Below, one piece after another: positions 1 to 64,000 of a stretch of DNA of 64,000 nucleotides (position 1 is the first letter of the stretch; each line of letters begins with the position of its first letter). The position numbers and the translations under genes were made by a program. The notes below the pieces were generated by a model that saw nothing but the letters and a program-made list of their open reading frames with translations, was not told the origin of the DNA and ran no database searches. The stretch is from the IMG/VR virus record IMGVR_UViG_3300046003_006038, positions 64,001-128,000 of that record; one strand, written 5' to 3'. Source of the DNA: a virus.

Positions 1-473
1 TCTTGATACTCTTTGCTGCCAATATCTTGTGGAAATGTAGGATTGAAAGTAAGAGTGATTGTTCGGTAAGGTTTAAAATTTTCAGGATTATATATTAAAG
101 GTCCAAATGTGCATCCCTCTTTTACCGGTTTGAAAATCACTGTAGGGTCGTACATTTTTGGAGAAAACATAATTTGGTAAACATATGCGGTTTTTCCTTC
201 ATATGTTGGGCCTTCATCTAATAGCTTATGTGTGGACGTTTGAAAAGCCTTACCTGGTTCATTAGCTCCCCCAGTGTGAGTTATCCATTTTACTTCTTTA
301 AAATGGAAATGTTCTTTTAAAATCCCTTCTGCAAGTTGTCTCTGCACTTTAGACATTTCAACTACGGCAGTAGGTTCTACTACAGTTGGGGATGAATAGG
401 TAGCAAAGTGGAGTCTGTCGTCTGTGATAGGACCTAGAAGGTCAATAAATTTTTGTGTGATTTGATTTGTCAT
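1..473 (-). CDS. Unknown protein, C-terminal part outside the window
   Basis: The frame is open from an ATG at 473 to the window edge, giving about 157 residues without a stop. It starts MTNQITQKFIDLLGPI, four bases after the queE stop, so it is co-transcribed with queE. The visible part is soluble, with no membrane segment or motif I recognise. I cannot assign a function; an enzyme linked to the deazaguanine genes or an unrelated protein are equally possible. Confidence 0.75.
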   Translation of the reverse strand, partial: MTNQITQKFIDLLGPITDDRLHFATYSSPTVVEPTAVVEMSKVQRQLAEGILKEHFHFKEVKWITHTGGANEPGKAFQTSTHKLLDEGPTYEGKTAYVYQIMFSPKMYDPTVIFKPVKEGCTFGPLIYNPENFKPYRTITLTFNPTFPQDIGSKEYQ

Positions 474-477
474 AGTA

Positions 478-1260
478 TTATACTTCTCTTTGGTCTTCAA
501 ATGCAATGATGTGAGGTCTCCAAGTTAATCTGTAACCATTATCTCTAACCCAATCAAACATTTTAGGATATGATTTGAATAAAGCCTCTCTTGAATCTCC
601 TGCTGGCATGAACCATACTTTATCTTGTGGTATGTCTAATATACTAATACATGCCATAATCTCTTCCAATGCTTCTTGATCCTCTCCGTCCCATACTGGT
701 TTTAAGTGATAGTCAGAATGATAAGCAATTGATTTGGACATTGCATCATAATTAAGTCTTAGCTTGTTGTGTTGCTTAACCATTTTATCGTCGACCACAT
801 CTCCTTGAGGGGTGAGAATACCAACTCTAGGGACAGAGTTAGAAAACTTCGGAGAAATCGATAACAAGTTGATTGGGTAATCTGTTTCAAGAAAATGACT
901 TCCTTCGGTCTCAATTGTAATGAAAATATTTCTTTCATGTGCAAAATGTGTTAATTCGTTTACTAATGCTGGATGCATTGTTGGTGATCCTCCAGTTAAC
1001 ATCATCTCTGTGATGTGAGGATTCTTGTCGTATGCTTCAATTATATTCTGGAATGAATATTTTCCTTTCTCTGGATGGATTGATGTGTATGGACTATCAC
1101 ACCAGCCTCCTTCGTTGAACCAGCAGCGGTGGGTACAGCCACTTGTTCGAATTACAATTGTAGGATATCCTGCTCTACTCCCCTCACTTTGGACTGCGGA
1201 ATAAACTTCAACTATTGGTAAGATTTTATTATAATCTTCAATTCTTTTTAACTTACTCAT
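478..1260 (-). CDS. queE: QueE-like 7-carboxy-7-deazaguanine synthase
   Basis: Radical SAM enzyme that turns 6-carboxy-tetrahydropterin into 7-carboxy-7-deazaguanine, the second dedicated step to preQ0. The iron-sulfur cysteines are C42, C46 and C54 (GCTHRCWFNEGGWC), a CX3CX7C spacing longer than the standard radical SAM CX3CX2C but in line with QueE variants. EVYSAVQSEGSRAG (residues 18-31) is the substrate-side N-terminal motif and MLTGGSPTMHP the SAM-binding GG motif. Length (260 aa) suits the family. The start overlaps the stop of the upstream GIY-YIG gene by ATGA. With queD and queC in the same window it points to deazaguanine modification of DNA or tRNA. A second, truncated copy of its 5' end lies at 2372-2467. 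Confidence 0.92.
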   Translation of the reverse strand: MSKLKRIEDYNKILPIVEVYSAVQSEGSRAGYPTIVIRTSGCTHRCWFNEGGWCDSPYTSIHPEKGKYSFQNIIEAYDKNPHITEMMLTGGSPTMHPALVNELTHFAHERNIFITIETEGSHFLETDYPINLLSISPKFSNSVPRVGILTPQGDVVDDKMVKQHNKLRLNYDAMSKSIAYHSDYHLKPVWDGEDQEALEEIMACISILDIPQDKVWFMPAGDSREALFKSYPKMFDWVRDNGYRLTWRPHIIAFEDQREV

Positions 1261-2069
1261 ATTACGTTTTCTTTTTTTAACATTAATCTTATTTGTGTAT
1301 CACTTGTATTAAAAATTCTTCCAATTTCTGTAAAGCCTTTGTTCTGTAAATATAATGATTTTATTTCAGAAATCCTATCCCAAAGGTCATTTCTTTTAGG
1401 CTTTTTTAAATCTGCTCTACATTTTTGAGATTCTGAAGGAGATCTTTTTTCTACATTATTCTGTTTTAAAATTCTACCTATTACCTGAGGATGACATTGA
1501 TATTCTTTTGCTAGTATGTGAATACCCTCTCCTGCTTTATACCTCTCTACAATTTGTTCAGAATTAGTATTTACATCTTTTCTCATATTCCCTGATGGAT
1601 ATTTTATTTTAGATTGTTTATTTGATTCAGATTGATTTCTTCTTATATCTGAAGGGATAATTCTGTTTCGTATAACTCCTGCGTCTATTTTATATTCTTG
1701 AGCAATTTCCTCTGCACTCTCTCCTTTTTTATATCTTTCGACAATTAAATCAACATCTTTATAAACATCTAATCTTAGTGAAGCTAAAGCTACCCCAGAA
1801 GGTCCTCCTGTTCTTTGATTGTATGTATTAGGATTTATTACATACAAATAATTTACAAGTTCTATCTCTCTTAAATCTGCTTCTTCTCTAGTATTAAAAT
1901 ACTCTAAAATTTCTTTCTTAAAGTTTTTAATTCCTACTTTTTTTATCTCTTCTTTTAAAATTAAAGAAGAACTCATATAAGAATCTTCTTCAGGAAATGG
2001 ATGCGATCTTACTCCAATATATTCTCGATTGTTTAGTAAATTTGTAATTTTGTAAATGTAATGTTTCAT
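1257..2069 (-). CDS. GIY-YIG homing endonuclease with repeated helix-turn-helix motifs
   Basis: The N-terminus MKHYIYKITNLLNNREYIGVRS carries the GIY-YIG pattern (YIYKITN and YIGVR), followed by the Arg/Glu-containing region of the nuclease fold. The C-terminal half has three similar segments of the type IVERYKKGESAEEIAQEYK, IVERYKAGEGIHILAKEYQ and IKSLYLQNKGFTEIGRIFN, which look like helix-turn-helix (NUMOD-type) DNA-binding repeats. It sits between queE and the queE relic at 2372-2467, so its arrival may be connected with that duplication. A TATTTATAATAAA motif lies just upstream. Confidence 0.85.
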   Translation of the reverse strand: MKHYIYKITNLLNNREYIGVRSHPFPEEDSYMSSSLILKEEIKKVGIKNFKKEILEYFNTREEADLREIELVNYLYVINPNTYNQRTGGPSGVALASLRLDVYKDVDLIVERYKKGESAEEIAQEYKIDAGVIRNRIIPSDIRRNQSESNKQSKIKYPSGNMRKDVNTNSEQIVERYKAGEGIHILAKEYQCHPQVIGRILKQNNVEKRSPSESQKCRADLKKPKRNDLWDRISEIKSLYLQNKGFTEIGRIFNTSDTQIRLMLKKENVI

Positions 2070-2082
2070 AATATTTGTTTAT

Positions 2083-2090
2083 TATAAATA
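2083..2090 (-). promoter_or_regulatory. Late-promoter-like TATTTATAATAAA motif
   Basis: On the minus strand GATATTTATAATAAAC lies 14 bases before the GIY-YIG start codon. The same element precedes other endonuclease genes and tail genes. A late promoter role is inferred from position only. Confidence 0.45.
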
Positions 2091-2130
2091 TCACAAAATT
2101 ATAAAAACATCGATGTTATTTTGGATTATT

Positions 2131-2367
2131 TTAGAGTTTTTGTATTAAAGCATCTAAAATATGTTCTGATGTTTTTCCAAAATATGTAATACTATTATCG
2201 TAATTTTGCTGAATTGCTGAATCTCCTAATCTGATTAATCTAATTGCTCCTCCGTCTGTTATGGAAGCTTTAATTCCTTTATATGCCCAACTCTCTAAAT
2301 TATCAGATAACTTTCCTTTTTCTTTTATAATGTTGAATACTATTAAAAATTTTTGCTGTTCTGTCAT
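2131..2367 (-). CDS. Unknown 78-aa protein
   Basis: Starts MTEQQKFLIVFNIIKEKGKL after an A-rich leader. It is soluble and has no motif I can name. It lies between the GIY-YIG gene and the truncated queE copy, whose stop is 4 bases from its start codon. Confidence 0.65.
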   Translation of the reverse strand: MTEQQKFLIVFNIIKEKGKLSDNLESWAYKGIKASITDGGAIRLIRLGDSAIQQNYDNSITYFGKTSEHILDALIQKL

Positions 2368-2371
2368 AATG

Positions 2372-2467
2372 TTATTTATTTTTAAATGCTCTACTTCCTT
2401 CTGATTGTACTGCTGTATAAAGCTCTACAATGGGAAGTGTTTTGTTATAATCTTCTATTCTTTTCAT
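2372..2467 (-). pseudogene. Truncated second copy of the queE 5' end
   Basis: A 31-codon frame starting MKRIEDYNKTLPIVELYTAV and running on through QSEGSRA matches residues 4-30 of the intact QueE at about 23 of 26 aligned positions. It then switches to FKNK and a stop. None of the three iron-sulfur cysteines is present, so it cannot be an active enzyme. The break falls on the TTTAAAAATAAATAA type of gene junction seen throughout the accessory region. It is either the relic of an older queE or a partial duplication. Confidence 0.85.
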
Positions 2468-2468
2468 C

Positions 2469-2663
2469 TTAATATAAATTGTATTGACAATATTTTATGT
2501 AAAATTCAGTTCTTCCTATTTCTTGTAGCTCTTCTACATACTCCCATACTTCATCGACATACTGTTCTTTTCCATATAAATCATCTCCGTACTTTAAAGT
2601 TTCAAAGTCCCATCTTTTATCGAATGCTTTTGTTGCTAAGTATATAATTTCAGTTTCTGTCAT
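2469..2663 (-). CDS. Unknown 64-aa acidic protein
   Basis: I prefer the start MTETEIIYLATKAFDK because that ATG comes one base after the upstream stop (TAAGATG). A longer start at 2696 would overlap the neighbour. Rich in Asp, Glu, Trp and Tyr, with no recognisable domain. Confidence 0.65.
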   Translation of the reverse strand: MTETEIIYLATKAFDKRWDFETLKYGDDLYGKEQYVDEVWEYVEELQEIGRTEFYIKYCQYNLY

Positions 2664-2664
2664 C

Positions 2665-2874
2665 TTATCCGATATCATAATGTTCCCAAATAGCATCTAT
2701 ATGCTCTCTTAATTTATTCATAGCAAAGGATGCTTCGTCACATAACTTTACTAGTTCTGGGTCTTCTTCTCCGTCGTATCCGTAATGCTCTACCCAATAT
2801 CCAAATCCTTCGTTATCAATTTCTCCGAATAATTGTTCTGCTTCTTCTTGTGATAGTTTAATTTCTTTGCTCAT
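2665..2874 (-). CDS. Unknown 69-aa acidic protein
   Basis: Starts MSKEIKLSQEEAEQLFGEID and is strongly acidic, with a likely helical C-terminus. Tightly spaced with the next small gene. No family is recognised. Confidence 0.65.
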   Translation of the reverse strand: MSKEIKLSQEEAEQLFGEIDNEGFGYWVEHYGYDGEEDPELVKLCDEASFAMNKLREHIDAIWEHYDIG

Positions 2875-2945
2875 AATTTTATTTATTAATTATTATCAAT
2901 TCGTAACTAACCTCTCCTATAAAGGTTGCTGTTGTTGTCCAATAA

Positions 2946-3407
2946 TTACTCTCCATAAGATGCTGAGTTTCTTTCATGTTCGTAGACTTCTACTTTAGTA
3001 GCTCTCACTCTTCCGTCTGTTTCTTCAAGTAAGAATGTATTGATCTTTCCATATAAGTACTCTGCAAATCTTTCACATCCTACTGATGGAAGTATTCTTA
3101 ATTGAATAATACCTTCAGCATCCATTTGTTTGAATAAAGGTAAGTAAGGATCGTCTTCAGCTACAATAGTTGTATGATCTAAAAGGTATTCAAAAAATGC
3201 TTTTGGAGAATATCCTTCGATGTTTCCGTTTGCTCTTTTCATTCCACCAAAATCCCATACCCAGTTTCTTTCGTCTAACTCTCCTTCGAACCATACTCGG
3301 AATGATACGGCATAGCCGTGAAGAAATTTACAGTGTGTACCCTCTGCTTTCCATTGACGAAAACATGCTGAGTATCCGTCGAATAATTTTGTTGATTGAA
3401 ATTTCAT
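2946..3407 (-). CDS. queD: QueD-like 6-carboxy-tetrahydropterin synthase
   Basis: Member of the PTPS/QueD fold, which converts 7,8-dihydroneopterin triphosphate to 6-carboxy-tetrahydropterin for QueE. The supporting motifs are YSACFRQW (residues 12-19), HCKFLHGYAV (25-34), WVWDFGGMKR, LDHTTIVAEDD, VGCERFAEYL and VYEHERNSASY, in family order; length 153 aa is usual. The canonical zinc pattern AAH...HGH is altered here to ACF...HGY, leaving H30 and nearby C15, H25 and C26 as candidate ligands. I see it as a divergent subfamily rather than a dead enzyme, because the catalytic Cys-Glu-Arg and C-terminal Glu-His regions are intact. Confidence 0.88.
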   Translation of the reverse strand: MKFQSTKLFDGYSACFRQWKAEGTHCKFLHGYAVSFRVWFEGELDERNWVWDFGGMKRANGNIEGYSPKAFFEYLLDHTTIVAEDDPYLPLFKQMDAEGIIQLRILPSVGCERFAEYLYGKINTFLLEETDGRVRATKVEVYEHERNSASYGE

Positions 3408-3410
3408 TTG

Positions 3411-3611
3411 TTAAAATATTAAATTATAAATTGTTGTCCATATAGCAATTGTTATGGCTCCTAATAAGATCCATATAAATGCTTTTGTGTAATCTTTCTT
3501 TCCTTCTCTGATCCATACCTGTTTTTTCAACTTAACTGTTTTAGGAGTGATAACTCTCTCAGTTAACTTCATACTCAAAGCCTGTTTTACGTGATCATTA
3601 ACTTGTCTCAT
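3411..3611 (-). CDS. Unknown 66-aa protein with one C-terminal membrane segment
   Basis: Starts MRQVNDHVKQALSMKL. A basic soluble part is followed by one hydrophobic helix (FIWILLGAITIAIWTTIY) ending near the C-terminus, as in tail-anchored proteins. It ends 3 bases before the queD start codon. Function unknown. Confidence 0.65.
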   Translation of the reverse strand: MRQVNDHVKQALSMKLTERVITPKTVKLKKQVWIREGKKDYTKAFIWILLGAITIAIWTTIYNLIF

Positions 3612-3648
3612 ATCTATAATATAATAAATTTATTTTATGATTCCAAGT

Positions 3649-3987
3649 TTATTTCCAAAATAATTGAATCATCATTATACTAAAAGCTAATCCTAAACAA
3701 ATTAATGTTTTTAGAGTAAATGGTTCTTGAAACCATGAATGTGCCATGTAACTAAATACTATTGCCCCTATTGAAAACCCCATCAATCTTGATGGCCATA
3801 ACTCTCCTTCAAAATGGTCTACTAAGTATTTAACAGACATAAGGTATAGAAAGGAAATAGGCACTCCCATTAGCGAAACTGCCCATGGATGTTGTTTAAA
3901 CCACTCCCATCTAAATTGTCCTTGTAGTTGTACGAATGTAAGTATTTGAGCCAATACTCCAAAACTAAAACCTATTATAAATTTCAT
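3649..3987 (-). CDS. Unknown 112-aa multi-pass membrane protein
   Basis: Three to four hydrophobic segments: residues 2-20, about 36-54, 68-85 and 94-110. The stretch between the first two (FRWEWFKQHPWAV) resembles small phage inner-membrane proteins. Its start overlaps the stop of the next upstream gene by ATGA, so the two are translationally coupled and may act together. A holin is possible but not shown. Confidence 0.7.
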   Translation of the reverse strand: MKFIIGFSFGVLAQILTFVQLQGQFRWEWFKQHPWAVSLMGVPISFLYLMSVKYLVDHFEGELWPSRLMGFSIGAIVFSYMAHSWFQEPFTLKTLICLGLAFSIMMIQLFWK

Positions 3988-4298
3988 ATTAACTGTATTA
4001 GATAGTAACTTAACTTGTAACCCACAAATGCTCCTATAGCTGATGGTACTGGGAATATGATTAACTTTCCTAAATCTGTAACGTATTTAGGTCGGTTAAT
4101 AATAACTCCCATATAGGCGTAGTATGCTAGGTACCCTAACAAAACTGCGATATCTGTCTTTGTTGCTATAAATACAACTAGAGTTGCTCCTATGAAGGCA
4201 AAAGTAAAATTATCTCTTACTCCTTCCCAGATTTCTTTTAAAGTGGCATCTTTCCACTCTTTGACAATTTTTTTTACTTTTGCTTTTGGTGCTTTCAT
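3984..4298 (-). CDS. Unknown 104-aa membrane protein
   Basis: A Lys-rich N-terminus (MKAPKAKVKKIVKEW) is followed by hydrophobic segments around residues 31-46, 50-68 and 79-103. Coupled by 4-base overlaps to the GIY-YIG gene before it and the membrane gene after it. Function unknown. Confidence 0.7.
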   Translation of the reverse strand: MKAPKAKVKKIVKEWKDATLKEIWEGVRDNFTFAFIGATLVVFIATKTDIAVLLGYLAYYAYMGVIINRPKYVTDLGKLIIFPVPSAIGAFVGYKLSYYLIQLI

Positions 4299-5017
4299 TT
4301 TTTAAATTTCCAATTATATTTTTCTGAGTTACATCTATAATTTACTAAACTTCTGGATATATTAAAAGTTTTTGCTACTTCGTTTGCGCTTGTATACTCT
4401 CTTCCTTCTACTATAACTTTTTTCGTATTTGATGGTTTAGTTGTCCGTTTGCTTGCGTACTCTCTTAGTAACTGCTTTGTCTCTTCTGAGTGTTTCTTGC
4501 CAAAGAAAGGATTATTCTCTCCTGATTTATCTAAGCATTTGATACAACTCCTAGCTGTTGAATTAATTCTAGTTCCACATTTGCAGAAAGTCTTTCCTCC
4601 TCTCCAGTTTGAGTTAGACTCTCTCTCTTTTCCGTAAACTCTATTTCTCTCTTCTTGAGTAAGTTTGTTGAGGTTATCAGCAACTGTCTTACTTCTTCGT
4701 TCGAGGATTTCTTCTTTATATGGGTGATTTGTTAAATTGTCTCCTCCTGATGCTTGAGCTCCTATGTTATATTCTGGCTTTAGATCAAGGTATTTTTGCT
4801 CTTTTATTAGCAGCTCTTCCTCTTTGCATTCTTCTTTTACTATAAATTCAAAACAACCTCTCCCATACTTATTCCAAGCTCTCTGTAGTAGTATTGAATG
4901 GTGTACTCCTTTCTCCAAAGCCTGTGTATGCTGTTCCCATCTTTTCTCAATTTGCTTAGACGATCCTATATAACTCTTCCCTGTTACTTTATTTTTAATT
5001 TCATAAATACCTATCAT
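4295..5017 (-). CDS. GIY-YIG homing endonuclease
   Basis: MIGIYEIKNKVTGKSYIGSS is a clear GIY-YIG block, followed by KRWEQHTQAL, WNKYGRGCFEF and EQKYLDLKPEYNIG, the conserved order of the family. The middle has a Cys-rich zinc-finger-like segment (CKCGTRINSTARSCIKC), NPFFGKKHSEETKQ is a NUMOD3-type motif, and the C-terminal SANEVAKTFNISRSLVNYR is a NUMOD1/HTH-like DNA-binding segment. The stop overlaps the start of the membrane protein gene by ATGA. Confidence 0.9.
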   Translation of the reverse strand: MIGIYEIKNKVTGKSYIGSSKQIEKRWEQHTQALEKGVHHSILLQRAWNKYGRGCFEFIVKEECKEEELLIKEQKYLDLKPEYNIGAQASGGDNLTNHPYKEEILERRSKTVADNLNKLTQEERNRVYGKERESNSNWRGGKTFCKCGTRINSTARSCIKCLDKSGENNPFFGKKHSEETKQLLREYASKRTTKPSNTKKVIVEGREYTSANEVAKTFNISRSLVNYRCNSEKYNWKFKK

Positions 5018-5030
5018 GTGTTTTCTTTAT

Positions 5031-5038
5031 TATAAATA
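5031..5038 (-). promoter_or_regulatory. Late-promoter-like TATTTATAATAAA motif
   Basis: AAGCTATTTATAATAAAG on the minus strand, 13 bases before the GIY-YIG start codon. Same element as before four other endonuclease genes. Confidence 0.5.
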
Positions 5039-5080
5039 GCTTGAATTTACAAAAAGTAAAAGGTAGTTCTAAAAACATGT

Positions 5081-6148
5081 CTAGTTTGAAAGAGGAAATT
5101 TTATTGTAGGATGCGATTGATAATCGTCCATGTAAAAATCACAAGGAAGTAGTCTGTTTACCAGCTCATCAAAAGTGTTGTACGGAATTTCATCCATTGC
5201 AGGACAATCGAATGTTGGTAGTGACAATCCCTCTCTCTGTATTTGCTCTCTACATCCTTCTATTTGATTTAAGTAAATGTGACAGTCTCCTAAATTCCCA
5301 ATTAACTCATCGGGAACCATGTTAGCCACCTTTGCAAGTATTTCCAGTAATAACCCATACGATGCTATATTAAATGGAATTCCTAATGGAAAATCACACG
5401 AACGTTGATTCCACATTAAAGAGATTGCTCTGGTTGGAATTTGAAATTCATCCAATGTCTCTCTAACAGAAAGAATATATGTTGAATCTCGATTTGTCTT
5501 CTCTTCAAATAATTTTCGTCTTTCTTCGTAAGTCAACTCTCTTGTATAAACTTGAAATCCATAATGACAAGGTGGAAGAACCATTTGGTCTAATTCTCCG
5601 ACATTCCAAGCATTAACCATTAATCGTCTTGAGTCTGGATTTGTTTTAAGGTCGTTGATTAGGTTTTGAATTTGGTCTATGCTACTTAATATCTTATGAC
5701 CTTCGATATCCCCATCTTTTATTTTAAATATATTTCTCCATTGCTTACCATAAATTGGACCTAGCTCACCCCACTTTTTAGCAAACTCATCATCTGTTTT
5801 GATTTTGTTGATGAAAGATTCTTTTGATTCATATTCCATTCCAACTTCCCATTCCTTAAAATGTTCTCTAGAATAATTCTTGTAAGCATCACCATCCCAA
5901 ATGTGACAATCATTATCAACAAGGAATTTAATGTTTGTATCACCTCGTAAGAACCAAAGAAGTTCTGTTACTATTGTTTTAAATGGCATTTTCTTTGTAG
6001 TCAAGAGTGGAAAACCATCTTTCATATTGTGACGTATTTGTCTTCCGAATACTGAGATTGTTCCTGTACCTGTTCTGTCTTTCTTTTCTACTCCGTTGTC
6101 AAGAATGTCTTGGAGTAAGTCTGTGTACTGTTTATCTAGTTTGTTCAT
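5081..6148 (-). CDS. thyA: Thymidylate synthase ThyA
   Basis: Converts dUMP to dTMP with methylene-tetrahydrofolate. Motifs in order: DRTGTGTISVFGRQIRHNM (dUMP phosphate arginine), FPLLTTKKMPFKTIV, ELLWFLRGDTNI, LGPIYGKQWRN, LPPCHYGFQVY (catalytic Cys), RSCDFPLGIPFNIASY and GDCHIYLNQI. At 355 aa it is longer than E. coli ThyA; the extra residues lie mainly between the FLRGDTNI and GPIYGKQWR blocks and before the catalytic Cys. I choose the ATG at 6148 because it overlaps the upstream stop as ATGA; a longer frame to 6178 would run into that gene. A copy of its first codons opens the gene upstream. Confidence 0.95.
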   Translation of the reverse strand: MNKLDKQYTDLLQDILDNGVEKKDRTGTGTISVFGRQIRHNMKDGFPLLTTKKMPFKTIVTELLWFLRGDTNIKFLVDNDCHIWDGDAYKNYSREHFKEWEVGMEYESKESFINKIKTDDEFAKKWGELGPIYGKQWRNIFKIKDGDIEGHKILSSIDQIQNLINDLKTNPDSRRLMVNAWNVGELDQMVLPPCHYGFQVYTRELTYEERRKLFEEKTNRDSTYILSVRETLDEFQIPTRAISLMWNQRSCDFPLGIPFNIASYGLLLEILAKVANMVPDELIGNLGDCHIYLNQIEGCREQIQREGLSLPTFDCPAMDEIPYNTFDELVNRLLPCDFYMDDYQSHPTIKFPLSN

Positions 6149-6348
6149 TGTATTTTTTGATTTCTCGCTATTGACCATTCAAGTAATTTTTCTGATTCTG
6201 TCTCCTTCCGTTTAAGTCGTTCAGCAAGCTCTATATGTGAAGAAGCTGCTTCATTCCAACCATACCCCATAGCACACGCTATGAGGTACATAACATCACT
6301 TTTAGATAAGGTTATTAAGTCTGTGTATTGTTTATCTATACTGTTCAT
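6145..6348 (-). CDS. Unknown 67-aa protein that begins with a thyA-like start
   Basis: The first codons (MNSIDKQYTDLITLSK) copy the start of thyA (MNKLDKQYTDLLQDIL), with about 29 of 33 bases identical, and then diverge. The rest (SDVMYLIACAMGYGWNEAA) is unlike thyA and has no motif I know. ATG at 6348 is preferred over a TTG at 6357. Confidence 0.65.
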   Translation of the reverse strand: MNSIDKQYTDLITLSKSDVMYLIACAMGYGWNEAASSHIELAERLKRKETESEKLLEWSIARNQKIQ

Positions 6349-6622
6349 ATTTGGCAATTGTTGCTTGCAGTTCGTGATACATTTGTTTTAATTGTGCTCC
6401 TAATTGTTCTTCAGTTGCATACTTAATAGTCTCTAAAGTAATTTGAGAATTTAGCCTAAACCATTGTGGTGGTAAGTCCTTAGATACTCCAAACCATCCT
6501 CCTTCAGTTGATCTTGCTCCACTGTCATACATCTTAACATGACAATCAAACGTTATTTCGCAAAGACGTCTTTTGTCTGCTTCGAAGTCCATAATGGGTT
6601 CTATTTTAATCTGATTGTTCAT
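6332..6622 (-). CDS. Unknown 96-aa protein
   Basis: Starts MNNQIKIEPIMDFEADKRRL and contains RSTEGGWFGVSKDLPPQWFR. Soluble, with a helical C-terminus. It overlaps both neighbours by a few codons, typical of a tightly packed early operon. No family recognised. Confidence 0.65.
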   Translation of the reverse strand: MNNQIKIEPIMDFEADKRRLCEITFDCHVKMYDSGARSTEGGWFGVSKDLPPQWFRLNSQITLETIKYATEEQLGAQLKQMYHELQATIAKYEQYR

Positions 6623-6824
6623 CTTTATACTTATTAAAGGTTTGTTTTGCTTTTTCTATATTGTCAGTATCTTCCTCCAGAAAGGTCAGAATAATAAAAT
6701 TGGCTTCTTCTTCAGTACATTTTTTATCAATGATTTTAATGTATGTTTCTACATCAACTCCTAATTCTTCTGCCATACTCATGTCTAGCATATCAAATAA
6801 CCCTATTGCTTGTTTTTTACTCAT
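6606..6824 (-). CDS. Unknown 72-aa acidic protein
   Basis: Starts MSKKQAIGLFDMLDMSMAEE. Acidic and probably all helical. It overlaps the next gene by 17 bases. Function unknown. Confidence 0.6.
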   Translation of the reverse strand: MSKKQAIGLFDMLDMSMAEELGVDVETYIKIIDKKCTEEEANFIILTFLEEDTDNIEKAKQTFNKYKDEQSD

Positions 6825-6825
6825 C

Positions 6826-7029
6826 TTACCAACTATCTACGTCTGTTAAATTTAATTCGTTATTTACTAAATCATTGTATACTTTTATAGTTTGACCTAT
6901 ACCACAATCTGATACTGACCAAGTCATATTACCGTATTTACCATAAATAACCTTAATAGCAGCTGCCCATTCATCGTATAGGGCTTGCTGTTTATCATTT
7001 AGTTCTATTGTTATTTTGATGTTTGCCAT
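6826..7029 (-). CDS. Unknown 67-aa protein
   Basis: Starts MANIKITIELNDKQQALYDE and has a Trp/Tyr-rich centre. It overlaps the upstream gene by about 35 bases in another frame. No motif recognised. Confidence 0.6.
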   Translation of the reverse strand: MANIKITIELNDKQQALYDEWAAAIKVIYGKYGNMTWSVSDCGIGQTIKVYNDLVNNELNLTDVDSW

Positions 7030-7234
7030 TTTCTAAATTTTTAAGTATTGCTTTATTACTTTCATTCCATGCTTGTTCTGATAAACATTGGTACATCTCA
7101 AAGTCATCATACTTGTCTAAAAATTTTTGTACTAATTTATTTACACAGATTTTATGTGAAATAGTGGTACATGATTTAGCTACTTGAAGTATCCATTCAT
7201 ACACATCGCATTTGTTATCTGAAGCTGCTGCCAT
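6995..7234 (-). CDS. Unknown 79-aa protein
   Basis: Starts MAAASDNKCDVYEWILQVAK and holds four cysteines in the first 50 residues. Predicted helical. A zinc site is possible but unproven. Confidence 0.6.
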   Translation of the reverse strand: MAAASDNKCDVYEWILQVAKSCTTISHKICVNKLVQKFLDKYDDFEMYQCLSEQAWNESNKAILKNLENGKHQNNNRTK

Positions 7235-7235
7235 A

Positions 7236-7439
7236 TCACTCTCTTATTGCTGTTACCATTATATATTGAGGGTCTTTGTTTTCATTGAAAAAGTATTGTA
7301 CAAACTCTACTTTATAGTTTAAACATTCCATTTCTTTTTCTATTGAGATAAACTCTCCTAGATTAGGTCTGGATTTAAAACTTTTAAAGTCATGCTCTAC
7401 TTTACCTTCATACATTAAAATATATCTTATTAGTTCCAT
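7236..7439 (-). CDS. Unknown 67-aa protein
   Basis: Starts MELIRYILMYEGKVEHDFKS. Adjacent genes are 1-2 bases away, so it belongs to the same transcript. Function unknown. Confidence 0.6.
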   Translation of the reverse strand: MELIRYILMYEGKVEHDFKSFKSRPNLGEFISIEKEMECLNYKVEFVQYFFNENKDPQYIMVTAIRE

Positions 7440-7441
7440 AA

Positions 7442-7663
7442 TTATAATTTACTAAATTTAATATACTCAGTGGCTTTACAAGCCTCTAAGAATCGTTTAT
7501 TTACTTGGTTAATTGAAGGTTTACGTCCAGTACGAGTTTGGAGTTTAGTTCTTGTTTTACCTTTGTGAGAAGCTTCACCCCAATTAATATAATACCAGCC
7601 TGATTCCCTAACCAGTTGTACTTCATTTCCATTTACTGTCTTACTTGCTATAAAAGTTATCAT
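7442..7663 (-). CDS. Unknown 73-aa basic protein
   Basis: Starts MITFIASKTVNGNEVQLVRE; the centre (HKGKTRTKLQTRTGRKPS) is strongly basic and might bind nucleic acid. Its start overlaps the upstream stop by ATGA. No family recognised. Confidence 0.6.
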   Translation of the reverse strand: MITFIASKTVNGNEVQLVRESGWYYINWGEASHKGKTRTKLQTRTGRKPSINQVNKRFLEACKATEYIKFSKL

Positions 7664-8031
7664 TTAATTCTAGTGTAAAGGTTACCTAATATGTTTTGTT
7701 TCTTACCTCTGATTTTATCTTCAAGGTCAGCTCTTTGTTTTGATACTTCTTCTTTGATTCTTTGAACAGCTCTTTCTGTCACCTTTGTATTAAGGTTAAG
7801 AGGGTAGATCTGTTTTGTATTTACAATTTCTGCTTTCTCTGTATCAATGATTAAATCAAGGTGAAGGCAAGGTACTTGAATGTAGTATTTTGAAACATCT
7901 GGATCTTTAAGAGGTGTTTCTGCTTTAGGGTGGTAAAGTAATTTAAGTATATTTCTGTACCCTCTCAAGTCTTCTTGAGTTAATTTAGTTCTAAATTTCT
8001 TAGATATCTTATTTTTAGTTTTTCTAAACAT
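7660..8031 (-). CDS. Unknown 123-aa basic protein
   Basis: Starts MFRKTKNKISKKFRTKLTQE. Basic N-terminus, a beta-rich middle (YYIQVPCLHLDLIIDTEKAE) and a helical Arg/Lys/Glu-rich end. Function unknown. Confidence 0.65.
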   Translation of the reverse strand: MFRKTKNKISKKFRTKLTQEDLRGYRNILKLLYHPKAETPLKDPDVSKYYIQVPCLHLDLIIDTEKAEIVNTKQIYPLNLNTKVTERAVQRIKEEVSKQRADLEDKIRGKKQNILGNLYTRIK

Positions 8032-8036
8032 AACCT

Positions 8037-8189
8037 TTATTTTTTAAAAATAATTAAAAATTTCCCAGCTCTTGATGATACTGTGTGTATTTGTGCTGTT
8101 ACTGATTGGATTGTCCAACCTTCTTTTAAATACTTGTTAATTGTATCTTCATTATCTGTTATTACAGCTTTAAATTGATATTGTGACAT
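8037..8189 (-). CDS. Unknown 50-aa protein
   Basis: Starts MSQYQFKAVITDNEDTINKY and ends KFLIIFKK. It follows an AAAGGTTATG start context shared with several neighbours and fills the gap between two larger genes. No family recognised. Confidence 0.6.
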   Translation of the reverse strand: MSQYQFKAVITDNEDTINKYLKEGWTIQSVTAQIHTVSSRAGKFLIIFKK

Positions 8190-8225
8190 AACCTTTTTGT
8201 TTTTAAATTATAGTCAATAGTTCTA

Positions 8226-8573
8226 TTATGTTTTTAAAAGAATTTTTATTTTTTCAATAACTTCATCTGTTAAAGCCTTACCCTTTACTTTTATACAATG
8301 GCTACTCCATTCATCAATTTCAGTATATTGTTTTACTTCAAACCATTCTTCCCAACCTCCAAATGCTTTGAATATATCTTCATATTCGTAATACATTTTA
8401 ACACTCATTGAAGGTATCTTTTCTCCATTAGGTAATGTAGATCCAAAATTTGGAGTATTTAAAATCATTCTACCACAAACCCCATAAGTTATGTGAAATT
8501 CAGTTCCTATTGGATATGGTGGGAAATCTTTTTTTAATACTAAAATCTTTCCTGGAGTTAATCTTTCCTTCAT
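8226..8573 (-). CDS. Unknown 115-aa protein
   Basis: Starts MKERLTPGKILVLKKDFPPY; the first half is probably a small beta-barrel, and FGGWEEWFEVKQYTE follows. Soluble. Function unknown. Confidence 0.65.
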   Translation of the reverse strand: MKERLTPGKILVLKKDFPPYPIGTEFHITYGVCGRMILNTPNFGSTLPNGEKIPSMSVKMYYEYEDIFKAFGGWEEWFEVKQYTEIDEWSSHCIKVKGKALTDEVIEKIKILLKT

Positions 8574-8578
8574 AGCTT

Positions 8579-8842
8579 TTATTTAATATTTTTTAATGGA
8601 TAAGCATTTATAATACTCTTCTTTTTTACTGACGGTCTCATATCAAATGCTCCTAATTCACCTTGTTTTATTTTTACCTTAGCTTGTTCACTAGCTTGTT
8701 TTAAAGCTGCTTCTACATGATATTTAGCAAATTCAATCATTGCTTTTTCGACATCTTTAGAAAAACATACCATTTCATTGTACTTATCATTATAAAAATG
8801 ACTAATTGTAAAACTACCTTGTAAAAAATTATATGCTGTCAT
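8579..8842 (-). CDS. Unknown 87-aa protein
   Basis: Starts MTAYNFLQGSFTISHFYNDK; the centre is a long helix (EKAMIEFAKYHVEAALKQAS). It is the first gene after the promoter at 8867-8897. Function unknown. Confidence 0.65.
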   Translation of the reverse strand: MTAYNFLQGSFTISHFYNDKYNEMVCFSKDVEKAMIEFAKYHVEAALKQASEQAKVKIKQGELGAFDMRPSVKKKSIINAYPLKNIK

Positions 8843-8866
8843 AACCTTTGTGTTTTAAATTATACT

Positions 8867-8897
8867 TAAATATACGAAAAAAGACTCACGTAAGCAA
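8867..8897 (-). promoter_or_regulatory. Bacteroidota-type promoter TTG-N20-TATATTTA inside a terminator
   Basis: TTG at 8897-8895, 20 bases, then TATATTTA at 8874-8867, upstream of the gene starting at 8842. The TTG is part of the hairpin that ends the previous transcript. Confidence 0.8.
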
Positions 8898-8910
8898 GCC
8901 TTTTTCTAAT
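8875..8910 (-). terminator. Hairpin terminator overlapping the promoter
   Basis: On the minus strand AAAAAGGCTTGC, loop TTAC, GTGAGTCTTTTTT: a stem with several wobbles, flanked by A-run and T-run. It directly follows the stop at 8915. Confidence 0.65.
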
Positions 8911-8914
8911 TATT

Positions 8915-9484
8915 TTACAAATATTTTTTCTTTAATATTACATCCCAATAACAAGTTGTGGTCTTAACTCCATCTACTGTAGAACTCCACACACATGGAA
9001 ACTTCTTTCTAGATTTTTTTATTCTTGTTTCAGGACTTCCTACTGTTTCTCTTGAATAATACAACCAGCATTCCCAGTAATGGTGAGGTTCTGTAGGAAC
9101 AAATGTTATTGCTATTTGATAACCAAAGAACACAAATGACCAAACTGGAGACCATTCAAATCTGTAGTCTGTATCTGTCCATTTTGTTTTCCAACCTAAA
9201 TCTACAAAATCAAATCCTATTTTTTTAGGAACTGATTTACTTCTTCTACTGTAATCGTAGAATAGTTTTTCAAATCCTATTTTTTTAGCATTTGGATTTT
9301 TTTCTAGTTCAGCTGTGGCTTTATCTATGGCTTCTTGAGTTGTGTACTTTCTCCATACTCTTGGTAAGAAATAAGGTGTACCAATAGCTGTTTTACCAAT
9401 ATATACTTTTGGGACTGGTGGTTTGAATGGAGAGAAGTAGACTTTCATCCATTCGAATTTTTTTAAAAAATATTTTAGTTTCAT
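8915..9484 (-). CDS. Unknown 189-aa protein rich in aromatic residues
   Basis: Starts MKLKYFLKKFEWMKVYFSPF. It has GKTAIGTPYFLPRVWRKYT and many Trp, Tyr, Phe and Lys residues. No clear membrane helix. Similar aromatic-rich proteins of unknown role are common in phage accessory regions. It ends at a terminator. Confidence 0.7.
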   Translation of the reverse strand: MKLKYFLKKFEWMKVYFSPFKPPVPKVYIGKTAIGTPYFLPRVWRKYTTQEAIDKATAELEKNPNAKKIGFEKLFYDYSRRSKSVPKKIGFDFVDLGWKTKWTDTDYRFEWSPVWSFVFFGYQIAITFVPTEPHHYWECWLYYSRETVGSPETRIKKSRKKFPCVWSSTVDGVKTTTCYWDVILKKKYL

Positions 9485-9690
9485 AATCCTTTTTGGTTTT
9501 TGTAGATAACATATAAGTCGGTTATTAGTGCTTTACCATCTAAATGATGATGCGTACCACCTGGTGTAAGTACTTGATTGTTCAGCCATTTACCAAATTC
9601 CATAGCATTTTCATCTGCTATTGCTTCACAGTATTTAGCATTTTCTTTGTAATCATTATAACCATCTTCAAATTTTTCTCTTAATGTCAT
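9481..9690 (-). CDS. Unknown 69-aa protein
   Basis: Starts MTLREKFEDGYNDYKENAKY; the centre holds GGTHHHLDGKA. Overlaps the next gene by ATGA. Function unknown. Confidence 0.6.
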   Translation of the reverse strand: MTLREKFEDGYNDYKENAKYCEAIADENAMEFGKWLNNQVLTPGGTHHHLDGKALITDLYVIYKNQKGL

Positions 9691-9693
9691 AGC

Positions 9694-10380
9694 TTATAAA
9701 AATTCTATTTCGTTTGTTTCTTTATTCCAATCAAATGTTATTGGCTTTTGAGTGTACTCGTATTGTTCATCTAATACTGAAGCATTAAAGAAGTGAGTAT
9801 GTCCATTCCAATAATACCCGTATCCTGAATGTATGTGTCCGCAGATGTGAATTTTGGGTTTAACTACTTCTATTCTCTCTGCCAATAATTCACATCCTAA
9901 ATGATCATGTCTTCTCCCTACTACTGTATCTAATGTTCCAAAAGCTGGACCATGTGTAATTAAGATATCTGTGTTGTCAGGAATTGCTTCCCATTTACCT
10001 GCTAATCCAAATCCATTTTTTGGTAAATTGAATGCCCAGTTATAAAATTCTGGTTGCCATGGTGATCCGTAAATTTTAATTCCATCTACCATAATAGCTT
10101 CATCTTGAAGATAGTCTACATTAAGGTGTTTGTTTAACCACTCTTGTACTTCTTCAGGATGATTCTCAAACATACGATCATGATTTCCTGCTATGAAAAT
10201 TTTAGTATCATATTGCTTTAAAGAACTAAGCCAATATAAAAAATCATGAATGTCATTTTTATTATATCCTGAGTTCATAATATCTCCGGCATGGATAAGA
10301 ATATCTCCTCCAGGTAAATCTGACATTGGAATTAATCCATGTCTTGTATGTGTATCGCTCAGAACCGTTATGCGAATCAT
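9694..10380 (-). CDS. Calcineurin-like metallophosphoesterase
   Basis: Two-metal phosphoesterase with the motifs in family order: SDTHTRH (residues 8-14), HAGDIMNSG, FIAGNHDRMF, ILITHGPAFG and HICGHIHSGYG. All metal-binding Asp/His/Asn positions are present, so it should be active. The order and length (228 aa) resemble the MPPED-like branch. The substrate cannot be read from sequence; a 2',3'-cyclic phosphate or nucleotide is plausible. A second, different phosphoesterase is at 23047-23697. Confidence 0.9.
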   Translation of the reverse strand: MIRITVLSDTHTRHGLIPMSDLPGGDILIHAGDIMNSGYNKNDIHDFLYWLSSLKQYDTKIFIAGNHDRMFENHPEEVQEWLNKHLNVDYLQDEAIMVDGIKIYGSPWQPEFYNWAFNLPKNGFGLAGKWEAIPDNTDILITHGPAFGTLDTVVGRRHDHLGCELLAERIEVVKPKIHICGHIHSGYGYYWNGHTHFFNASVLDEQYEYTQKPITFDWNKETNEIEFL

Positions 10381-10583
10381 AATTTAATGTATTGTCGTTT
10401 ATATTTTGTTTGTTTCTCATTTAGTACAATGATGTATTTCTTTCCACTTTTAGTTTTGTATACTTGAAATTTCATTGTATCAATATAGTACCATTCTTGT
10501 GTATAAGAATGATCTTTGATTCTTTGTTCCACTGAACATGATGTCAGTGTTAGTAGTAGAAGGAGTGTTAATATGTATTTCAT
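10377..10583 (-). CDS. Small lipoprotein
   Basis: MKYILTLLLLLTLTSCSVEQ is a lipoprotein signal peptide with the lipobox LTSC (lipidated Cys16), leaving about 53 residues outside. It overlaps both neighbours by 4 bases. It might modify the host envelope or block superinfection; that is inference. Confidence 0.8.
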   Translation of the reverse strand: MKYILTLLLLLTLTSCSVEQRIKDHSYTQEWYYIDTMKFQVYKTKSGKKYIIVLNEKQTKYKRQYIKL

Positions 10584-11374
10584 ATCTTATTTGTTTTTAA
10601 AATTCTTTTAATTTCCTTTAGTGCTTTAATTATGTTTTCTTCTGTTGGATAACCATATCGTGTTAATTCAAAAGCAAACCATTCTGAAAATTTCAAAACT
10701 TCTTCTTCACTATACATTTTCTTGTCTTGTTCTTGTTGCCATTTAGCACCATCTTGAAATACAACTTTTACAAGATATATTCCTAATTCTTCTGACACAT
10801 CTTGGTGCATATTCGCATATCTTTCAGTAGCTTCTTCAAGTGTTTCTTGTTTAGATTCTACTTTTGGAATGATTATTTGAGATAAATTTTCAGATTCGGT
10901 CGGTAGTTTAATTCTTAACACTTTGTTTCCAAAACTATCTAAAATAGGTTGAAGATTTGTATCATATCTATAATCAACATCAACTCTCTCACAGCTTGGA
11001 TTCTTAACAAACCATTCTAAAAACTCATCATCAATAGTTTGTACACCATCTTTGATTAAGTCTTGGTCTGTTGTTAGGATAATTTTTTTAGTTGTTGGAC
11101 ATCCTGCAATATCATTAGCATTTGCCTTTCTTAGCCACCATTTATTACCTTTTTCATCAATAAAGTTTGGAGTAGTTGCTTTAGAATTTTCATTATGAAC
11201 TTCAAAACACCAATCACCTTCTTTAATTTCTTCTGAATTAGTGATGTAGATGTTATGAGTAGGTTTAATATCTGTATGATATTTATGGAACTCGCATAAT
11301 TGCCAATTTTTATCATTTGCATTATAATACAATCTACTTGGTTTTTCCGTTGGTAATACGTGAATGTTTTTCAT
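10580..11374 (-). CDS. Unknown 264-aa protein, MKN(I/L)xxLPT family copy 1
   Basis: One of three paralogs in the window (also at 12963 and 15820). Shared blocks are the start MKNIHVLPTEKPSRL, ITTDQDLI(K/N)DxVxxIDDEFLEWF, NPSCE and, in two of them, KWQQEQDKKMYSEEEV near the C-terminus. The family is known to me only as a recurrent hypothetical protein of Bacteroidota phages. The copies differ most in the middle, as if segments have been exchanged. Expressed from the promoter at 11398-11428. Confidence 0.75.
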   Translation of the reverse strand: MKNIHVLPTEKPSRLYYNANDKNWQLCEFHKYHTDIKPTHNIYITNSEEIKEGDWCFEVHNENSKATTPNFIDEKGNKWWLRKANANDIAGCPTTKKIILTTDQDLIKDGVQTIDDEFLEWFVKNPSCERVDVDYRYDTNLQPILDSFGNKVLRIKLPTESENLSQIIIPKVESKQETLEEATERYANMHQDVSEELGIYLVKVVFQDGAKWQQEQDKKMYSEEEVLKFSEWFAFELTRYGYPTEENIIKALKEIKRILKTNKI

Positions 11375-11447
11375 AACCTTTGTTTTAAATTTATACTTAA
11401 ATATACGAAATTAAATCCGAGTTTCCAAATTTTTCATTATAATTCTA
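11349..11447 (-). repeat. 99-bp direct repeat, copy 1 (promoter and SGNH 3' end relic)
   Basis: Matches 16490-16588 at 98 of 99 bases. It holds the start of the LPT-family gene, its leader and promoter, and upstream an out-of-place copy of the SGNH gene 3' end (codons for IIMKNLETRI and stop). Confidence 0.9.
11398..11428 (-). promoter_or_regulatory. Bacteroidota-type promoter TTG-N20-TATATTTA
   Basis: TTG at 11428-11426 and TATATTTA at 11405-11398, exactly 20 bases apart, 24 bases before the start codon of the LPT-family gene at 11374. Confidence 0.8.
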
Positions 11448-11511
11448 AGTTTTGTGTTTCAAATTAAGTTTGGTGTAAGCATTACGTTTATACTCAGCTG
11501 TTAATTGTAAT

Positions 11512-11949
11512 TTAAACGAACGCAACCTTATGAAACATCTTTGTGTCAATCAAAGAATATAAATACACTATTGGAAGTAAGAATATATTAAACTTAGTCC
11601 CCATTTGTAAATAATTCTTATCTCTACCTGTTGAGTGATAAAATCTATTAAAACTTAAAATTTGTCTAACACAACTCCATTGTTTCATTGCATCACTCAA
11701 ACTGCAACCAAATGAATGTCTATAAACTCCGAACATTTTAAGTTTTATTGGTTCATCAAGTTTAATATATTCTCCATTCACTTTTTCATATTCTTTGATT
11801 CCGTCAATATTTTCGGAGTAAAGAACAAAACTGCAACTAACAGCAGGCCTACCTCTTCTAATTTCAGTTAATAAAACTTCAAGAGAATAAGTTAAAGGGT
11901 CTCTTAAGGGATTTTTAACTTGTTCATTGTTTAAATTTGTACTTACCAT
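11512..11949 (-). CDS. Unknown 145-aa protein
   Basis: Starts MVSTNLNNEQVKNPLRDPLT. It contains RRGRPAVSCSFVLYSEN and a hydrophobic C-terminal stretch (FNIFLLPIVYLYSLI) that could be buried or membrane-associated. No family recognised. Confidence 0.65.
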   Translation of the reverse strand: MVSTNLNNEQVKNPLRDPLTYSLEVLLTEIRRGRPAVSCSFVLYSENIDGIKEYEKVNGEYIKLDEPIKLKMFGVYRHSFGCSLSDAMKQWSCVRQILSFNRFYHSTGRDKNYLQMGTKFNIFLLPIVYLYSLIDTKMFHKVAFV

Positions 11950-11950
11950 A

Positions 11951-12127
11951 TTATTTGTTTTTAAATGCTAAAATAATTCTTTGAAATAAATTCATTTGTT
12001 TATAGTTGTAGTAAAAATTTATTGCTCTTGGAATACTATTTCTATGACTTTTATAATCGTTAAATGTCAAAGCATCATAATGTTGTAAATCTTCATTTCT
12101 TAATTCTTCTAAAGGTGTCTGTTTCAT
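11951..12127 (-). CDS. Unknown 58-aa protein ending FKNK
   Basis: Starts MKQTPLEELRNEDLQHYDAL and ends LAFKNK. The start context and C-terminal FKNK are shared with many micro-genes of this region. Function unknown. Confidence 0.6.
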   Translation of the reverse strand: MKQTPLEELRNEDLQHYDALTFNDYKSHRNSIPRAINFYYNYKQMNLFQRIILAFKNK

Positions 12128-12141
12128 ATTTATTTGTTTTG

Positions 12142-12417
12142 TTATTTACGAACTAAATTCTCTAAAACTTCAATATGATTAAACATATAAGTAAGTGTAT
12201 TTTCCATATAATCTAATTGATTAACATAGTTATTAATATGGCTACCATCTGTTGGAGACTCAATTATTTTATTTTCTTTTAAAGGATATTCTCCTCCTAA
12301 TGAAATAGTTGAACGATGTAGTCTTTCATTTACCTCTGATAACTTTCTTAAAAGTTCTTGGTGTCTGTAATTTAAGCCTTCAAAAATTGACACTTCTTCT
12401 CCCATAATATTTTCCAT
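12142..12417 (-). CDS. Unknown 91-aa helical protein
   Basis: Starts MENIMGEEVSIFEGLNYRHQ; the sequence (LLRKLSEVNERLHR, LDYMENTLTYMFNHIEVLEN) suggests two long helices. Its upstream region matches that of the Acb2-like gene at 14220. Function unknown. Confidence 0.6.
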   Translation of the reverse strand: MENIMGEEVSIFEGLNYRHQELLRKLSEVNERLHRSTISLGGEYPLKENKIIESPTDGSHINNYVNQLDYMENTLTYMFNHIEVLENLVRK

Positions 12418-12455
12418 AATATTTATAGCACTTATCCTTGCAATCGGATTCTTAG

Positions 12456-12692
12456 TTTATCTTTTATTTTGTTGAGTTAATGCTAACAAATAACCACTTA
12501 TCCACATTTGTTTTTCATTTGGAGATAGTGTTTCTCTTAACTTTTCATGTACATTTTCTTCAAATACTTTTTCTCCCAACATCATAAAATCAGCTGGATT
12601 TGGTGTTTCTTTATTTTTCATATCTTATTGTTTTTTAAATTGTTAATAAATAGACACATATAAGCACCTCTCGTTTTTAATGTGGTGGCTAC
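12456..12692 (-). repeat. 237-bp perfect direct repeat, copy 1
   Basis: Identical by eye over 237 bases to 14503-14739. It carries a complete 54-aa gene, its leader and a small GTGG/CCAC hairpin. Similarity continues less perfectly on both sides. Confidence 0.92.
12457..12621 (-). CDS. Unknown 54-aa protein, copy 1 of 2 identical genes
   Basis: Starts MKNKETPNPADFMMLGEKVF and ends LLALTQQNKR. The same protein is encoded at 14504-14668. The sequence suggests two helices. Function unknown. Confidence 0.65.
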   Translation of the reverse strand: MKNKETPNPADFMMLGEKVFEENVHEKLRETLSPNEKQMWISGYLLALTQQNKR

Positions 12693-12719
12693 GCCCACAC
12701 TTCTGTATATCTATTAATC

Positions 12720-12959
12720 TTATTTGTTTTTAAATTGTTGTAAAGTTTCCTTTAATAAATCCATTTGCTCAATATTGGTATTTCCAAACTTATATTACTG
12801 AATAATTTTTTGAGTAAATTCTAATACTTCTTCCTCACTATACCCTTGTTGTTCTTTTTCCATTTCTTTGGCTTTAATCTTAATTAGTTCCCATATTTCA
12901 GGAGTGTTATCTACATCTTCAATTCTATCTAATAACCATTCTACTGCTGTTTGTTTCAT
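12720..12959 (-). pseudogene. MKQTAVEWL-family gene with an in-frame TAA
   Basis: The frame starts MKQTAVEWLLDRIEDVDNTP, runs 54 codons to TAA at 12797-12795, then stays open in the same frame for 24 more codons ending QQFKNK. Intact paralogs at 20706 and 21570 share the MKQTAVEWL start, the KEMEK block and a FKNK end. The simplest reading is a nonsense mutation; a 54-aa product is the alternative. Confidence 0.65.
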
Positions 12960-12962
12960 ATC

Positions 12963-13739
12963 TTATTTCTTTTTAAATTGTTCAAACCATAGTTTTACGT
13001 CTTCAACATCTTCCCCCATTTGTAAAGTATATAAGAATGTTCCTAAAATATCTAATACTTCTTCCTCACTATACAATTTCTTGTCTTGTTCTTGTTGCCA
13101 TTTATAAAATAGTTGTTCTATTTCATAAGCACAACTTGGAGCATCCATTGCATCCCCATCAACATCTTTTCTCGGTATTTGTTTTACAACTGAAAAGATA
13201 GAATTAAACAATTCAGTTCTTTCTACTTTTCTAACTTCTTCAAGTGTTTCTTGTTCCTGAATTAATTTCTTCACTCCTTCCATTTTTTCTTCATTCCAAA
13301 TTTGTTGTGGTTGGATTTCTTCTTTTGGAATGATGATGTCATACATATTTTCGTAATAACTTGGTTCATCATCCACGAATCCCGCCATTAATGGTTCAAT
13401 ACCAACCTTCTCACAACTTGGATTCTTTACAAACCATTCTAAAAACTCATCATCAATAGCTTGTACACCATCTTTGATTAAGTCTTGGTCTGTTGTTATG
13501 ATGACTTTTGAAGCTCCTTCTAAATCTTTAGATAGTAAATAAGAAACTTGAACTAATCTACCATCTTGAGTGATGATATAATCATTCTCATTTATTTCTT
13601 CATCAGAAGTGATGTATATGTTTTGGCTAACAATATGTTCACTTCCATAATGAAATCCTTTTGCTAACGGCAATAATTCTTCTTTATATTTAGATAACCT
13701 ACTTGGTTTATCTGTTGGCAACAGGAATAAATTTTTCAT
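12963..13739 (-). CDS. Unknown 258-aa protein, MKN(I/L)xxLPT family copy 2
   Basis: Starts MKNLFLLPTDKPSRLSKYKE. Shared blocks with the copies at 10580 and 15820 are ITTDQDLIKDGVQAIDDEFL, EWFVKNPSCE, QQEQDKKLYSEEEV and, with the third copy, ENDYIITQDGRLVQVSYLLS. It ends FEQFKKK at the usual gene junction. Function unknown. Confidence 0.75.
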   Translation of the reverse strand: MKNLFLLPTDKPSRLSKYKEELLPLAKGFHYGSEHIVSQNIYITSDEEINENDYIITQDGRLVQVSYLLSKDLEGASKVIITTDQDLIKDGVQAIDDEFLEWFVKNPSCEKVGIEPLMAGFVDDEPSYYENMYDIIIPKEEIQPQQIWNEEKMEGVKKLIQEQETLEEVRKVERTELFNSIFSVVKQIPRKDVDGDAMDAPSCAYEIEQLFYKWQQEQDKKLYSEEEVLDILGTFLYTLQMGEDVEDVKLWFEQFKKK

Positions 13740-13741
13740 AG

Positions 13742-14023
13742 TTATTTGTTTTTAAATTCCTCAAAATTATCTTTAAAATATTGTTCGGCAACTAACCATT
13801 GGTCAAAATGATTTTTAGGATTTCTTGCAATCATATCTCCAATTTTAGGAGAACCATTTAATAAATCTGCATCAGAAATACTAACTTTTATTGGATGTTT
13901 CCAATCTCCTAAATCAGATGGTATTACAATAGCACCTACATTGTGAAAGTCTGTAATATCATTTTCTGTTACTTCTCTCATTTCTGCAATTTGAGTTCTT
14001 TTGAATTGTTTAAAATTTTTCAT
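13742..14023 (-). CDS. Unknown 93-aa protein
   Basis: I choose MKNFKQFKRTQIAEMREVTE at 14023 because an A-rich leader precedes it; a longer frame to 14059 exists. It contains IPSDLGDWKHPIKVSISDAD, GDMIARNPKN and QWLVAEQYF, a pattern common in small phage proteins of unknown role. It ends FKNK. Confidence 0.7.
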   Translation of the reverse strand: MKNFKQFKRTQIAEMREVTENDITDFHNVGAIVIPSDLGDWKHPIKVSISDADLLNGSPKIGDMIARNPKNHFDQWLVAEQYFKDNFEEFKNK

Positions 14024-14154
14024 TTTGTTTGAATTTAAAGCCATCATATAACACTGCATTGTAACAATTGTTGGTTAAGGCTTAATTAATAATTTGTTTT
14101 TAATCGGTTAGTTTTAGTCTTTAATCAAAACATTGTGCAAGTCTAACCACAACT

Positions 14155-14212
14155 GACTACAATGCTTTAACGTTGTGCGAGATGCTACACAAACCGCATA
14201 GCATCCGACAAC
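14155..14212 (-). other. Long hairpin in an intergenic region
   Basis: GATGCTA and TAGCATC pair around an 11-base loop, extended by GTTGT/ACAAC with small bulges. It lies upstream of the 13742 gene in a 160-bp stretch without a gene. It could be a terminator-like or regulatory RNA; there is no T-run. Confidence 0.4.
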
Positions 14213-14219
14213 CAAAGAA

Positions 14220-14459
14220 TTAATTTTCGTGAGTAAAAGCTTTTGTAATCCACATTGAAGCATTTTCAATATCTGTCATTGCTAATGATTTCAATCTTCC
14301 GTGTTCGCTTCCATTTTGTTCAATAGCATCAATTCTATTTATGACTTTTGCAAGTTCATATTTTAGCTTTAAATGCTCACTACATTCATTGGTCAAGATT
14401 TCATCAAAATTAATTCGCAATCTTTTTTCTCCTAACGATAATTCTCTTTTTAATTCCAT
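14220..14459 (-). CDS. Possible Acb2-like cyclic nucleotide sponge (anti-CBASS)
   Basis: 79 aa, predicted to be a helical hairpin. The C-terminal pattern HGRLKSLAMTDIENASMWIT, followed by KAFTH, resembles the R-x-x-x-LA-x-T-x-(L/I)-E-x-A-x-MW-x-x-KA signature I associate with the Acb2/Tad1 hairpin domain, which binds cyclic di- and trinucleotides and blocks CBASS or Thoeris signalling. Size fits. The assignment rests on this motif only; the N-terminal half is not diagnostic. Its location among accessory micro-genes suits a counter-defence gene. Confidence 0.45.
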   Translation of the reverse strand: MELKRELSLGEKRLRINFDEILTNECSEHLKLKYELAKVINRIDAIEQNGSEHGRLKSLAMTDIENASMWITKAFTHEN

Positions 14460-14502
14460 AATATTTGTAGCACTTATCCTTGCAATCGGGTTTTTGTTTT
14501 GT

Positions 14503-14739
14503 TTTATCTTTTATTTTGTTGAGTTAATGCTAACAAATAACCACTTATCCACATTTGTTTTTCATTTGGAGATAGTGTTTCTCTTAACTTTTCATGTACA
14601 TTTTCTTCAAATACTTTTTCTCCCAACATCATAAAATCAGCTGGATTTGGTGTTTCTTTATTTTTCATATCTTATTGTTTTTTAAATTGTTAATAAATAG
14701 ACACATATAAGCACCTCTCGTTTTTAATGTGGTGGCTAC
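14503..14739 (-). repeat. 237-bp perfect direct repeat, copy 2
   Basis: Identical to 12456-12692, 2,047 bp away in the same orientation. Homologous recombination between them would delete the intervening genes. Confidence 0.92.
14504..14668 (-). CDS. Unknown 54-aa protein, copy 2 of 2 identical genes
   Basis: Same DNA and protein as 12457-12621 (MKNKETPNPADFMMLGEKVF start). Function unknown. Confidence 0.65.
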   Translation of the reverse strand: MKNKETPNPADFMMLGEKVFEENVHEKLRETLSPNEKQMWISGYLLALTQQNKR

Positions 14740-14775
14740 CCCCACGCTTATACATATCTATTAGTCTTATTTGTT

Positions 14776-14943
14776 TTATAGTTTGTTAATTTTTTTAACT
14801 TTATTAATTAAATTTTCTTCTCTTTTGGTTGGTGTGTAACTTTTCTGTAAAAACTCTATTTGATTCGCTTTAATAGGTGTTTTTAATAAAATATATTTAA
14901 ACCAAAAAATAAAAATTGAAATATTATATTTTATCTGTTTCAT
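14776..14943 (-). CDS. Unknown 55-aa basic protein with a hydrophobic start
   Basis: Starts MKQIKYNISIFIFWFKYILL, a likely membrane anchor, then a Lys/Arg-rich tail. It uses the AAATAAGATATG start context. Function unknown. Confidence 0.55.
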   Translation of the reverse strand: MKQIKYNISIFIFWFKYILLKTPIKANQIEFLQKSYTPTKREENLINKVKKINKL

Positions 14944-14956
14944 ATCTTATTTCTTT

Positions 14957-15178
14957 TTAAATTGTAAGTTTCCACCTTTTAGAAAATTCTTCATCAGTAT
15001 TTAATTTATTAATAAATTCTTCTTCTGTGTATACAGAATAGTTTTCGTCATTAAAAAACCCATCAAATGATTCTTCTAATTTTAACCATTTTTTACTGAA
15101 ATTCCCTTCATCGAAGTTTTCACAATAGTTCTTATAAGATTCACTTATAAGGTCTGCTTTTTTGTCTGTCTGTTTCAT
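14957..15178 (-). CDS. Unknown 73-aa acidic protein
   Basis: Starts MKQTDKKADLISESYKNYCE; contains YTEEEFINKLNTDEEFSKRW. That tail resembles the thyA segment around FINKIKTDDEFAKKW, an interesting but unproven similarity. Function unknown. Confidence 0.6.
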   Translation of the reverse strand: MKQTDKKADLISESYKNYCENFDEGNFSKKWLKLEESFDGFFNDENYSVYTEEEFINKLNTDEEFSKRWKLTI

Positions 15179-15181
15179 ATC

Positions 15182-15283
15182 TTATTTGTTTTTAATTAAT
15201 TTATAAATTGCTCTTAATAATCCGCCAACGCAGATTACTAAACATACTTCAAAAAAATATATAAAAAAATTTAGTGCTTCCAT
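15182..15283 (-). CDS. Membrane micro-protein, 33 aa
   Basis: Starts MEALNFFIYFFEVCLVICVG; one membrane helix and a short basic end LIKNK. Same leader as neighbours. Confidence 0.5.
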   Translation of the reverse strand: MEALNFFIYFFEVCLVICVGGLLRAIYKLIKNK

Positions 15284-15286
15284 ATC

Positions 15287-15616
15287 TTATTTCTTTTTAA
15301 ATTTAATACCTTTTTCTGCTAATCTTGGATAAACATAATTTTCAATTGCTGATTCCATTTCTTCTTGGTTTTTATCTTTATTGTTTACAAACCAATCAAC
15401 CATTGCTCTCATAGTTTCTTCGTAAGTTGTTTTAATTAAAACTTCAACTTCTTCATTACTATACATATTCTTGTCTTGTTCTTGTTGCCATTTAGCACCA
15501 TTATTAAATCCTAAATTATAAGCAGGTCTTTGTTTAGTATAGTTTGTTAAAATTTCACCATACCTTTCAAATTCAATTCTCTTAGCAGCTTCTTCAATTG
15601 TTTCTTTATCTGTCAT
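15287..15616 (-). CDS. Unknown 109-aa protein with the KWQQEQDK module
   Basis: Starts MTDKETIEEAAKRIEFERYG. It carries NNGAKWQQEQDKNMYSNEEV, a module also found at the ends of the LPT-family proteins, and ends KFKKK. Function unknown. Confidence 0.65.
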   Translation of the reverse strand: MTDKETIEEAAKRIEFERYGEILTNYTKQRPAYNLGFNNGAKWQQEQDKNMYSNEEVEVLIKTTYEETMRAMVDWFVNNKDKNQEEMESAIENYVYPRLAEKGIKFKKK

Positions 15617-15839
15617 AATTTATGTTTTTAAAATGTTGTTCTATCATTTCTCTTGAATTATATCCTAAAGTAATTCCTACACCATCATCATTTGTTAAAA
15701 TGTAATTTAGTATCTCATTTGCAGTATTGTCTTGTTCTTGTTGTCATTCAACACCTAATTCAAAGATTGTTTTATTAAACAAAAATGGATATTCCTTTCT
15801 TGTTCTGTCAATAGCTTCTTCAATTGTTTCTTGTTTCAT
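15606..15839 (-). pseudogene. KWQQEQDK-module gene with TGA at the Trp position
   Basis: The frame starts MKQETIEEAIDRTRKEYPFL and meets TGA at 15746-15744, exactly where paralogs have the Trp of KWQQEQD; QQEQD continues after it, and the frame stays open to 15606. A TGG-to-TGA change explains it. Elsewhere Trp is TGG and TGA ends genes, so recoding is unlikely. Confidence 0.65.
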
Positions 15840-16515
15840 AATTTTTTATTGCTTTATCAATACATTCTCTTACAGAATTACATTTAATAACTTTAAATTT
15901 TTCAGGATTACACTCTATTTGAAATTCAATTGCATCATTAAGTCCATTTCTTAATCCTGCAAAAAATACTTCACAATAATTATCTCCTTTTGTCATAATT
16001 TTTTGAATCCAATCTAACCTTTCTTTATCTGATACTTCAATTGTTTCTTCTTTAGGTTCTTCAGGTCCACAATCACAGTATGAAGTGTGTCCACAGTAAC
16101 ATTTTGTTTGTTCTTCTTTTGGAATGATGATTTCGTAATCAAGAAAGTTATAACCATAATTACTTCCATCAGCAAATCCTTTTTGAACCTCAACAAACTC
16201 ACAACTTGGATTCTTAATAAACCATTCTAAAAACTCATCATCAATACCTGTTACATCATCATTGATTAAGTCTTGGTCTGTTGTTAAAATAACCTTTAAA
16301 GCACCTTCTAAATCCTTAGATAGTAAATAAGAAACTTGAACTAATCTACCATCTTGAGTGATGATATAATCATTCTCATCTATATCTTCATCAGAAGTGA
16401 TGTAGATGTTTACACTACAAGGACTTGAATCATATCCTTTTTCTAATCTTAAATTACCAAAAGTATCATGAAGTCTTTTTTCTTTATCTGTTGGTAATAC
16501 GTGTATGTTTTTCAT
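15820..16515 (-). CDS. Unknown 231-aa protein, MKN(I/L)xxLPT family copy 3
   Basis: Starts MKNIHVLPTDKEKRLHDTFG. It shares ENDYIITQDGRLVQVSYLLS with copy 2 and TTDQDLIN, IDDEFLEWFIKNPSCE with both. A Cys/His-rich insert (CYCGHTSYCDCGPEE) is unique to this copy and might bind zinc. The promoter at 16539-16569 lies just upstream. Function unknown. Confidence 0.75.
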   Translation of the reverse strand: MKNIHVLPTDKEKRLHDTFGNLRLEKGYDSSPCSVNIYITSDEDIDENDYIITQDGRLVQVSYLLSKDLEGALKVILTTDQDLINDDVTGIDDEFLEWFIKNPSCEFVEVQKGFADGSNYGYNFLDYEIIIPKEEQTKCYCGHTSYCDCGPEEPKEETIEVSDKERLDWIQKIMTKGDNYCEVFFAGLRNGLNDAIEFQIECNPEKFKVIKCNSVRECIDKAIKNYETRNN

Positions 16516-16588
16516 AACCTTTGTTTTAAATTTATACTTAAATATACGAAATTAAATCCGAGTTTCCAAATTTTTCATTATAATTCTA
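16490..16588 (-). repeat. 99-bp direct repeat, copy 2 (native position)
   Basis: Pairs with 11349-11447. Here the segment joins the true 3' end of the SGNH gene to the promoter and start of the LPT-family gene, so this copy looks ancestral. Confidence 0.9.
16539..16569 (-). promoter_or_regulatory. Bacteroidota-type promoter TTG-N20-TATATTTA
   Basis: TTG at 16569-16567 and TATATTTA at 16546-16539, 20 bases apart. The TTG box lies inside the last codons of the SGNH gene. Confidence 0.8.
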
Positions 16589-17037
16589 TAAATTTTTTTA
16601 TCCCTATGTGGATCTCCTTTCCCAATTGCTGGGTATATTATTGTACCTGAGAATCGTTTGTAGTAGTTATTTAGAGTGTTTTGGTTCATTCTCTTTACTT
16701 TACCCCAACCCCATGAACCTTGTATGATAAAAAGACGAGCGTTTGGGAAAGTTCTTTTAATAGTATTTAATAAAATATTTATACCTGTGTCTTTGTAATT
16801 ATCATTTACTCCAATACATACACTTACACTTTTAACTGCAGGAGATACATGGTAATTACGTATTTTACTATTCAATTCAATAACGCCTATGCCTGATTGG
16901 CATAAGCGTTTTATCTGTTTGATTTCAGTTGAATGTTTGGCTAATAGGTATGTTTGTGAATCACCTATTAGGATATGTTCTTGACTGAAAGTAAAGACTG
17001 AGAATAGTATGAATATGTATTTGGTTAGTCCCACCAT
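16552..17037 (-). CDS. SGNH/GDSL-type hydrolase with signal peptide
   Basis: A hydrophobic start (YIFILFSVFTFSQEH) looks like a signal peptide. HILIGDSQTYLLA holds the GDS block I serine (GDSQ), VCIGVNDNY the block III Gly-x-Asn-Asp, and GKGDPHRDKK the block V Asp-x-x-His, so the catalytic triad is complete. At 161 aa it is a minimal SGNH domain. Likely an exported esterase acting on acetylated surface glycans or peptidoglycan of the host. Its stop is inside the promoter region of the next gene. Confidence 0.75.
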   Translation of the reverse strand: MVGLTKYIFILFSVFTFSQEHILIGDSQTYLLAKHSTEIKQIKRLCQSGIGVIELNSKIRNYHVSPAVKSVSVCIGVNDNYKDTGINILLNTIKRTFPNARLFIIQGSWGWGKVKRMNQNTLNNYYKRFSGTIIYPAIGKGDPHRDKKIYRIIMKNLETRI

Positions 17038-17642
17038 TTTTCAATTTCTGACTCCATTATTTTAAATAATAGCTTTCTTGCTCGGTCGTGGTTGATATGG
17101 GCAATATTCATGGCTATAATTCTTTTCATTTCACTCTCATCTCTTCCATCTAATGTAAATGGACCTTCTCCTTTTAAAACTCGTTTATAGACTAAAGGAT
17201 ATTTTTTAAAGAACTCATCATACTTTTCCCATACTTCTTCTGAATTGTATAATGAATTTCCTGTTCCATCATTACATGGTGTGAGCCATACTCTGTCTTT
17301 ACCATAGTCCATGTACTCCATGGCATATGTTTCATCTTGTACTTTTTCAATTAAAGAAACACATAATCTCATTCTACGAGCATCTTGTTGGGCTCGAGTA
17401 TGCCAGTTCCTATCACCAATATAATTGGCTTGTGATTTGAGTTTATGTTTTAAAACTTCAAAGATATAGTGAGAATCCCAATTTCTATCTTTCCAGATGA
17501 TTGGTAACCAATACCATAGATTCTTTACTCCATTTTTAAAGTACTTGTGATAGTATTTACCATCATGGTTCCACCACAGCCATATTCTTCTAAAGAAGTT
17601 TGGTCTTGGTCTGTTTTTTATTTCTTCGAAAAAGTCTTCCAT
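17025..17642 (-). CDS. Unknown 205-aa phage protein
   Basis: Starts MEDFFEEIKNRPRPNFFRRI. Two features are recurrent in phage proteins of unknown role: FEVLKHKLKSQANYIGDRNW and ARRMRLCVSLIEKVQDETYA. Rich in Trp and Tyr, no membrane helix. It overlaps the SGNH gene start by 13 bases. Confidence 0.75.
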   Translation of the reverse strand: MEDFFEEIKNRPRPNFFRRIWLWWNHDGKYYHKYFKNGVKNLWYWLPIIWKDRNWDSHYIFEVLKHKLKSQANYIGDRNWHTRAQQDARRMRLCVSLIEKVQDETYAMEYMDYGKDRVWLTPCNDGTGNSLYNSEEVWEKYDEFFKKYPLVYKRVLKGEGPFTLDGRDESEMKRIIAMNIAHINHDRARKLLFKIMESEIEKWWD

Positions 17643-17643
17643 A

Positions 17644-17736
17644 TTAATTACTTCCTTTATTTATTAAATAATACCATAACCATATTATTCGGGGTCTTAT
17701 GAATTCATAAGCTGCCCATATTAAAATCCATTTCAT
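17644..17736 (-). CDS. Membrane micro-protein, 30 aa
   Basis: MKWILIWAAYEFIRPRIIWL starts with ATG overlapping the upstream stop as ATGA, good evidence for translational coupling. One amphipathic or membrane helix. Function unknown. Confidence 0.6.
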   Translation of the reverse strand: MKWILIWAAYEFIRPRIIWLWYYLINKGSN

Positions 17737-18089
17737 AGTTTAAATAATTCGTATGTAGAATTTTCTGTATTAAATTTTACATAGTCCTCTCTTTGTTCTA
17801 CAATTGATATTACTGGGGTTGTTTGCCAAGTAAAGTACATATTAAATGGAGACATGATTAAACTTCTATCAATAGCTATTTCTTGAAAATCTGCTTTATA
17901 TTTTCCTTCCTCATCAAACTCTAACCATTTTATAGCTAAAGATGTTTTTGTTAAACCATCTCTATCTCTTACTAGTTTGTAGTTAGGTTCTAATTCTTTC
18001 CCAAATATAGACTTAAATGCTTCATCTAGATCAAACTTACCTTCCTCATTTTGAGTTAGTAATATTTTTGGTTGTGCTCCTGATATCAT
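17733..18089 (-). CDS. Unknown 118-aa protein
   Basis: Starts MISGAQPKILLTQNEEGKFD. Soluble; contains AIKWLEFDEEGKYKADFQEI. Coupled to the 30-aa membrane gene after it. Function unknown. Confidence 0.65.
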   Translation of the reverse strand: MISGAQPKILLTQNEEGKFDLDEAFKSIFGKELEPNYKLVRDRDGLTKTSLAIKWLEFDEEGKYKADFQEIAIDRSLIMSPFNMYFTWQTTPVISIVEQREDYVKFNTENSTYELFKL

Positions 18090-18092
18090 GAT

Positions 18093-18398
18093 TTATGCTG
18101 TTATCCAATTTGTATTTCCTACTTCTATTAAGCTTTCTGATCCATCGTATTCGTCTATTTGAAATTGTTCTCCTTCATTAAGCCATTGTATTTCTAGATT
18201 TTTTACACCTCCTGTGTATGCTTCAGGCCACATTAATTTTACAAATTCAATAGCTTCTTGTATTTGTTGTTTTTCAATTAAATCAACTAATGTTGGGTGG
18301 AAGATTGCTTCTAATGGAGCACCCCATGTGTAAAATCCTGCTCCGTATCCTGGTGATATTAGTACTGCTACTTTTCCGTTTCTTATTACTTTTTCCAT
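18093..18398 (-). CDS. Conserved phage protein of unknown function, 101 aa
   Basis: Motifs VAVLISPGYGAGFYTWG, FHPTLVDLIE and FQIDEYDGSESL recur in small proteins of many unrelated phages and are the basis of this call. Soluble alpha/beta. No role known to me. Confidence 0.75.
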   Translation of the reverse strand: MEKVIRNGKVAVLISPGYGAGFYTWGAPLEAIFHPTLVDLIEKQQIQEAIEFVKLMWPEAYTGGVKNLEIQWLNEGEQFQIDEYDGSESLIEVGNTNWITA

Positions 18399-18403
18399 TA
18401 TTT

Positions 18404-18625
18404 TTAAAGTGTATTTTCTATTAATCCTAATTTATTTAAAAATTGTTCACATTCTTCTTTAGTGTCAGCTGAGAAGATGTTAGTTTCTATTGCTCCTTTT
18501 TCTCTAAATCCAATTGCAGCTTCTATGTAATATCCTGTAATTTCTGCTTTTTCTCTTCTAGTTAAGGGTTTCTTATACCTTGTCCTTATATGAGCATAGA
18601 TAATTTTATCTTTGTTTATCCACAT
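18404..18625 (-). CDS. Unknown 73-aa protein
   Basis: Starts MWINKDKIIYAHIRTRYKKP; basic N-terminus, then EECEQFLNKLGLIENTL. Overlaps the upstream gene by 20 bases. Function unknown. Confidence 0.6.
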   Translation of the reverse strand: MWINKDKIIYAHIRTRYKKPLTRREKAEITGYYIEAAIGFREKGAIETNIFSADTKEECEQFLNKLGLIENTL

Positions 18626-19001
18626 TTTCTTTTACAATTTCTATTAATTTTTTAAGACATTCAAGTTCAGCTTCAAATACTCCCATATTACAACCACCTA
18701 AAAATAAAGAATAATAATCCTCATTGTAACTAATTGTCCATTTGTTGGTAAAATGTTTATCTTTATTTGCTAATGCTAATAACCATCTAAACGCTTGTTG
18801 GTAAAGTAGTGCAGTACATAAACCTGCCTTTTTAGCCATTTGATTGTTTTTAAATCCAATCATAGACCAACCACTTTTATTATGTGAAGTTGATAAAGTT
18901 GTTTTAACTCCATCAAACACCCAGTATACAAAACAAGGTTCATCAAATCCTAATTCTTTTAAAGCAAGTGCTTGTTCGTAAGGTACAAATTCTTTATTCA
19001 T
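18606..19001 (-). CDS. Unknown 131-aa protein, YEQAxALKELGFDEPC family copy 1
   Basis: Starts MNKEFVPYEQALALKELGFD. Start (EPCFVYW), middle (QAFRWLL) and end (AELECLKKLIEIVKENVDKQ) match the next gene, so the two arose by tandem duplication. The family recurs in Bacteroidota phages without a known role. Confidence 0.75.
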   Translation of the reverse strand: MNKEFVPYEQALALKELGFDEPCFVYWVFDGVKTTLSTSHNKSGWSMIGFKNNQMAKKAGLCTALLYQQAFRWLLALANKDKHFTNKWTISYNEDYYSLFLGGCNMGVFEAELECLKKLIEIVKENVDKQR

Positions 19002-19446
19002 TGTTATTTTGTTTTACAATTTCTATTAATTTTTTAAGACATTCAAGTTCTGCTTCTTCGTAAGTTTGATATTCGGAAACTTTACCTAAACCTACACCTC
19101 TCCTTACCTTAGATACTGAATATAAACCATTCAAATTTGGATATATCCAACTATCAATTTGATATTTCTTTCTAAACCATCTAAATGCTTGTGAGAATGT
19201 TGGTATTGATGTTATTCTTGAAACAGAATCACCTAAACTTTCTAATCCTTTTTTAACTCTTTCTTCATTATTGTCAAAAATACTACCAACATCAACTTTT
19301 ATAGAATTATAATCTCTTGATTGAGTAGGATTATCAAATAAAATTTTATATTCTTGATGATGATAAAAATAAGCAAAACAAGGTTCATCAAATCCTAATT
19401 CTTTTAAAGCAAATGCTTGTTCGTATGGTATAAATTCTTTTTCCAT
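18994..19446 (-). CDS. Unknown 150-aa protein, YEQAxALKELGFDEPC family copy 2
   Basis: Starts MEKEFIPYEQAFALKELGFD, with QAFRWFRKKYQIDSW and AELECLKKLIEIVKQN as in copy 1. The middle differs strongly between the copies. They overlap by 8 bases. Function unknown. Confidence 0.75.
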   Translation of the reverse strand: MEKEFIPYEQAFALKELGFDEPCFAYFYHHQEYKILFDNPTQSRDYNSIKVDVGSIFDNNEERVKKGLESLGDSVSRITSIPTFSQAFRWFRKKYQIDSWIYPNLNGLYSVSKVRRGVGLGKVSEYQTYEEAELECLKKLIEIVKQNNNE

Positions 19447-19447
19447 G

Positions 19448-20011
19448 TTAATTGAATTTACTTTTTAAATCTTGTTTTTTAATAATCTGTTTCAATCTCT
19501 GAACATATGTTTTATCCTCAGCATAATTCTGTTTCAAATATTCAAAGTACTCTCCTTCAGTTTTAATATCTGAAAGATAGGTTGAATAGTATAGAGCGTA
19601 GTCGCAGACACAATCTTGCCATGAATCATAGTAGGCATGCTCTCTATTTGTACCTTTTGCTAAATTAGCTCTTAATTTAGCTTCTCTCATGCCGAACATG
19701 TTATTGTTCTCTAAAAAGATAGTTGATTTGAAATGACCTGATTCTAATTTAGCTTGTGCTAAGATAATGTGAGGGTATCTGAAATTTAATTGATCAATTT
19801 TTTCAATTAATTTCTGTTCTGAGAATTCATTGTATTCTCTAATCACAATTAGTTTATCTTCTGTTGTTAGATTTTGGATTGGATCAATAGGTTTTGATGT
19901 GAATCCTAACATTAGAATTAATCCTATAGTAGCTCCTATTCCTACTAATGTTTTACTCGTGACATTTACTTTTTCAGGTAATAATGTTTCTTTGTTGAAT
20001 TTGTAATACAT
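19448..20011 (-). CDS. Membrane-anchored glucosaminidase (GH73-like) endolysin candidate
   Basis: A hydrophobic segment at residues 21-37 (TLVGIGATIGLILMLGF) serves as signal anchor. After it come HIILAQAKLESGHFKSTIF (catalytic Glu at E90), NNNMFGMR and YDSWQDCVCDYALYYSTYL, the order of Flagellar J/LytG-type N-acetylglucosaminidases. The protein would cut peptidoglycan glycan strands from the periplasmic side, so it is a good endolysin candidate in this window. No holin is identified with certainty. Transcribed from the promoter at 20036-20066. Confidence 0.82.
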   Translation of the reverse strand: MYYKFNKETLLPEKVNVTSKTLVGIGATIGLILMLGFTSKPIDPIQNLTTEDKLIVIREYNEFSEQKLIEKIDQLNFRYPHIILAQAKLESGHFKSTIFLENNNMFGMREAKLRANLAKGTNREHAYYDSWQDCVCDYALYYSTYLSDIKTEGEYFEYLKQNYAEDKTYVQRLKQIIKKQDLKSKFN

Positions 20012-20035
20012 AACCTTTGGTTTTAAATTTATACT

Positions 20036-20066
20036 TAAATATATGAAAAAAAGCCTGCGTAAGCAA
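20036..20066 (-). promoter_or_regulatory. Promoter TTG-N20-TATATTTA fused to a terminator
   Basis: TTG at 20066-20064, TATATTTA at 20043-20036; drives the glucosaminidase gene. Confidence 0.8.
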
Positions 20067-20074
20067 GCTTTTTG
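20044..20074 (-). terminator. Hairpin terminator overlapping the promoter
   Basis: On the minus strand AAAAAGCTTGC, TTAC, GCAGGCTTTTTTT. The A-run of the stem touches the stop of the 28-aa gene. Confidence 0.7.
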
Positions 20075-20078
20075 TTAA

Positions 20079-20165
20079 TTATTTTCTATTTTTCCAGTAA
20101 TCTAAAAATCTATCTTTAAAAATAATTATAAAGGCTATGACTATTGTTATTAATACTGCTATCAT
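20079..20165 (-). CDS. Membrane micro-protein, 28 aa
   Basis: MIAVLITIVIAFIIIFKDRF is almost entirely one membrane helix with a basic tail. It ends at the terminator. Confidence 0.5.
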   Translation of the reverse strand: MIAVLITIVIAFIIIFKDRFLDYWKNRK

Positions 20166-20169
20166 AATT

Positions 20170-20427
20170 TTATTTGTTTAAAAATAAATCATCACCATTT
20201 GGTATATCAACTAGTAATGGAATGTTCACTTTAACATTATTCTCCCAAAATAGTTTTTCCAATTGTTCATCGGTAAGATAAACCTTACCTTCTACTTGGT
20301 CTTCGTTAAGATGCCAAGTTACATCATTGGGTCTACCATCATTCCATTGAATTTCTGTTCTAACATATGTAGTTCCATCTACTTCACATAACCAAGGTTG
20401 TCTTGTTTCTAATTTTTTAATTTTCAT
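20170..20427 (-). CDS. Unknown 85-aa protein
   Basis: Starts MKIKKLETRQPWLCEVDGTT; contains IQWNDGRPNDVTWHLNEDQ. Soluble, probably beta-rich. Function unknown. Confidence 0.65.
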   Translation of the reverse strand: MKIKKLETRQPWLCEVDGTTYVRTEIQWNDGRPNDVTWHLNEDQVEGKVYLTDEQLEKLFWENNVKVNIPLLVDIPNGDDLFLNK

Positions 20428-20431
20428 AATA

Positions 20432-20614
20432 CTATTTTTTTAAGAGTTTGTTTATTTTCTTTTGATAAAAATTTGATAAATCCAATAAATGTCTATCAAA
20501 AGCTGCTCTTTCAGAAAATATTAATTTTTTAAGTTTTTCTTTTTTAGTTAGTTTAGTAACCTTAGTCGTTTTCTCTAATTTAGGCCTAAAACATATTGTT
20601 GGTACATACCCCAT
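20432..20614 (-). CDS. Unknown 60-aa very basic protein
   Basis: MGYVPTICFRPKLEKTTKVT followed by a Lys-rich helical part ending KKINKLLKK. Might bind nucleic acid; unproven. Confidence 0.55.
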   Translation of the reverse strand: MGYVPTICFRPKLEKTTKVTKLTKKEKLKKLIFSERAAFDRHLLDLSNFYQKKINKLLKK

Positions 20615-20618
20615 AATA

Positions 20619-20702
20619 TTATTTGTTTTTAAATTTGTTTTTCGTTAGTATAGTAATAACAACACATAGTATCAACCAAAATATTATAAACTTAATACTC
20701 AT
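20619..20702 (-). CDS. Membrane micro-protein, 27 aa, ending FKNK
   Basis: MSIKFIIFWLILCVVITILT is one membrane helix; the tail KNKFKNK reflects the shared gene junction. Confidence 0.5.
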   Translation of the reverse strand: MSIKFIIFWLILCVVITILTKNKFKNK

Positions 20703-20705
20703 ATC

Positions 20706-20900
20706 TTATTTATTTTTAAATGTTTCGTTATAGTAATCAATACCTGAATTGCTCCAAATTTCATTGTTTGGATTAATCCTATAAGCATCTTGAATATGTT
20801 GTTTTTCCATTTCTTTGGCTTGTTCCTCATCTTGTCTTGGAACTGGACTACCATATTTTCTTAGTTCAGCTACTAACCATTCTACTGCTGTTTGTTTCAT
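20706..20900 (-). CDS. MKQTAVEWL-family protein, 64 aa
   Basis: MKQTAVEWLVAELRKYGSPV, then QAKEMEKQHIQDAYRINPN and a FKNK end. The family is frequent in Bacteroidota phages; its role is not known to me. Paralogs at 12720 (broken) and 21570. Confidence 0.7.
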   Translation of the reverse strand: MKQTAVEWLVAELRKYGSPVPRQDEEQAKEMEKQHIQDAYRINPNNEIWSNSGIDYYNETFKNK

Positions 20901-20903
20901 ATC

Positions 20904-21125
20904 TTATTTCTTTTTAAATTTTAAACTAAATTTTTTTGCATCAGGATATTTTTCCTTATACATTTTTCTTACTCTAATTTTAATGAGATTTTGTATTTGT
21001 TTATCATTCATCCATAAGTACTTCTTTTCTGTTCTTGTATCACAAATTATAATTACTTCTTCGTGTAAAAGAAATGGATGACCATTTTTCCACTCATAAA
21101 ACCATTTTTTAAATCTTTCTAACAT
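20904..21125 (-). CDS. Unknown 73-aa basic protein
   Basis: Starts MLERFKKWFYEWKNGHPFLL, ends KFSLKFKKK. Basic, helical C-terminus. Function unknown. Confidence 0.6.
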   Translation of the reverse strand: MLERFKKWFYEWKNGHPFLLHEEVIIICDTRTEKKYLWMNDKQIQNLIKIRVRKMYKEKYPDAKKFSLKFKKK

Positions 21126-21130
21126 AGCTT

Positions 21131-21280
21131 TTATTTGTTTTCAAATTCTTTATTCCAATCGCTCATACTCCATTTAATATATCTATCTCTTGCTTTTTCA
21201 TACTTTCTATTGCTTACTTCTAATCCTATAAAGCATAGAGCCATTATAGAGAATAATATTAAAATTAAAATTTGTTCCAT
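21131..21280 (-). CDS. Membrane-anchored 49-aa protein
   Basis: MEQILILILFSIMALCFIGL is an N-terminal membrane helix, followed by a charged tail (RKYEKARDRYIKWSMSDWNK). Confidence 0.55.
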   Translation of the reverse strand: MEQILILILFSIMALCFIGLEVSNRKYEKARDRYIKWSMSDWNKEFENK

Positions 21281-21283
21281 ATC

Positions 21284-21379
21284 TTATTTGTTTTTAAAAA
21301 TATACTTAATTATTATTTCAAATATCGGTACTATAAAAAATAACATTAATAATGCTATTCCACCTGCTAAACCTTCCAT
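21284..21379 (-). CDS. Membrane micro-protein, 31 aa, ending FKNK
   Basis: MEGLAGGIALLMLFFIVPIF is one membrane helix. Same leader type as neighbours. Confidence 0.5.
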   Translation of the reverse strand: MEGLAGGIALLMLFFIVPIFEIIIKYIFKNK

Positions 21380-21404
21380 ATCTTATTTGTTTTTAAATTA
21401 TAAA

Positions 21405-21566
21405 TCAGTAAAAATCTATATTAGTATCATTACTTTTTAAAGTAATTTTACTTGTTGAGTATTTAAACTTTGTGGTAACAGTTCTTTTTGTAACTTTTAA
21501 AATTATACCTTCTCCTTTAGTTGGAGAATTTATAATCATACCTTCTTTTAAATCTATTATTTTCAT
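21405..21566 (-). CDS. Unknown 53-aa protein
   Basis: Starts MKIIDLKEGMIINSPTKGEG; basic, beta-rich, similar in outline to small SH3-like barrels. Function unknown. Confidence 0.55.
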   Translation of the reverse strand: MKIIDLKEGMIINSPTKGEGIILKVTKRTVTTKFKYSTSKITLKSNDTNIDFY

Positions 21567-21569
21567 AAC

Positions 21570-21848
21570 TTATTTATTTTTAAATTTTGACATAATCTCA
21601 TCAAACTTTTTACCACTTTGAGGGTTTGGATTGCCAATATTATCAATAGTCCAATTAACTATTTCGTTGGCAATCAATTCCACCTCCACGTCGCTAAATC
21701 CTTTTTGTTCCTTTTCCATTTCTTTGGCTTGTTCAATAACTTTATTAAATTCTGTTTCCAAAAATCTAATTATACCATCCATATCGGTTGATGAACTTTT
21801 GATTTGATTTAATTCATCTTGTAACCATTCTACTGCTGTTTGTTTCAT
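21570..21848 (-). CDS. MKQTAVEWL-family protein, 92 aa
   Basis: MKQTAVEWLQDELNQIKSSS start, QAKEMEKEQKGFSDVEVELI middle and FKNK end; the best intact reference for the broken copy at 12720-12959. Function unknown. Confidence 0.7.
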   Translation of the reverse strand: MKQTAVEWLQDELNQIKSSSTDMDGIIRFLETEFNKVIEQAKEMEKEQKGFSDVEVELIANEIVNWTIDNIGNPNPQSGKKFDEIMSKFKNK

Positions 21849-21861
21849 ATCTTATTTGTTT

Positions 21862-22131
21862 TTATAGTTTTTGAAATGTTTTACCTGACTCCATAACAAT
21901 ATAGTACTTATTACTCGTATATAATGGCTGTACTCCTTGTACATATGATATAATAAAACCGTATAATTCGTACTCATCATCTGAGTGTACGTCAATATGT
22001 TCTTCTAAATAAGAATTATACGTTAATTTAAAGTTCTCAGGACTTTTGCTTTTTAATATGACTTTGTATAAGTCCCCTAAATAATAATTCTGCTCGTCAC
22101 CACTTGGGTGCAATACTCTTAATGTGTACAT
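21862..22131 (-). CDS. Unknown 89-aa protein
   Basis: Starts MYTLRVLHPSGDEQNYYLGD; acidic centre HIDVHSDDEYELYGF. Soluble. First gene after the promoter at 22196-22226. Function unknown. Confidence 0.65.
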   Translation of the reverse strand: MYTLRVLHPSGDEQNYYLGDLYKVILKSKSPENFKLTYNSYLEEHIDVHSDDEYELYGFIISYVQGVQPLYTSNKYYIVMESGKTFQKL

Positions 22132-22195
22132 ATGTGTATAAATTTATGTATATTGCCTACTCTATTCAGTTTTCAGCTTCCCTGTTTTTAATAAT

Positions 22196-22226
22196 TAAAT
22201 ATACGAAAAAAAGCCTGCGTAAGCAA
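22196..22226 (-). promoter_or_regulatory. Promoter TTG-N20-TATATTTA fused to a terminator
   Basis: TTG at 22226-22224 and TATATTTA at 22203-22196, directly after the HNH gene at 22239. Confidence 0.8.
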
Positions 22227-22236
22227 GCCTTTTTGT
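22204..22236 (-). terminator. Hairpin terminator overlapping the promoter
   Basis: Minus strand AAAAAGGCTTGC, TTAC, GCAGGCTTTTTTT; stem around GCTTGC/GCAGGC followed by seven T. Confidence 0.7.
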
Positions 22237-22238
22237 AA

Positions 22239-22916
22239 TTATTTTTCAGAATATTTCCAAATAAATCCTCCTGCGCTCTTTACCTTACCTTTACAACAAG
22301 CATTTATATTAGCTGCATCTATGTTTAATCTCCTAGAAGCTTCGGCTCCTGAGTTCCATGCTTGTAACAGTGTTCCTGCTTTACTGAATTGTGCTATCGG
22401 TTTTGTGTTCCTTTTATTCTTTTCAGATACATCTGGCCTCTTTACTCCCTTATTTCCGTTAGCAATTCCCTTATTCCAAGGTGCTTTCCCTTTAGCTGCC
22501 AGGTTAGGAACTCCTTTCAGTGGGCTTGGCCTACCTTTTAGCGGACTAGTCTTTCCTGTTAGTAGTTCTGCATTTGCTATACTTTTTTCTATTTTTAACC
22601 TCTCATATACCCTTGTGCTAACCTTATACAATCTCGACTGTGTTTTACTATGTCTAAAGACCATTTGCCAGGCAGCATGTTTTAACTTATATTCCTTAGG
22701 GTAAATTTCTACAAGAAGTAGGTGTGCTAAAAAATGCTCTCTCGCTGTTAGGAGCACTATGTTTGGATGCGTCCTCCATTGTGTTGTTTCACCTTCTCCT
22801 CCCATACATTTTGGAATGATGTGGTGTCTTTCGTAATAGGCTCCACTTTTTTCTTTTGTCCTGTTCTCTCTCTTTGCTCGATCAATTATTTGATCATAAA
22901 TTCTTTGGTAATTCAT
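22239..22916 (-). CDS. HNH homing endonuclease with structured RNA leader
   Basis: MNYQRIYDQIIDRAKRENRT, then YYERHHIIPKCMGG, VLLTAREHFLAHLLLVEIYP: an HNH nuclease core (HH...N/T...H). The middle is Lys/Pro-rich (KTSPLKGRPSPLKG, NKGIANGNKGVKRP; NUMOD3-like) and the end SGAEASRRLNIDAANINACC plus GGFIWKYSEK is a DNA-binding segment. The closest relative in the window is at 41471-42058, and both are preceded by the same unusual RNA element. The gene interrupts an operon between a phosphoesterase and an unknown gene, as homing genes do. Confidence 0.88.
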   Translation of the reverse strand: MNYQRIYDQIIDRAKRENRTKEKSGAYYERHHIIPKCMGGEGETTQWRTHPNIVLLTAREHFLAHLLLVEIYPKEYKLKHAAWQMVFRHSKTQSRLYKVSTRVYERLKIEKSIANAELLTGKTSPLKGRPSPLKGVPNLAAKGKAPWNKGIANGNKGVKRPDVSEKNKRNTKPIAQFSKAGTLLQAWNSGAEASRRLNIDAANINACCKGKVKSAGGFIWKYSEK

Positions 22917-22920
22917 AATA

Positions 22921-23012
22921 AAAAAAGCTATGGCTTTCGAGGTGGATGTCTCTACTTGCCTATAGCTTTAGTTGATATTTTCAGTATATATGTAGCATCC
23001 ACTCTACATATA
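22921..23012 (-). ncRNA. Kissing-loop RNA element, copy A, before the HNH gene
   Basis: Read on the minus strand. P1: UAUAUGUAG/CUACAUAUA with loop AGUGGAUG. P2: AAAGCUAU and GGC pairing with GCC and AUAGCUUU around one bulged A. Inside P2 lies an AAGUA/GAAA internal loop of the loop E (sarcin-ricin) kind, then P3 GAG/CUC with loop ACAUCCAC. Loop 1 GUGGAUG is complementary to loop 2 CAUCCAC over 7 bp. A U-run follows P2, 5 bases before AUG. Compensated changes in copy B (42062-42154) support every helix except P1. Confidence 0.75.
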
Positions 23013-23018
23013 TAAATA
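23011..23018 (-). promoter_or_regulatory. Late-promoter-like CTATTTATA motif
   Basis: ACTATTTATATATGTAG overlaps the 5' side of RNA element P1. Confidence 0.4.
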
Positions 23019-23046
23019 GTAACTTTTTATGGAAAACACTGTTTAT

Positions 23047-23697
23047 TTACACTTCAACCTCGTGATGATCTTTAGGAAGTGAAGACTTTTTAATAGGCCT
23101 GTCTTTAAGTATTTCTACGACTTCATCCATTGATATAGGCTCTAAGCCATTTCCTTCACATCCTACATCCATTGCTCTCCCTTCCATAACTCTAAGATGA
23201 GGAGGTAAGTGTACATGCCCAAAAAGATGCATTACTTTCTGATTCATACTATCCCAGCTAATAATAGGGAAATGCATACATACAAATCTAAATTTTTCTA
23301 CTGTTGCTTTATTAGGATATCTTCTAACATCTAATTTTAGATAATGTTGAACAGATGAAAATAATCTTTGTATATTCTCCTTATTACGGGAGATGTGATC
23401 ATCGTGGTTTCCTAAAACTAAGTGAATGTTTTTACAGTTGATTTGACTTCTGAATTCTTCAATCTTGTCAAATCCTCCAAATGACCAGTCACCTAAGTGG
23501 ATTAAGATATCATCTTCACCGACCATGTTGTTAATGTTATCAACTAGTCTCTGGTTCATATCTTGCAATGAATCAAACTTACGAGCATATCCATCATTCA
23601 CTGACCAGTTTGTAGTAGCACTACAAATGTTCGAGTGTGAGTAATGTGTGTCTGATGTAAAGAACAATTGTTGTCCTTTTTCTAATACTAGTTTCAT
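23047..23697 (-). CDS. Metallophosphoesterase
   Basis: Family motifs are FFTSDTHYSHSNI, LIHLGDWSFGG, LVLGNHDDHI, VCMHFPI and LFGHVHLPPH, so all metal ligands are present. The SDxHxxHxN start is typical of a phage and bacterial phosphoesterase subgroup of about 200 aa. Substrate unknown; roles in nucleotide or RNA-end processing are possible. Not closely similar to the phosphoesterase at 9694. Confidence 0.9.
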   Translation of the reverse strand: MKLVLEKGQQLFFTSDTHYSHSNICSATTNWSVNDGYARKFDSLQDMNQRLVDNINNMVGEDDILIHLGDWSFGGFDKIEEFRSQINCKNIHLVLGNHDDHISRNKENIQRLFSSVQHYLKLDVRRYPNKATVEKFRFVCMHFPIISWDSMNQKVMHLFGHVHLPPHLRVMEGRAMDVGCEGNGLEPISMDEVVEILKDRPIKKSSLPKDHHEVEV

Positions 23698-23698
23698 T

Positions 23699-23941
23699 TT
23701 ATTCCTCTATATTAACTGGAAATAACATATTTCCTTTTATTGATATTTTTCTACTTGCCAGGAGATCTATTTCTAGGTCTGCACTGTATAATGCTCTTTT
23801 AGTAACCTCTACATCCATTGTTACTGTCTTTTCGTTTATTTTACTTACAGTACCTATTCGTACATAAGTAAATCCATTTTCATTTCTAGAGTATCCGTAT
23901 CGCTGACCTATTTGGATCTCTATTCCTAATGCGTCTTTCAT
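23699..23941 (-). CDS. Unknown 80-aa protein, SH3-like barrel predicted
   Basis: Starts MKDALGIEIQIGQRYGYSRN. Alternating short strands (YVRIGTVSKINEKTVTMDVE) suggest a small beta-barrel. Function unknown. Confidence 0.65.
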   Translation of the reverse strand: MKDALGIEIQIGQRYGYSRNENGFTYVRIGTVSKINEKTVTMDVEVTKRALYSADLEIDLLASRKISIKGNMLFPVNIEE

Positions 23942-23946
23942 AGCTA

Positions 23947-24393
23947 CTACCCTACTATTTCAGTTAACATTGCTGTAATTACTGAGTATTGATTCATATA
24001 CTCGTCATATTCCTCTTTAGTGATCTTAATCATTTCTCTTAAATCTTCTTTAGAGAAACTATCATGAGTAGTGTTAGGTTTAAATGTTCTGTAGAATATA
24101 TCTCTTTCTGAAAATGATAATTTACTTCCTTTGGCATAATATACTAATGACCAGTCCGTACATCTTTCAGTTCGTGTTATCTCCTTTATATGATAAACGT
24201 TTAATGTTTTACCAAACATATGTTCTTTATCAATAACTTTTAAATATGTGTCAGCAAACTCTTCCTTAATTTGATTAAAATCGTCTACTTCTTTTTGTTC
24301 AGCAATACGTCTATCATTTTCAATTGCTTCTCTTAATTGAGCAATTGTTAAATTCTGATCATATTTTGCTATAATTTCTAATATTCTACTCAT
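23947..24393 (-). CDS. Unknown 148-aa protein
   Basis: Starts MSRILEIIAKYDQNLTIAQL. Charged, soluble; N-terminal helical and C-terminal helical parts flank a beta section (WSLVYYAKGSKLSFSERDIF). Function unknown. Confidence 0.65.
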   Translation of the reverse strand: MSRILEIIAKYDQNLTIAQLREAIENDRRIAEQKEVDDFNQIKEEFADTYLKVIDKEHMFGKTLNVYHIKEITRTERCTDWSLVYYAKGSKLSFSERDIFYRTFKPNTTHDSFSKEDLREMIKITKEEYDEYMNQYSVITAMLTEIVG

Positions 24394-24416
24394 AACATTT
24401 ACTTATTAACTATACC

Positions 24417-24447
24417 TAAATATACGAATAAAAGCCTGCCGAAGCAA
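24417..24447 (-). promoter_or_regulatory. Promoter TTG-N20-TATATTTA fused to a terminator
   Basis: TTG at 24447-24445 and TATATTTA at 24424-24417, 24 bases before the gene starting at 24393. Confidence 0.8.
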
Positions 24448-24456
24448 GCTTTTTGT
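24425..24456 (-). terminator. Hairpin terminator overlapping the promoter
   Basis: Minus strand AAAAAGCTTGC, TTCG tetraloop, GCAGGCTTTTATT. It ends the transcript that contains the candidate RNA at 24481-24778. Confidence 0.7.
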
Positions 24457-24480
24457 TAATTATTTTTTAAAAAATATGTT

Positions 24481-24778
24481 GTCGGGGAGAGAAAGTATAT
24501 AGACGATGTCAAATACTAAATCAAAATCAAAGACCTTCCTCTACCTCAAAGGCAAAGACAAAAACTAAGTCTCTTTTCGATAGCCAATTATCTGTCTAGT
24601 GGTAAAGATTTCTCTTTCTCTATGAGATTTCAGTAACTTGTCTATCTGTTGAGTTCTATCTCAGTTTTATAAAGGTTGTAGTGGAAGCGAAAGATGTAAG
24701 GCATAAAGCCATTTGTCATAGTATGATTAATTAAATCTTATCTTGCTATAATTTATAATAAATCTTCCTACTCCCGAC
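24481..24778 (-). ncRNA. Candidate structured RNA of about 300 nt
   Basis: A 433-bp stretch without a gene. Its ends, GTCGGGAG (24778-24771) and CTCCCCGAC (24489-24481), pair as an 8-bp helix with one bulged base. Inside are local hairpins such as GGC-TTTAT-GCC and TGAG-ATAGAA-CTCA. It is followed by a terminator. Orientation is taken from the surrounding transcript. I do not recognise tmRNA, 6S or RNase P features. Confidence 0.5.
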
Positions 24779-24826
24779 ATAAAACTTTGGGGTATCGGCT
24801 TGTGCTTAGTCCCTCAGTACCATATG

Positions 24827-25021
24827 TTATTTTATTACTTCTACTAAGGTAGGATTAATATACAAATGCATTAATATTCCTGCCTTTTCCGAGTCAAGTC
24901 CTATTATCCAATTCTCATCTAGATTCTTGATATCGTCTTTAGTAATTAAAAAGTCATGTATATACTCACTTTGTTTAAGTATTTCTTGCTTTAATTCTTC
25001 AGATTCAACTAATATTTTCAT
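24827..25021 (-). CDS. Unknown 64-aa acidic protein
   Basis: Starts MKILVESEELKQEILKQSEY. Upstream neighbour of the candidate RNA and in the same transcript. Function unknown. Confidence 0.6.
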   Translation of the reverse strand: MKILVESEELKQEILKQSEYIHDFLITKDDIKNLDENWIIGLDSEKAGILMHLYINPTLVEVIK

Positions 25022-25022
25022 A

Positions 25023-25934
25023 TTATTTTAAATTTTTCAAAAACATATCAATTACAGACTGGAATCTAGCATCAACATCAATTTTCATATTAGCTGCTTC
25101 TTTGATTCTTTCTTGACGTTTTGCTTCAAACTCATTAGAAGCTTTTCTAAAATCAGCTCTCCATTTCTCTAACGCTGCATTATAGTCAGCATCTTGTTTG
25201 CCGTTTACTTCATTCAATTCAGCTTGAATCTGTGCTCTCTCATTAGCAATACGAGCATTTTCAGTTGTTACTGAGTTCTTTACTTTAGATTTAAAGTAAT
25301 TAACTTTTTGCTCATAGTTTCTATGAAGACCGGCTAACTCTTCGTGAATTGCAAGCAACTCTTCTGAGGTGTGGTGAATAGAAACTTTCATAGGAGTTTT
25401 CTTTCCTACTTCAATTTCCATAAACTCTAAAGTCTTAATGGTAGGTAATTCACTTCTTAATTTATCCAATTTACCTCCTTTGTGGATAAATTGTCCAATA
25501 TGTGAAGCGTAAGCTTCTGCTTCTAAGTATTCGTTATACTCTGCTGTAGTCAATTGAGACCATCCCCATTCCTCATCTACTGAAAAAGGTAAAACTTTAG
25601 TTACAGCTTTAGGTTTTTCTGGAGCTAGTACGGTATAGTCAAAGTCCTCAAATTGAACATCTTTGATTAAAGAATCTTTAGCTTTGATGTTCTCCATCAA
25701 GAATGCTTGAGTGGCAGATAATCTTGCTTTCTCAATTAATAATTCTACTACGTTTGCTGGAATTGGATTTCCCTGAGTCTCAGTATAAGTCTCCTCTCCT
25801 ATTTTTAATACTTTGGAAACGTTATTGATATCAGCCAATTTTGCTGTAATATCTTTTGAACGTTGATTGCACAAATTTGAGATTGATTGTGCTTGAGACA
25901 TTGATAACCCTTTTGTAGATAACGAATTTTTCAT
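25023..25934 (-). CDS. Unknown 303-aa coiled-coil protein
   Basis: Starts MKNSLSTKGLSMSQAQSISN. Residues from about 190 to 295 are mostly charged helix (ENARIANERAQIQAELNEVN, KWRADFRKASNEFEAKRQER), likely a coiled coil. The middle has EEWGWSQLTTAEYNEYLEAE. No enzymatic motif; a scaffold-like role is possible. Confidence 0.75.
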   Translation of the reverse strand: MKNSLSTKGLSMSQAQSISNLCNQRSKDITAKLADINNVSKVLKIGEETYTETQGNPIPANVVELLIEKARLSATQAFLMENIKAKDSLIKDVQFEDFDYTVLAPEKPKAVTKVLPFSVDEEWGWSQLTTAEYNEYLEAEAYASHIGQFIHKGGKLDKLRSELPTIKTLEFMEIEVGKKTPMKVSIHHTSEELLAIHEELAGLHRNYEQKVNYFKSKVKNSVTTENARIANERAQIQAELNEVNGKQDADYNAALEKWRADFRKASNEFEAKRQERIKEAANMKIDVDARFQSVIDMFLKNLK

Positions 25935-25949
25935 AACTATGATTTTTAT

Positions 25950-26165
25950 TTAATTATTTCTATATGTTTTTACTGGTTCTTTTAATGGAAATTCTGGGTT
26001 GTCAATAAAACCTAAGAATATACAATTCCTTCTTTTTCCTTTAACATCACAAAATCTCCAATCTGTTGTAAGATCTATATTAGATAGATCGCCCATAAAT
26101 AGCCTAGTATGTGTTGTCCATGCTAATTGCTCTTTTACTTCAATACTAAATACAGACCAGACCAT
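25950..26165 (-). CDS. Unknown 71-aa protein
   Basis: Starts MVWSVFSIEVKEQLAWTTHT; basic motif DVKGKRRNCIFLG. Directly downstream of the promoter at 26183-26213. Function unknown. Confidence 0.6.
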   Translation of the reverse strand: MVWSVFSIEVKEQLAWTTHTRLFMGDLSNIDLTTDWRFCDVKGKRRNCIFLGFIDNPEFPLKEPVKTYRNN

Positions 26166-26182
26166 ATTACCTTTATTTTTAT

Positions 26183-26213
26183 TTAATATAAGAAGAAAGG
26201 TTCAGGTTTCCAA
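26183..26213 (-). promoter_or_regulatory. Promoter TTG-N20-TATATTAA fused to a hairpin
   Basis: TTG at 26213-26211 and TATATTAA at 26190-26183, 18 bases before the start at 26165. Confidence 0.75.
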
Positions 26214-26222
26214 ACCTTTCTC
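26193..26222 (-). terminator. Hairpin overlapping the promoter
   Basis: Minus strand GAAAGGTT, 10-base loop, AACCTTTC (8 bp perfect) followed by TTCTT. Weaker U-run than the other units, so termination is less sure. Confidence 0.5.
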
Positions 26223-26232
26223 CGAATATTTC

Positions 26233-26466
26233 TTATTGGTGATGCTTGATATACCTCCCATGTTTGTCTACTCTGACATTCATTCTTGTTAAATCAAAAT
26301 ACCAATTGTTAAACTTACCCAAGCTTGATTTTTGTCTTGCTTGTAGGTTTGCAGATTTTTCTGCTTCTTCTCGTCCGTTCTCTGTTGTTTCAACAAAAAA
26401 CGTGGGAGCCTGAACACCAGTCATGCTGGTTGGGACTACTCTCCAAATTCTCAATTTCTGAGTCAT
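26233..26466 (-). CDS. Unknown 77-aa basic protein
   Basis: Starts MTQKLRIWRVVPTSMTGVQA; strand-rich start then a basic helix (EEAEKSANLQARQKSSLGKF). It follows the tRNA array. Function unknown. Confidence 0.6.
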   Translation of the reverse strand: MTQKLRIWRVVPTSMTGVQAPTFFVETTENGREEAEKSANLQARQKSSLGKFNNWYFDLTRMNVRVDKHGRYIKHHQ

Positions 26467-26531
26467 AAGTTAGCTAACAGCTAACCTACATTGGAGTTGA
26501 AGGAATTGACCTCATATTGGATAAAATTTTG

Positions 26532-26605
26532 TGGTCCATGCAGGACTCGAACCTGCGACCTTCTCGTTATGAGCGAGCTGCTCTAACCGTCTGAGCTAAA
26601 AGACC
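26532..26605 (-). tRNA. tRNA-Met or tRNA-Ile2 (CAT)
   Basis: Cloverleaf with T-arm GCAGG-TTCGAGT-CCTGC and anticodon loop CTCATAA. No encoded CCA. Confidence 0.9.
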
Positions 26606-26710
26606 AAGTAAACTAAATGTGTTATAAGGCGATTGTGGTCACACTATATAAAGCAGCTTCTTCTTTGTACCCTCTGCAGTGGGTGTCTGGCACCGACATT
26701 TAGTTCTTTG

Positions 26711-26780
26711 TAGCGTAGCGTGGACTCGAACCACCCCCCAAGCTTATGAGACTTAGATGCAACCTTTACACTTTAACGCA
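26711..26780 (-). tRNA. tRNA with CAT anticodon, imperfect acceptor stem
   Basis: Anticodon loop CTCATAA on a TAAGT/GCTTG stem and a normal T-loop, but only four good acceptor pairs (GCGT/ACGC). May be decaying. Confidence 0.55.
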
Positions 26781-26789
26781 GTTTATAAG

Positions 26790-26861
26790 CGGCTCTAGAG
26801 GGAATCGAACCCTCGTCTCCTGGGCGACAACCAAGCATCCATACCACTGGACCATAGAGCC
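26790..26861 (-). tRNA. tRNA-Asp (GTC)
   Basis: Acceptor GGCTCTA/TAGAGCC, anticodon loop TTGTCGC, T-arm GAGGG-TTCGATT-CCCTC. Confidence 0.92.
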
Positions 26862-26917
26862 AAATTTACTTGTCTGTTCCAAGTTGTCAAACCTGTCAAG
26901 AGTCGGTTAAGCTTCAG

Positions 26918-26992
26918 TGGAGACAATGGGAATCGAACCCATCACAAAAACATTGCAAGTGTTTTTCGCCAAGCCTTGGTACATGTGCCCCC
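26918..26992 (-). tRNA. tRNA-Ala (TGC)
   Basis: Acceptor GGGGGCA/TGTCTCC, anticodon stem AAACA/TGTTT with loop CTTGCAA, canonical T-loop. Confidence 0.9.
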
Positions 26993-27104
26993 AATTTACC
27001 TGTCTATTCCAGGTTGTCAAGGTATTGTTATTACGAGTGTACCTTAACCTCGTGTTCACCTTTTTCACACCAGAGGTTGTGAACAATGGCCTTTCTGGTT
27101 TTGT

Positions 27105-27174
27105 ACTGCGTACGGGATTCGAACCCGTGCCTTATCATAGAAAGTGATACGTGTTTACCCCTTCACTAACGCAG
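27105..27174 (-). tRNA. tRNA-Glu (TTC)
   Basis: Acceptor CTGCGT/ACGCAG, anticodon loop CTTTCTA on TATCA/TGATA, T-arm ACGGG-TTCGAAT-CCCGT. Confidence 0.88.
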
Positions 27175-27226
27175 CAGATTGTGGGTATATGTTCATCACA
27201 TATTCTTGGGTTCCCACACACCCTTG

Positions 27227-27300
27227 AGCAATGTACCGGTCTCGAACCGGTCTTATTCCACATTGGAAGTGTGGTGCCATACCTACTAGGCGAACATTGC
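27227..27300 (-). tRNA. tRNA-Gly (TCC)
   Basis: Acceptor GCAATGT/ACATTGC, anticodon stem CCACA/TGTGG with loop CTTCCAA. Confidence 0.92.
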
Positions 27301-27385
27301 AATTGAAGATGAATCTCAGCCTTGTATACTGAATGGATCCTTTAATTTAATCACTAACCCTAGGTGTGATCGAATTCATCTTTTG

Positions 27386-27457
27386 AGCTTCTGCGAGGAA
27401 TCGAACCCCGTTTTCTTGAGTACAAATCAAGTACATTACCATTTATGTTTCAGAAGC
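27386..27457 (-). tRNA. tRNA-Thr (TGT)
   Basis: Acceptor GCTTCTG/CAGAAGC, anticodon stem CTTGA/TCAAG with loop TTTGTAC. Confidence 0.92.
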
Positions 27458-27463
27458 AAATTA

Positions 27464-27530
27464 ATTAGAGCCGGTTCTCGTATCCGTTCTGCAGGTTAGC
27501 CCCTGCTGCTTTACTATAAGCTAACTCTAA
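27464..27530 (-). tRNA. Abnormal tRNA-like gene, anticodon unclear
   Basis: Acceptor TTAGAG/CTCTAA and D-stem GCTT/AAGC pair well, but the D-loop (ATAGTA) has no GG, the T-loop (TACGAGA) is not TTCRA-type, and the anticodon loop GGCTAA has only six bases on GCAGG/CCTGC. Either a degenerate gene or an unusual tRNA. Confidence 0.5.
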
Positions 27531-27535
27531 TTTTG

Positions 27536-27611
27536 TACACCTGGTGGGAGTCGAACCCACAAAATCTTCTGATCCTAAGTCAGACGGCTTTTCCTGTTTG
27601 CCCACAGGTGC
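27536..27611 (-). tRNA. tRNA-Leu-like (TAG), short variable loop
   Basis: Anticodon stem TCTGA/TCAGA with loop CTTAGGA, T-arm GTGGG-TTCGACT-CCCAC. The variable loop is only about seven bases, unlike normal bacterial tRNA-Leu. Confidence 0.85.
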
Positions 27612-27654
27612 AATTTATTTTATCTAATACTTCAATGATCTTATTTCTATACTA

Positions 27655-27685
27655 TAAAGATACGGACTTTATTTCTTTATAGCAA
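27655..27685 (-). promoter_or_regulatory. tRNA-array promoter TTG-N20-TATCTTTA
   Basis: TTG at 27685-27683, TATCTTTA at 27662-27655, just upstream of the tRNA run 27611-26532. Confidence 0.8.
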
Positions 27686-27716
27686 CTTTTTTTCAATTTT
27701 TTTTAATCTTTTTTTG

Positions 27717-27788
27717 AGGTCCTCCAGAGAATCGAACTCTGAATCCTACGGTTTGCAATCGTGGAGCTTTACCATCAGCCTGAGGACC
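27717..27788 (-). tRNA. tRNA-Cys (GCA)
   Basis: Acceptor GGTCCTC/GAGGACC, anticodon loop TTGCAAA, T-arm CAGAG-TTCGATT-CTCTG. Confidence 0.88.
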
Positions 27789-28062
27789 ATTAAAACACAC
27801 ATCCATCAAGATTGGGATAACTTCATACTACACCCCCATTACGAGGATACCCTCACTACTTCAAACAGCCCATTCTGCACTTTATATATTGAGCCTAAGT
27901 AGTTACTCTATTATTCTTCATTATCATACTCAACAAACATAACACCTCTTGATAGTGTTGTAATAATAATCAATATGTTACTAAGTTAGTTACCACTTTT
28001 TACTAAAGTTTTGAACTTTATATTACTTATTTGTCTTTCTATGTGCGCTTATTTCTTATACT
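27789..28062 (-). other. Leader region with no gene seen
   Basis: About 270 bases between the promoter at 28063-28093 and tRNA-Cys. AT-rich, with stops in all frames I checked and no clear tRNA. Probably an untranslated leader or decayed tRNA sequence. Confidence 0.4.
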
Positions 28063-28093
28063 TAAATATACGAACTTTATTTCGTTTCTGCAA
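28063..28093 (-). promoter_or_regulatory. Promoter TTG-N20-TATATTTA
   Basis: TTG at 28093-28091, TATATTTA at 28070-28063; directly follows the HNH gene stop at 28094. Confidence 0.8.
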
Positions 28094-28600
28094 CTAAAAG
28101 AATAAAAATGTTTCCCATTCTTTAGGAATATCTTGAACCTGTCTTAGTAACATTAAATAATGTGGTCGTTTAGGTTCTGGGATGTCTTTTCCATATTCTT
28201 CTAATGTTAAATCTGCTTTTTCATGATTACATGTTCTACAAGCTGTAACTAAATTATCCCATGAATCTTTTCCTCCTTTTGATTGAGGAATGACATGATC
28301 CAATGTTAGTGTTCTTTGATTTGAACTACCACAGTAAACACATTCGTAATTATCTCTCTTATAGACATTTTCTCTATTTAGAGGTACTTTGTGAATATTT
28401 TGTTTAACATAACTAAATACTCTAATGATAGAAGGTTTAAAAATTTCCAATTTTGGATTTACTAAACCAAATGTTTCTGGATGTTCAGCTATTACTTCTG
28501 CATTACCTTTGTAAGAAATCACAAATGCTCTTTCTACTGGTATGATACTTCTGGCGATAAAGCTCGAATCCACTACTAGTGCTTTTTGATACTTACTCAT
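28094..28600 (-). CDS. HNH endonuclease within the tRNA array
   Basis: C-terminal half: YKRDNYECVYCGSSNQRTLT, then LDHVIPQSKGGKDSWDNLVT and ACRTCNHEKAD. These are the zinc CxxC pairs and the D-H-V-I-P...N...H active site of McrA-like HNH nucleases. The N-terminal half (KALVVDSSFIARSIIPVERA) is typical of a free-standing family widely found in Bacteroidota chromosomes. Unlike the other endonuclease genes it has no TATTTATAATAAA motif upstream, so it may be a resident gene rather than a homing one. Confidence 0.88.
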   Translation of the reverse strand: MSKYQKALVVDSSFIARSIIPVERAFVISYKGNAEVIAEHPETFGLVNPKLEIFKPSIIRVFSYVKQNIHKVPLNRENVYKRDNYECVYCGSSNQRTLTLDHVIPQSKGGKDSWDNLVTACRTCNHEKADLTLEEYGKDIPEPKRPHYLMLLRQVQDIPKEWETFLFF

Positions 28601-28633
28601 GATTTACTTTTTTTAATGAAACAATATATTTTG

Positions 28634-28704
28634 TGGAGTATTTGGGACTCGAACCCAGGCCTTGCAGCGTCTACTGCCTGCACATCCACTTGTGCTTTTA
28701 CCCC
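28634..28704 (-). tRNA. Abnormal tRNA-like gene, 6-base anticodon loop
   Basis: Acceptor GGGGTAA/ATACTCC (with G-U), D-arm GCAC-AAGTGGAT-GTGC and a TTCGAGT T-loop are fine, but the anticodon stem GCAG/CTGC encloses only TAGACG. The decoding identity cannot be read. Confidence 0.55.
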
Positions 28705-28775
28705 AATTTCTTCAGGAGAAACTGGTAAGGGGTAACCTAACGGAATTTAATCCTTACTTTGTTCTCCGTCTTCTG

Positions 28776-28846
28776 CGCGAACCCGAGGAATCGAACCTCG
28801 CCATGACAGTTTTGGAGACCGCACCGACACCTTGTCTGTGGAACGC
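28776..28846 (-). tRNA. tRNA-Trp (CCA)
   Basis: Anticodon stem GCGGT/ACTGT with loop CTCCAAA, T-arm CGAGG-TTCGATT-CCTCG. Two T-T mismatches in the acceptor. Anticodon CCA means it does not read TGA. Confidence 0.82.
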
Positions 28847-28934
28847 ATTTGTGGGTAGGATCAGTTGCGCATCTGCCTACCGAGACCATCAATTTAAAAT
28901 AAGACTTCATATTTCAGTGATCAATGACACCTTG

Positions 28935-29006
28935 AACCCATACCTGGACTCGAACCAGGACTGAAACGTTAGAAGCGTTTAGTTCTTCCGATTAAACTAT
29001 ACGGGC
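28935..29006 (-). tRNA. tRNA-Arg (TCT)
   Basis: Acceptor GCCCGTA/TATGGGT, anticodon stem AAACG/CGTTT with loop CTTCTAA. Confidence 0.92.
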
Positions 29007-29011
29007 AGTTG

Positions 29012-29083
29012 AGGTCTTAGTAGGAGTCGAACCTACGTTCTATCGTTCGTAGCGATAAGTTTTTCCAATTAAACTATAAGACC
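29012..29083 (-). tRNA. tRNA-Arg (ACG)
   Basis: Acceptor GGTCTTA/TAAGACC, loop CTACGAA. The 5' half is close to the neighbouring tRNA-Arg (TCT), suggesting duplication. Confidence 0.92.
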
Positions 29084-29089
29084 AATTGT

Positions 29090-29160
29090 ATCCCTGACTG
29101 GAGTCGAACCAGCAGCTTACGAGGCTTAAACTCGTTGTGTTTACCATTTCACCACAGGGA
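29090..29160 (-). tRNA. tRNA-Leu-like (TAA), short variable loop
   Basis: Anticodon stem ACGAG/CTCGT with loop TTTAAGC; variable loop about five bases instead of the long arm usual for Leu. Confidence 0.85.
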
Positions 29161-29167
29161 TGTTTTT

Positions 29168-29240
29168 GGGTGTAAGGACGGTACCGCCCCGTCTTCTCAA
29201 GATTCACAGTCTTGCACTTCACTAAAAAGCTTCGAACACC
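29168..29240 (-). tRNA. tRNA-His-like (GTG) without normal T-loop
   Basis: Anticodon stem CAAGA/TCTTG with loop CTGTGAA; acceptor GGTGT/ACACC. The T-stem GACGG/CCGTC closes GGCGGTA instead of TTCRANN, and the D-loop lacks a GG. Confidence 0.7.
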
Positions 29241-29246
29241 ATATTG

Positions 29247-29316
29247 TACCGACTCCAGGTTATGCTCCTGGCTGAGAATACTTATGAGATATCCTCGATC
29301 ACTAGATCAAGTCGGC
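29247..29316 (-). tRNA. tRNA-Met-like (CAT) without normal D- and T-loops
   Basis: Acceptor GCCGACT/AGTCGGT perfect; anticodon loop CTCATAA; T-stem CCAGG/CCTGG closes AGCATAA; D-stem GATC/GATC closes TAGT. Confidence 0.7.
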
Positions 29317-29446
29317 AGTTGATAGGGAACCCCTTAACCTATCGTTGTACTATATGATTTTAAAGTGTCTTACCACGGGCCCCGTTCGTACTTTCATCTC
29401 CTGTGTTCCTTAAACACGTTGTGAGGACGGTGAAGAGGTTTTTTTG

Positions 29447-29531
29447 AGGAAAGAATCAGAATCGAACTGAATCCGGTTACCCGAACGCCTCGCTTAGCAG
29501 GCGGACTCAACACCATGTTGATTTACTTTCC
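29447..29531 (-). tRNA. tRNA-Ser (GCT)
   Basis: 85 nt with the long variable arm of Ser (CGGG-TAA-CCGG type), anticodon loop CTGCTAA, acceptor GGAAAGT/TTCTTTCC. Confidence 0.85.
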
Positions 29532-29537
29532 ATTTTG

Positions 29538-29609
29538 TACTCCTAGGAAGAATTGAACTTCCATTTCATCCTTATCAGAGATGTGTGCTAACCATTCTAC
29601 TATAGGAGC
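29538..29609 (-). tRNA. tRNA-Ile (GAT)
   Basis: Acceptor GCTCCTA/TAGGAGT, anticodon stem CATCT/GGATG with loop CTGATAA. Confidence 0.9.
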
Positions 29610-29617
29610 AATTTTTG

Positions 29618-29691
29618 CTGATCTGACAGGACTCGAACCTGCTATCCTAGGTTTAACAAACCTCCGCTGTATACCACTTAAGCTTCAGATC
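29618..29691 (-). tRNA. tRNA-Asn (GTT)
   Basis: Acceptor TGATCTG/CAGATCA, loop TTGTTAA on AGGT/ACCT, T-arm GCAGG-TTCGAGT-CCTGT. Confidence 0.92.
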
Positions 29692-29700
29692 AATTTATTG

Positions 29701-29774
29701 TGGACCCTGTAGGAATCGAACCTACTCCTCTAGTTCTTCAGACTAGCGTACGCACCAGCTATACAAAAGGTCCC
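29701..29774 (-). tRNA. tRNA-Phe (GAA)
   Basis: Anticodon stem CTAGT/ACTAG with loop CTGAAGA, T-arm GTAGG-TTCGATT-CCTAC; one mismatch in the acceptor. Confidence 0.9.
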
Positions 29775-29804
29775 AGTGAGCGTTACTTTCTATTTATACT
29801 AATA

Positions 29805-29842
29805 AGTCCTGCTGGACCTATATGGGGTTTCAACCCATACCT
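29805..29842 (-). pseudogene. 3' remnant of a tRNA gene
   Basis: Minus strand ATGGG-TTGAAAC-CCCAT followed by ATAGGTCCA looks like a T-arm plus acceptor 3' strand. No matching 5' half is found, because tRNA-Tyr lies directly upstream. Confidence 0.55.
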
Positions 29843-29852
29843 CTCCTTTCAG

Positions 29853-29935
29853 TGGGATACTGTGGAATCGAACCACACGCTTCTTAGGGCAACGATTTTA
29901 CAGACCGCTTATCACACCAGTGACTGAAGCATCCC
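29853..29935 (-). tRNA. tRNA-Tyr (GTA)
   Basis: 83 nt with a long variable arm, anticodon loop CTGTAAA on CGGT/ATCG, T-arm TGTGG-TTCGATT-CCACA. Confidence 0.9.
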
Positions 29936-29938
29936 AAT

Positions 29939-30583
29939 TTATTTTATTTTTCGACCTAATCTCCATCCTTCTGGGATTGTGTCTCCTTTGGGTATTTTTT
30001 TATTTCCTATCTCATTTGTAATCCAACAAGTCCCATATTGAGAATTAGTAACTCCTGTACCTGCGTGCTTATGAGATTGTTTCATTTTTTCAATAGAATC
30101 TTGAGTATGTCTTCTTCCTGCCCAATGTCCTTTATTCATATTCTCTCTACTACCTTCTCTATACTCTTTTTTTCTCTGTTCTCGAATTACCTCAGTAAGG
30201 TATTTTCTAAACTCTTGATTTTTCCATTTTTCCTGCATATAGCTCTTTGCAGCTATCTTTCCTTTTTCTCTTACTTCTTCAGACCATCCTCCCGAACCTC
30301 CTTGTTTTAAATTTAAACAGTTTGGATTTTTTAAATCCTGTTCTGTTATTAAATTAATTTCAGCTCGAACTAATTCTTCTCTTGAATCAAATTGCTCTAG
30401 TATTTCAAACTTAAAATTGTCTCTACCGTATTTATTTAGTTCGTAGTATAGTCTTTTACCACTTCCTAAATAACCATCATCTATACGGTTAGTTGAATGC
30501 ATTCCCAGGTAATACCTGCCGTTTATAAGATTTGTTGTCTTATATGTGAAATGAAATCTCTTATTCTCTTTGATGTTAGCCAT
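29939..30583 (-). CDS. GIY-YIG homing endonuclease inserted in the tRNA array
   Basis: FHFTYKTTNLINGRYYLGMH is the GIY-YIG block in a form typical of phage Seg/Hef-type enzymes, followed by YLGSGKRLYYELNKYGRDNF, FEILEQFDSREELVRAE and NCLNLKQGGSGGW. The C-terminal GTCWITNEIGNKKIPKGDTI is a common DNA-binding tail in these enzymes. It sits between tRNA-Tyr and tRNA-Val. Confidence 0.92.
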   Translation of the reverse strand: MANIKENKRFHFTYKTTNLINGRYYLGMHSTNRIDDGYLGSGKRLYYELNKYGRDNFKFEILEQFDSREELVRAEINLITEQDLKNPNCLNLKQGGSGGWSEEVREKGKIAAKSYMQEKWKNQEFRKYLTEVIREQRKKEYREGSRENMNKGHWAGRRHTQDSIEKMKQSHKHAGTGVTNSQYGTCWITNEIGNKKIPKGDTIPEGWRLGRKIK

Positions 30584-30596
30584 ATCTATTCTTTAT

Positions 30597-30604
30597 TATA
30601 AATA
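30597..30604 (-). promoter_or_regulatory. Late-promoter-like TATTTATAATAAA motif
   Basis: GCCTATTTATAATAAAG, 13 bases before the GIY-YIG start codon. Confidence 0.5.
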
Positions 30605-30629
30605 GGCTAACTTTTCAAAAAGTCTACAG

Positions 30630-30700
30630 TACCTCGTGATAGAATCGAACTATCGCCATTTGCATGTAAAACAAATACGCTACCATTACGCCAACGAGGC
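30630..30700 (-). tRNA. tRNA-Val (TAC)
   Basis: Acceptor GCCTCGT/ACGAGGT, anticodon stem TTTGT/GCAAA with loop TTTACAT. Confidence 0.9.
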
Positions 30701-30708
30701 AATTTTTG

Positions 30709-30780
30709 TACCCCCACCAAGAATCGAACTTGGATTCCTATATTAAAAGTATAGTACTTTAGCCGTTAAGTTATAGGGGC
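30709..30780 (-). tRNA. tRNA-Lys (TTT)
   Basis: Acceptor GCCCCTA/TGGGGGT, anticodon stem CTATA/TATAG with loop CTTTTAA. Confidence 0.92.
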
Positions 30781-30785
30781 AATTT

Positions 30786-30863
30786 GTCTGATAGGCAAGA
30801 TTCGAACTTGCGTGCTCTGCGGTCCAAGTGCAGCGAGATAAACCGGACTCCTCTACTACCAGA
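30786..30863 (-). tRNA. tRNA-Pro (TGG)
   Basis: Acceptor TCTGGTA/TATCAGA, loop CTTGGAC on CTGC/GCAG, T-arm GCAAG-TTCGAAT-CTTGC. Confidence 0.9.
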
Positions 30864-30871
30864 AATTATTG

Positions 30872-30944
30872 ATGGCTTATCGGGATTCGAACCCAAACTA
30901 AAACAGTCAAAGTGTTTTGTGCTAACCGTTACACTATAAGCCAA
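30872..30944 (-). tRNA. tRNA-Gln (TTG)
   Basis: Acceptor TGGCTTA/TAAGCCA, anticodon stem AAACA/TGTTT with loop CTTTGAC. Confidence 0.92.
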
Positions 30945-30950
30945 TGTTGC

Positions 30951-31033
30951 GGAAGAGACAGGATTCGAACCTGCAACCCGAATACACGGGCGACGATTTT
31001 CAAGACCGCTTGACAACCGCTGTCCACTCTTCC
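30951..31033 (-). tRNA. tRNA-Ser (TGA)
   Basis: 83 nt with long variable arm, anticodon loop CTTGAAA, acceptor GGAAGAG/CTCTTCC, canonical T-loop. Confidence 0.92.
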
Positions 31034-31085
31034 TTTTTACTTTATCTCAATATGTCAATGAACTCTTATTCTTTATTTCAATACT

Positions 31086-31116
31086 TAAAGATACAATCTT
31101 TATTTCTTTCTAGCAA
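31086..31116 (-). promoter_or_regulatory. tRNA-array promoter TTG-N20-TATCTTTA
   Basis: TTG at 31116-31114, TATCTTTA at 31093-31086, about 50 bases before tRNA-Ser. Nearly the same sequence as the promoter at 27655. Confidence 0.8.
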
Positions 31117-31129
31117 CTTTTTTTTAATT

Positions 31130-31170
31130 TATTTTAAAAAAAAACTCGAATCTTTTTTATTTGATCCGAG
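31130..31170 (-). terminator. Strong intrinsic terminator
   Basis: Minus strand CTCGGATC, 10-base loop, GATTCGAG, then nine T. It ends the small unit at 31207-31353 before the tRNA promoter. Confidence 0.8.
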
Positions 31171-31206
31171 CTTCTTATTAGAATTTATATGTTATAATTT
31201 CTTATA

Positions 31207-31353
31207 TCATACCTCGGTACCTCCTTGTTTCGGTTCGTTATTATATGCGCTAAAGCCCATAATCACATCACCACATAATATCTGCGACCACGTATTAAGT
31301 GCTCTACTCATTATTGTAGTTAAATCTTGATGTATGTTTTTTATTGCTTTCAT
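31207..31353 (-). CDS. Unknown 48-aa protein in its own transcription unit
   Basis: Starts MKAIKNIHQDLTTIMSRALN and ends KQGGTEV. Small, basic N-terminus. A promoter at 31373, a second one at 31455 and the terminator at 31130-31170 frame it, which is better support than its length gives. Function unknown. Confidence 0.6.
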   Translation of the reverse strand: MKAIKNIHQDLTTIMSRALNTWSQILCGDVIMGFSAYNNEPKQGGTEV

Positions 31354-31372
31354 TTTACTTTTGTTCTATATA

Positions 31373-31403
31373 TAAATATACTACTTTTTTAATTCCAAGA
31401 CAA
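31373..31403 (-). promoter_or_regulatory. Promoter TTG-N20-TATATTTA
   Basis: TTG at 31403-31401, TATATTTA at 31380-31373, 20 bases before the 48-aa gene. Confidence 0.8.
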
Positions 31404-31454
31404 CAGTCTATTGAATTTATTTTAAATTATTTTTATTTGTGTTTTTATATATTA

Positions 31455-31485
31455 TAAATATACGAACTTTTATTTTAAAAAACAA
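31455..31485 (-). promoter_or_regulatory. Promoter TTG-N20-TATATTTA within an inverted repeat
   Basis: TTG at 31485-31483, TATATTTA at 31462-31455. The TTG box overlaps the left inverted repeat arm. Confidence 0.75.
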
Positions 31486-31498
31486 CTACTGTTCTTTG
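31484..31498. repeat. 15-bp inverted repeat, left arm
   Basis: AACTACTGTTCTTTG, perfectly inverted at 31836-31850, flanking one gene. Confidence 0.85.
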
Positions 31499-31505
31499 GA
31501 TTAAT

Positions 31506-31817
31506 TTATCCTTTTATTAATTTTTTTTTCTTAACTGGCTCACATCCATCACTATTAATTGATGTAAGTTTCTGTTCTAATTTATCTACTCTGGAGTCTG
31601 TGTGTCTTAGACATTCTCTGTAGATTTGATCTACTCTGTCGATTTCTTGATCTATTCTACGATTTACAGATTGATCATTTTGATGAATCCAATCTTGGTT
31701 TCCTGAGATTGCTTTTTCAAGTTCTCTTACTTTGCTTGCTGTCTTAAACGCTACCACAACCCCCCATCCAAGGAGAGCTATACCAACACCTAAAACAAAT
31801 GCTAAAATTTGTTCCAT
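31506..31817 (-). CDS. Membrane-anchored coiled-coil protein, 103 aa
   Basis: Residues 3-23 (QILAFVLGVGIALLGWGVVV) form one membrane helix; the rest (RRIDQEIDRVDQIYRECLRH, SRVDKLEQKL) is a coiled coil with a Lys-rich end. The shape recalls small spanin-like or superinfection-exclusion proteins, but no motif proves it. Enclosed by a perfect 15-bp inverted repeat. Confidence 0.7.
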   Translation of the reverse strand: MEQILAFVLGVGIALLGWGVVVAFKTASKVRELEKAISGNQDWIHQNDQSVNRRIDQEIDRVDQIYRECLRHTDSRVDKLEQKLTSINSDGCEPVKKKKLIKG

Positions 31818-31835
31818 AATTTATAATTTTTATTT

Positions 31836-31850
31836 CAAAGAACAGTAGTT
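31836..31850. repeat. 15-bp inverted repeat, right arm
   Basis: CAAAGAACAGTAGTT, reverse complement of 31484-31498. Confidence 0.85.
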
Positions 31851-31857
31851 TAATTTG

Positions 31858-31961
31858 TAGTCAGGACAGGATTCGAACCTGTAAGCCTTTGCACGTTACC
31901 CCACGTCTACCGGCTATTCAATCGGAGGTAATTTAGCGTATCCCAATTCCGCCACCTGACT
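31858..31961 (-). tRNA. tRNA-like RNA, class II body with over-long centre, copy 1
   Basis: Acceptor AGTCAGG/CCTGACT, D-arm GCGGAATTGGGATACGC and T-arm ACAGG-TTCGAAT-CCTGT are canonical. The 52 bases between D- and T-arm, about 20 more than in a normal tRNA-Leu or Ser, do not form a clear anticodon arm. Confidence 0.55.
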
Positions 31962-32019
31962 ATATACTTGTCTTTCCAAGTTGTCATCAATTCCATGTCT
32001 AAGTCTATTGAGAACCTTG

Positions 32020-32124
32020 TAGTCAGGGCAGGATTCGAACCTGCACAACTTGTTTGTCTGTTGGAACAAGTAATCCCAATGGTTGCGACCCATACACTGC
32101 GTTTACCAATTTCGCCACCTGACT
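32020..32124 (-). tRNA. tRNA-like RNA, class II body with over-long centre, copy 2
   Basis: Same acceptor stem as copy 1 and nearly the same D- and T-arms. The centre has a small hairpin ATGG-GTCGCAA-CCAT and a strong ACTTGTT/AACAAGT arm. If the first is the anticodon arm, the anticodon would be CGC, odd for a Leu/Ser-type body. Confidence 0.55.
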
Positions 32125-32157
32125 ATTTGCAATTAATGCAAGAGAATATGTAACAAT

Positions 32158-32460
32158 TTAGCACCCTCTTTCTTATCAACAGCATCGGTTGACATAGCTA
32201 TCCAAAGAGTAGGGTCACGTAGGATTGGGTCTTTAATATTTTAGATGTTACTTTCTGACCATCACTACTTGCTGAGACCTCATTTGTGTTGTTAGGGGTC
32301 AGGGTCTTATGCTATCGCAGACACTTTGTTTTTCTTCACACCTACTCCACATTCCTTTCTCAAGGGAACAACACATCTACCATTACTGATAGTATCTTTA
32401 TGTAAATTATTTTGTTCTCAATTGAACTTATTTTTTATTGAGGTACTCTTCCTCACTTCT
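32158..32460 (-). pseudogene. Possible decayed coding sequence
   Basis: Readable peptides occur in successive frames, for example NLHKDTISNGRCVVPLRKEC, then NEVSASSDGQKVTSKIL, then KDPILRDPTLWIAMSTDAVD, separated by stops and frame changes. The pattern suggests an old frameshifted gene between two tRNA-like genes, but chance is possible. Confidence 0.3.
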
Positions 32461-32497
32461 GACATTTACAAAGGTATTCAATGTTTAACCTTAATTT

Positions 32498-32587
32498 GGA
32501 GTCGATACGGGATTTGAACCCGTATCTCGAGGCAGCCTCGATGTTACCCTAATGGTGGTATTTATTCCCACTTACACCAATCGACTC
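32498..32587 (-). tRNA. tRNA-like RNA without a recognisable anticodon arm
   Basis: An 8-bp acceptor GAGTCGAT/ATCGACTC, T-arm ACGGG-TTCAAAT-CCCGT, a D-stem GGTG/CACC and a perfect CGAGG-CTG-CCTCG arm are visible. Only TTAGGGTAA remains where the anticodon arm should be. Confidence 0.5.
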
Positions 32588-32588
32588 T

Positions 32589-32710
32589 TTATTACCAACC
32601 TTGGTCTTTCAGGGTTTCTGATTGAGTGCAATAAGTGACGCCTTCCTACTATAAACCCTTGTTCGGAAATTAATACACTCTACTTCTCAATTAACAGCGA
32701 GCATTGGTAA
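32589..32710 (-). other. Possible structured untranslated region
   Basis: ATTACCAA and TTGGTAAT pair across about 120 bases between the lipoprotein gene and the tRNA-like RNA. It may be a tRNA-like relic or an RNA processing structure. Weak evidence. Confidence 0.25.
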
Positions 32711-32887
32711 TTATTTTACAGCTGTAGTATCTACTTTTACTGTGTCAACTGAAGTTGAATCTACTTTTACTGAATCAACTACTACTGCTGTTGAGTCTAT
32801 TGTTGATGTTTCTGCTGTGTTTACTTGGTTACAACTTGTAATTGTTAAACCTGCTACTAATGCTAATACTAAAAATTTTGTTTTCAT
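32711..32887 (-). CDS. Small lipoprotein, 58 aa
   Basis: MKTKFLVLALVAGLTITSCN is a lipoprotein signal with lipobox ITSC (Cys19). The mature part is a low-complexity run of Val, Thr, Ser and Asp (VDSVKVDSTSVDTVKVDTTA). Own promoter at 32914. A role at the host outer membrane is likely; exact function unknown. Confidence 0.8.
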   Translation of the reverse strand: MKTKFLVLALVAGLTITSCNQVNTAETSTIDSTAVVVDSVKVDSTSVDTVKVDTTAVK

Positions 32888-32913
32888 TTTCTATTTGTTA
32901 ATTAATTTATGTT

Positions 32914-32944
32914 TAAATATACGAAATTCATTTTTGAAAACCAA
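32914..32944 (-). promoter_or_regulatory. Promoter TTG-N20-TATATTTA
   Basis: TTG at 32944-32942 and TATATTTA at 32921-32914; the TTG is next to the queC stop. Confidence 0.8.
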
Positions 32945-32946
32945 AC

Positions 32947-33819
32947 TTATTTTGAATGGTTATCTAATACTTTTGTTACTTCTGTTACTACATGTTCCCA
33001 TGTTACTGGACCACTTTCGTCTGCATAAGGAGCTGGATCAGGTCTTCCTAATTTAATAAATGCTTCTACTCTTTCAACTGATGAAGCCGATTTGTAGTCT
33101 GAGTACCATTTACCTCCTTTAAAAGCATGAGTTTCATATGGGATAAAAATTGGCTTATAGGAAGTATTAGTTCTTTTATAAACTTCATCAAAATCTAATC
33201 CTAACTCTTCACATAATACTTCTCCATCTTGTAAAATGGTAAATTTATCTCCTTCTAAATAAGGTGTAAAATAACCTACTCTTTCTGCTTCCCAGTTTCC
33301 AATTCTAAAAGCTGCATCATCTGCATCTCTGAATTCTTGTCTACAATCTGGATAAATTGCATGATCACCTGCGTGAATACCCATTGCAATATCACAAGTC
33401 TCTCCTGTACGATTTGCAACTGATAAAGCTACTGCTTGAGTAATAGAAGCAAATATTTTGTTTCTGTTAGGAACAACTGTTGCTTTCATATTATCTTCTG
33501 CATAATGACCTTCTGGTACTTCTTCACCTCCTGTTACTAAAGCTGAGTCTAATAAATCAACTAATCCATTTAATTGAATTTGACGGTAATTGATTTCAGG
33601 GAAAGGACTCTTGTATTCTAATAACGTTTCGTTATCACCTTCTTGATTAATGTAATTTACTAATGATTGAGCTCTCTCTAACTCTACTCTGTGTTTTTGA
33701 CCATAGTCAAATGAAATAGCTGTTACACTATCATACTCTTTTAGACATCTAAGTAACAAAGTACTTGAGTCCATCCCGCCGCTGGCGCTAACAACTACGT
33801 GTCGTTTTGCTTTTTGCAT
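32947..33819 (-). CDS. queC: QueC-like protein lacking the zinc cysteines
   Basis: QueC makes 7-cyano-7-deazaguanine (preQ0) from the QueE product using ATP and ammonia. The PP-loop is SASGGMDSSTLLLRC (residues 11-25), followed by ISFDYGQKHRVELE, VVPNRNKIFASITQAVA, MGIHAGDHAIYPDCRQEF and TNTSYKPIF, in family order. The C-terminal zinc site, usually CGxCxxC, reads SDYKSASSVERVEAF, so those cysteines are Asp/Ser, and the earlier Cys of the SCY motif is Ser. Length 290 aa exceeds the usual 220-230. It may be a phage-specific preQ0 synthase or a related ligase. Confidence 0.82.
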   Translation of the reverse strand: MQKAKRHVVVSASGGMDSSTLLLRCLKEYDSVTAISFDYGQKHRVELERAQSLVNYINQEGDNETLLEYKSPFPEINYRQIQLNGLVDLLDSALVTGGEEVPEGHYAEDNMKATVVPNRNKIFASITQAVALSVANRTGETCDIAMGIHAGDHAIYPDCRQEFRDADDAAFRIGNWEAERVGYFTPYLEGDKFTILQDGEVLCEELGLDFDEVYKRTNTSYKPIFIPYETHAFKGGKWYSDYKSASSVERVEAFIKLGRPDPAPYADESGPVTWEHVVTEVTKVLDNHSK

Positions 33820-33878
33820 AAAAATTATTTTATAACTGCTACAGTATGTTCTGGATAGTAGCTTAATCCTTTTTTAAT

Positions 33879-34400
33879 TTATGAATTTTGTTTGAATTTT
33901 CCAATAAATCTTCCATGAATTTTTTCATGACACGGAACACATACTGTTAATCCATTTTCAATATCAAATGCTTTCGAAAAATCCTCACTAAATGGAATAA
34001 TATGATGAGCTTGTAGAAACCCTTTTGAACCACATTTTTGACATGTAAAATGATCTCTTTCAAATACTAATTTTCTCCATTCCAACAATCTTGGATCATT
34101 TCTCCTCTTTTGATTGGTATTTGTTATTCCACCTTTCCAGTTATTATTTGCTGGGCCTGTTTGATTTCTCCCGTAAGCTGGATTTTCAGGGCCCTTTTTA
34201 AATCTTGTCTTTTTATTAGCTTCAGAATCTTTCATAGATTTTGAAAGGTTCTTACAATGCTCCTCTGTCTTTTTTCTGCCTAATAAATTACTAGATATTA
34301 ACTTACTTTTACATTCCTTACCACAGGTCTTGTAATTATCCCAATGCTGTGTTTCAAATACGTTATTACATATTAGACAAGTCTTTTTTACCTTTGCCAT
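33879..34400 (-). CDS. HNH homing endonuclease with N-terminal zinc finger
   Basis: N-terminal KTCLICNNVFETQHWDNYKT plus CGKEC gives a zinc finger; KKTEEHCKNLSKSM and NPAYGRNQTGPANNNWKGG are NUMOD3-like; the C-terminal LVFERDHFTCQKCGSKGFLQ, AHHIIPFSEDF and VPCHEKIHG form the HNH site. It interrupts the stretch between queC and an unknown gene. Confidence 0.9.
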   Translation of the reverse strand: MAKVKKTCLICNNVFETQHWDNYKTCGKECKSKLISSNLLGRKKTEEHCKNLSKSMKDSEANKKTRFKKGPENPAYGRNQTGPANNNWKGGITNTNQKRRNDPRLLEWRKLVFERDHFTCQKCGSKGFLQAHHIIPFSEDFSKAFDIENGLTVCVPCHEKIHGRFIGKFKQNS

Positions 34401-34409
34401 AGCTTTTAT

Positions 34410-34417
34410 TATAAATA
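34410..34417 (-). promoter_or_regulatory. Late-promoter-like TATTTATAATAAA motif
   Basis: TAGCTATTTATAATAAAAGC, 9 bases before the HNH start codon. Confidence 0.5.
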
Positions 34418-34442
34418 GCTATTCCTCCAGAAAAACTTCCTA

Positions 34443-34688
34443 CTATAATTGATAACTTTGACGATCTCCTAAGGAAGGTTCTACTTCTGATTGTTGAGTT
34501 TTAAAGTACTCCTGTAAGAACTCTCTACGATATAGTAATACTTCTCCTTTGTATCGAGTATTGCTAATTTCTCTTCTACCTATTTTTTCATTTGCTTTAC
34601 CAGCTGCTGTTGCTACTTGCTTCCCTAATTCACCTCCTGCTGCATAACCTAAGTAATCGTATAACGATATTAATCCTGTTTCTTCCAT
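34443..34688 (-). CDS. Unknown 81-aa protein
   Basis: Starts MEETGLISLYDYLGYAAGGE; contains GKQVATAAGKANEKIGRREI and ends EPSLGDRQSYQL. Soluble, helical. Expressed from the promoter at 34707. Function unknown. Confidence 0.65.
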   Translation of the reverse strand: MEETGLISLYDYLGYAAGGELGKQVATAAGKANEKIGRREISNTRYKGEVLLYRREFLQEYFKTQQSEVEPSLGDRQSYQL

Positions 34689-34819
34689 ATTGAATTTATT
34701 TTATATTTAATGTACGAAATACTTCCTCCTACTGCAACAAAAAATGCAGAAATATTTAACAGACTTGGATGCCAGTGGTCACCGCAAATCCCTAGTGCGT
34801 GTCTTAATGCTTCTCCCAT
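34670..34819 (-). CDS. Membrane-anchored 49-aa protein
   Basis: MGEALRHALGICGDHWHPSL followed by one membrane helix (LNISAFFVAVGGSISYIKY). The CGDHWHPS motif is familiar from small phage proteins of unknown role. The promoter for the next gene lies inside this reading frame. Confidence 0.6.
   Translation of the reverse strand: MGEALRHALGICGDHWHPSLLNISAFFVAVGGSISYIKYKINSIWKKQD
34707..34737 (-). promoter_or_regulatory. Promoter TTG-N20-TACATTAA inside a gene
   Basis: TTG at 34737-34735 and TACATTAA at 34714-34707, within the 49-aa reading frame and 19 bases before the start at 34688. Confidence 0.65.
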
Positions 34820-34821
34820 TT

Positions 34822-35133
34822 TTATGCATCAATTGTAGTCATTGTTTTCATTTTCTCCTGCACTTCGTTCCAAGTATTTATATACTCTTTAATTGATGTA
34901 AAGTGTTTTTTACTATCTACATTTAGTAGTTCTCTTGAAATAACTTTTAAGGCAAAATTAAAAGTGGAGGGATAGCATACTGTTCTTAAGTACGGTTTAT
35001 CGTCCTTACCTCTATTTACCCGTTCGTAGATTGTATATCCTCCGCTACTTGATTTTGTAATGAAAAATGGTTCCATAATCGGATCTTCGATGAGTGTATC
35101 ATCTGCTGGTATTGAGTCTGGGTTTCGTAACAT
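34822..35133 (-). CDS. Unknown 103-aa protein
   Basis: Starts MLRNPDSIPADDTLIEDPIM; a beta section (PFFITKSSSGGYTIYERVNR) is followed by helices (FALKVISRELLNVDS). Seen as hypothetical in phages; function unknown. Confidence 0.65.
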   Translation of the reverse strand: MLRNPDSIPADDTLIEDPIMEPFFITKSSSGGYTIYERVNRGKDDKPYLRTVCYPSTFNFALKVISRELLNVDSKKHFTSIKEYINTWNEVQEKMKTMTTIDA

Positions 35134-35139
35134 TTGTTT

Positions 35140-35403
35140 TTATTTTAAGATTAATTCTTTTAATTGCTCTTCTGAAAGTCTTCCTGGTTGAGCTTTAATT
35201 TCTTTTCCATCTTCAAGAACAACTGTGTGAGGAATTCCTCTCACTTTATACTGTCCTGATAGGTTATCCGGATCTTCTTCGACATTAATTTCTAAGAATT
35301 CAATGTCTCCCTGTAATTCTTCCCTTACTTTTGTGAAGGTTGGTCCATATATTCTACATGGTCCGCACCAGTTTGCATAAAATTTAATTACCTGCTTTGC
35401 CAT
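35140..35403 (-). CDS. Thioredoxin
   Basis: Active site FYANWCGPCRIYGP (Cys13 and Cys16) and the cis-proline region VRGIPHTVVLEDGKE. At 87 aa it is a short thioredoxin. With nrdA and nrdB a few genes upstream, its natural role is to re-reduce the C-terminal cysteines of ribonucleotide reductase. Confidence 0.93.
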   Translation of the reverse strand: MAKQVIKFYANWCGPCRIYGPTFTKVREELQGDIEFLEINVEEDPDNLSGQYKVRGIPHTVVLEDGKEIKAQPGRLSEEQLKELILK

Positions 35404-35542
35404 ATGCTCCTTTTGATTTGTAGTGATCAGCTTTGCTGAATTTGCTTTGTGACTGTTCTTTCTTAGGTAATACTGTTCTTCCTAAGGTTGGAATCCATTC
35501 CATTAATTGAGTGTACATACTCCTTGCTGAATTTTTAGACAT
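35384..35542 (-). CDS. Unknown 52-aa basic protein
   Basis: Starts MSKNSARSMYTQLMEWIPTL and overlaps the thioredoxin start by 20 bases. Basic C-terminus. First gene of the unit from the promoter at 35565. Function unknown. Confidence 0.55.
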   Translation of the reverse strand: MSKNSARSMYTQLMEWIPTLGRTVLPKKEQSQSKFSKADHYKSKGAYGKAGN

Positions 35543-35564
35543 AGATTTTATTTTTGATTATTAT

Positions 35565-35595
35565 TTAATATAGGAAATTTATTTAACAAATACAA
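35565..35595 (-). promoter_or_regulatory. Promoter TTG-N20-TATATTAA
   Basis: TTG at 35595-35593 and TATATTAA at 35572-35565, upstream of the 52-aa gene and thioredoxin. Confidence 0.75.
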
Positions 35596-35802
35596 CTATT
35601 TTTCTACTTTTTTTATGCCTCCCCACTTTAGCATGTTGTTTATTCTATTTTCTAACGTACCAAAATCCCCTACCTCTATGCAATAGGTAAGTTGGCTTAA
35701 TTGGAATTCTCTGGTACTGTTAGGATCTTTTTCATCCCAGTACTCTGGATCTAATTCGTATTTTTGATTTTTGTATGTAATTGTATATTTCTTATCTTTC
35801 AT
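35596..35802 (-). CDS. Unknown 68-aa protein
   Basis: Starts MKDKKYTITYKNQKYELDPE; acidic centre, then EFQLSQLTYCIEVGDFGTLE. It is the only gene between two promoters. Function unknown. Confidence 0.6.
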   Translation of the reverse strand: MKDKKYTITYKNQKYELDPEYWDEKDPNSTREFQLSQLTYCIEVGDFGTLENRINNMLKWGGIKKVEK

Positions 35803-35807
35803 ATAAT

Positions 35808-35838
35808 GTAATATATGAAAAAAAGCTTACCGAAGCAA
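35808..35838 (-). promoter_or_regulatory. Promoter TTG-N20-TATATTAC fused to a terminator
   Basis: TTG at 35838-35836, last box at 35815-35808; 6 bases before the start at 35802, so the transcript would be nearly leaderless. Confidence 0.7.
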
Positions 35839-35849
35839 GCTTTTTTTTA
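35816..35849 (-). terminator. Hairpin terminator overlapping the promoter
   Basis: Minus strand AAAAAAAAGCTTGC, TTCG, GTAAGCTTTTTTT: perfect GCTTGC/GTAAGC-type stem, tetraloop, U-run. It ends the nrd operon. Confidence 0.8.
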
Positions 35850-35850
35850 A

Positions 35851-36330
35851 CTATTTTTCATATACTTCAGCTTTATTTGAATCTACAGCAATTTCGTGAA
35901 AAACTACTCGCCCTTGTTCAATTGCCTTTTTTATATTCTTCTGTTTTGTAGATAGGGAAGAACTTCCACTTTTTACTTCAATAAAGTGTACTTCACATTT
36001 TGTTTTGCTGTCTGTGTGAGTGAATCCCACATAGTCAATTGGCATTCCGATAAACACCACATCTTCAGGTGGTAGTGGAAATTTTGTCATGAAAGGAACA
36101 AAATGTTCTATGCTCTTTCCCCAATTTACTGCTGAAGATCTGAATGTTGAGTCTTTCCTTACTTTTGCTTTTTCGATAATGTGAGCAGCTGCCGTTTCTT
36201 CAATCTGTTTTTTTAGCTGTGTTACCTCATGCACATATTCTCTTAGTTTTACAGTTAGTAAAAAAATTACGCTTGCTAGAAATAGTGAAATAATTAATAG
36301 TGTCATATTTTTAATTTTTTTATCCGTCAC
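35851..36330 (-). CDS. PD-(D/E)XK nuclease of the Holliday-junction-resolvase-related family
   Basis: N-terminal membrane helix (residues 9-27, MTLLIISLFLASVIFLLTV), a charged linker helix, then SSAVNWGKSIEHFVPFM, FIGMPIDYVGFT, HFIEVKSGSSSLSTKQKNIK. The Asp of PIDYVGF and Glu-x-Lys of IEVKSG are the nuclease active site. The order fits a family annotated as endonuclease related to archaeal Holliday junction resolvase. Overlaps the nrdA stop by 11 bases; a later ATG at 36306 is possible. Membrane tethering of a nuclease suggests a job at the cell envelope, or DNA processing there. Confidence 0.8.
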   Translation of the reverse strand: MTDKKIKNMTLLIISLFLASVIFLLTVKLREYVHEVTQLKKQIEETAAAHIIEKAKVRKDSTFRSSAVNWGKSIEHFVPFMTKFPLPPEDVVFIGMPIDYVGFTHTDSKTKCEVHFIEVKSGSSSLSTKQKNIKKAIEQGRVVFHEIAVDSNKAEVYEK

Positions 36331-38029
36331 AGCTTAAACAGTCTTCAGAAGTTCTACTTCCAATGTCCCCATTTATGACAGAATCCGTTCGTAAATAATA
36401 TAACGTTTTTAATCCAAGTTTCCAAGCTGTCTGGTGAACAAGGTTTATGAATTTAGGACTATCACTTGGATCGAATGCTAAGTTTAGTGATTGAGCTTGA
36501 TCTACGTATTTCTGTCTTACTGAAGCCTGTTCTACTAAAGCCAATTGGTTTATTTCTGCAAATGTTAAGAATACTTCCTTATCGTCAAACGGCATAATGT
36601 CTTCCGGTAGATTTGCAATTGATCCTCTATCTTTAAGAATCTGTTGCCATACTTCTTCTGAGTTATGTCCTTTGTCTTCTAAATACTTTTCTAATACTGG
36701 GTTCTTTCTAATGAAAGTTCCTTTAGAAGAATTAAATGTATAGACATTTGCTGGGATTGGTTCAATACCTGCTGATACTCCTCCTGAGATTGTTGAGTTA
36801 GAAACTGTTGGAGCAATTGCAATTAAATGCGTATTTCTCATTCCTGTTCCTTTACACCAGATTGGCTCCCCATACTCTTCAGCTAATTTTCTAGAAGCTG
36901 CTTCTGCTTGTGTTTTAATTTGAGAGAAAATTCTATTTGTCCAAGAAGTAGATGCAATTGAATTAAATGGCAATCCTTTTGCTTGTAAGAATGAATGCCA
37001 TCCTAAAACTCCTAACCCTAATGCTCTTCCTTTCTTAGCTGATCTATGTGCTCTAATTAAAGAATCTTTACCATTTGTTTTAACTAAGAACTCTTCTAAT
37101 ACTCCATCTAAGAAATAGATTGCTGTTTCAACTAAATCAGTATCTTTCCACTCATCGTATTTTGTAATATTCAAAGAAGATAAACAACAAACAAATGAAT
37201 GCTCTTCATCAGTATGTAATGCAATCTCTGAACAAATGTTTGTCATTGTTACATCTAAATTATTCTTAACGTATGCTGGTGGATTAGCGTTGTTAACATT
37301 ATCCTTAAACATAATATAAGGTTCTCCTGTTTCAACTCTTGATTTTAAAATCTCAACCCATAGTTCCATTGCTTCTGGATCTCTATGGTCTAACCTCTGC
37401 ATAAATTTATCATCAATAGAAACACATTGGTGTAAATTTAAACACTGACGGTTTGGATCTCCTTGAGGTCTTCTAATACGTAAAAACTCTTTTATATCTT
37501 CGTGATTGATATCTAAGTTTACAGAAGCTGCTCCTCTACGAACTGATCCTTGATTTGTAGCAATGATAGTTGAATCATAGATCTTAGCCCAAGGTACAAT
37601 TCCTTCTGAGTTACCGGTATCGCCATTTGCGATCTTTTTCCCTCTTCCTCTAACTCTGTTTAACCCTATACCAACTCCTCCTCCTAAAGAGGTAAGTCTC
37701 ATTAGTTCTGCATTAGTTAACCCTATCCCTCTGATTGAATCAGGAGTATCTATACCGAAACATGAGATTGGTAATCCTTTATCTGTTCCAGTGTTTGATA
37801 GTACAGGTGAAGCTAGGTTTAACCAACCCTTCCACATATACTTAAAAAATTTGTTTGCTAGATCTGGTCGATCTAATCTCTTAGCTACTGCATCAGCAAC
37901 TCTTCTGTAAGCTTTCTTTGGATTCTCATCAGGCAATAAATATCCGTTTGAAATTGTTGCCAAAGATACTTCATTCATCCATTCCGGATAATCTACACCT
38001 GGTTTCCAGGCACTGTAATCTACTCCCAT
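36320..38029 (-). CDS. nrdA: Ribonucleotide reductase class I, large subunit
   Basis: Reduces ribonucleotides to deoxyribonucleotides. Motifs: SPVLSNTGTDKGLPISCFGI (first redox Cys), GGGVGIGLNRVRGRG, NICSEIALHTDEEHSFVCCL (active-site Asn, Cys, Glu and second redox Cys), RALGLGVLGWHSFLQ, APTVSNSTISGGVSAGIEPI and the C-terminal CLSCDG pair that meets thioredoxin. At 569 aa it lacks an N-terminal ATP-cone, so dATP inhibition by that domain is absent, as in many phages. Partner nrdB is 9 bases upstream. Confidence 0.96.
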   Translation of the reverse strand: MGVDYSAWKPGVDYPEWMNEVSLATISNGYLLPDENPKKAYRRVADAVAKRLDRPDLANKFFKYMWKGWLNLASPVLSNTGTDKGLPISCFGIDTPDSIRGIGLTNAELMRLTSLGGGVGIGLNRVRGRGKKIANGDTGNSEGIVPWAKIYDSTIIATNQGSVRRGAASVNLDINHEDIKEFLRIRRPQGDPNRQCLNLHQCVSIDDKFMQRLDHRDPEAMELWVEILKSRVETGEPYIMFKDNVNNANPPAYVKNNLDVTMTNICSEIALHTDEEHSFVCCLSSLNITKYDEWKDTDLVETAIYFLDGVLEEFLVKTNGKDSLIRAHRSAKKGRALGLGVLGWHSFLQAKGLPFNSIASTSWTNRIFSQIKTQAEAASRKLAEEYGEPIWCKGTGMRNTHLIAIAPTVSNSTISGGVSAGIEPIPANVYTFNSSKGTFIRKNPVLEKYLEDKGHNSEEVWQQILKDRGSIANLPEDIMPFDDKEVFLTFAEINQLALVEQASVRQKYVDQAQSLNLAFDPSDSPKFINLVHQTAWKLGLKTLYYLRTDSVINGDIGSRTSEDCLSCDG

Positions 38030-38038
38030 AAAATTAAA

Positions 38039-39016
38039 TTAAAATGCGTTGTCCCAATCCATATGCCCTTTGGCATAATTTGTTACTCTATTTGCGAAAA
38101 AATCTGTATGCTGTTTTCCTGCTACTACAGCATCAAACCACAACATTTGCTTTAAAGCTCCTTTATCAATTTGATCTGAAGGTATTAGAGGTTTTAGTCC
38201 TAAATCTCCCATCTTAGTATTTACTCTGTGTTTGATAAAGTTTTTTAATTCCTCTTTAGATAAGTTCTCTAAATCTCCCATTTCAAATACTTTATCTATA
38301 AAATTAAATTCTAATTCTAGAGCAAGGGTTGCTGCTTGCCTAATATCGTTGATAAGTCTTTCTGTCTTTAGTTCTGGATACTCTTCCATTAAGGTTCTGA
38401 ATAACCAGCATCCTGCCTCAGAGTGAAGTGATTCATCTCTCACAGACCACTCTACGATTTGTCCTACTCCTTTTAATTTGTTTCTCATTTTAAATGATAA
38501 CAATACTGCAAAAGAAGAGAATAGGTTTACTCCTTCGGTAAATGCTGAGAATATTGCTAGTGATCTAGCTGCTTCATGCCAGTCTGTTTCTCCTGCATTT
38601 CCGTCTCTAACATCCATTAGAGATTGAATTTTAGCTGCAGTTGATTCGTCTTCCAAGAATTCTGCGAAATTATCCAAACCTAATTGCTCGTTTAATAGAG
38701 CATATGCTTCAGCATGGATTGTTTCAAAGGCTCCAAAGGTAGTCGCCATCATAATAACTTCAGGTTTTCTAAACCATTTTGTTACTAAAGATGTCCAGTA
38801 ATCATTTACTACTGTTTCTGTTTGTGCAAACCCTTTTAGAATTCCTCCTATAAGATTCTTTTCGTGTGGTTTAAGGTTTGAATTCCAATCTGTTACGTCT
38901 TGTGACATTGGAACTTCTGTATGTAACCAGTGCGCTTGGTGCGCTTTAAGCCAGTAATCGTGTGCTTGTGGGTATTCAAATGGTTTGTAAACTATGCGTT
39001 CGTCTTTTAGACTCAT
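38039..39016 (-). CDS. nrdB: Ribonucleotide reductase class I, small subunit
   Basis: Ferritin-like subunit that makes the tyrosyl radical. Visible metal ligands include FETIHAEAYALL (Glu, His), EGVNLFSSFAVLLSF, and VRDESLHSEAGCWLF (Glu, His). YALL provides a candidate radical Tyr. Length 325 aa is normal. Co-transcribed with nrdA. Confidence 0.95.
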   Translation of the reverse strand: MSLKDERIVYKPFEYPQAHDYWLKAHQAHWLHTEVPMSQDVTDWNSNLKPHEKNLIGGILKGFAQTETVVNDYWTSLVTKWFRKPEVIMMATTFGAFETIHAEAYALLNEQLGLDNFAEFLEDESTAAKIQSLMDVRDGNAGETDWHEAARSLAIFSAFTEGVNLFSSFAVLLSFKMRNKLKGVGQIVEWSVRDESLHSEAGCWLFRTLMEEYPELKTERLINDIRQAATLALELEFNFIDKVFEMGDLENLSKEELKNFIKHRVNTKMGDLGLKPLIPSDQIDKGALKQMLWFDAVVAGKQHTDFFANRVTNYAKGHMDWDNAF

Positions 39017-39069
39017 ATTCGCTTTTTTTTAAAGGGTTATAGATTATGACTGTAGAAATAAATAGGCTT

Positions 39070-40422
39070 TTAGACTGGAATTTGAGATTCTAATTCAAAG
39101 AACTTATTAGCAATATCTTTGTAACTCCCTCTCTGTTTATCCCCTGATTCGTCTATCAACATGTTACCTAAAATTTCTATATGTCCGTTATTTGTATCAA
39201 CTTTTGCATCCCAAGTCATACCGTCCATTCCGTATCTGTTCTTCATAACGTGAATTCTTCCCGTTCCTAAAACCTTATCTTCTTTCATTCTTGATAAAGA
39301 TAAACAAACGTCTGCTACCATCATCTTATCGTAAGAACCTGCTGCTTTATCACCTTCAATAACTGAATCCTTAGCACCCATTCTATTAACTTGAGATGGT
39401 GTTAGAATAGGAATTTGTAGTTCCTTAGCTAATCCCTTTGTTGCAATAAATACATCATCAATTTCATCTTTTCTCTCTGTGAAACGAGATTTCGAAGGTG
39501 CTTTTAAATAATCGACATAGTCAATAACAATCATATCTGGTTTATGATCCATATCAATACATTTCTGGATATGAGATTTAATTGTGTTAATTGAAGCTCC
39601 TTTTGGAGGATACTCTTTTACAATAAGTTTTCCTTTTAGTTTACCTACAATCTTCTCAACTTCTCCTCTATGTTTATTTACTTCTTCAATTCCATATCCT
39701 GTAAAGTAACAGTCAAAACGTTTTCCTACATAATCCTCTCCAAGCTCTAAAGTATAGTAATTTACATTGTAGCCCAGTAGTACTGCATGTGCTGCTGCTG
39801 CAACCATTGTCCAAGACTTTCCTCCTCCGGGATTACCGAACATAATAACTAAATCTCCAGGTCCAAATCCTCCTCCAATAGTTTCATTCATAATCGGCCA
39901 AGGTGTTGGAATAGTTGGTCTGTAGTTTTCTCTATAACGACTCTCTACATCTTTGTTGTACTCATGCCCCATATTTTTATCCATACCAGCTCTCATAGCT
40001 CTTTCAATCAATCCTCTAATACCGTCAAAGTCTCCTTGGTTTAAAAGGTCTGCTGAGTTTAGTAATGCTGCTTTAAGTTCTTGGTTTTTTGCAAATGTAG
40101 TAAATTCTTCTACAACGTATGCTAAATCTTCCTGAGTTGCTTCGTAACAGTTTCTTAATTCAGATTTAACTGCTACTTGTAGTATATCATTTTCTACTTT
40201 CTGTAATTCAATTTTTAATGCTTCTAATGAAATTGTAGTATGATATTTGTCGTAATACTTAATTGTAGTTTCTAGAATCCATTTATGTGCATCTGAATCG
40301 AAGTAATCCGGTCTTAACAAATCTCTTGTGTTAAGTAAGAATTTCTTATCCGTTAATAATGCCCCTAATACCTTTAATTGGAATCCTTTCCCGTAGGAAG
40401 ATAGTTTTGCTAATGATGTCAT
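39070..40422 (-). CDS. DnaB-like replicative helicase (T4 gp41 type)
   Basis: Hexameric 5'-3' helicase for the replication fork. N-terminal primase-binding helical domain (residues 10-110), linker with RAMRAG, then the RecA core: Walker A GNPGGGKSWTM (about 196-206), Walker B MIVIDYVDYL, LTPSQVNRMGA sensor and RIHVMKNRYGMDG arginine region. Length 450 aa fits gp41 and DnaB. Lies next to the 5' nuclease and recombinase genes, forming the replication module. Confidence 0.92.
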   Translation of the reverse strand: MTSLAKLSSYGKGFQLKVLGALLTDKKFLLNTRDLLRPDYFDSDAHKWILETTIKYYDKYHTTISLEALKIELQKVENDILQVAVKSELRNCYEATQEDLAYVVEEFTTFAKNQELKAALLNSADLLNQGDFDGIRGLIERAMRAGMDKNMGHEYNKDVESRYRENYRPTIPTPWPIMNETIGGGFGPGDLVIMFGNPGGGKSWTMVAAAAHAVLLGYNVNYYTLELGEDYVGKRFDCYFTGYGIEEVNKHRGEVEKIVGKLKGKLIVKEYPPKGASINTIKSHIQKCIDMDHKPDMIVIDYVDYLKAPSKSRFTERKDEIDDVFIATKGLAKELQIPILTPSQVNRMGAKDSVIEGDKAAGSYDKMMVADVCLSLSRMKEDKVLGTGRIHVMKNRYGMDGMTWDAKVDTNNGHIEILGNMLIDESGDKQRGSYKDIANKFFELESQIPV

Positions 40423-40442
40423 ACAACTTATTTTATTATAAC

Positions 40443-41468
40443 TTATTTTTTATATGTCGAAAGCGGTCTGAATAATTCTAACCATCCTTCAACGTTTTTG
40501 TTTAAAGCTTCGATTTGATCTGCCTCTAACATGTTTAAAAAAGTAACAACCTGTAATGCCGGTGTTGGCTCTTTTATCTTATCTAATATATGAACTATTT
40601 CGTAATCTCCCAACCTTGGCTGTAAAAGATTCATCAATTCATAGTTAGTTTTTACCTTTTCCCATTCATATATGATTTTTGCAAAAACTTTCTTATCCTG
40701 TAATCCTTTTTCACAAACTTCATAAATATCCTCTAAAGAAAAGCCTGGTTTGTTCTCTAATCCTGGAAATTCTTTTATAAGTGTTTTAGGTCCTAACCCT
40801 TTTATTCCTGTAAGGTTATCTGAGTTATCACCTAGAAGTGCTTTCATTATTAGGTAATTCTCAGGAATCATACCTATTTCTTCCTGTACCTCTTTTTTTC
40901 CATAGGTTTTTTTCTTAATAGGGGAATAAACCTTAATGTTTTCATCCACTATTTGTAAAAAATCCTTATCAGAAGAAACGATTGTTACCTTCTTATTATT
41001 AGCTCCAAATTTCTGAGCTAGGTAAGATATGGTATCATCTGCTTCTATTTTGTCTATAGAGATTAAGGTGATAGGAAGGCATTGTAAGTATTCTACTAGT
41101 CTATGCATTTGCATAGTCATTGATGCGTACTCATCTTCTTTATCATCAAACAGTTCCCAATTAGTAATCCTTTTAATGTTTCTATTTGCTTTGTATTCCG
41201 GGTCAATATTTTTTCTACTTGAAGAAGAAGCTTGTCCGTCAAATACGCAAATGATTCTGGTAGGGTCAATTGTTCTCATCAAGAATCCTAACGATCTCAA
41301 GAAACCTACCAATCCTCCTGTATGATGGCCTTGAGGATTAATTGATTGTAGCATTGCAAAACTTCTAATAAACGTATTCATCGAATCTACAATAAGTACG
41401 TGATCATTTAGCTTTCTGTCAGGCCTTTTTTCTAATCCTTTTAGGATTTCACTATAACTTTTTTCCAT
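40443..41468 (-). CDS. FEN/RNase H-type 5'-3' nuclease
   Basis: Removes RNA primers and flaps. Acidic metal motifs: DHVLIVDSMNTFIRSF, RIICVFDGQASSSSRK, DKIEADDTISYLAQ, TIVSSDKDFLQIV and LLGDNSDNLTGIKGLGPKT (helix-hairpin-helix). Length about 341 aa from the start MEKSYSEILKGLEKRPDRKL at 41468, chosen because the longer frame to 41525 overlaps the HNH gene. Matches the T4 rnh or polymerase I 5' nuclease group. Confidence 0.9.
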   Translation of the reverse strand: MEKSYSEILKGLEKRPDRKLNDHVLIVDSMNTFIRSFAMLQSINPQGHHTGGLVGFLRSLGFLMRTIDPTRIICVFDGQASSSSRKNIDPEYKANRNIKRITNWELFDDKEDEYASMTMQMHRLVEYLQCLPITLISIDKIEADDTISYLAQKFGANNKKVTIVSSDKDFLQIVDENIKVYSPIKKKTYGKKEVQEEIGMIPENYLIMKALLGDNSDNLTGIKGLGPKTLIKEFPGLENKPGFSLEDIYEVCEKGLQDKKVFAKIIYEWEKVKTNYELMNLLQPRLGDYEIVHILDKIKEPTPALQVVTFLNMLEADQIEALNKNVEGWLELFRPLSTYKK

Positions 41469-41470
41469 TT

Positions 41471-42058
41471 TTATAAATATTTCCACACAAACCCTCCTGC
41501 TGTTTTTTGTCTTCCTTTTAAACAATCTACTATTGTAGTTATACCTGTTTGTACTTTTGCTTTTTTGGCAGACGAGTATTTTGCCACAAAATCTCCACTT
41601 GGAGTCAGTTGCTGTACTGGTTTTGATCGTATCTCCGAAAGTATTTTCCTACTTGCAAGCATTGCATCTGTTGGATTTTTATTCTTTTCTAGTAACGTAT
41701 TTGAAACTTTTAAATTCTGTTCTTGTGTTCTTACTATCAATTTATTTCTTTCCGACGATATTTTTGCAGTAGATGCTTTTACCTCTTGGTAGATTTTTGC
41801 AGACTTTTTCTCTCCTACTCTATTTGCCATTCGCATAAATGCATAAGCTCTTGCTTGTGTAGCAGATACTGTATATAGTAGCAAATGTGATATATAATGC
41901 TCTTTTGCTGTTAACAATACTAGGTTTTCCTTTCTATTAGATCCTCCTTCACTTCTAGGAATTATGTGGTGATTTTCGTAATAGATCCCTTGTCCTTTTT
42001 TTCTCTGCTCTTTTTTTGCTCGATCAATTATTTGATCATAAATTCTTTGATAATTCAT
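41471..42058 (-). CDS. HNH homing endonuclease with structured RNA leader
   Basis: MNYQRIYDQIIDRAKKEQRK, then IYYENHHIIPRSEGGSNRKE and VLLTAKEHYISHLLLYT form the HNH core. The C-terminal SSAKKAKVQTGITTIVDCLK and GGFVWKYL matches its paralog at 22239-22916. It has lost most of the Lys/Pro-rich linker seen in the paralog. Inserted between uvsX-like and 5' nuclease genes, a classical homing site. Preceded by copy B of the kissing-loop RNA. Confidence 0.9.
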   Translation of the reverse strand: MNYQRIYDQIIDRAKKEQRKKGQGIYYENHHIIPRSEGGSNRKENLVLLTAKEHYISHLLLYTVSATQARAYAFMRMANRVGEKKSAKIYQEVKASTAKISSERNKLIVRTQEQNLKVSNTLLEKNKNPTDAMLASRKILSEIRSKPVQQLTPSGDFVAKYSSAKKAKVQTGITTIVDCLKGRQKTAGGFVWKYL

Positions 42059-42061
42059 AAT

Positions 42062-42154
42062 AAAAAAAGCTTAGGTTTTCGGGGTAACGGACCCTACTCA
42101 CCATAAGCTTTAGTTGGTATTTTATGTATATTTGTAGCCGTTACCCTACATATA
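42062..42154 (-). ncRNA. Kissing-loop RNA element, copy B, before the HNH gene
   Basis: Minus strand: GUAG-GGUAACGG-CUAC hairpin (P1, longer with flanking A/U pairs); AAAGCUUA/UAAGCUUU plus GG/CC (P2); internal GAGUA/GAAA; GGG/CCC (P3) with loop UCCGUUAC. Loop 1 GUAACGG is complementary to loop 2 CCGUUAC. U-run then AUG. Four kissing pairs, one P3 pair and two P2 pairs differ from copy A and stay paired. Confidence 0.75.
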
Positions 42155-42160
42155 TAAATA
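42153..42160 (-). promoter_or_regulatory. Late-promoter-like CTATTTATA motif
   Basis: GCTATTTATATATGTAG overlaps the start of the RNA element, as in copy A. Confidence 0.4.
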
Positions 42161-42177
42161 GCAACTTTTATTAGTAA

Positions 42178-43254
42178 TTAATCATCACTTATTCCAATAT
42201 CTCTAATATCCTCTCCTACTTCGGCCTCTACCGCTACCTCGAAGTCCATTGATCCTAAAATACCTGACCAGGTTCCTTTGTAAGTGTCTTTGTAGTTGTC
42301 GATAGCTTTCTTCTCATCTTCGATGAAACCGTGCTGGGTCATTACAATTGCACCTCTGGATTGAATACCATTGATGTGATTCTTCTCAACTTGAACTTTA
42401 GTCTTCTTAGCAAATTCATACTCCTTACCTTTGGCGATTGCTTTAATCTTAGAAGTGCCTGAGTTTGTAATATTACCGAATGTCACAATTAGAGTTGCAT
42501 CATACCACATTGCCATTCCTCCTTTATTCTGAAGTTTAGGCTGTCCCATTGGATGCTCAGGTTTCATAGTCCATACCTTGTTGATTGCAACTAAAGTATT
42601 TGTGTACTTGCTCCCTTCTTTTCTTGATAACAAAACCTTCTGGTTTAGGTTATTTCCGAATTGAGTTGACATTGCTCCTGCATTCCATTCGTTATTGTTC
42701 TTATTTGACCTAACAGATAAGTCACATGGAACAGATCCAACTGAATCCCAGAAGAAACATAAGTCATAAGGTAGGTTTCCTTTCTTTTGTTCGTCAATTA
42801 AATCTAGGATGTATGCTGCTACATCTTCGATAGTATTTAAACTTCCCCTATCTGCATATAAGAAGAATCCTTGATAGTCAGTAATCTCTCCTGTGTCCTC
42901 GTCAATCACTTCTTCTACTTCTAATCCCATAGTTTGAGCATGTGGCCATGACCATTTCATCTCAGTAATAATGAATACTGGTAGTATACCTCTTTTCTGT
43001 GCAGATACAGCAGCTTCAAGTAGAAGTGTTGTCTTACCTGTATCAGAATGCCCTCTTAATAGGGTAATGTGTCCTGTTGGAATACCAGGTAAAGATACAA
43101 TATCTTGAAAAGCTTTTGAAACAGGAATCCAATCCTGGGTTTTAAACTTGACTGATTGTGAACTAAAGCCCTTATTCTTTTTGAATTTGTCTAAACTAAA
43201 ACCGCCTTTGATTATTTCGCTAGCGGTTTTTGCTGTTTCTTTTTTTGCTCCCAT
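42178..43254 (-). CDS. uvsX: UvsX/RecA-like recombinase
   Basis: Strand-exchange ATPase for recombination-dependent replication and repair. Walker A GHSDTGKTTLLLEAA (68-82), Walker B LCFFWDSVGSVP, LVAINKVWTMKPEHPMG region and the DNA-binding loops around MSTQFGNNLNQK. Length 358 aa and acidic C-terminus match T4 UvsX. Follows the SSB gene directly (2 bases), as expected for functional partners. Confidence 0.92.
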   Translation of the reverse strand: MGAKKETAKTASEIIKGGFSLDKFKKNKGFSSQSVKFKTQDWIPVSKAFQDIVSLPGIPTGHITLLRGHSDTGKTTLLLEAAVSAQKRGILPVFIITEMKWSWPHAQTMGLEVEEVIDEDTGEITDYQGFFLYADRGSLNTIEDVAAYILDLIDEQKKGNLPYDLCFFWDSVGSVPCDLSVRSNKNNNEWNAGAMSTQFGNNLNQKVLLSRKEGSKYTNTLVAINKVWTMKPEHPMGQPKLQNKGGMAMWYDATLIVTFGNITNSGTSKIKAIAKGKEYEFAKKTKVQVEKNHINGIQSRGAIVMTQHGFIEDEKKAIDNYKDTYKGTWSGILGSMDFEVAVEAEVGEDIRDIGISDD

Positions 43255-43256
43255 TC

Positions 43257-44108
43257 TTAGTTGAATAAATCGTCAAATTTAGAAACTGTACTCTTGTTCC
43301 CTGCTGTTGCATTCTCTAGAGTGAAATCTGTTTTATTACTCCCCAAGGTTTTGTCTAAGTCAGTTTCCTCTGCTTGTACTGGTGCTGGTGCGACTGGTGC
43401 GATTGATTCTGCTGCTACTGGAGCCGGAGATGTTACTTCTTCTCCTGGGTTAAGGTACTCCTGTAATTTTTTCTTAATGAAGTCATAATCGTATTGAGTT
43501 TGTACTTCTAAAGCATTTGGTTGTTCTTTTAGCCATAAATCAACTTGCGTGTTATCGTCTGATAAAGCGGTTTGTTTAGGTTTAATACGAACTGTAGTAG
43601 TCGGGAATTGACCTGGTCCTGCTGCTGGTGTAGTTTCAACAACCATGTCCCATCCATTAATTACATCTGTAAAGTCCCCAATATCTTCATCCTCTGCTAA
43701 AGCCAATAATGCTTTATAGATGTTGATACCGAATGACCAAAGACGTACTCCTTTATCTTCTTCACCTCTTACAATAACAGGTGCAAAATATCTTGATTTA
43801 GGAGATAACTTTCCAGATAATGACCAGTTGTCTTTATCAGAAGTCTTTCTTAATTCTTTTACAAATTCTTCGATTGGATCTTGTTTGCCGTAATTCGACA
43901 ATGACATCATAGGGAACTTCCCGATGTTGTAGTGCAGTTTCAATTCTGTGAAAGGATCTGCAGCATTAAAAGCTGAAGGTACAATTCTAATTGTTGATTT
44001 TCCGTTTGCAGGTCTCCAGTAGATCTTATCGAAGTCTACTTTCTCACGGTCTTGATTTCCGGTGCTGTTTAGAGCGGCCAGTTTTGCTTTAATAGCATTA
44101 ATGTCCAT
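43257..44108 (-). CDS. gp32-like single-stranded DNA-binding protein
   Basis: Starts MDINAIKAKLAALNS. FDKIYWRPANGKSTIRIVPS and KSRYFAPVIVRGEEDKGVRL are the OB-fold strands typical of T4-like gp32; the linker is Ala/Pro-rich (SPAPVAAESIAPVAPAPVQA), and the acidic C-terminal tip KFDDLFN is the protein-interaction tail. No zinc Cys cluster is seen, unlike T4 gp32. Transcribed from the promoter at 44143-44173 together with uvsX. Confidence 0.88.
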   Translation of the reverse strand: MDINAIKAKLAALNSTGNQDREKVDFDKIYWRPANGKSTIRIVPSAFNAADPFTELKLHYNIGKFPMMSLSNYGKQDPIEEFVKELRKTSDKDNWSLSGKLSPKSRYFAPVIVRGEEDKGVRLWSFGINIYKALLALAEDEDIGDFTDVINGWDMVVETTPAAGPGQFPTTTVRIKPKQTALSDDNTQVDLWLKEQPNALEVQTQYDYDFIKKKLQEYLNPGEEVTSPAPVAAESIAPVAPAPVQAEETDLDKTLGSNKTDFTLENATAGNKSTVSKFDDLFN

Positions 44109-44142
44109 AATGTAACTGATTTTAATTAAAACTTTTATTTAT

Positions 44143-44173
44143 ATAATATATGAAAAAAGTTGCAATAATACAA
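44143..44173 (-). promoter_or_regulatory. Promoter TTG-N20-TATATTAT
   Basis: TTG at 44173-44171 and last box at 44150-44143, 35 bases before the SSB start. Confidence 0.75.
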
Positions 44174-44629
44174 CTATAATTCTATAATTCTGAATAATTT
44201 TGTGTTGACTCTTTTTAGTTCTGCACCTTTTGTAAGTAGTATACAGTTTTGGTAGTCATTCCAATTCACTTTGTAGTTTGTATCTAAAATTCCTCCATTT
44301 AAGGACTCGATTAGACGGTTCAGTGAATTAATTGTGTATAGTGTATTTGATTCCTTCTTTCTATGTACTAGTATAGTATTTTCTAAGAAATTAGAAACGT
44401 TTCCAAATTCTACGTTATATGTACAGATATATTCATCTTGGCTCTTTGAATAAAGAACGAAAATTTTGTTATAAATGATCTTATACTTGTTCTGTATTGT
44501 ACTTAAAATCTCCTCTAACTGCTGTTCTGAAGAAAAAGTACAAAATAACTTGTTGCTCATGTCGGCTGCATTAAAATTGTATTCGATATCGTAATCGAAC
44601 ATTACTGGCGTTACATTATTCTGTATCAT
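44174..44629 (-). CDS. Unknown 151-aa protein
   Basis: Starts MIQNNVTPVMFDYDIEYNFN. Mixed alpha/beta, contains SNKLFCTFSSEQQLEEIL and LNRLIESLNGGILDTNYK. Location between polymerase and SSB suggests a replication or regulatory role, but no motif supports it. Confidence 0.7.
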   Translation of the reverse strand: MIQNNVTPVMFDYDIEYNFNAADMSNKLFCTFSSEQQLEEILSTIQNKYKIIYNKIFVLYSKSQDEYICTYNVEFGNVSNFLENTILVHRKKESNTLYTINSLNRLIESLNGGILDTNYKVNWNDYQNCILLTKGAELKRVNTKLFRIIEL

Positions 44630-44630
44630 T

Positions 44631-44638
44631 TATAAATA
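44631..44638 (-). promoter_or_regulatory. Late-promoter-like TATTTATA motif
   Basis: ACATATTTATAAATG, directly at the start codon of the 44174 gene; the weakest member of the set. Confidence 0.3.
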
Positions 44639-44688
44639 TGTTTTTATTTTATAAAACTAAATTGTTACTATATTTGTTGTTTCTTGTA

Positions 44689-45339
44689 TTATTGCTTATA
44701 TGTCCAATAATATCCTGCACAGCTATTTCCCTTTCCACTTACCACTCTATGTATGTCTCCTGGGCCTCTCTTTACACTCTTAGCTGCTGATATTATTGAA
44801 TCCCATGTACTTATCTGGATAGTTCTGTCTTTGCTCCACTGTACTACTTCTCTCTTTCTGCCCTCGTTCTGTCCTCCGTAAGGTTTTAATACTCCTAATT
44901 GTTTTTCTCTATTCTGCCTTTTGTGCTCTTCCGTTATCACCTTACCTGTATGTACTCTTTTATTTCTTTCGGAAACATCCGGTCTTGGCCCTCTATTCTT
45001 TCCTTTCATTGTTAGTGCTCTCTGCCTATTTGATTCTTCAGAATTTTTTCCCGTCTTGTCAAGCGTTGTTGTTAGTTTACAATTTAACCCTAACTGTCCT
45101 AAAACATCATAAAACTCTTGCCAATACCTTTCTCGATTATTTAACAAATCTGTTGGACATTCTTCCAGTATCTCTGTATTATGATTTTCCCATCCATATT
45201 TTTTTAATGAATTATATAACTGTATTTGGTTTTTACAATTTGATAACCTCTTGTACTCGTTTAATCTTTGTTGAAGATTTATACTTTGCCCAATATATAC
45301 TTTTCCTTTTGGATTTGTTATTTTATAAATTCCTACCAT
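44689..45339 (-). CDS. GIY-YIG homing endonuclease
   Basis: MVGIYKITNPKGKVYIGQSI is a perfect GIY-YIG block, then SLKKYGWENHNTEILEECPT and NNRERYWQEFYDVLG. RALTMKGKNRGPRPDVSERN is NUMOD3-like and the end (WDSIISAAKSVKRGPGDIHR, GYYWTYKQ) is a NUMOD1/HTH-type tail also seen in the HNH enzymes here. Inserted next to the polymerase gene. Confidence 0.92.
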   Translation of the reverse strand: MVGIYKITNPKGKVYIGQSINLQQRLNEYKRLSNCKNQIQLYNSLKKYGWENHNTEILEECPTDLLNNRERYWQEFYDVLGQLGLNCKLTTTLDKTGKNSEESNRQRALTMKGKNRGPRPDVSERNKRVHTGKVITEEHKRQNREKQLGVLKPYGGQNEGRKREVVQWSKDRTIQISTWDSIISAAKSVKRGPGDIHRVVSGKGNSCAGYYWTYKQ

Positions 45340-45346
45340 GTTTTAT

Positions 45347-45354
45347 TATAAATA
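45347..45354 (-). promoter_or_regulatory. Late-promoter-like TATTTATAATAAA motif
   Basis: GTGCTATTTATAATAAAAC, 7 bases before the GIY-YIG start codon. Confidence 0.5.
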
Positions 45355-45388
45355 GCACTAAAAGTCAAAAACAATTGTGTCATACTTT

Positions 45389-46714
45389 CTATAAATCAAA
45401 TGAAATTCCATACTTCACCTTAACAGGGTATTTTCCTTTTTGTGAAAGAATCAACTCTAACTCCTCTAGTGTATCCTTCCCATCCTCTTTTGCAAAATCT
45501 ATTAACATGGCATCGTAGGTATAAAGTGCTAAGCTACTTTTTTTATCTTGAAGAAACATAAGCACATCTTTTAATATAAGAATATTTCTTGAGGTTTCCA
45601 AGCTCTGCATCATATAGTTCATAAGCTTTTGAGGATGCATATCTGGGAGGTTTTGTGTAAATCTTTTTCCTGATATTGGATCTTCTACATATCCTTGTTC
45701 TTTAAATTGCTTCCAGAGGCCGTTTATATAATTCTGAATCTTATCAAAGATTTCTAAAAAAGCATACTCAGGTGGAATCTTTCCATAAATGGCGTGAAAG
45801 TTAATCTGTTTTGCTTTTGTATATTCATCTTCAGCTATTTCATCTTTTCCGAAATAAAGTCTAGCTAATTGTATATGTGCCGACTCATCTGTTAATTCAT
45901 ACCCGATCTGTTCGCATAATAGCCTTAAATGGTATCCGTCAAAGTCCATTTCTACAAATACATCGTTTTGAGGAATGATTGCTTTTCTAAATTCAGGTGC
46001 TTTTGGTATTGCTGCAAAATTTACCGAATTAAAAGCATTTGTTGGACGAGAGGTTGTATTGTAGAGGTTATATGAAGTATAAATTATATTATTGTCAATA
46101 CTGTAGACAGGATTGTTTGGTTTAAACAGTTCTAGGAAAGATTGATATGTTATTCTCAATCCAGCTCTCTCAATCATAAAGAAAACAGACGTTGCAGTTT
46201 TATTGTAAAAATCAAAGCCATTTGGTATTGTAATATGCAATATCTTTTCTAAATACCTATAATTCTCCTCACATTTTTCAAATAGTTTTGATATTGGAAT
46301 TATAGCATTTATTTCTTTAAAATCGTGAAAACGGTTGTAGTACCAGTTGCAAGTTGAATTAGATCTTGGAAGTTCAAGCCTATTGAAGGAAGTCATTGAA
46401 TAAAGTAGGGAAAGATCTATAACATCCTTTGTTATAAAGTGGTACATTAATTCTTTCTTATCAAATGTATAAAGTGTTATGTACTCCTCCAATATATCAG
46501 AGACACGTTCTTTTGTTAGATTTAATCCTTCGTCATGACTTACCGGTATTATGTATCCTTCGTGATGATCTAAAGGCCTTAAGTAAACTGCTACAGTGGT
46601 TGTAAGAAGTGGGTGGTAGTTATCATTTGAAGATATAACTTCTACATAACCTCCTTTCTTTCCTAATTTTTTTAGAAGCTCTATTTGCTCCTCTGACTCT
46701 ACTATATAAAACAT
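45389..46714 (-). CDS. Small family A DNA polymerase
   Basis: C-terminal polymerase motifs in order: TTSRPTNAFNSVNFAAIPK (template-binding, like TGRLSSxxPNLQNIP), motif A VEMDFDGYHLRLLCEQIG, motif B AKQINFHAIYGKIP and motif C ALYTYDAMLIDF. Metal aspartates of A and C are present; motif C has YDA where most have HDE. The first 200 residues could be a worn 3'-5' exonuclease fold (FDKKELMYHFITKDVIDLS) with the usual acidic residues hard to see. At 441 aa it is well below normal polymerase I length. T4 relatives use family B, so this is a notable replacement. Confidence 0.82.
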   Translation of the reverse strand: MFYIVESEEQIELLKKLGKKGGYVEVISSNDNYHPLLTTTVAVYLRPLDHHEGYIIPVSHDEGLNLTKERVSDILEEYITLYTFDKKELMYHFITKDVIDLSLLYSMTSFNRLELPRSNSTCNWYYNRFHDFKEINAIIPISKLFEKCEENYRYLEKILHITIPNGFDFYNKTATSVFFMIERAGLRITYQSFLELFKPNNPVYSIDNNIIYTSYNLYNTTSRPTNAFNSVNFAAIPKAPEFRKAIIPQNDVFVEMDFDGYHLRLLCEQIGYELTDESAHIQLARLYFGKDEIAEDEYTKAKQINFHAIYGKIPPEYAFLEIFDKIQNYINGLWKQFKEQGYVEDPISGKRFTQNLPDMHPQKLMNYMMQSLETSRNILILKDVLMFLQDKKSSLALYTYDAMLIDFAKEDGKDTLEELELILSQKGKYPVKVKYGISFDL

Positions 46715-46731
46715 TTTCTATAACCTTTTAT

Positions 46732-46762
46732 ATAATATAAGAAAAAAAGCCTGCATAAGCAA
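46732..46762 (-). promoter_or_regulatory. Promoter TTG-N20-TATATTAT fused to a terminator
   Basis: TTG at 46762-46760 and last box at 46739-46732, 17 bases before the polymerase start. Confidence 0.75.
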
Positions 46763-46772
46763 GCCTTCTTTT
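46740..46772 (-). terminator. Hairpin terminator overlapping the promoter
   Basis: Minus strand AGAAGGCTTGC, TTAT, GCAGGCTTTTTTT; ends the structural transcript after 46771. Confidence 0.75.
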
Positions 46773-47445
46773 ATTTCTTTGTATCAAAATTTGCCTTTCG
46801 GGAATTTTCTAGTTCTAGTCCTGGGTCTTGTATTATAATTGTGTTTGAGGACAGTTCGTTTAGTGTTACAGGGATAGGCTCTTCGACAAGTAGCGAATAG
46901 TCTGTTATAAATGTCGAGATTCCTGGCATGTTCTTTTCTAGTGCTGTAATAGCTTTTCTATTTTTAGATGCTGCTCCTTCGTACGGATACCCACTTAGGA
47001 ATGTGTCTTGTGCCGGTCCTTTGATTATCCAGTCTGTTTGCACAAACCTCTTGTTAGGTAGTTCTCTCTGTGCTTGTAAATAGAGTTCTCTATCTGTCTC
47101 TATAATTTTGTTATCATTTTTATCTTGAATAAAATACCTTGTAGTAAAACCGTTTTCCTTGTCTATTGAGGATGTTTTTGGTTTGAAGAATCCTTTGGCT
47201 AAAGCTGCTAATAGCGCAAATATACTTGCTTTTGCTCCTTTGTTTACGATACCTTCCGTTTGTACTTTTAAAATTTCTGCTCCTCCTTGTTGTGGAGATT
47301 TTCCTGAATAAAATTTTCCCCTAGAAGCTTCTATATAAAATCCAATGTAGTCTTCCCCGGTATCTCTTGTCTTATACTCCCCTCCTGAGGTGTATTTAGG
47401 TTCCGTGTAGCTGGTTTTTGGTATGTATCTTTTAAACTTTGACAT
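46771..47445 (-). CDS. Probable virion-associated protein, 224 aa
   Basis: Starts MSKFKRYIPKTSYTEPKYTS. Contains ASIFALLAALAKGFFKP and RFVQTDWIIKGPAQDTFLSG. The start overlaps the stop of the hub gene by 1 base and the gene closes the tail operon, so a baseplate role is inferred. No family recognised. Confidence 0.7.
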   Translation of the reverse strand: MSKFKRYIPKTSYTEPKYTSGGEYKTRDTGEDYIGFYIEASRGKFYSGKSPQQGGAEILKVQTEGIVNKGAKASIFALLAALAKGFFKPKTSSIDKENGFTTRYFIQDKNDNKIIETDRELYLQAQRELPNKRFVQTDWIIKGPAQDTFLSGYPYEGAASKNRKAITALEKNMPGISTFITDYSLLVEEPIPVTLNELSSNTIIIQDPGLELENSRKANFDTKK

Positions 47446-50144
47446 TATGATAAATAATCTTTTGGTTTTGTAAGTTTGGTTACTTTAGGGTAATTTTTCT
47501 GCAGGCTTGCCACTACACTTCCTATATACCCATTTGTATCATTTTCGTTAGGCGGTGCATAGGTATACATAAATTGTGCTATCGTAGGAGGAGTTCCTGC
47601 TTTCCATTTTTGACTTTTTTCTATTAAGTTCTGATTACCAGATGTAACTGGCATTTTCCCCGTGCTCCACTTCTTGATTTTTTTTTCAACCAATGCTTGT
47701 GCACCCTTTTCTGCAGTAGAAAATCTTGCAAATCTACCTCCTGGCTCTATGGTTACTTTTGGATCTATTGCTTTTAGGGATTCACTGTAATCTAAGTTAC
47801 CTGGGTTGTTATTTCTATATGATCTTGATCCTTTACCTCCGTTCACATTTGGCAACCACCCTTCTTTAGTTCCTATAACAAGTGCAAATTCGTATTCAAA
47901 AGTACCTGCTGTATATCCTGCATTCTTTAATACTGTTCTCAGTAATGCACTCCCCTTAACCGGTGCAGAGGTAAGGCCTTGTCTCTCTGTTGTTGAAACA
48001 CCTGTAGCTGACTGGTTGTCGTTAAAATCTCCTGCTGTCTGGATCTTATCTCCTGGTTTAAGTACAATTGTCTGTGCTTTTAGTTGAGTTGTCCATTTAT
48101 TACTTCCTATTGTATGGTTTACTCCTGTTACAATAAATCCTAATACTTGATCGTACTTATCTGGCATTATACCTTTGTTTATCTTAAAGGCTTGTCCAAT
48201 TTTAATACCCGATATTCCTTCCATGTCGATATTAACCTCAAATGGAACAATTCCTGCTGGTCCTGCTGTTGCTCCTGATGCTGCTGACTCTTCTGTATAT
48301 GTCTGAATATATGTTTTGGTAAAGTCTGCATAATCAACCCTTGCAGCAGTAAATTTCTCTGGGTCGTATTTTCCTGAGTAAAATTCCTTCAGTGTTGTAA
48401 ATGTCTTGTTATATCTCTCGGCTTGCTGTTTCTTTCTCTGTTCCTCAACACTTTCCTTTGAAGAAGCATCTGCAGTTGTGTTTATAAACTTACTGCCTAA
48501 GATTCTATCAGTCAATCCTTCGTTCCATCTAAATAAAGCTTCAGCTTCTATACCTACATCTGAGCCGTTGTTTTGAGCAGAAACTGCTACCATTGTACTC
48601 AGTGCTGGCGATAATTTAGTTGTAAAGTCAAAATTTGTTAGAGTTGATTTTAGTCCTGTTACATTTAGGGTAGGAGTCTCTTCTTCTGAGTCTGAAGTTC
48701 TAACTTTTCTGTCTACTATATAGTATGTAAATTCATCTTCTTCGTAATGTAATGCTAACTCGTTATAGTCTCCCCCTAGTGCATCGGTGATTTTTGGTAA
48801 TATCCCATCAAATAACTTTATCAATGTTCTACTTCCTTTTTCCGGAGTATTTACGAGTGTTGTAATTGCTTCTCCAAGTATATTTACATTAACCCATATA
48901 TTTAAAATCTCATCAGAAGACGTTCCGTTTAATGTCCCCCTTAGTGCTTCTATAATACTCGGGTATAGTTGCCCAGAAGCCCATTTCTTTGTAGAAGGGG
49001 ATAGTATTAAACAAGTACCTGGATCACTTGATACGTGGTAGTCGTATGTTCTATACCTACATAACTGTATGTCCGACTCTTCTCCTATTTTAGCAATTTT
49101 TGTATTTAGTTTTATTACAGACTTCTTATCTTTGTCACAAGGTAGTATAGCGTTAACCAATGCACAGAAACTACCAAGTTGCATATACACAAATTTATTT
49201 GGCGATTTTGTAGCTGACTTTGCATCCACCGGGGTAAGGGTTTCTACAGCCTGTTGTGCTATATTTATACCTGTTATTCCGTTTACTTTTTCATAATTTT
49301 CAATGAAATTTTTATGCTTAGTCTTTAAAGTTTCGTACACATTTCCTACTCCATCGGTAGTAGCTTTTTCTATAAGAGTCTTAAAAGCTGCTTCTAACAT
49401 GGTAGCACTTACAGTCTTCCCTTCCTCTTCTTGGTTACCTGGAAATGTTCCTGTTCCGACATCTATAGTTAAAGATTCTATAATCTCTCCGATTGATATT
49501 AATGTTGTTGTACAATCATACCCTCCATCCTGTCTATACTTCCAAGAAAAGTTTTTTATGAATCCAAATATACCGTCGTAGTTATATCCTGAATCTTGCT
49601 TTAATTTATTAATTTCTTTGTAGATATCTTCCTTTGTTGTACCTTCTGTAAACATTGAAGATACTGTACTCGGTGTTGTCACAAAATTGTCTACTCCCTT
49701 ATAGTATACACTATGTCCCCATTCCAGTAAGGCTGAGAATCCCGGTCTCATGTACAGTAATTCTAATTCCTGTAGTTGTGAAACATCCCAACAGTTAAAT
49801 GTAATTGTAGCTTCTTTTAAAACTCCAAACCTGTTAATGGCACGAATCTGTACTCCTGTAATACCTGGCATAGGCCTAAACCCTAATCCGGCTGAGAAGT
49901 TACTATATGTCTTATCCCCAAATCTTCCTTTAGTTCCTCCTATAAATACGTACTTGTTTGCTAGTTCACTAGATCCTCCGGCATTCACCGAGGATGTTAG
50001 TTTTACCCATCCGGTTTTGCTGTTTAGGTATTGTATGTTTTGATCTGTTCTACCTTCTTTTTTAGAAAAGACATCACTTCTCAAATTTAACTGATTCAAT
50101 ACTTCCTTGTCAAAAGGACCTCCTATAACTTTACTGCTTGGCAT
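47445..50144 (-). CDS. Baseplate hub protein with C-terminal lysozyme-like domain
   Basis: 899 aa. N-terminal two thirds show tail-hub style beta regions (GLGFRPMPGITGVQIRAINR, YMRPGFSALLEWGHSVYYKG, SGIKIGQAFKINKGIMP and GFIVTGVNHTIGSNKWTTQL), the last like phage late control D/gp27-type hubs. The C-terminal 170 residues hold a muramidase-like module: FEYEFALVIGTKEGWLPNVN (candidate catalytic Glu), RSYRNNNPGNLDYS and ARFSTAEKGAQALVEKKIKK. So hub and cell-wall-cutting tip are fused, comparable in logic to T4 gp5. Confidence 0.75.
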   Translation of the reverse strand: MPSSKVIGGPFDKEVLNQLNLRSDVFSKKEGRTDQNIQYLNSKTGWVKLTSSVNAGGSSELANKYVFIGGTKGRFGDKTYSNFSAGLGFRPMPGITGVQIRAINRFGVLKEATITFNCWDVSQLQELELLYMRPGFSALLEWGHSVYYKGVDNFVTTPSTVSSMFTEGTTKEDIYKEINKLKQDSGYNYDGIFGFIKNFSWKYRQDGGYDCTTTLISIGEIIESLTIDVGTGTFPGNQEEEGKTVSATMLEAAFKTLIEKATTDGVGNVYETLKTKHKNFIENYEKVNGITGINIAQQAVETLTPVDAKSATKSPNKFVYMQLGSFCALVNAILPCDKDKKSVIKLNTKIAKIGEESDIQLCRYRTYDYHVSSDPGTCLILSPSTKKWASGQLYPSIIEALRGTLNGTSSDEILNIWVNVNILGEAITTLVNTPEKGSRTLIKLFDGILPKITDALGGDYNELALHYEEDEFTYYIVDRKVRTSDSEEETPTLNVTGLKSTLTNFDFTTKLSPALSTMVAVSAQNNGSDVGIEAEALFRWNEGLTDRILGSKFINTTADASSKESVEEQRKKQQAERYNKTFTTLKEFYSGKYDPEKFTAARVDYADFTKTYIQTYTEESAASGATAGPAGIVPFEVNIDMEGISGIKIGQAFKINKGIMPDKYDQVLGFIVTGVNHTIGSNKWTTQLKAQTIVLKPGDKIQTAGDFNDNQSATGVSTTERQGLTSAPVKGSALLRTVLKNAGYTAGTFEYEFALVIGTKEGWLPNVNGGKGSRSYRNNNPGNLDYSESLKAIDPKVTIEPGGRFARFSTAEKGAQALVEKKIKKWSTGKMPVTSGNQNLIEKSQKWKAGTPPTIAQFMYTYAPPNENDTNGYIGSVVASLQKNYPKVTKLTKPKDYLS

Positions 50145-50150
50145 TTTTTT

Positions 50151-50447
50151 CTATCTATTAAGGTTTATATAGTTACTCACTGCTAAGTCTTTATCGGCAG
50201 GTATTCTAATCTGAACTCCTGGCTGTACTATTAATGATGCTTTTTCAGAAGTATTTGCAGCTGCGATTATCCACCACAAAGTGCTGTCTCCGTAGAACTG
50301 CTGTGCTAACCTATCGTACCTATCTCCTGCTGTTGTTATTATATAAAAGTCTTCAGAGGTTGGAGGTATTTCTGGATATAGTGTTGTTCTCCTATAAGGC
50401 TTTCCTGTAGGTGATTTTGTTAAAGGTACTGTGTCGTATCGTTTCAT
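50151..50447 (-). CDS. Baseplate wedge protein with LysM-like domain (gp53 type)
   Basis: DRYDRLAQQFYGDSTLWWII, then AAANTSEKASLIVQPGVQIR: the LysM-like fold used by T4 gp53 and small phage tail proteins to link baseplate to tube. 98 aa. Start overlaps the upstream stop by ATGA. Confidence 0.82.
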   Translation of the reverse strand: MKRYDTVPLTKSPTGKPYRRTTLYPEIPPTSEDFYIITTAGDRYDRLAQQFYGDSTLWWIIAAANTSEKASLIVQPGVQIRIPADKDLAVSNYINLNR

Positions 50448-51931
50448 TCTATAAAGCTATTATTTCCATTTGTACCAGCTGTAAAGTATTTTTTAAGTCC
50501 TGTTTCTGGTGTGAATGTATGTATTGGCGTAAAGTCTATGCTACAGTCCATTACCATTGGCAGTTCCTGCATTGTAGTATCTCCTTCTCCTTCTGGTTCT
50601 AGCATTGCTATTTCCCAAGGATATTCTACATTCCAAGAATAGTTTACACTATTCATTACTCCTGGTAGTTCGTATATATAATCTCCTACTGTCATCTTTA
50701 CTATAGTTCCTCTCATAAATTGACCATTGTCGGCATATGTAGGTGCTGTTGAAGATGCTAAGTATATCATTTTTTGATATAATGGCTTCATCTCAGATCT
50801 TGTTGCAGCTGCTATTTTAAAAGATAAGCTAATTTTTCTCTGAAAGCCACCGTATACTTGAAAATCTTCTCCTCTACCTAAGTACTTTGTTGGATTCCAC
50901 TGCCCTGTATAGTTGTCTGAGAAGTTATCGAGGAATGCTCTGAAGTACAGTACTTTTGTCTCTGTAGGAGTTATTACGTGGAATCTAAATTTTACAATAT
51001 CTCTTCCTTCCTCTTCCCCATTTACTTTTGCTGTAACAGGTGCTTGTGCATTTAGTTTATCTATTTCTGCTTTTGTTGCAGAAGTCGTCCAGTATATGTT
51101 ATTACTTTTATTTTCATCTTTTCTAGCTCCTTGATCTCCCAGCAGAATTCTGTTTTCCTTTAGTACATTTCCGTTCTTAGTAACTCTTTTAGACTGTATA
51201 TCGATATAACTTCCTGAAGCAGTTCCGATAGGTCCTGTATAAGATCCTTCTACTGTCTGGTGATCCACACTACCTTCTATCCTGTTTTGAGTGTATGCCG
51301 GATTTGGCTGTCCTGCTGCTACTTTAGTTTGCGAGTAGCTAGAAGTTGTAGAATATTGAGATGATTCTGTAAATCCCGGTATTAATTGTACTGTGTCTCC
51401 TGATGGAAAGTTTGATTCAATTTTTCCTTCAATTTTCTCTCCTTTCAATGCAAGGGGTGCTCCTTCTACACCTCCTGCTCCAAAAAATTGGGCAAAAGCA
51501 CTTGTAGTATTTCCTCCTGATGGTTGTAAGTATGTATCTGTTCTAAAGGCGTACACAAAGTGTGTGCCTGTTCCGTTTACAGGAACTTGTGCAAGAGTCG
51601 ATCCTACAATTTTGGCTGTTTGTTTAACTGTCTCTAGTCCCTGCTTTACAATAGCACCTGCTAAGCTTTTCCCCTTATCCCTATTCTTCTGTAACTTATC
51701 TTGAATATTTACTTGCTGAAGTAGTGCTTGATTACCTAAAAACTTCAATCCAGGACGGTCAATAAGCATTTTTCCGATTCTAGTTAAATCGTCTACACGC
51801 TTTGCTATTTGCATATCGACTTGGTTACTAGAAGGAGGGTTATTTATGTCCTTAGTAACGTAGGGCGTATCGCTTCCATAACGGAGACTTTTAAGGTCTG
51901 TTTGGAGATTTATTAATCCTGGTGATGCCAT
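50444..51931 (-). CDS. Probable tail or baseplate structural protein, 495 aa
   Basis: Starts MASPGLINLQTDLKSLRYGS. The centre is Gly/Ser/Thr-rich and beta-like; the C-terminal part (GRGEDFQVYGGFQRKISLSF, YIYELPGVMNSVNYSWNVEY) looks like a tail tube initiator or hub-like domain. Position between tape measure and LysM wedge matches T4 gp48/gp54, but the sequence alone does not prove that. Confidence 0.75.
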   Translation of the reverse strand: MASPGLINLQTDLKSLRYGSDTPYVTKDINNPPSSNQVDMQIAKRVDDLTRIGKMLIDRPGLKFLGNQALLQQVNIQDKLQKNRDKGKSLAGAIVKQGLETVKQTAKIVGSTLAQVPVNGTGTHFVYAFRTDTYLQPSGGNTTSAFAQFFGAGGVEGAPLALKGEKIEGKIESNFPSGDTVQLIPGFTESSQYSTTSSYSQTKVAAGQPNPAYTQNRIEGSVDHQTVEGSYTGPIGTASGSYIDIQSKRVTKNGNVLKENRILLGDQGARKDENKSNNIYWTTSATKAEIDKLNAQAPVTAKVNGEEEGRDIVKFRFHVITPTETKVLYFRAFLDNFSDNYTGQWNPTKYLGRGEDFQVYGGFQRKISLSFKIAAATRSEMKPLYQKMIYLASSTAPTYADNGQFMRGTIVKMTVGDYIYELPGVMNSVNYSWNVEYPWEIAMLEPEGEGDTTMQELPMVMDCSIDFTPIHTFTPETGLKKYFTAGTNGNNSFIE

Positions 51932-51943
51932 ATAGTTTATCTA

Positions 51944-52153
51944 TTATCCTGGTGGATTATCTAGGTATTTTGAAGGTGTTGCTCCGTCTAAATCCAATGC
52001 AGAAGGAGCTGGTACCGGTACTGTTTGTGTCGGTGTTCCGTTGATTGAATATTTAAAGTGTAAACTTGAGTTAGGATTTGCACTCGGTATTTGCGAAGGT
52101 GTTGCTCCGTCCAATCCTAAATTACTTGTTGGTAATAAGTCTAATAGTCCCAT
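51944..52153 (-). CDS. Unknown 69-aa Pro/Ser/Thr-rich protein
   Basis: MGLLDLLPTSNLGLDGATPS; the LDGATPS motif occurs twice (residues 13-19 and 54-60) in a low-complexity chain. Probably a small virion or assembly protein. Confidence 0.6.
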   Translation of the reverse strand: MGLLDLLPTSNLGLDGATPSQIPSANPNSSLHFKYSINGTPTQTVPVPAPSALDLDGATPSKYLDNPPG

Positions 52154-52168
52154 ATTGTTTATTTTTAT

Positions 52169-52176
52169 TATAAATA
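52169..52176 (-). promoter_or_regulatory. Late-promoter-like TATTTATAATAAA motif
   Basis: AGCTATTTATAATAAAAATA, 15 bases before the 69-aa gene within the tail operon. Confidence 0.5.
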
Positions 52177-52178
52177 GC

Positions 52179-54797
52179 TTACCCTACTGAATGTAGGTTT
52201 AAGCCGATTGATTCGTTTAATTTGTTTGGTCCAATGTAAATATTTTGACCTTGTTTAACTGCTTGTATTAATTCATCTATTTTAGCATAGAACTCTCTTA
52301 ATGGTACAACTGCTTCCGGCCCTGCTTCTCCTACTATTGCTCTGGTAGCTCCTGATACAATTCCACCTGTTGCAAATTTTCTCGGTTCCTCTCCCTTTTC
52401 CGGGGAAGATTCGAAGATAGGTCTAACTGCTCCTCCTAATGCTCCAGCTGCATCTGGGAATGTTCCTGCAATCCATTTGAAAAGTGCATCTCCTCCTATA
52501 CTTCCTATAATAGTTCCTATTGGTCCTCCTAATGCTGTACCTACTGCACCTCCCAGTATTCCCCCTAATCCTCCCATAACAATTTTACCAATTTGTTGAT
52601 TTATTGCTTCTTTTCCTAGTGGATTACCTTTATCATCTATAGGATTTTCAAGTAGTGACTTAATATCTTGGTATGCAAAAAATCCTGTCAGTATTGTATT
52701 TAGTCCTGGTATTTTTTTCAATGCTGTTTTTAGGAATCCCCCTACTCCGCCCATTCCTTTTATAGAAGATTTTAGTGCTGTGAAAGGGTTAAGTTTAGAT
52801 ACCATGTTTTTTGCTCCAGAAAATAGGTTTTTAAAAAAACCACCTCCTCCTCCTGCAGCTGCACCTCCTGCACTCGCTGTCCCGGCACCTGCTCCGCCTG
52901 CAGTTCCCGCTCCAGCGCTACTTGCTGCGGCAGCAACTCCTCCGCCTCCGCCTCCGGCTGCTGTTGTTGCTGATGTAACTTTACCTGACATACCTTTAAA
53001 CATGTTTCCTAGGTTCTTTACCATTCCTCCTAGTTTGGCAGGTCCCATTAGTGCAGTCATTAGTATTAGCCCTTTCGTGATTAGTTCTACATTTTTTCCT
53101 ATAAATTCAAATGCTGCTGCTATTGGTTTTAGTATTATATTAAGCTTGTCCATAGCCTCCCCCATTTTTGTCATGGCTTCAGCTTGTTTATCTGCTACTG
53201 TTTGGTTCTGTCTCTGCTCTATTAACGCCTTACTTCCTAGATCTTTCTGCAATTTTTGCATAGCTTCCTTAGCCTTATCTAGCTTCCCTTGTTGTTCGAG
53301 AAGTTTAATTCTTTCAAGTTCTTTATCTACTGCTTCATCTAGGGAAGCTTTATCTTTAACTTTGAAAGATGCCATAGCTTTAGCTTCTGCAGACATATTT
53401 GCCATCTGGTCTAACTGCAATCCATAGGCTTTAGCAATTGCTTCCTGTTCTAATACTGTTTTAGCAGCATCGAATTTTTGTAATGCTTGATCTTCTTGTA
53501 AAGCTTTTGCTAATGCTTCTTGATCTCCCATCAAAGCAGCAGCTCTTGCTTTTTCGTTGTTAATCTCTTTTCCTGATAGTAGTTCTGCTTCTAATTCTGC
53601 TGCAATAGATTCTTCGAAGTTTAACATGTTCTTTCCTGCAGCTGCAATTTCTTCTATACTACTCCCTAACTTTTTAGCTTCTATACTTGCTTGAGCTAAA
53701 CTCTTACCTTGTCCTTGAATTAAAGCTTTTGTAGCATTACTTGTTTTCGATATATCCTTGGTTATCGCTTTATAATCAATTCCTAACTTATTTCTCTTAT
53801 TTGAAAGTATAACTTCTCCTGTTATGCTTTCAACCATTTCTGTATAATCCTGGTTTGTACCTGCTGCGTATATTGCTAATGAATTAGCCTCTTCGCTAGA
53901 CATTCCTAGGTACTTAGTTTGAGTTGCTAATGTTTTAGCGGTTTCTTGAGAGATTACTGCAGATGTACCTAAAGCGTTTGAAAAACCTACTACAGAATCT
54001 GTTAAATCCTTCCCTGTAAGTCCTTGAATAGATCTTGCTGCCTTATTCATAGACATAACCATTCTATCACTTTCTTCCCTGCTTACATTTAGGTTTCTCC
54101 CTATCGCTACGGTTCTTTCATCAAAATCTTTTAATCCTGATACTATCTTGCCTATTGTAAATGCAGCTATGAATTTAGTAAAGACTCCTCCTAATTGCTT
54201 AGCACCGGCTGCAAATCCGTTTTTACCTTCTGCAGCTGCGTTTCTAGCAGCATCTGAAGCTTTTTGAAATTCTCCAAAAACTTTGCTTAGTACTGGAACA
54301 TCTTTTACAAGGTCTGATAGGTTATCAAAAAATTTAGACTGTTTACTTATTTCTTCAAAGGTAGTTTTTAACTTATCCGCATGCTCTACACTTGCTTCAA
54401 TTGTCTTATCGACCTCTTTTAGTCCCTGTAGTGATTTTTCAATATACTCTCTCTCTGCTCCTCTTGCATTAACAAGTTTATCCTGTAGGTATCCTATCTT
54501 AGACTGTATTCTAGATTGTTCCTGTTGTAATTTTGTTAAATCTTTTAAAAACTTTGTCTCTTCTCTTCTATCCTTTAACTGTTCTGCAGTATATCCCGAC
54601 AGTGTTCTACCTAGACTTACTGCTTCTCTGAAGTTCTCTGTATAATTTTTTGCTGAATCTCCAGTAAATCTTTCTGCTTCTTTTGCATTCTCTCCTAATA
54701 CTTTTGTAAGATCGTTTAATACTGCAACTAATTCTGTTGAAGCTTTATTAAATTCTTGTAGATCTTGAGTAGTACTTGTAATAGTCTTTTTTGCCAT
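52179..54797 (-). CDS. Tape-measure protein
   Basis: 872 aa, largely helical and coiled-coil in the first 570 residues (ELERIKLLEQQGKLDKAKEA), then hydrophobic and Gly/Ala-rich segments (AAAGGGGGGVAAAASSAGAG; GKIVMGGLGGILGGAVGTAL) typical of tape-measure proteins that set tail length and reach the host membrane. It lies downstream of tube and chaperone-like genes as expected. Ends NKLNESIGLNLHSVG. Confidence 0.88.
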   Translation of the reverse strand: MAKKTITSTTQDLQEFNKASTELVAVLNDLTKVLGENAKEAERFTGDSAKNYTENFREAVSLGRTLSGYTAEQLKDRREETKFLKDLTKLQQEQSRIQSKIGYLQDKLVNARGAEREYIEKSLQGLKEVDKTIEASVEHADKLKTTFEEISKQSKFFDNLSDLVKDVPVLSKVFGEFQKASDAARNAAAEGKNGFAAGAKQLGGVFTKFIAAFTIGKIVSGLKDFDERTVAIGRNLNVSREESDRMVMSMNKAARSIQGLTGKDLTDSVVGFSNALGTSAVISQETAKTLATQTKYLGMSSEEANSLAIYAAGTNQDYTEMVESITGEVILSNKRNKLGIDYKAITKDISKTSNATKALIQGQGKSLAQASIEAKKLGSSIEEIAAAGKNMLNFEESIAAELEAELLSGKEINNEKARAAALMGDQEALAKALQEDQALQKFDAAKTVLEQEAIAKAYGLQLDQMANMSAEAKAMASFKVKDKASLDEAVDKELERIKLLEQQGKLDKAKEAMQKLQKDLGSKALIEQRQNQTVADKQAEAMTKMGEAMDKLNIILKPIAAAFEFIGKNVELITKGLILMTALMGPAKLGGMVKNLGNMFKGMSGKVTSATTAAGGGGGGVAAAASSAGAGTAGGAGAGTASAGGAAAGGGGGFFKNLFSGAKNMVSKLNPFTALKSSIKGMGGVGGFLKTALKKIPGLNTILTGFFAYQDIKSLLENPIDDKGNPLGKEAINQQIGKIVMGGLGGILGGAVGTALGGPIGTIIGSIGGDALFKWIAGTFPDAAGALGGAVRPIFESSPEKGEEPRKFATGGIVSGATRAIVGEAGPEAVVPLREFYAKIDELIQAVKQGQNIYIGPNKLNESIGLNLHSVG

Positions 54798-54817
54798 TTT
54801 TTAAGAATAGTATTTAA

Positions 54818-54825
54818 TATAAATA
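54818..54825 (-). promoter_or_regulatory. Late-promoter-like TATTTATA motif
   Basis: TTCTATTTATATTAAATAC, 20 bases before the tape-measure start. Confidence 0.4.
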
Positions 54826-54835
54826 GAAAAAGATA

Positions 54836-55057
54836 TCACTTTTGTGATACCTTTGTCTGATATGTAGGTTTCATACGGTTATTTTCATTTCTCAGAAGTT
54901 CTGCCATCTGTTTTCCCTGTTCTACAGCGTTCTCTGCACTATCTCCTTTATTAGTCTCTTCGTAAGCTTCTACAATCTTATTGTATATAAACCTTCTTGT
55001 AGACACCGGTAGGTTGTAAACATCAAACCATGTATACCCTCCTTTTCCGTAGAACAC
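54836..55057 (-). CDS. Possible tail assembly protein (gp51-like position)
   Basis: 73 aa: GKGGYTWFDVYNLPVSTRRF, then IYNKIVEAYEETN. In T4-like phages a small protein of this outline lies between gp26-like hub and tape measure. Helical, soluble. The call depends on position and weak resemblance. Confidence 0.5.
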   Translation of the reverse strand: MFYGKGGYTWFDVYNLPVSTRRFIYNKIVEAYEETNKGDSAENAVEQGKQMAELLRNENNRMKPTYQTKVSQK

Positions 55058-55088
55058 TATTTCATGTATCTGTGTAAAGAGTTTTAAC

Positions 55089-55835
55089 CTATACTCCTGC
55101 GTCAGGCCAAAAAAAGCTAATCCCTATAGGTAGATCGACGTCCTCCTCTTCGCCTTCACTATTTATTACAGATACTTTCATATTTAAGTCTGGAGATATT
55201 TCTGAATAATATTTTCTAAAGGCTCTAATGTCCATTGCTAAGAAGTACTGATTTACAAACTCTCTAATATCTTTTCTTTCTATACTTCCGTTAACAGATG
55301 TTATTAGATGTGCTAGCCTTACAGTAACTTCGTTCTTACTATCTTTATTTAGCTTCTGCAAACCTTTTATTTCCTGATCTATTCTACCTTCATCGCTGTG
55401 GGTAAGTATTTTAAATGTTATTTGATTTCCTGTATTTGGTAGGGTAAATCCAAACTCGTTTTTTGTAGCTTTTTCAAAATCCGGGTGTAGTGGTTTGGGC
55501 TGTATTGTAGATAAGTCTATTGATTGAGGTATTTTATCGTATTCAAATTCATAACTAGCACCGTAAGATAGAATTCTAGCAGCTATCATAATTGCATTCT
55601 TATCTCCTACTAGTAACTCTCCGTAATCAATAGGAGTTACAATTAAAGACTGTAAAAGTTTATCTATTACAGTTCCCTGTTTGATGTAGTTAGTATTTGT
55701 AATGATATCCTCTTCGCGAGCTGTCATATACTTCATTTCGATTTTCCCTGATGCTAGTGGAGAGTCTTTTGGGTAAAGAAGTCCTTTTGAAGGAAGATCT
55801 ACTGTTTCAGTAGGTAGTTTAAATTTTTGTTCCAT
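55089..55835 (-). CDS. Baseplate hub subunit (gp26-like)
   Basis: ETVDLPSKGLLYPKDSPLAS, KIEMKYMTAREEDIITN, KLLQSLIV and ILSYGASYEFEY form the opening typical of gp26-like hub or bacteriophage T4-like baseplate proteins, followed by a Glu/Lys helical section. 248 aa. Transcribed from the promoter at 55868. Confidence 0.65.
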   Translation of the reverse strand: MEQKFKLPTETVDLPSKGLLYPKDSPLASGKIEMKYMTAREEDIITNTNYIKQGTVIDKLLQSLIVTPIDYGELLVGDKNAIMIAARILSYGASYEFEYDKIPQSIDLSTIQPKPLHPDFEKATKNEFGFTLPNTGNQITFKILTHSDEGRIDQEIKGLQKLNKDSKNEVTVRLAHLITSVNGSIERKDIREFVNQYFLAMDIRAFRKYYSEISPDLNMKVSVINSEGEEEDVDLPIGISFFWPDAGV

Positions 55836-55867
55836 AAATTTTATTTGTTAGTAACTAGTTCTATATA

Positions 55868-55898
55868 TAAATATATGAAGAAAACTTTTTTAAAACAA
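55868..55898 (-). promoter_or_regulatory. Promoter TTG-N20-TATATTTA next to a terminator
   Basis: TTG at 55898-55896 and TATATTTA at 55875-55868, 33 bases before the gp26-like start. Confidence 0.75.
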
Positions 55899-55899
55899 C

Positions 55900-55928
55900 A
55901 AAGCCTATCTACAATGAAGTAAATAGGC
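55900..55928 (-). terminator. Terminator after the tail tube gene
   Basis: Minus strand GCCTATTTAC, TTCATT, GTAGATAGGC then TTTGTTGTTTT. It lies immediately before the promoter TTG. Confidence 0.7.
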
Positions 55929-55963
55929 ATATAGTTTGAAAAGTAGTAGTTAACTACACAACA

Positions 55964-56452
55964 TCAATAATTTAAGACACAGTAATCCATTGCTACTGAA
56001 ATCTGAATCTCTACTAATCCATCTGCTGAGGTCCAGTCAAATTGGCCAAAGTCGCCTTTTGTTAAGAAAGCTCCTTTGATAATCCATTCTCCCACAATAT
56101 CTCCTACAGGACCTAAGATGTTTAAAGTTAAATCTTTCTTATAGAAATCTGAATAACCTGCTCTACCAGTTACTGATTCATACCCTAGACGAGCCCATTC
56201 CATTACAGCTTGTGCTCCAGAAGGAGTGATTGGTGAATATAAAGTCATATCCATATCTTGCCACTCTCTTTTACCTCTTATTTTTCTGTAAGAGTTGATG
56301 TGATCAAGTTTAATAACTCCATCTTGAAAAGAAGGTGCTTTCACGTTTTTAACCATGAATGCTGGGATATTGTCTATATACATTACGAACCTGTGTTGAA
56401 CCATTGGTTCAAAAGCTCTAAACATTATTTCATTAGGATCTAATACTGCCAT
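55964..56452 (-). CDS. Tail tube protein (T4 gp19-like)
   Basis: 162 aa. Motifs FEPMVQHRFVMYIDNIPAFM, VKNVKAPSF, HINSYRKIRGKREWQDMDMT, LNILGPVGDIVGEWIIKGAF and LVEIQISVAMDYCVLNY are the gp19-type tube pattern. It sits directly downstream of the sheath gene, as in T4. Confidence 0.93.
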   Translation of the reverse strand: MAVLDPNEIMFRAFEPMVQHRFVMYIDNIPAFMVKNVKAPSFQDGVIKLDHINSYRKIRGKREWQDMDMTLYSPITPSGAQAVMEWARLGYESVTGRAGYSDFYKKDLTLNILGPVGDIVGEWIIKGAFLTKGDFGQFDWTSADGLVEIQISVAMDYCVLNY

Positions 56453-56473
56453 TTTATTTTCTTATTATTTAAT

Positions 56474-56481
56474 TATAAATA
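56474..56481 (-). promoter_or_regulatory. Late-promoter-like TATTTATAAT motif
   Basis: GTAGATATTTATAATTAAAT, about 21 bases before the tail tube start codon. Confidence 0.5.
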
Positions 56482-56497
56482 TCTACTGTTTAGATTC

Positions 56498-58291
56498 TTA
56501 TGCAAATGTTGCTCCTGTTGGTTCAATTGTAAAGTCTAACACAACGAATTCAATTGTTTTAGTTGGTTGAATAAAGATCTGACCTACTAATTGATTTCTA
56601 TCTACAACATCTGCTGTGTTGTTTGAATCGTCCATTACCACTCTATATGCATAAAGTCCCTGTCTTTGTACTACTGATTCTAAATATGGATTTACCGTCG
56701 CTAAGAATCTATTTCTAGTTGCTATACTATTCTGTTCAAATACTAAGTTTCTTGCTTGGTCACCGATAAACTTCTTAAGTTCTATTAACAATCTTCTAAC
56801 GTTTACTCTATCTAAAGCTGATGCTTTTGTTTGTAATGTTTTCTGTCCGAATACTGAAATACCTGTTCCTGGGAATGTAGCAATTGGATTTACTTTTCCT
56901 AAGTATAATGTATCTCTATCTCCTTTTGTTAATTTTCTTTCTGCTTGAATAACTCCTGCTAAACCTCCTCTTACAAGTCCTGCTGGTGCAAACCATGGTG
57001 CTGAAGCATTATCTGTAAATGCATATACTCCTGGGATTACTGTTCCTGCTGGTGCATATTCGTTTCTACCTGTAGCTGACTGTACTTGTACCCAAGGCCA
57101 GTAAGTTGCTGCATATGAACTATTAATTGCTGCTGCTTGAGTTGTTACAGCTGATATTACAGATCCTGTTGGAACTAAGTCCACTACTGCAATACAGTCT
57201 CCTCTATCTTCTGCTAAAGAGATAACCGAGTCAATTACGTTTTTAGCATTTCTAGTACCACCTCCTTGTGCTGTTGTACCATATACCAATCCCGGTGTAG
57301 ATATTATGTTGTACTGGTATTCATCTCTATTTGATAATAATGAAATAGCTGTTGCATAGTTATCCCCTACCAGCCCTTGTGCATCTGTAGTTGTAGTACC
57401 GGTTCCTAAACTTGCAAAATAAGTAGCTCCTGATTTAACAGCTCCTGTTGCATTGTAAAATGATCCCGATGTTGCTACCGGTAATGAAGCTGAGTATGAA
57501 GTATTTGCTGAATCTCTATTTACAGTTATTCCGTCTGTACTTAGGTAGTTCGGTGTAGCTAGATTTACTGCACTTACTCTAACGAAGTTTGACCTATTAG
57601 GGTAAGTTCCTTCTTTATAAATGTACGATGTTGTTCCATCTGTACCTACTCTTGTATATTGATTACCAATTACTGCTTCAATATAGTTTGTTGAATTTGG
57701 ATCTAAAGATACATTAGTAAATGTTTCAAGAGTTATTGGATTATTTGTATTATCATCCCCCTGTCTTATAAGTAATGTAAATGTTCCTTGAGCATTATTA
57801 ACATTTTGAATTTGCCATCTTATATTATCAGCTGAACCTGTTGTTAAAGATCCATCAGGGTTGATATAGGAAGCTCCTCCTGATATAGCACTTGTTACTG
57901 TTGCTGCGTTATTGTACATTGCCCCTTTTCCTAGAGTTTTAAGTTCAAAAGGTTGAGTGCTTGCTTTTGCAGATGATGAAATATGTGTACTAGTTGCTGA
58001 ATCATATGCTCCTGATACAACTCTTGTAATTAATGCTGTTCCTCCTCCTTGAGAAAAATAATTTTTTACCGCTACAGAAGTTAGAAATTCGTAGTTTGAA
58101 GAACCTGATGTAAATGTCTCACCGAACTTTCTTGTGAAGTCGTTGTAAGAGGTAACAATAGTAGGCTGATTATCCGGTCCTTTTACTGTTGGTCCAATGA
58201 ATGCTGCTCCTGCTTGTACTGGTGCCGGTGTTATGAAGGAGATGTCATTCTCTCTTGTCAACACTCCTGGAGAAATAATTGATTCTGCCAT
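56498..58291 (-). CDS. Contractile tail sheath protein
   Basis: 597 aa. N-terminal SPGVLTRENDISFITPAP and AFIGPTVKGPDNQPTIVTSY, the middle variable domain (Ser/Thr/Asn-rich), and the C-terminal GISVFGQKTLQTKASALDRV, NVRRLLIELKKFIGDQARNL and VVDRNQLVGQIFIQPTKTIE match gp18-type sheaths. Establishes a myovirus body plan. Confidence 0.96.
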   Translation of the reverse strand: MAESIISPGVLTRENDISFITPAPVQAGAAFIGPTVKGPDNQPTIVTSYNDFTRKFGETFTSGSSNYEFLTSVAVKNYFSQGGGTALITRVVSGAYDSATSTHISSSAKASTQPFELKTLGKGAMYNNAATVTSAISGGASYINPDGSLTTGSADNIRWQIQNVNNAQGTFTLLIRQGDDNTNNPITLETFTNVSLDPNSTNYIEAVIGNQYTRVGTDGTTSYIYKEGTYPNRSNFVRVSAVNLATPNYLSTDGITVNRDSANTSYSASLPVATSGSFYNATGAVKSGATYFASLGTGTTTTDAQGLVGDNYATAISLLSNRDEYQYNIISTPGLVYGTTAQGGGTRNAKNVIDSVISLAEDRGDCIAVVDLVPTGSVISAVTTQAAAINSSYAATYWPWVQVQSATGRNEYAPAGTVIPGVYAFTDNASAPWFAPAGLVRGGLAGVIQAERKLTKGDRDTLYLGKVNPIATFPGTGISVFGQKTLQTKASALDRVNVRRLLIELKKFIGDQARNLVFEQNSIATRNRFLATVNPYLESVVQRQGLYAYRVVMDDSNNTADVVDRNQLVGQIFIQPTKTIEFVVLDFTIEPTGATFA

Positions 58292-58292
58292 G

Positions 58293-58420
58293 TTTTTTGT
58301 TTAGTTTAATTTGATTTTACAAAGATGTTTTTATTAAAAATAAGCACACCTTGTTTACGTAGGTATTCTATTTTCTAATAAATAGCAAAGTGTAGTCGAA
58401 ACCTTTATTATAAATGTTCA
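58293..58420 (-). other. Leader of the sheath operon
   Basis: No gene seen. It contains the late-like variants GCTATTTATTAGAAA (near 58380) and ACATTTATAATAAAG (near 58410) and an A/T-rich leader. Confidence 0.4.
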
Positions 58421-58672
58421 CTATATCGGTATTATTTCTCCTGTATCGATGTCGATTGAACACTTTCCATATATTTGCTCAAGGTGCTGTGCAAGTGCTT
58501 CTGATTGTTGCTGTATTTGTGCAAGCATGTTGTGCACCTCTCGCTGTCTTATTTTTATGTTTAGCTTTTCAACTTCAATAATTCCTAGTTGAGTTATTAT
58601 TTGCTTTTCCTGTTGCTGTAACTCTTGTAATTGCTGCAGTTCTTGTTGTTGTAACTTTGTTTGTTTTTCCAT
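58421..58672 (-). CDS. Gln-rich coiled-coil protein, 83 aa
   Basis: MEKQTKLQQQELQQLQELQQ followed by a long Gln/Glu helix, likely a coiled coil, and a short end CSIDIDTGEIIPI. Between fiber and sheath genes; perhaps a fiber or assembly helper. Confidence 0.65.
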   Translation of the reverse strand: MEKQTKLQQQELQQLQELQQQEKQIITQLGIIEVEKLNIKIRQREVHNMLAQIQQQSEALAQHLEQIYGKCSIDIDTGEIIPI

Positions 58673-58683
58673 AACGTTCGTTT

Positions 58684-58875
58684 TTACTCTAATGTTTCAG
58701 GTAGTTCTTCTACATATTCCATGTCACTTGCAAGTGATGGGTGTGCTAATATATAATGATTATTATCAATTAAGTAAATATCACTCCATTTCATTCCGTT
58801 TTGGTATTTTTGATTTTGTGATACCTGTATGTTATAGTTTTCACACTGTTGGTAAGTCCCTTTGTAATGTTTCAT
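58684..58875 (-). CDS. Unknown 63-aa protein
   Basis: MKHYKGTYQQCENYNIQVSQ; Tyr-rich, with ALAHPSLASDM-like YILAHPSLASDMEYVEEL end. Function unknown. Confidence 0.6.
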   Translation of the reverse strand: MKHYKGTYQQCENYNIQVSQNQKYQNGMKWSDIYLIDNNHYILAHPSLASDMEYVEELPETLE

Positions 58876-58877
58876 AA

Positions 58878-60266
58878 TTAGTATAGATTATAGTAACTAT
58901 TAATTTTAGTAGATAATGAAGATGTAAATGATGATACACTTCCTGTGTACATTATTTTTTCAATTAAATTATTTAAAGATGCTACCGCATTTAGTGGTTT
59001 TGTTAAATAAATATTAAATCCTAGTTGGAGGTTTGTAGCGCTTATTAACTTAGCATCGTAGGTTGCAGGTCCTGATGGGTATATTTGGTTCCATCCTTGA
59101 CCTCTAGTTGACCCTGATATTATACTTGTGTTAATGCTATATATTGGCGATCCTACCCCAGAACCTATACTTGTACTAGTTGAACCAGATTGAAATAATC
59201 CGTAATATCTTACACTAGGATTTGTTGTATACCCCGTGTACAGAGTTTGGGAGCCCGGATTTGAGTGATTGTATACTTGAAAATCATTTAACACTGATGC
59301 TGAGAGGAAGTTTTGCATAGTAAATCCTGTTGTAGAATATATACTTTGATTAATTCCTACAGCATTATTAGCATTTGAAGCTGTGGGGAAATATTGCACC
59401 CCAAAAGCATTTACTTCTACTACTGCGGGTTGAGCGGTTACTGTATTTGCTTGCATATGTCTATTATTTTCACTTTGATCATACCAAGTCCGTACTCGTG
59501 CTCTCCCACCTACAAATCCTACTGTTTTTATATAGGCTTCAACATATTGTTCAAAATTATAATTAGTTGACCCTGATATTAGCAAAATTCCTGTAACTTC
59601 TACAGTATTGGATGTCTGTGTAGTAGTTTTGCGTATTCCCCAGTTTGTTCCTCCCGTTCCTGTTACTGTGTATTCTGATTTACATAAGTAAAAGTTATTA
59701 TCTAAAGATTGTGAATTAAAGTTTGTCCCAGGTTGGGTAGCCATTAAATGTATATAGTCGCTAGCTGTATCATTAGGTCCAAATTTTAAAATTCCGTTAT
59801 CTGTTCTTTTTGCAACAGAATACATTGTATATGTACCTGCACCTACAAATGGAGAAGACGGATATACTACCCCAAGGAATTGTGATGTTACAGTTTTACC
59901 TTGATTATTTAATACAGTTGTACCATCAAATGTAATGGAAGTACTCCCCGATGTTATCGAGCCGGAGTTAAATGTTGAAAAAGTAATATTTGACCTAGTA
60001 CCCTCTCCAGGATCTGTTGCGGGTTCAGAATATCTCCAAATATTTGTCTGAGTTCCTATAAAGTTTGATATAGAACCTGTGTCTAATTTCCCTCCTACAA
60101 AGTTTATATCTAATTCAGCATTATCTTTATCTCGTATAATCTTCATGCAAGGTCCTGTATATGTGCCACTTAATTTTCTTAACGAATATGCAGCGTATGA
60201 ACCTGTAAATTGATTTAAAATATACGAGCCCTTTATGTAACTTGATGCTATTATTCCTGGATTCAT
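58878..60266 (-). CDS. Tail fiber or receptor-binding protein with arabinofuranosidase-like domain
   Basis: AAYSLRKLSGTYTGPCMKII, RDKDNAELDINFVGGKLDTG, TGSISNFIG and ARVRTWYDQSENNRHMQ resemble the catalytic-domain signature of alpha-L-arabinofuranosidase B (GH54-like) proteins often found in phage fibers. The remainder is Ser/Thr/Asn-rich beta. It likely binds or cuts a host surface glycan. I cannot show that it is catalytic. Confidence 0.75.
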   Translation of the reverse strand: MNPGIIASSYIKGSYILNQFTGSYAAYSLRKLSGTYTGPCMKIIRDKDNAELDINFVGGKLDTGSISNFIGTQTNIWRYSEPATDPGEGTRSNITFSTFNSGSITSGSTSITFDGTTVLNNQGKTVTSQFLGVVYPSSPFVGAGTYTMYSVAKRTDNGILKFGPNDTASDYIHLMATQPGTNFNSQSLDNNFYLCKSEYTVTGTGGTNWGIRKTTTQTSNTVEVTGILLISGSTNYNFEQYVEAYIKTVGFVGGRARVRTWYDQSENNRHMQANTVTAQPAVVEVNAFGVQYFPTASNANNAVGINQSIYSTTGFTMQNFLSASVLNDFQVYNHSNPGSQTLYTGYTTNPSVRYYGLFQSGSTSTSIGSGVGSPIYSINTSIISGSTRGQGWNQIYPSGPATYDAKLISATNLQLGFNIYLTKPLNAVASLNNLIEKIMYTGSVSSFTSSLSTKINSYYNLY

Positions 60267-60276
60267 AACTTTATTT

Positions 60277-63153
60277 TTATGCTTGTTCTAGTCTTCCGTA
60301 TAACATGTATTCTTCTGCTCCTATCCAATCTATTGCAAATACTGAGTATTGTTCTGCCGTTTTTGCATTTTCTGTTGCTGCTGTTCTTATTGTAACTCCT
60401 GAACCTGTTACAAATGATAGTTGTCCTGTTCCTAGTTGCTTACCTTCAAATCTACTTCCTATTTGTAAATTTGGAGGTATTGTTACTGTTGTAGCTGTAC
60501 TTGAAGTAAAATGTAAAATTCTACCAGTATCTTGTTGTTGAAGGGTATAGTTAATTGACCCTGTTGATAAAATATCTTTAAATAAAGAGATAGACCCTGT
60601 TCCAAACAAAGAACCTGTAAGTGAAGTTGCTTGTAAAGATCCTGTTAATCCGTATAAACCTGATAATTGTCTTGTATTAATCCAAACACTACCACTTCTT
60701 ACTAGTAGTTGACCTGTAGTTAGTGATCCGGTATTTATTAATACGTTATGTAATTCATCAATTTCATATCCATTATCTATCTTAACAAAAATCTTACCGT
60801 TATTTGCATGAGCATATTCTACAAATCCAATAATAACTGTATGCTGTGGTGCTTGTGGTTTTATGTTTGTAAGATATCCTGGTGTGGTTGAAGATAAGTA
60901 CAGTACATCACCGTCTACCCATGTCTCTCCCTGTAATGCACCTGTTGTATTTATTTTTCGTACTTGACCTGAAAGTGTTATAAATCCTTCTTGATTTACA
61001 TCTATATTTTCAGTAACAACACCTAGAGTTGTAGCTGAGTTATCGTCGTTATCACCTTGCGCTAATACTACTGCTAGTCGTCCACCTTGAGCTCCCCCTT
61101 CAGCAACTGACCTAATACGAACAACACGGTAATCGGCTTCCAATAAATTACCTCCTGTTTTATTTACAACTCTAGCTACCTCTTCTTGTCCTATCTGTAA
61201 AGTTACATTACTTCCTTTTAGTCCTATATCTAAAGTGCCATCGGTATCATTCCAACTTAGTCGTCCTGCTACAGGTTGTGTGGCGGTGTAAGAAGTATTA
61301 AAATCAATGTAATCTACATTGTTAATTGAACCTGATACGGTAGGATTAACGTTATAGGAAGATGTTAAAGCATATGATGCTGTAGTTGCTCTTGACGCAG
61401 ATACTGCAAATGAAGCACTTAACCCATTCAATGCATAAGAAGCTGTTCCTAATAATGAACCTGTAAAGGAACTTGAAATGAAAGTCGACGCAAAGATACT
61501 CCCACTAACATGTAAATTGTATTGTGGATTAAATGTATTAATACCGACTCTTCCATTTGCTACTGAAGAGGAAAAGGCATTGCCGGTGGTTGTTGAGTAA
61601 GAACCTGTTGCAAATATTAATCCTCCTAAATTTATACAGTGTCTAGATTGGGAAGGTAAACTTATATTTGTACCTATTATAATATTATTAGTATTTATAG
61701 TTCTAGTCCCCGATCCATTGTTCCCAACATTATAACCTATTAATGTAGAATATGAAGCACTAACCGCTGTTCTACCAGCACTGTTTCCTAAGAAGTTTGA
61801 ATTATTAGCATTAGTAGCCTGATATCCGGAGTTTTGACCTAAGAAGTTTGAATTATTAGCATTAGTAGCCTGATATCCGGAGTTTTGACCTAAGAAGTTT
61901 GAAAGACTAGCATTAGTAGCTCCTTCTCCGACACCACTTCCTAAGAAGTTTGAATTACTAGCATTGGTAGCTTGGTATCCGACACCACTTCCTAAGAAGT
62001 TTGAATCATTGGCATTGGTTGCTTCTTGTCCAGCTTGAGGTCCTAAGAAGTTCGAACTACCGGCATTAGTAGCCTGATATCCGGCACTGTTTCCTAAGAA
62101 GTTCGAATTACTAGCACCTGATGCATATCTTCCAGCATTACTTCCTAAGAAGTTTGAATCATTGGCATTGGTAGCATTTTGTCCTGCTTGAGGTCCTAAG
62201 AAGTTTGAATTACTGGCAGTAGTGTATGCTCCGGCACTGGTTCCTAAGAAGTTTGAACCATCAGCACCAGAAGCCGAAAAGCCGGCTTGGTTACCTAAAA
62301 ATATACTATTTGCATTGGATGGTCTTTCTTGGATAACATCGAAGTACGGGGTACCTGCAGGTGGATTTGTTGAGTAAAGTGTATCGTACTCAACAGATAT
62401 TGGATAACTCGATGTAGTAGCATTTTGTGCAAATGATGCTGTTCCTAATAATGACCCTGTAATAGAAGGTGCTTCTAAATAATTACCAACAAAACCTTCA
62501 CCAGTTTCAATGTATTTATCAGAATATGTTGTATTAGTTTGTATTCTTAGAAAATTTTGCTCATTAGTATTTTTATCACTATTAAGGATATCAATCGTAC
62601 TAGATTTTAATTGTACCTGTTGTTCATAAGCACCATTGTCCGCTGCTAATGTAACTATGCCTATATCAGTTTGTATTTTACCAAAATCTGTACCTGAAGT
62701 ATTTTGTATAGTGGAGGTGTTTAGTGTAGTATTTATTGAACTTCCAATAGATGCTCCATTAGGATCACCACCTAATGATACGCCAAATCCTTCTTCAACA
62801 TTAGCTATTATGTTTATAGATTGTGATGGATAGTTAAAGTCATTATTTGATATATCATTAAATAGGATCTGTCTATTATTTACCCCAAATGGATAATCTG
62901 TACCAAATAAAGCTGTTTTATTACCACTAGTACCCCAATTTGATATAAATCCTTGTGTTGCTGTAACACTTCCTGTTACTGTTTGGTTTCCTATAAAAAT
63001 ATTTGAACCTGTAGTTGCAAATGAACCTGTATCAATAGTTGTTCCACCTGCGTTTAGAGCATAGGAAGCTGTTGCAGAATAAGAAGCACTCACAGCATTC
63101 TGTGCCCAAGATGCTGTTGCAATTTGTTTACCTTGTATTAAGTTTATTGCCAT
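60277..63153 (-). CDS. Long trimeric tail fiber with YadA-like repeats
   Basis: 958 aa. Residues about 290-470 hold eleven or so 16-17-residue repeats of the form SNFLGxxAGxxATNANx, similar to the left-handed beta-roll head of YadA-type trimeric adhesins. Before and after are SLLGTASFAQNA and TGSLLGTASYAL repeats common in fibers of Bacteroidota phages. Residues about 640-790 contain GGRLAVVLAQGDNDDNSATT, a beta-domain found in phage structural proteins. Host recognition is the likely role. The DNA repeats can change number by recombination. Confidence 0.88.
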   Translation of the reverse strand: MAINLIQGKQIATASWAQNAVSASYSATASYALNAGGTTIDTGSFATTGSNIFIGNQTVTGSVTATQGFISNWGTSGNKTALFGTDYPFGVNNRQILFNDISNNDFNYPSQSINIIANVEEGFGVSLGGDPNGASIGSSINTTLNTSTIQNTSGTDFGKIQTDIGIVTLAADNGAYEQQVQLKSSTIDILNSDKNTNEQNFLRIQTNTTYSDKYIETGEGFVGNYLEAPSITGSLLGTASFAQNATTSSYPISVEYDTLYSTNPPAGTPYFDVIQERPSNANSIFLGNQAGFSASGADGSNFLGTSAGAYTTASNSNFLGPQAGQNATNANDSNFLGSNAGRYASGASNSNFLGNSAGYQATNAGSSNFLGPQAGQEATNANDSNFLGSGVGYQATNASNSNFLGSGVGEGATNASLSNFLGQNSGYQATNANNSNFLGQNSGYQATNANNSNFLGNSAGRTAVSASYSTLIGYNVGNNGSGTRTINTNNIIIGTNISLPSQSRHCINLGGLIFATGSYSTTTGNAFSSSVANGRVGINTFNPQYNLHVSGSIFASTFISSSFTGSLLGTASYALNGLSASFAVSASRATTASYALTSSYNVNPTVSGSINNVDYIDFNTSYTATQPVAGRLSWNDTDGTLDIGLKGSNVTLQIGQEEVARVVNKTGGNLLEADYRVVRIRSVAEGGAQGGRLAVVLAQGDNDDNSATTLGVVTENIDVNQEGFITLSGQVRKINTTGALQGETWVDGDVLYLSSTTPGYLTNIKPQAPQHTVIIGFVEYAHANNGKIFVKIDNGYEIDELHNVLINTGSLTTGQLLVRSGSVWINTRQLSGLYGLTGSLQATSLTGSLFGTGSISLFKDILSTGSINYTLQQQDTGRILHFTSSTATTVTIPPNLQIGSRFEGKQLGTGQLSFVTGSGVTIRTAATENAKTAEQYSVFAIDWIGAEEYMLYGRLEQA
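61787..62290. repeat. 51-bp coding repeats in the fiber gene
   Basis: About eleven tandem units, marked by CCTAAGAAGTTTGAA. Two adjacent units, 61787-61837 and 61838-61888, are identical over 51 bases, the rest differ. They encode the SNFLG repeats. Confidence 0.88.
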
Positions 63154-63155
63154 TG

Positions 63156-64000
63156 TTAGTTAAATTTTCCTACTAATAGTACCTGATCTGTTGCTTCTAA
63201 TGTAAATCCTAAATTTGTAAATGTTACAACTATGTTTGCTGAGGATTGTATTATTGATGTTATGTTGTCTGATGGGATTGCAACTCCATTTATGAATACT
63301 TGAAAATCCTGTTTCTGTATTGCTGGAAAGCCTGTTGGCGGTGTTGCTATGGTTTTGTTAGTGAACGTAGCTGTTGTACTTGCTACCGTATTTGCCAATG
63401 CTGTTGACTGCAATCCTACATATGCTATTTGTTCTACCGTCATTCCTGTTACTCCTGTTCCTCCTCCTGTATTTCCAGTTGCTCCTGTAAATGCTGTGTC
63501 GAAGAATCTCGTCGGTGCCTGTGCTGTTGATGTTGCTGCTCTTGCATTCAGTACTTCAATTGATCCTGCTGTTTCTATCCCAAATTTTAAAGCTGCTTTT
63601 GAATAGAATTTATTTGGATTTGCTATGGACGTGTTTATACTATCTGATACAATATATCCTCCTATTTTAATTGTAAAGGTTGTCTTTACTGTTCTATCTC
63701 CTCCTTGTATAAGTTCTGTAGTTGTGGTATAATTGTCAATTGATGCTCTAAATTTAAACCTCTCCGGGTCCCCCCAGTATGAATCAGATGCAAAGTTGAT
63801 ACTTTCTACTATTGCATTCATCTGTTCTATATACTCTGTAAAGATCGTACAAGAGTATACCAGGTTTACGTAGTCTGGTATAATCACTCCGTAATACTCC
63901 TTTACCGGTACCCTATTTGTTAGTATTCCGAATTGGTCGTATATGTTTTTTTGTGAGTATTTTTTTTCAAAGACTCCGAAATGTAGTGGATTATTTGCAT
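63156..64000 (-). CDS. Structural protein, N-terminus outside the window
   Basis: The frame stays open beyond the GTG at 63887 to the window edge, including HFGVFEKKYSQKNIYDQFGI and NRVPVKEYYGVIIPDYVNLV, so that GTG is not the start. SYWGDPERFKFRASIDNYTT and GGDRTVKTTFTIKIGGYIVS follow, and the C-terminus is Thr/Ala-rich. Located at the head of the fiber genes; likely a virion or baseplate protein. I do not recognise the family. Confidence 0.8.
   Translation of the reverse strand, partial: ANNPLHFGVFEKKYSQKNIYDQFGILTNRVPVKEYYGVIIPDYVNLVYSCTIFTEYIEQMNAIVESINFASDSYWGDPERFKFRASIDNYTTTTELIQGGDRTVKTTFTIKIGGYIVSDSINTSIANPNKFYSKAALKFGIETAGSIEVLNARAATSTAQAPTRFFDTAFTGATGNTGGGTGVTGMTVEQIAYVGLQSTALANTVASTTATFTNKTIATPPTGFPAIQKQDFQVFINGVAIPSDNITSIIQSSANIVVTFTNLGFTLEATDQVLLVGKFN

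Follow-up and report, generated by a model that had tools for sequence, protein, structure and literature searches.

The window, the whole 64,000-nucleotide stretch of DNA analyzed here, comprises bases 64001-128000 of the 167,382-bp virus record IMGVR_UViG_3300046003_006038; the complete record is labelled G000. The closest annotated relatives of G000 are the Flavobacterium phages immuto (Immutovirus; host Flavobacterium sp. LMO8), with 88% identity in patches. According to the ORF list, the tRNAs and the skew, transcription of the window runs on the minus strand; hence all units described below read leftwards. About 20 tRNA genes are clustered at window positions 26531-32586 (minus strand), and immuto 3-5A is annotated with four only.

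A first-pass annotation of this DNA had named seven sites with a hairpin, a T-run and a TTG exactly 20 bases before a promoter box. Read directly, all seven are present on the minus strand: at each of them a hairpin and a T-run are followed by TATATT, and the TTG lies within the stem, in the 5' arm of the hairpin. The first base of the TTG, read leftwards, is found at positions 8897, 20066, 22226, 24447, 26213, 35838 and 46762, and exactly 20 nt separate it from the box, which is TATATTTA, TATATTAA, TATATTAC or TATATTAT at all seven sites. RNA folding of the seven hairpins yields -12.6 to -18.0 kcal/mol (z of -4.5 to -6.1 against shuffles). An eighth and weaker unit at 44.2 kb (-6.4 kcal/mol), which precedes a gp32-like ssDNA-binding gene, had not been listed. 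The fused units of the window are the following:

8867..8910, minus strand: fused unit at 8.9 kb; hairpin 8877-8906, TTG 8895-8897, -7 box TATATTTA 8867-8874; between ORFs 8915-9484 and 8579-8842
20036..20073, minus strand: fused unit at 20.0 kb; hairpin 20048-20073, TTG 20064-20066, TATATTTA 20036-20043; upstream of the glucosaminidase-domain ORF 19448-20011
22196..22234, minus strand: fused unit at 22.2 kb; hairpin 22207-22234, TTG 22224-22226, TATATTTA 22196-22203; after the I-HmuI-like endonuclease ORF 22239-22916 and before the DUF805b RNA
24417..24453, minus strand: fused unit at 24.4 kb; hairpin with UUCG loop 24430-24453, TTG 24445-24447, TATATTTA 24417-24424; upstream of ORF 23947-24393
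26183..26223, minus strand: fused unit at 26.2 kb; hairpin of other sequence and with weaker T-run 26192-26223, TTG 26211-26213, TATATTAA 26183-26190
35808..35847, minus strand: fused unit at 35.8 kb; hairpin with UUCG loop 35818-35847, TTG 35836-35838, TATATTAC 35808-35815; after the Holliday-resolvase-related ORF 35851-36330
44143..44175, minus strand: weaker fused unit at 44.2 kb; hairpin of 7 bp 44158-44175, TTG 44171-44173, TATATTAT 44143-44150; upstream of the gp32-like ssDNA-binding gene 43257-44108
46732..46771, minus strand: fused unit at 46.7 kb; hairpin 46742-46771, TTG 46760-46762, TATATTAT 46732-46739; upstream of the DNA polymerase A ORF 45389-46714; junction used in the covariation test

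The sites had been described as one module, GCTTGC/GCAGGC followed by T7. Hairpin and register are indeed common to all of them, but the arms differ at 8.9 kb (GGCTTGC/GTGAGTC), at 35.8 kb (GCTTGC/GTAAGC) and at 26.2 kb, where GGTTTGG/CTGAACC is unrelated to the other sites and the TTG is still in the stem, in the same register. The predicted terminator strength differs among the units as well: the 24.4-kb unit has an interrupted T-run (TTTTATTC), the 26.2-kb unit a weak one (TTTCTTC), and the 44.2-kb unit a short stem. A second unit class has a UUCG-loop hairpin of the type GTTGCCTC-UUCG-GAGGCAA and occurs in G000 at about 62.0 kb and at 10.8 kb, and in immuto at 33278 and 67918; here the TTG is located at the stem base, 7 nt ahead of the loop, and the T-run is weaker. 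Next to the 22.2-kb unit, an Rfam DUF805b cis-regulatory RNA is predicted at 22154-22186 (minus strand; 38.8 bits, cut-off 35.6), starting about 10 nt past the -7 box; the 89-aa ORF that follows this RNA (21862-22131) has no Pfam match.

The promoter half resembles the primary-sigma promoters of Bacteroidota, for which the consensus -33 TTTG / -7 TAnnTTTG has been reported (PMC6847099, PMC2483708): two elements, a -33 TTG and a TA-rich -7 box (TAnnTT) that starts 20 nt after the TTG, are found at fixed spacing upstream of genes. When the -7 boxes TATATTTA, TATATTAA and TATATTAT (TATATTTA/TATATTAW) are counted over the whole of G000, 45 of the 83 that lie on its coding strand are preceded by a TTG at spacer 20, compared with 0-4 at each of the remaining spacers between 10 and 30 nt; on the opposite strand the spacer-20 TTG is seen in one of 53 boxes. 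The corresponding count for the coding strand of immuto is 35 of 82. In both genomes a spacer of exactly 20 is almost fixed, and 19 and 21 are hardly seen. Among 55 strict G000 promoters, 43 lack a hairpin and keep spacer and TTG nonetheless; because most spacer-20 promoters do without the hairpin, the TTG belongs to the promoter irrespective of any terminator. The -7 box of F. psychrophilum spans -12 to -5 (PMC9723704), which places the phage TTG at -35 to -33. Promoters of F. johnsoniae have a weak -33 motif and almost always a G at -5 (TAHHTTTG; PMC6847099). The phage promoters differ from these in both respects: the TTG is far more strongly conserved, and the boxes of G000 and immuto (TATATTTA/TATATTAW) lack the near-invariant G at -5 that marks the primary-sigma -7 box of Bacteroidota, so that we can only assume that the host sigma factor recognizes them. 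A search of the phage record for a sigma-70 region 2 gene gave no match.

In its other half, each unit looks like an ordinary intrinsic terminator of Flavobacterium, i.e. a stable, G-C-containing hairpin with a directly adjoining U-run after a gene. The units are mostly situated 0-35 nt past a stop codon and about 34-67 nt ahead of an ATG. Since the hairpin lies upstream of the start of its own promoter, only the upstream transcript can contain it. When the coding strand of G000 was scanned without regard to promoters, 25 terminator-like hairpins came up. Eleven of them are fused, with a promoter TTG in the stem whose first base generally precedes the start of the loop by 4 nt. For immuto, 8 of 25 or 9 of 26 such hairpins are fused, depending on the scan version; the immuto units include those at 22069, 25898, 46457, 64455 and 160319. 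The same scan of 800 kb of one Flavobacterium chromosome, used as a host control, returned only two fused cases among 351, both with a spacer of 21; a phage-type TTG/-7 pair with the TTG in the stem is thus what sets the units apart from ordinary Flavobacterium terminators. The fused arrangement is not the general terminator type of phage or host.

Conversely, a hairpin covers the TTG in 12 of the 55 strict G000 promoters, compared with a shuffled mean of 1.8 and maximum of 5 (200 shuffles). The figures for immuto are 7 of 42 (shuffled mean 1.2, maximum 4), and those for early-type promoters of viral contigs 16 of 166 (shuffled mean 2.9, maximum 7). Chance overlap is ruled out by the shuffles, the spacer histogram and the host chromosome control.

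The junction at 46.7 kb allows the two halves to be compared across relatives, which were fetched by homology of the DNA polymerase A protein and not by hairpin. The alignment consists of 34 distinct junctions; two with an inserted gene and a distant hairpin-less group were left out. A set of 28 units selected by their hairpin was kept out of the covariation test, because such selection makes the test circular. TTG, T6 and TATATT are invariant in all 34 junctions, and the arm and loop sequences vary. Across the 9-bp stem, 94.8% of the cells are paired (shuffled mean 90.9%) and the covariation score is 0.270 (0.202 in shuffles); neither value was reached in any of 500 shuffles. When the structure is slid as a control, pairing amounts to at most 63%. 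The three TTG columns are unchanged on the 5' side in the 34 sequences and vary in their 3' partners (UG to UA, GC to GU), whereas other stem pairs vary on both sides, e.g. GC, CG and AU three bases before the TTG. Because the shuffle control leaves shared ancestry in, it is this asymmetry, together with the slid-structure control, that carries the argument: a promoter constraint freezes one arm and a pairing constraint pulls the other along, hence the one-sided variation of the TTG pairs and the compensatory changes. We regard the pattern as the signature of a single sequence of about 45 bp under two constraints, pairing and promoter. The earlier claim that a terminator-like hairpin shares one piece of this length with the -33 TTG of the promoter that follows is therefore borne out, as the comparative data place both constraints on the same bases.

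Distant homologues of the junction (about 61-64% identity) have kept the promoter elements and have no hairpin; termination at the DNA polymerase junction therefore appears dispensable. Two loci have an inserted ORF that separates the DNA polymerase gene from its upstream neighbour (L056, 9021-9995; L071, 8642-10001); judged by its sequence, this ORF reads as a GIY-YIG-type endonuclease. L056 has retained the fused unit upstream of the inserted ORF; the replacement promoter of its polymerase gene takes the TTG from the last codons of that ORF and has no hairpin.

It had been suggested that the module is copied around the genome, and near-identical units do occur beside genes that differ between relatives. 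However, the 103 distinct fused units from G000, immuto and the fetched loci have 84 distinct 37-bp cores, and the diversity of the hairpin arms points to much vertical descent or re-evolution in place instead of recent copying. With these diverse arms, 78 of the 103 units have the same distance of 4 nt from the first base of the TTG to the start of the loop. G000 and L151 have in common the 303-aa gene that precedes the 24.4-kb unit, and 43 bp of the unit itself are identical; the two genes that come after it in G000 are missing from L151. Elsewhere, G000 has the order 278-aa gene, unit, 226-aa gene, unit, and L134 the order 278-aa gene, unit, 58-aa gene; of the two G000 copies it is the second that the L134 unit matches, which is what recombination between them would produce. 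G000, L134 and immuto also have one identical unit core, which is flanked by different genes in each. The cases in which near-identical units flank gene differences (G000/L151, G000/L134/immuto and G000/L114) are examples and not a breakpoint statistic. From them we infer that recombination at the cassettes may have made the gene differences; conservation of the cassette sequence across contexts could partly be due to selection on function instead of recombination.

The distribution beyond these relatives appears to be narrow. At least 119 distinct sites of the form TTG-N11-C-T6-NN-TAnnTTTG exist in bacterial and archaeal genomes, and among the matches listed two have hairpins, no more than in shuffled sequence (expectation 0.94, maximum 4). 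A general cellular arrangement is ruled out on this count; the fused geometry, judged by the matches listed, is therefore not a common cellular device. In viral contigs, 116 distinct T6-NN-TATATTTA sites show a TTG peak at spacer 20 (11 sites), with a hairpin in five of the 11. Most loci with fused units have proteins in common with the immuto group, and with five hairpins only, a wide spread over unrelated viruses was rejected as well. Locus L294 (3% covered; no similar phage record) may be an exception outside the immuto group. A DNA similarity search with the module against annotated phages gave weak matches, none of them in a Flavobacterium phage among the matches listed, and no description of fused units in Flavobacterium phages was found in the open-licence literature.

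The novelty that the first-pass annotation saw in the arrangement, for these phages, is not supported in full: composite terminator-promoter cassettes are known from T4-like phages, and it is the interlocking that differs. PMC4503421, citing Arbiol 2010 and Comeau 2014, describes PeSLs (promoter early stem-loop) as cassettes composed of a promoter and a stem-loop, through which genes are reportedly shuffled. Our units are like them in combining a stem-loop terminator and a promoter, in being repeated between small genes, and in standing beside gene gains and losses. Hairpin, T-run and TTG-N20-TATATT, all of predicted activity, are joined in one intergenic cassette at seven sites of the window (eight with the weaker unit). 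PeSLs have a tandem order, with an early sigma-70 promoter (TTGACA/TATAAT) after the stem-loop; here the promoter element is part of the stem and of the Bacteroidota type. In about 99 kb of phage RB49 that we scanned, terminator and TTGACA/TATAAT promoter follow each other in tandem, and 17-34 nt lie between the final G-C pair of the stem and the start of the -35 element. The present units depart from this RB49 layout: their stem contains the -33 element, and the 3' arm and T-run occupy the spacer. One exception was noticed in RB49 (L453) at about 3.2 kb, between genes: a 13-bp hairpin has a sigma-70 -10 TATAAT as its loop and a T-rich stretch behind it, and judged by sequence this is another, predicted, overlapping arrangement. 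Short inverted repeats that recur across a phage genome are also known from Cluster O mycobacteriophages, where recombination between copies of short palindromic repeats leads to indels (PMC4351075). These repeats differ from the fused units: their arms are invariant, many of them are intragenic, neither a T-run nor a common -33 register is described for them, and they are not terminator-promoter composites. The best reading of the units is that they are overlapping, PeSL-like terminator-promoter cassettes.

We think it quite probable that the units have a real dual function, with terminator and promoter overlapping, and we infer from the sequence that the hairpin terminates and the promoter fires. 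According to this model, RNA from the upstream gene would fold into a hairpin of 7-14 bp followed by U's, and the host RNA polymerase would stop; the same 5' arm, as double-stranded DNA, would offer the -33 TTG, with the -7 box starting 20 nt later, and polymerase would start the next gene about 14-20 nt past the stop point. Such a cassette would insulate a phage gene or operon from the next in minimal length. Gene blocks bordered by short cassettes of nearly the same sequence could recombine at them, as at PeSLs, and would thus be exchangeable. Given the general footprint size of RNA polymerase, an enzyme halted in the T-run spans the adjoining promoter; the unit could thus either occlude or feed the next promoter.

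The latter leads to a more specific proposal, to which we give little weight: the polymerase that ends in the T-run would stay over about -33 to +5 of the next promoter, re-initiate, and so couple neighbouring operons. E. coli RNA polymerase in vitro remains on the DNA after termination, slides, and re-initiates at nearby promoters (PMC6978380), and a sense promoter near an intrinsic terminator has been proposed as a mechanism of gene coupling (PMC6978322); in all units the stop and start points are about 14-20 nt apart. This support, however, comes from the E. coli enzyme, which slides over hundreds of base pairs, making so close an overlap unnecessary, and the 43 of 55 G000 promoters without hairpin argue that such coupling is not general. 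Hand-off and simple insulation are not separated by any evidence here.

Somewhat less credible still is that the hairpin acts as a regulatory site in DNA or RNA (an operator, an RNase site, or a switch relieved by a phage factor) and that the T-run is incidental. An operator would conserve sequence and not pairing, but in the 34 DNA polymerase junctions T6 is invariant and arms and loop vary, and the location of most units after stop codons is likewise against a regulatory site; the weak T-runs of some units (at 26.2 kb, and in the UUCG class ending AATTTCC) and the coexistence of promoters with and without hairpin would fit it. We consider it very improbable that the overlap is a coincidence of compaction, i.e. 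that terminator and promoter evolved separately in a gap of about 60 bp and came to overlap for want of space. Intergenic gaps in phages are short, and some relatives have the promoter without the hairpin; yet terminators elsewhere in the genome have no promoter TTG, and co-adaptation is required, even where a pressure to compact drives the process, for the TTG to keep a single register across so many different arms (78 of 103 units).

If the dual-function reading holds, a large family of environmental Flavobacterium phages has one stretch of about 45 bp constrained both as RNA, by pairing, and as DNA, by the promoter. The fused units would mark operon borders in immutovirus-like genomes and are likely exchange points. 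They provide a natural substrate for asking whether a terminating polymerase passes directly to the next promoter, a question that arises from single-molecule work on E. coli RNA polymerase; were the hand-off true, one polymerase would be passed along the phage operons, stopping and restarting at each border. In Bacteroidota genetics, the units could serve as compact insulator-promoter parts.

Besides the fused units, the window contains identical hairpin-less promoter cassettes of about 60 bp at 11.4 and 16.5 kb (TTG at 11428 and 16569, minus strand), which are likely a recent duplication within the genome. A recurrent AAAGGTTAT(G) is found right before many start codons, e.g. at 46715-46731 (minus strand), and this leader is conserved among relatives at the DNA polymerase junction.
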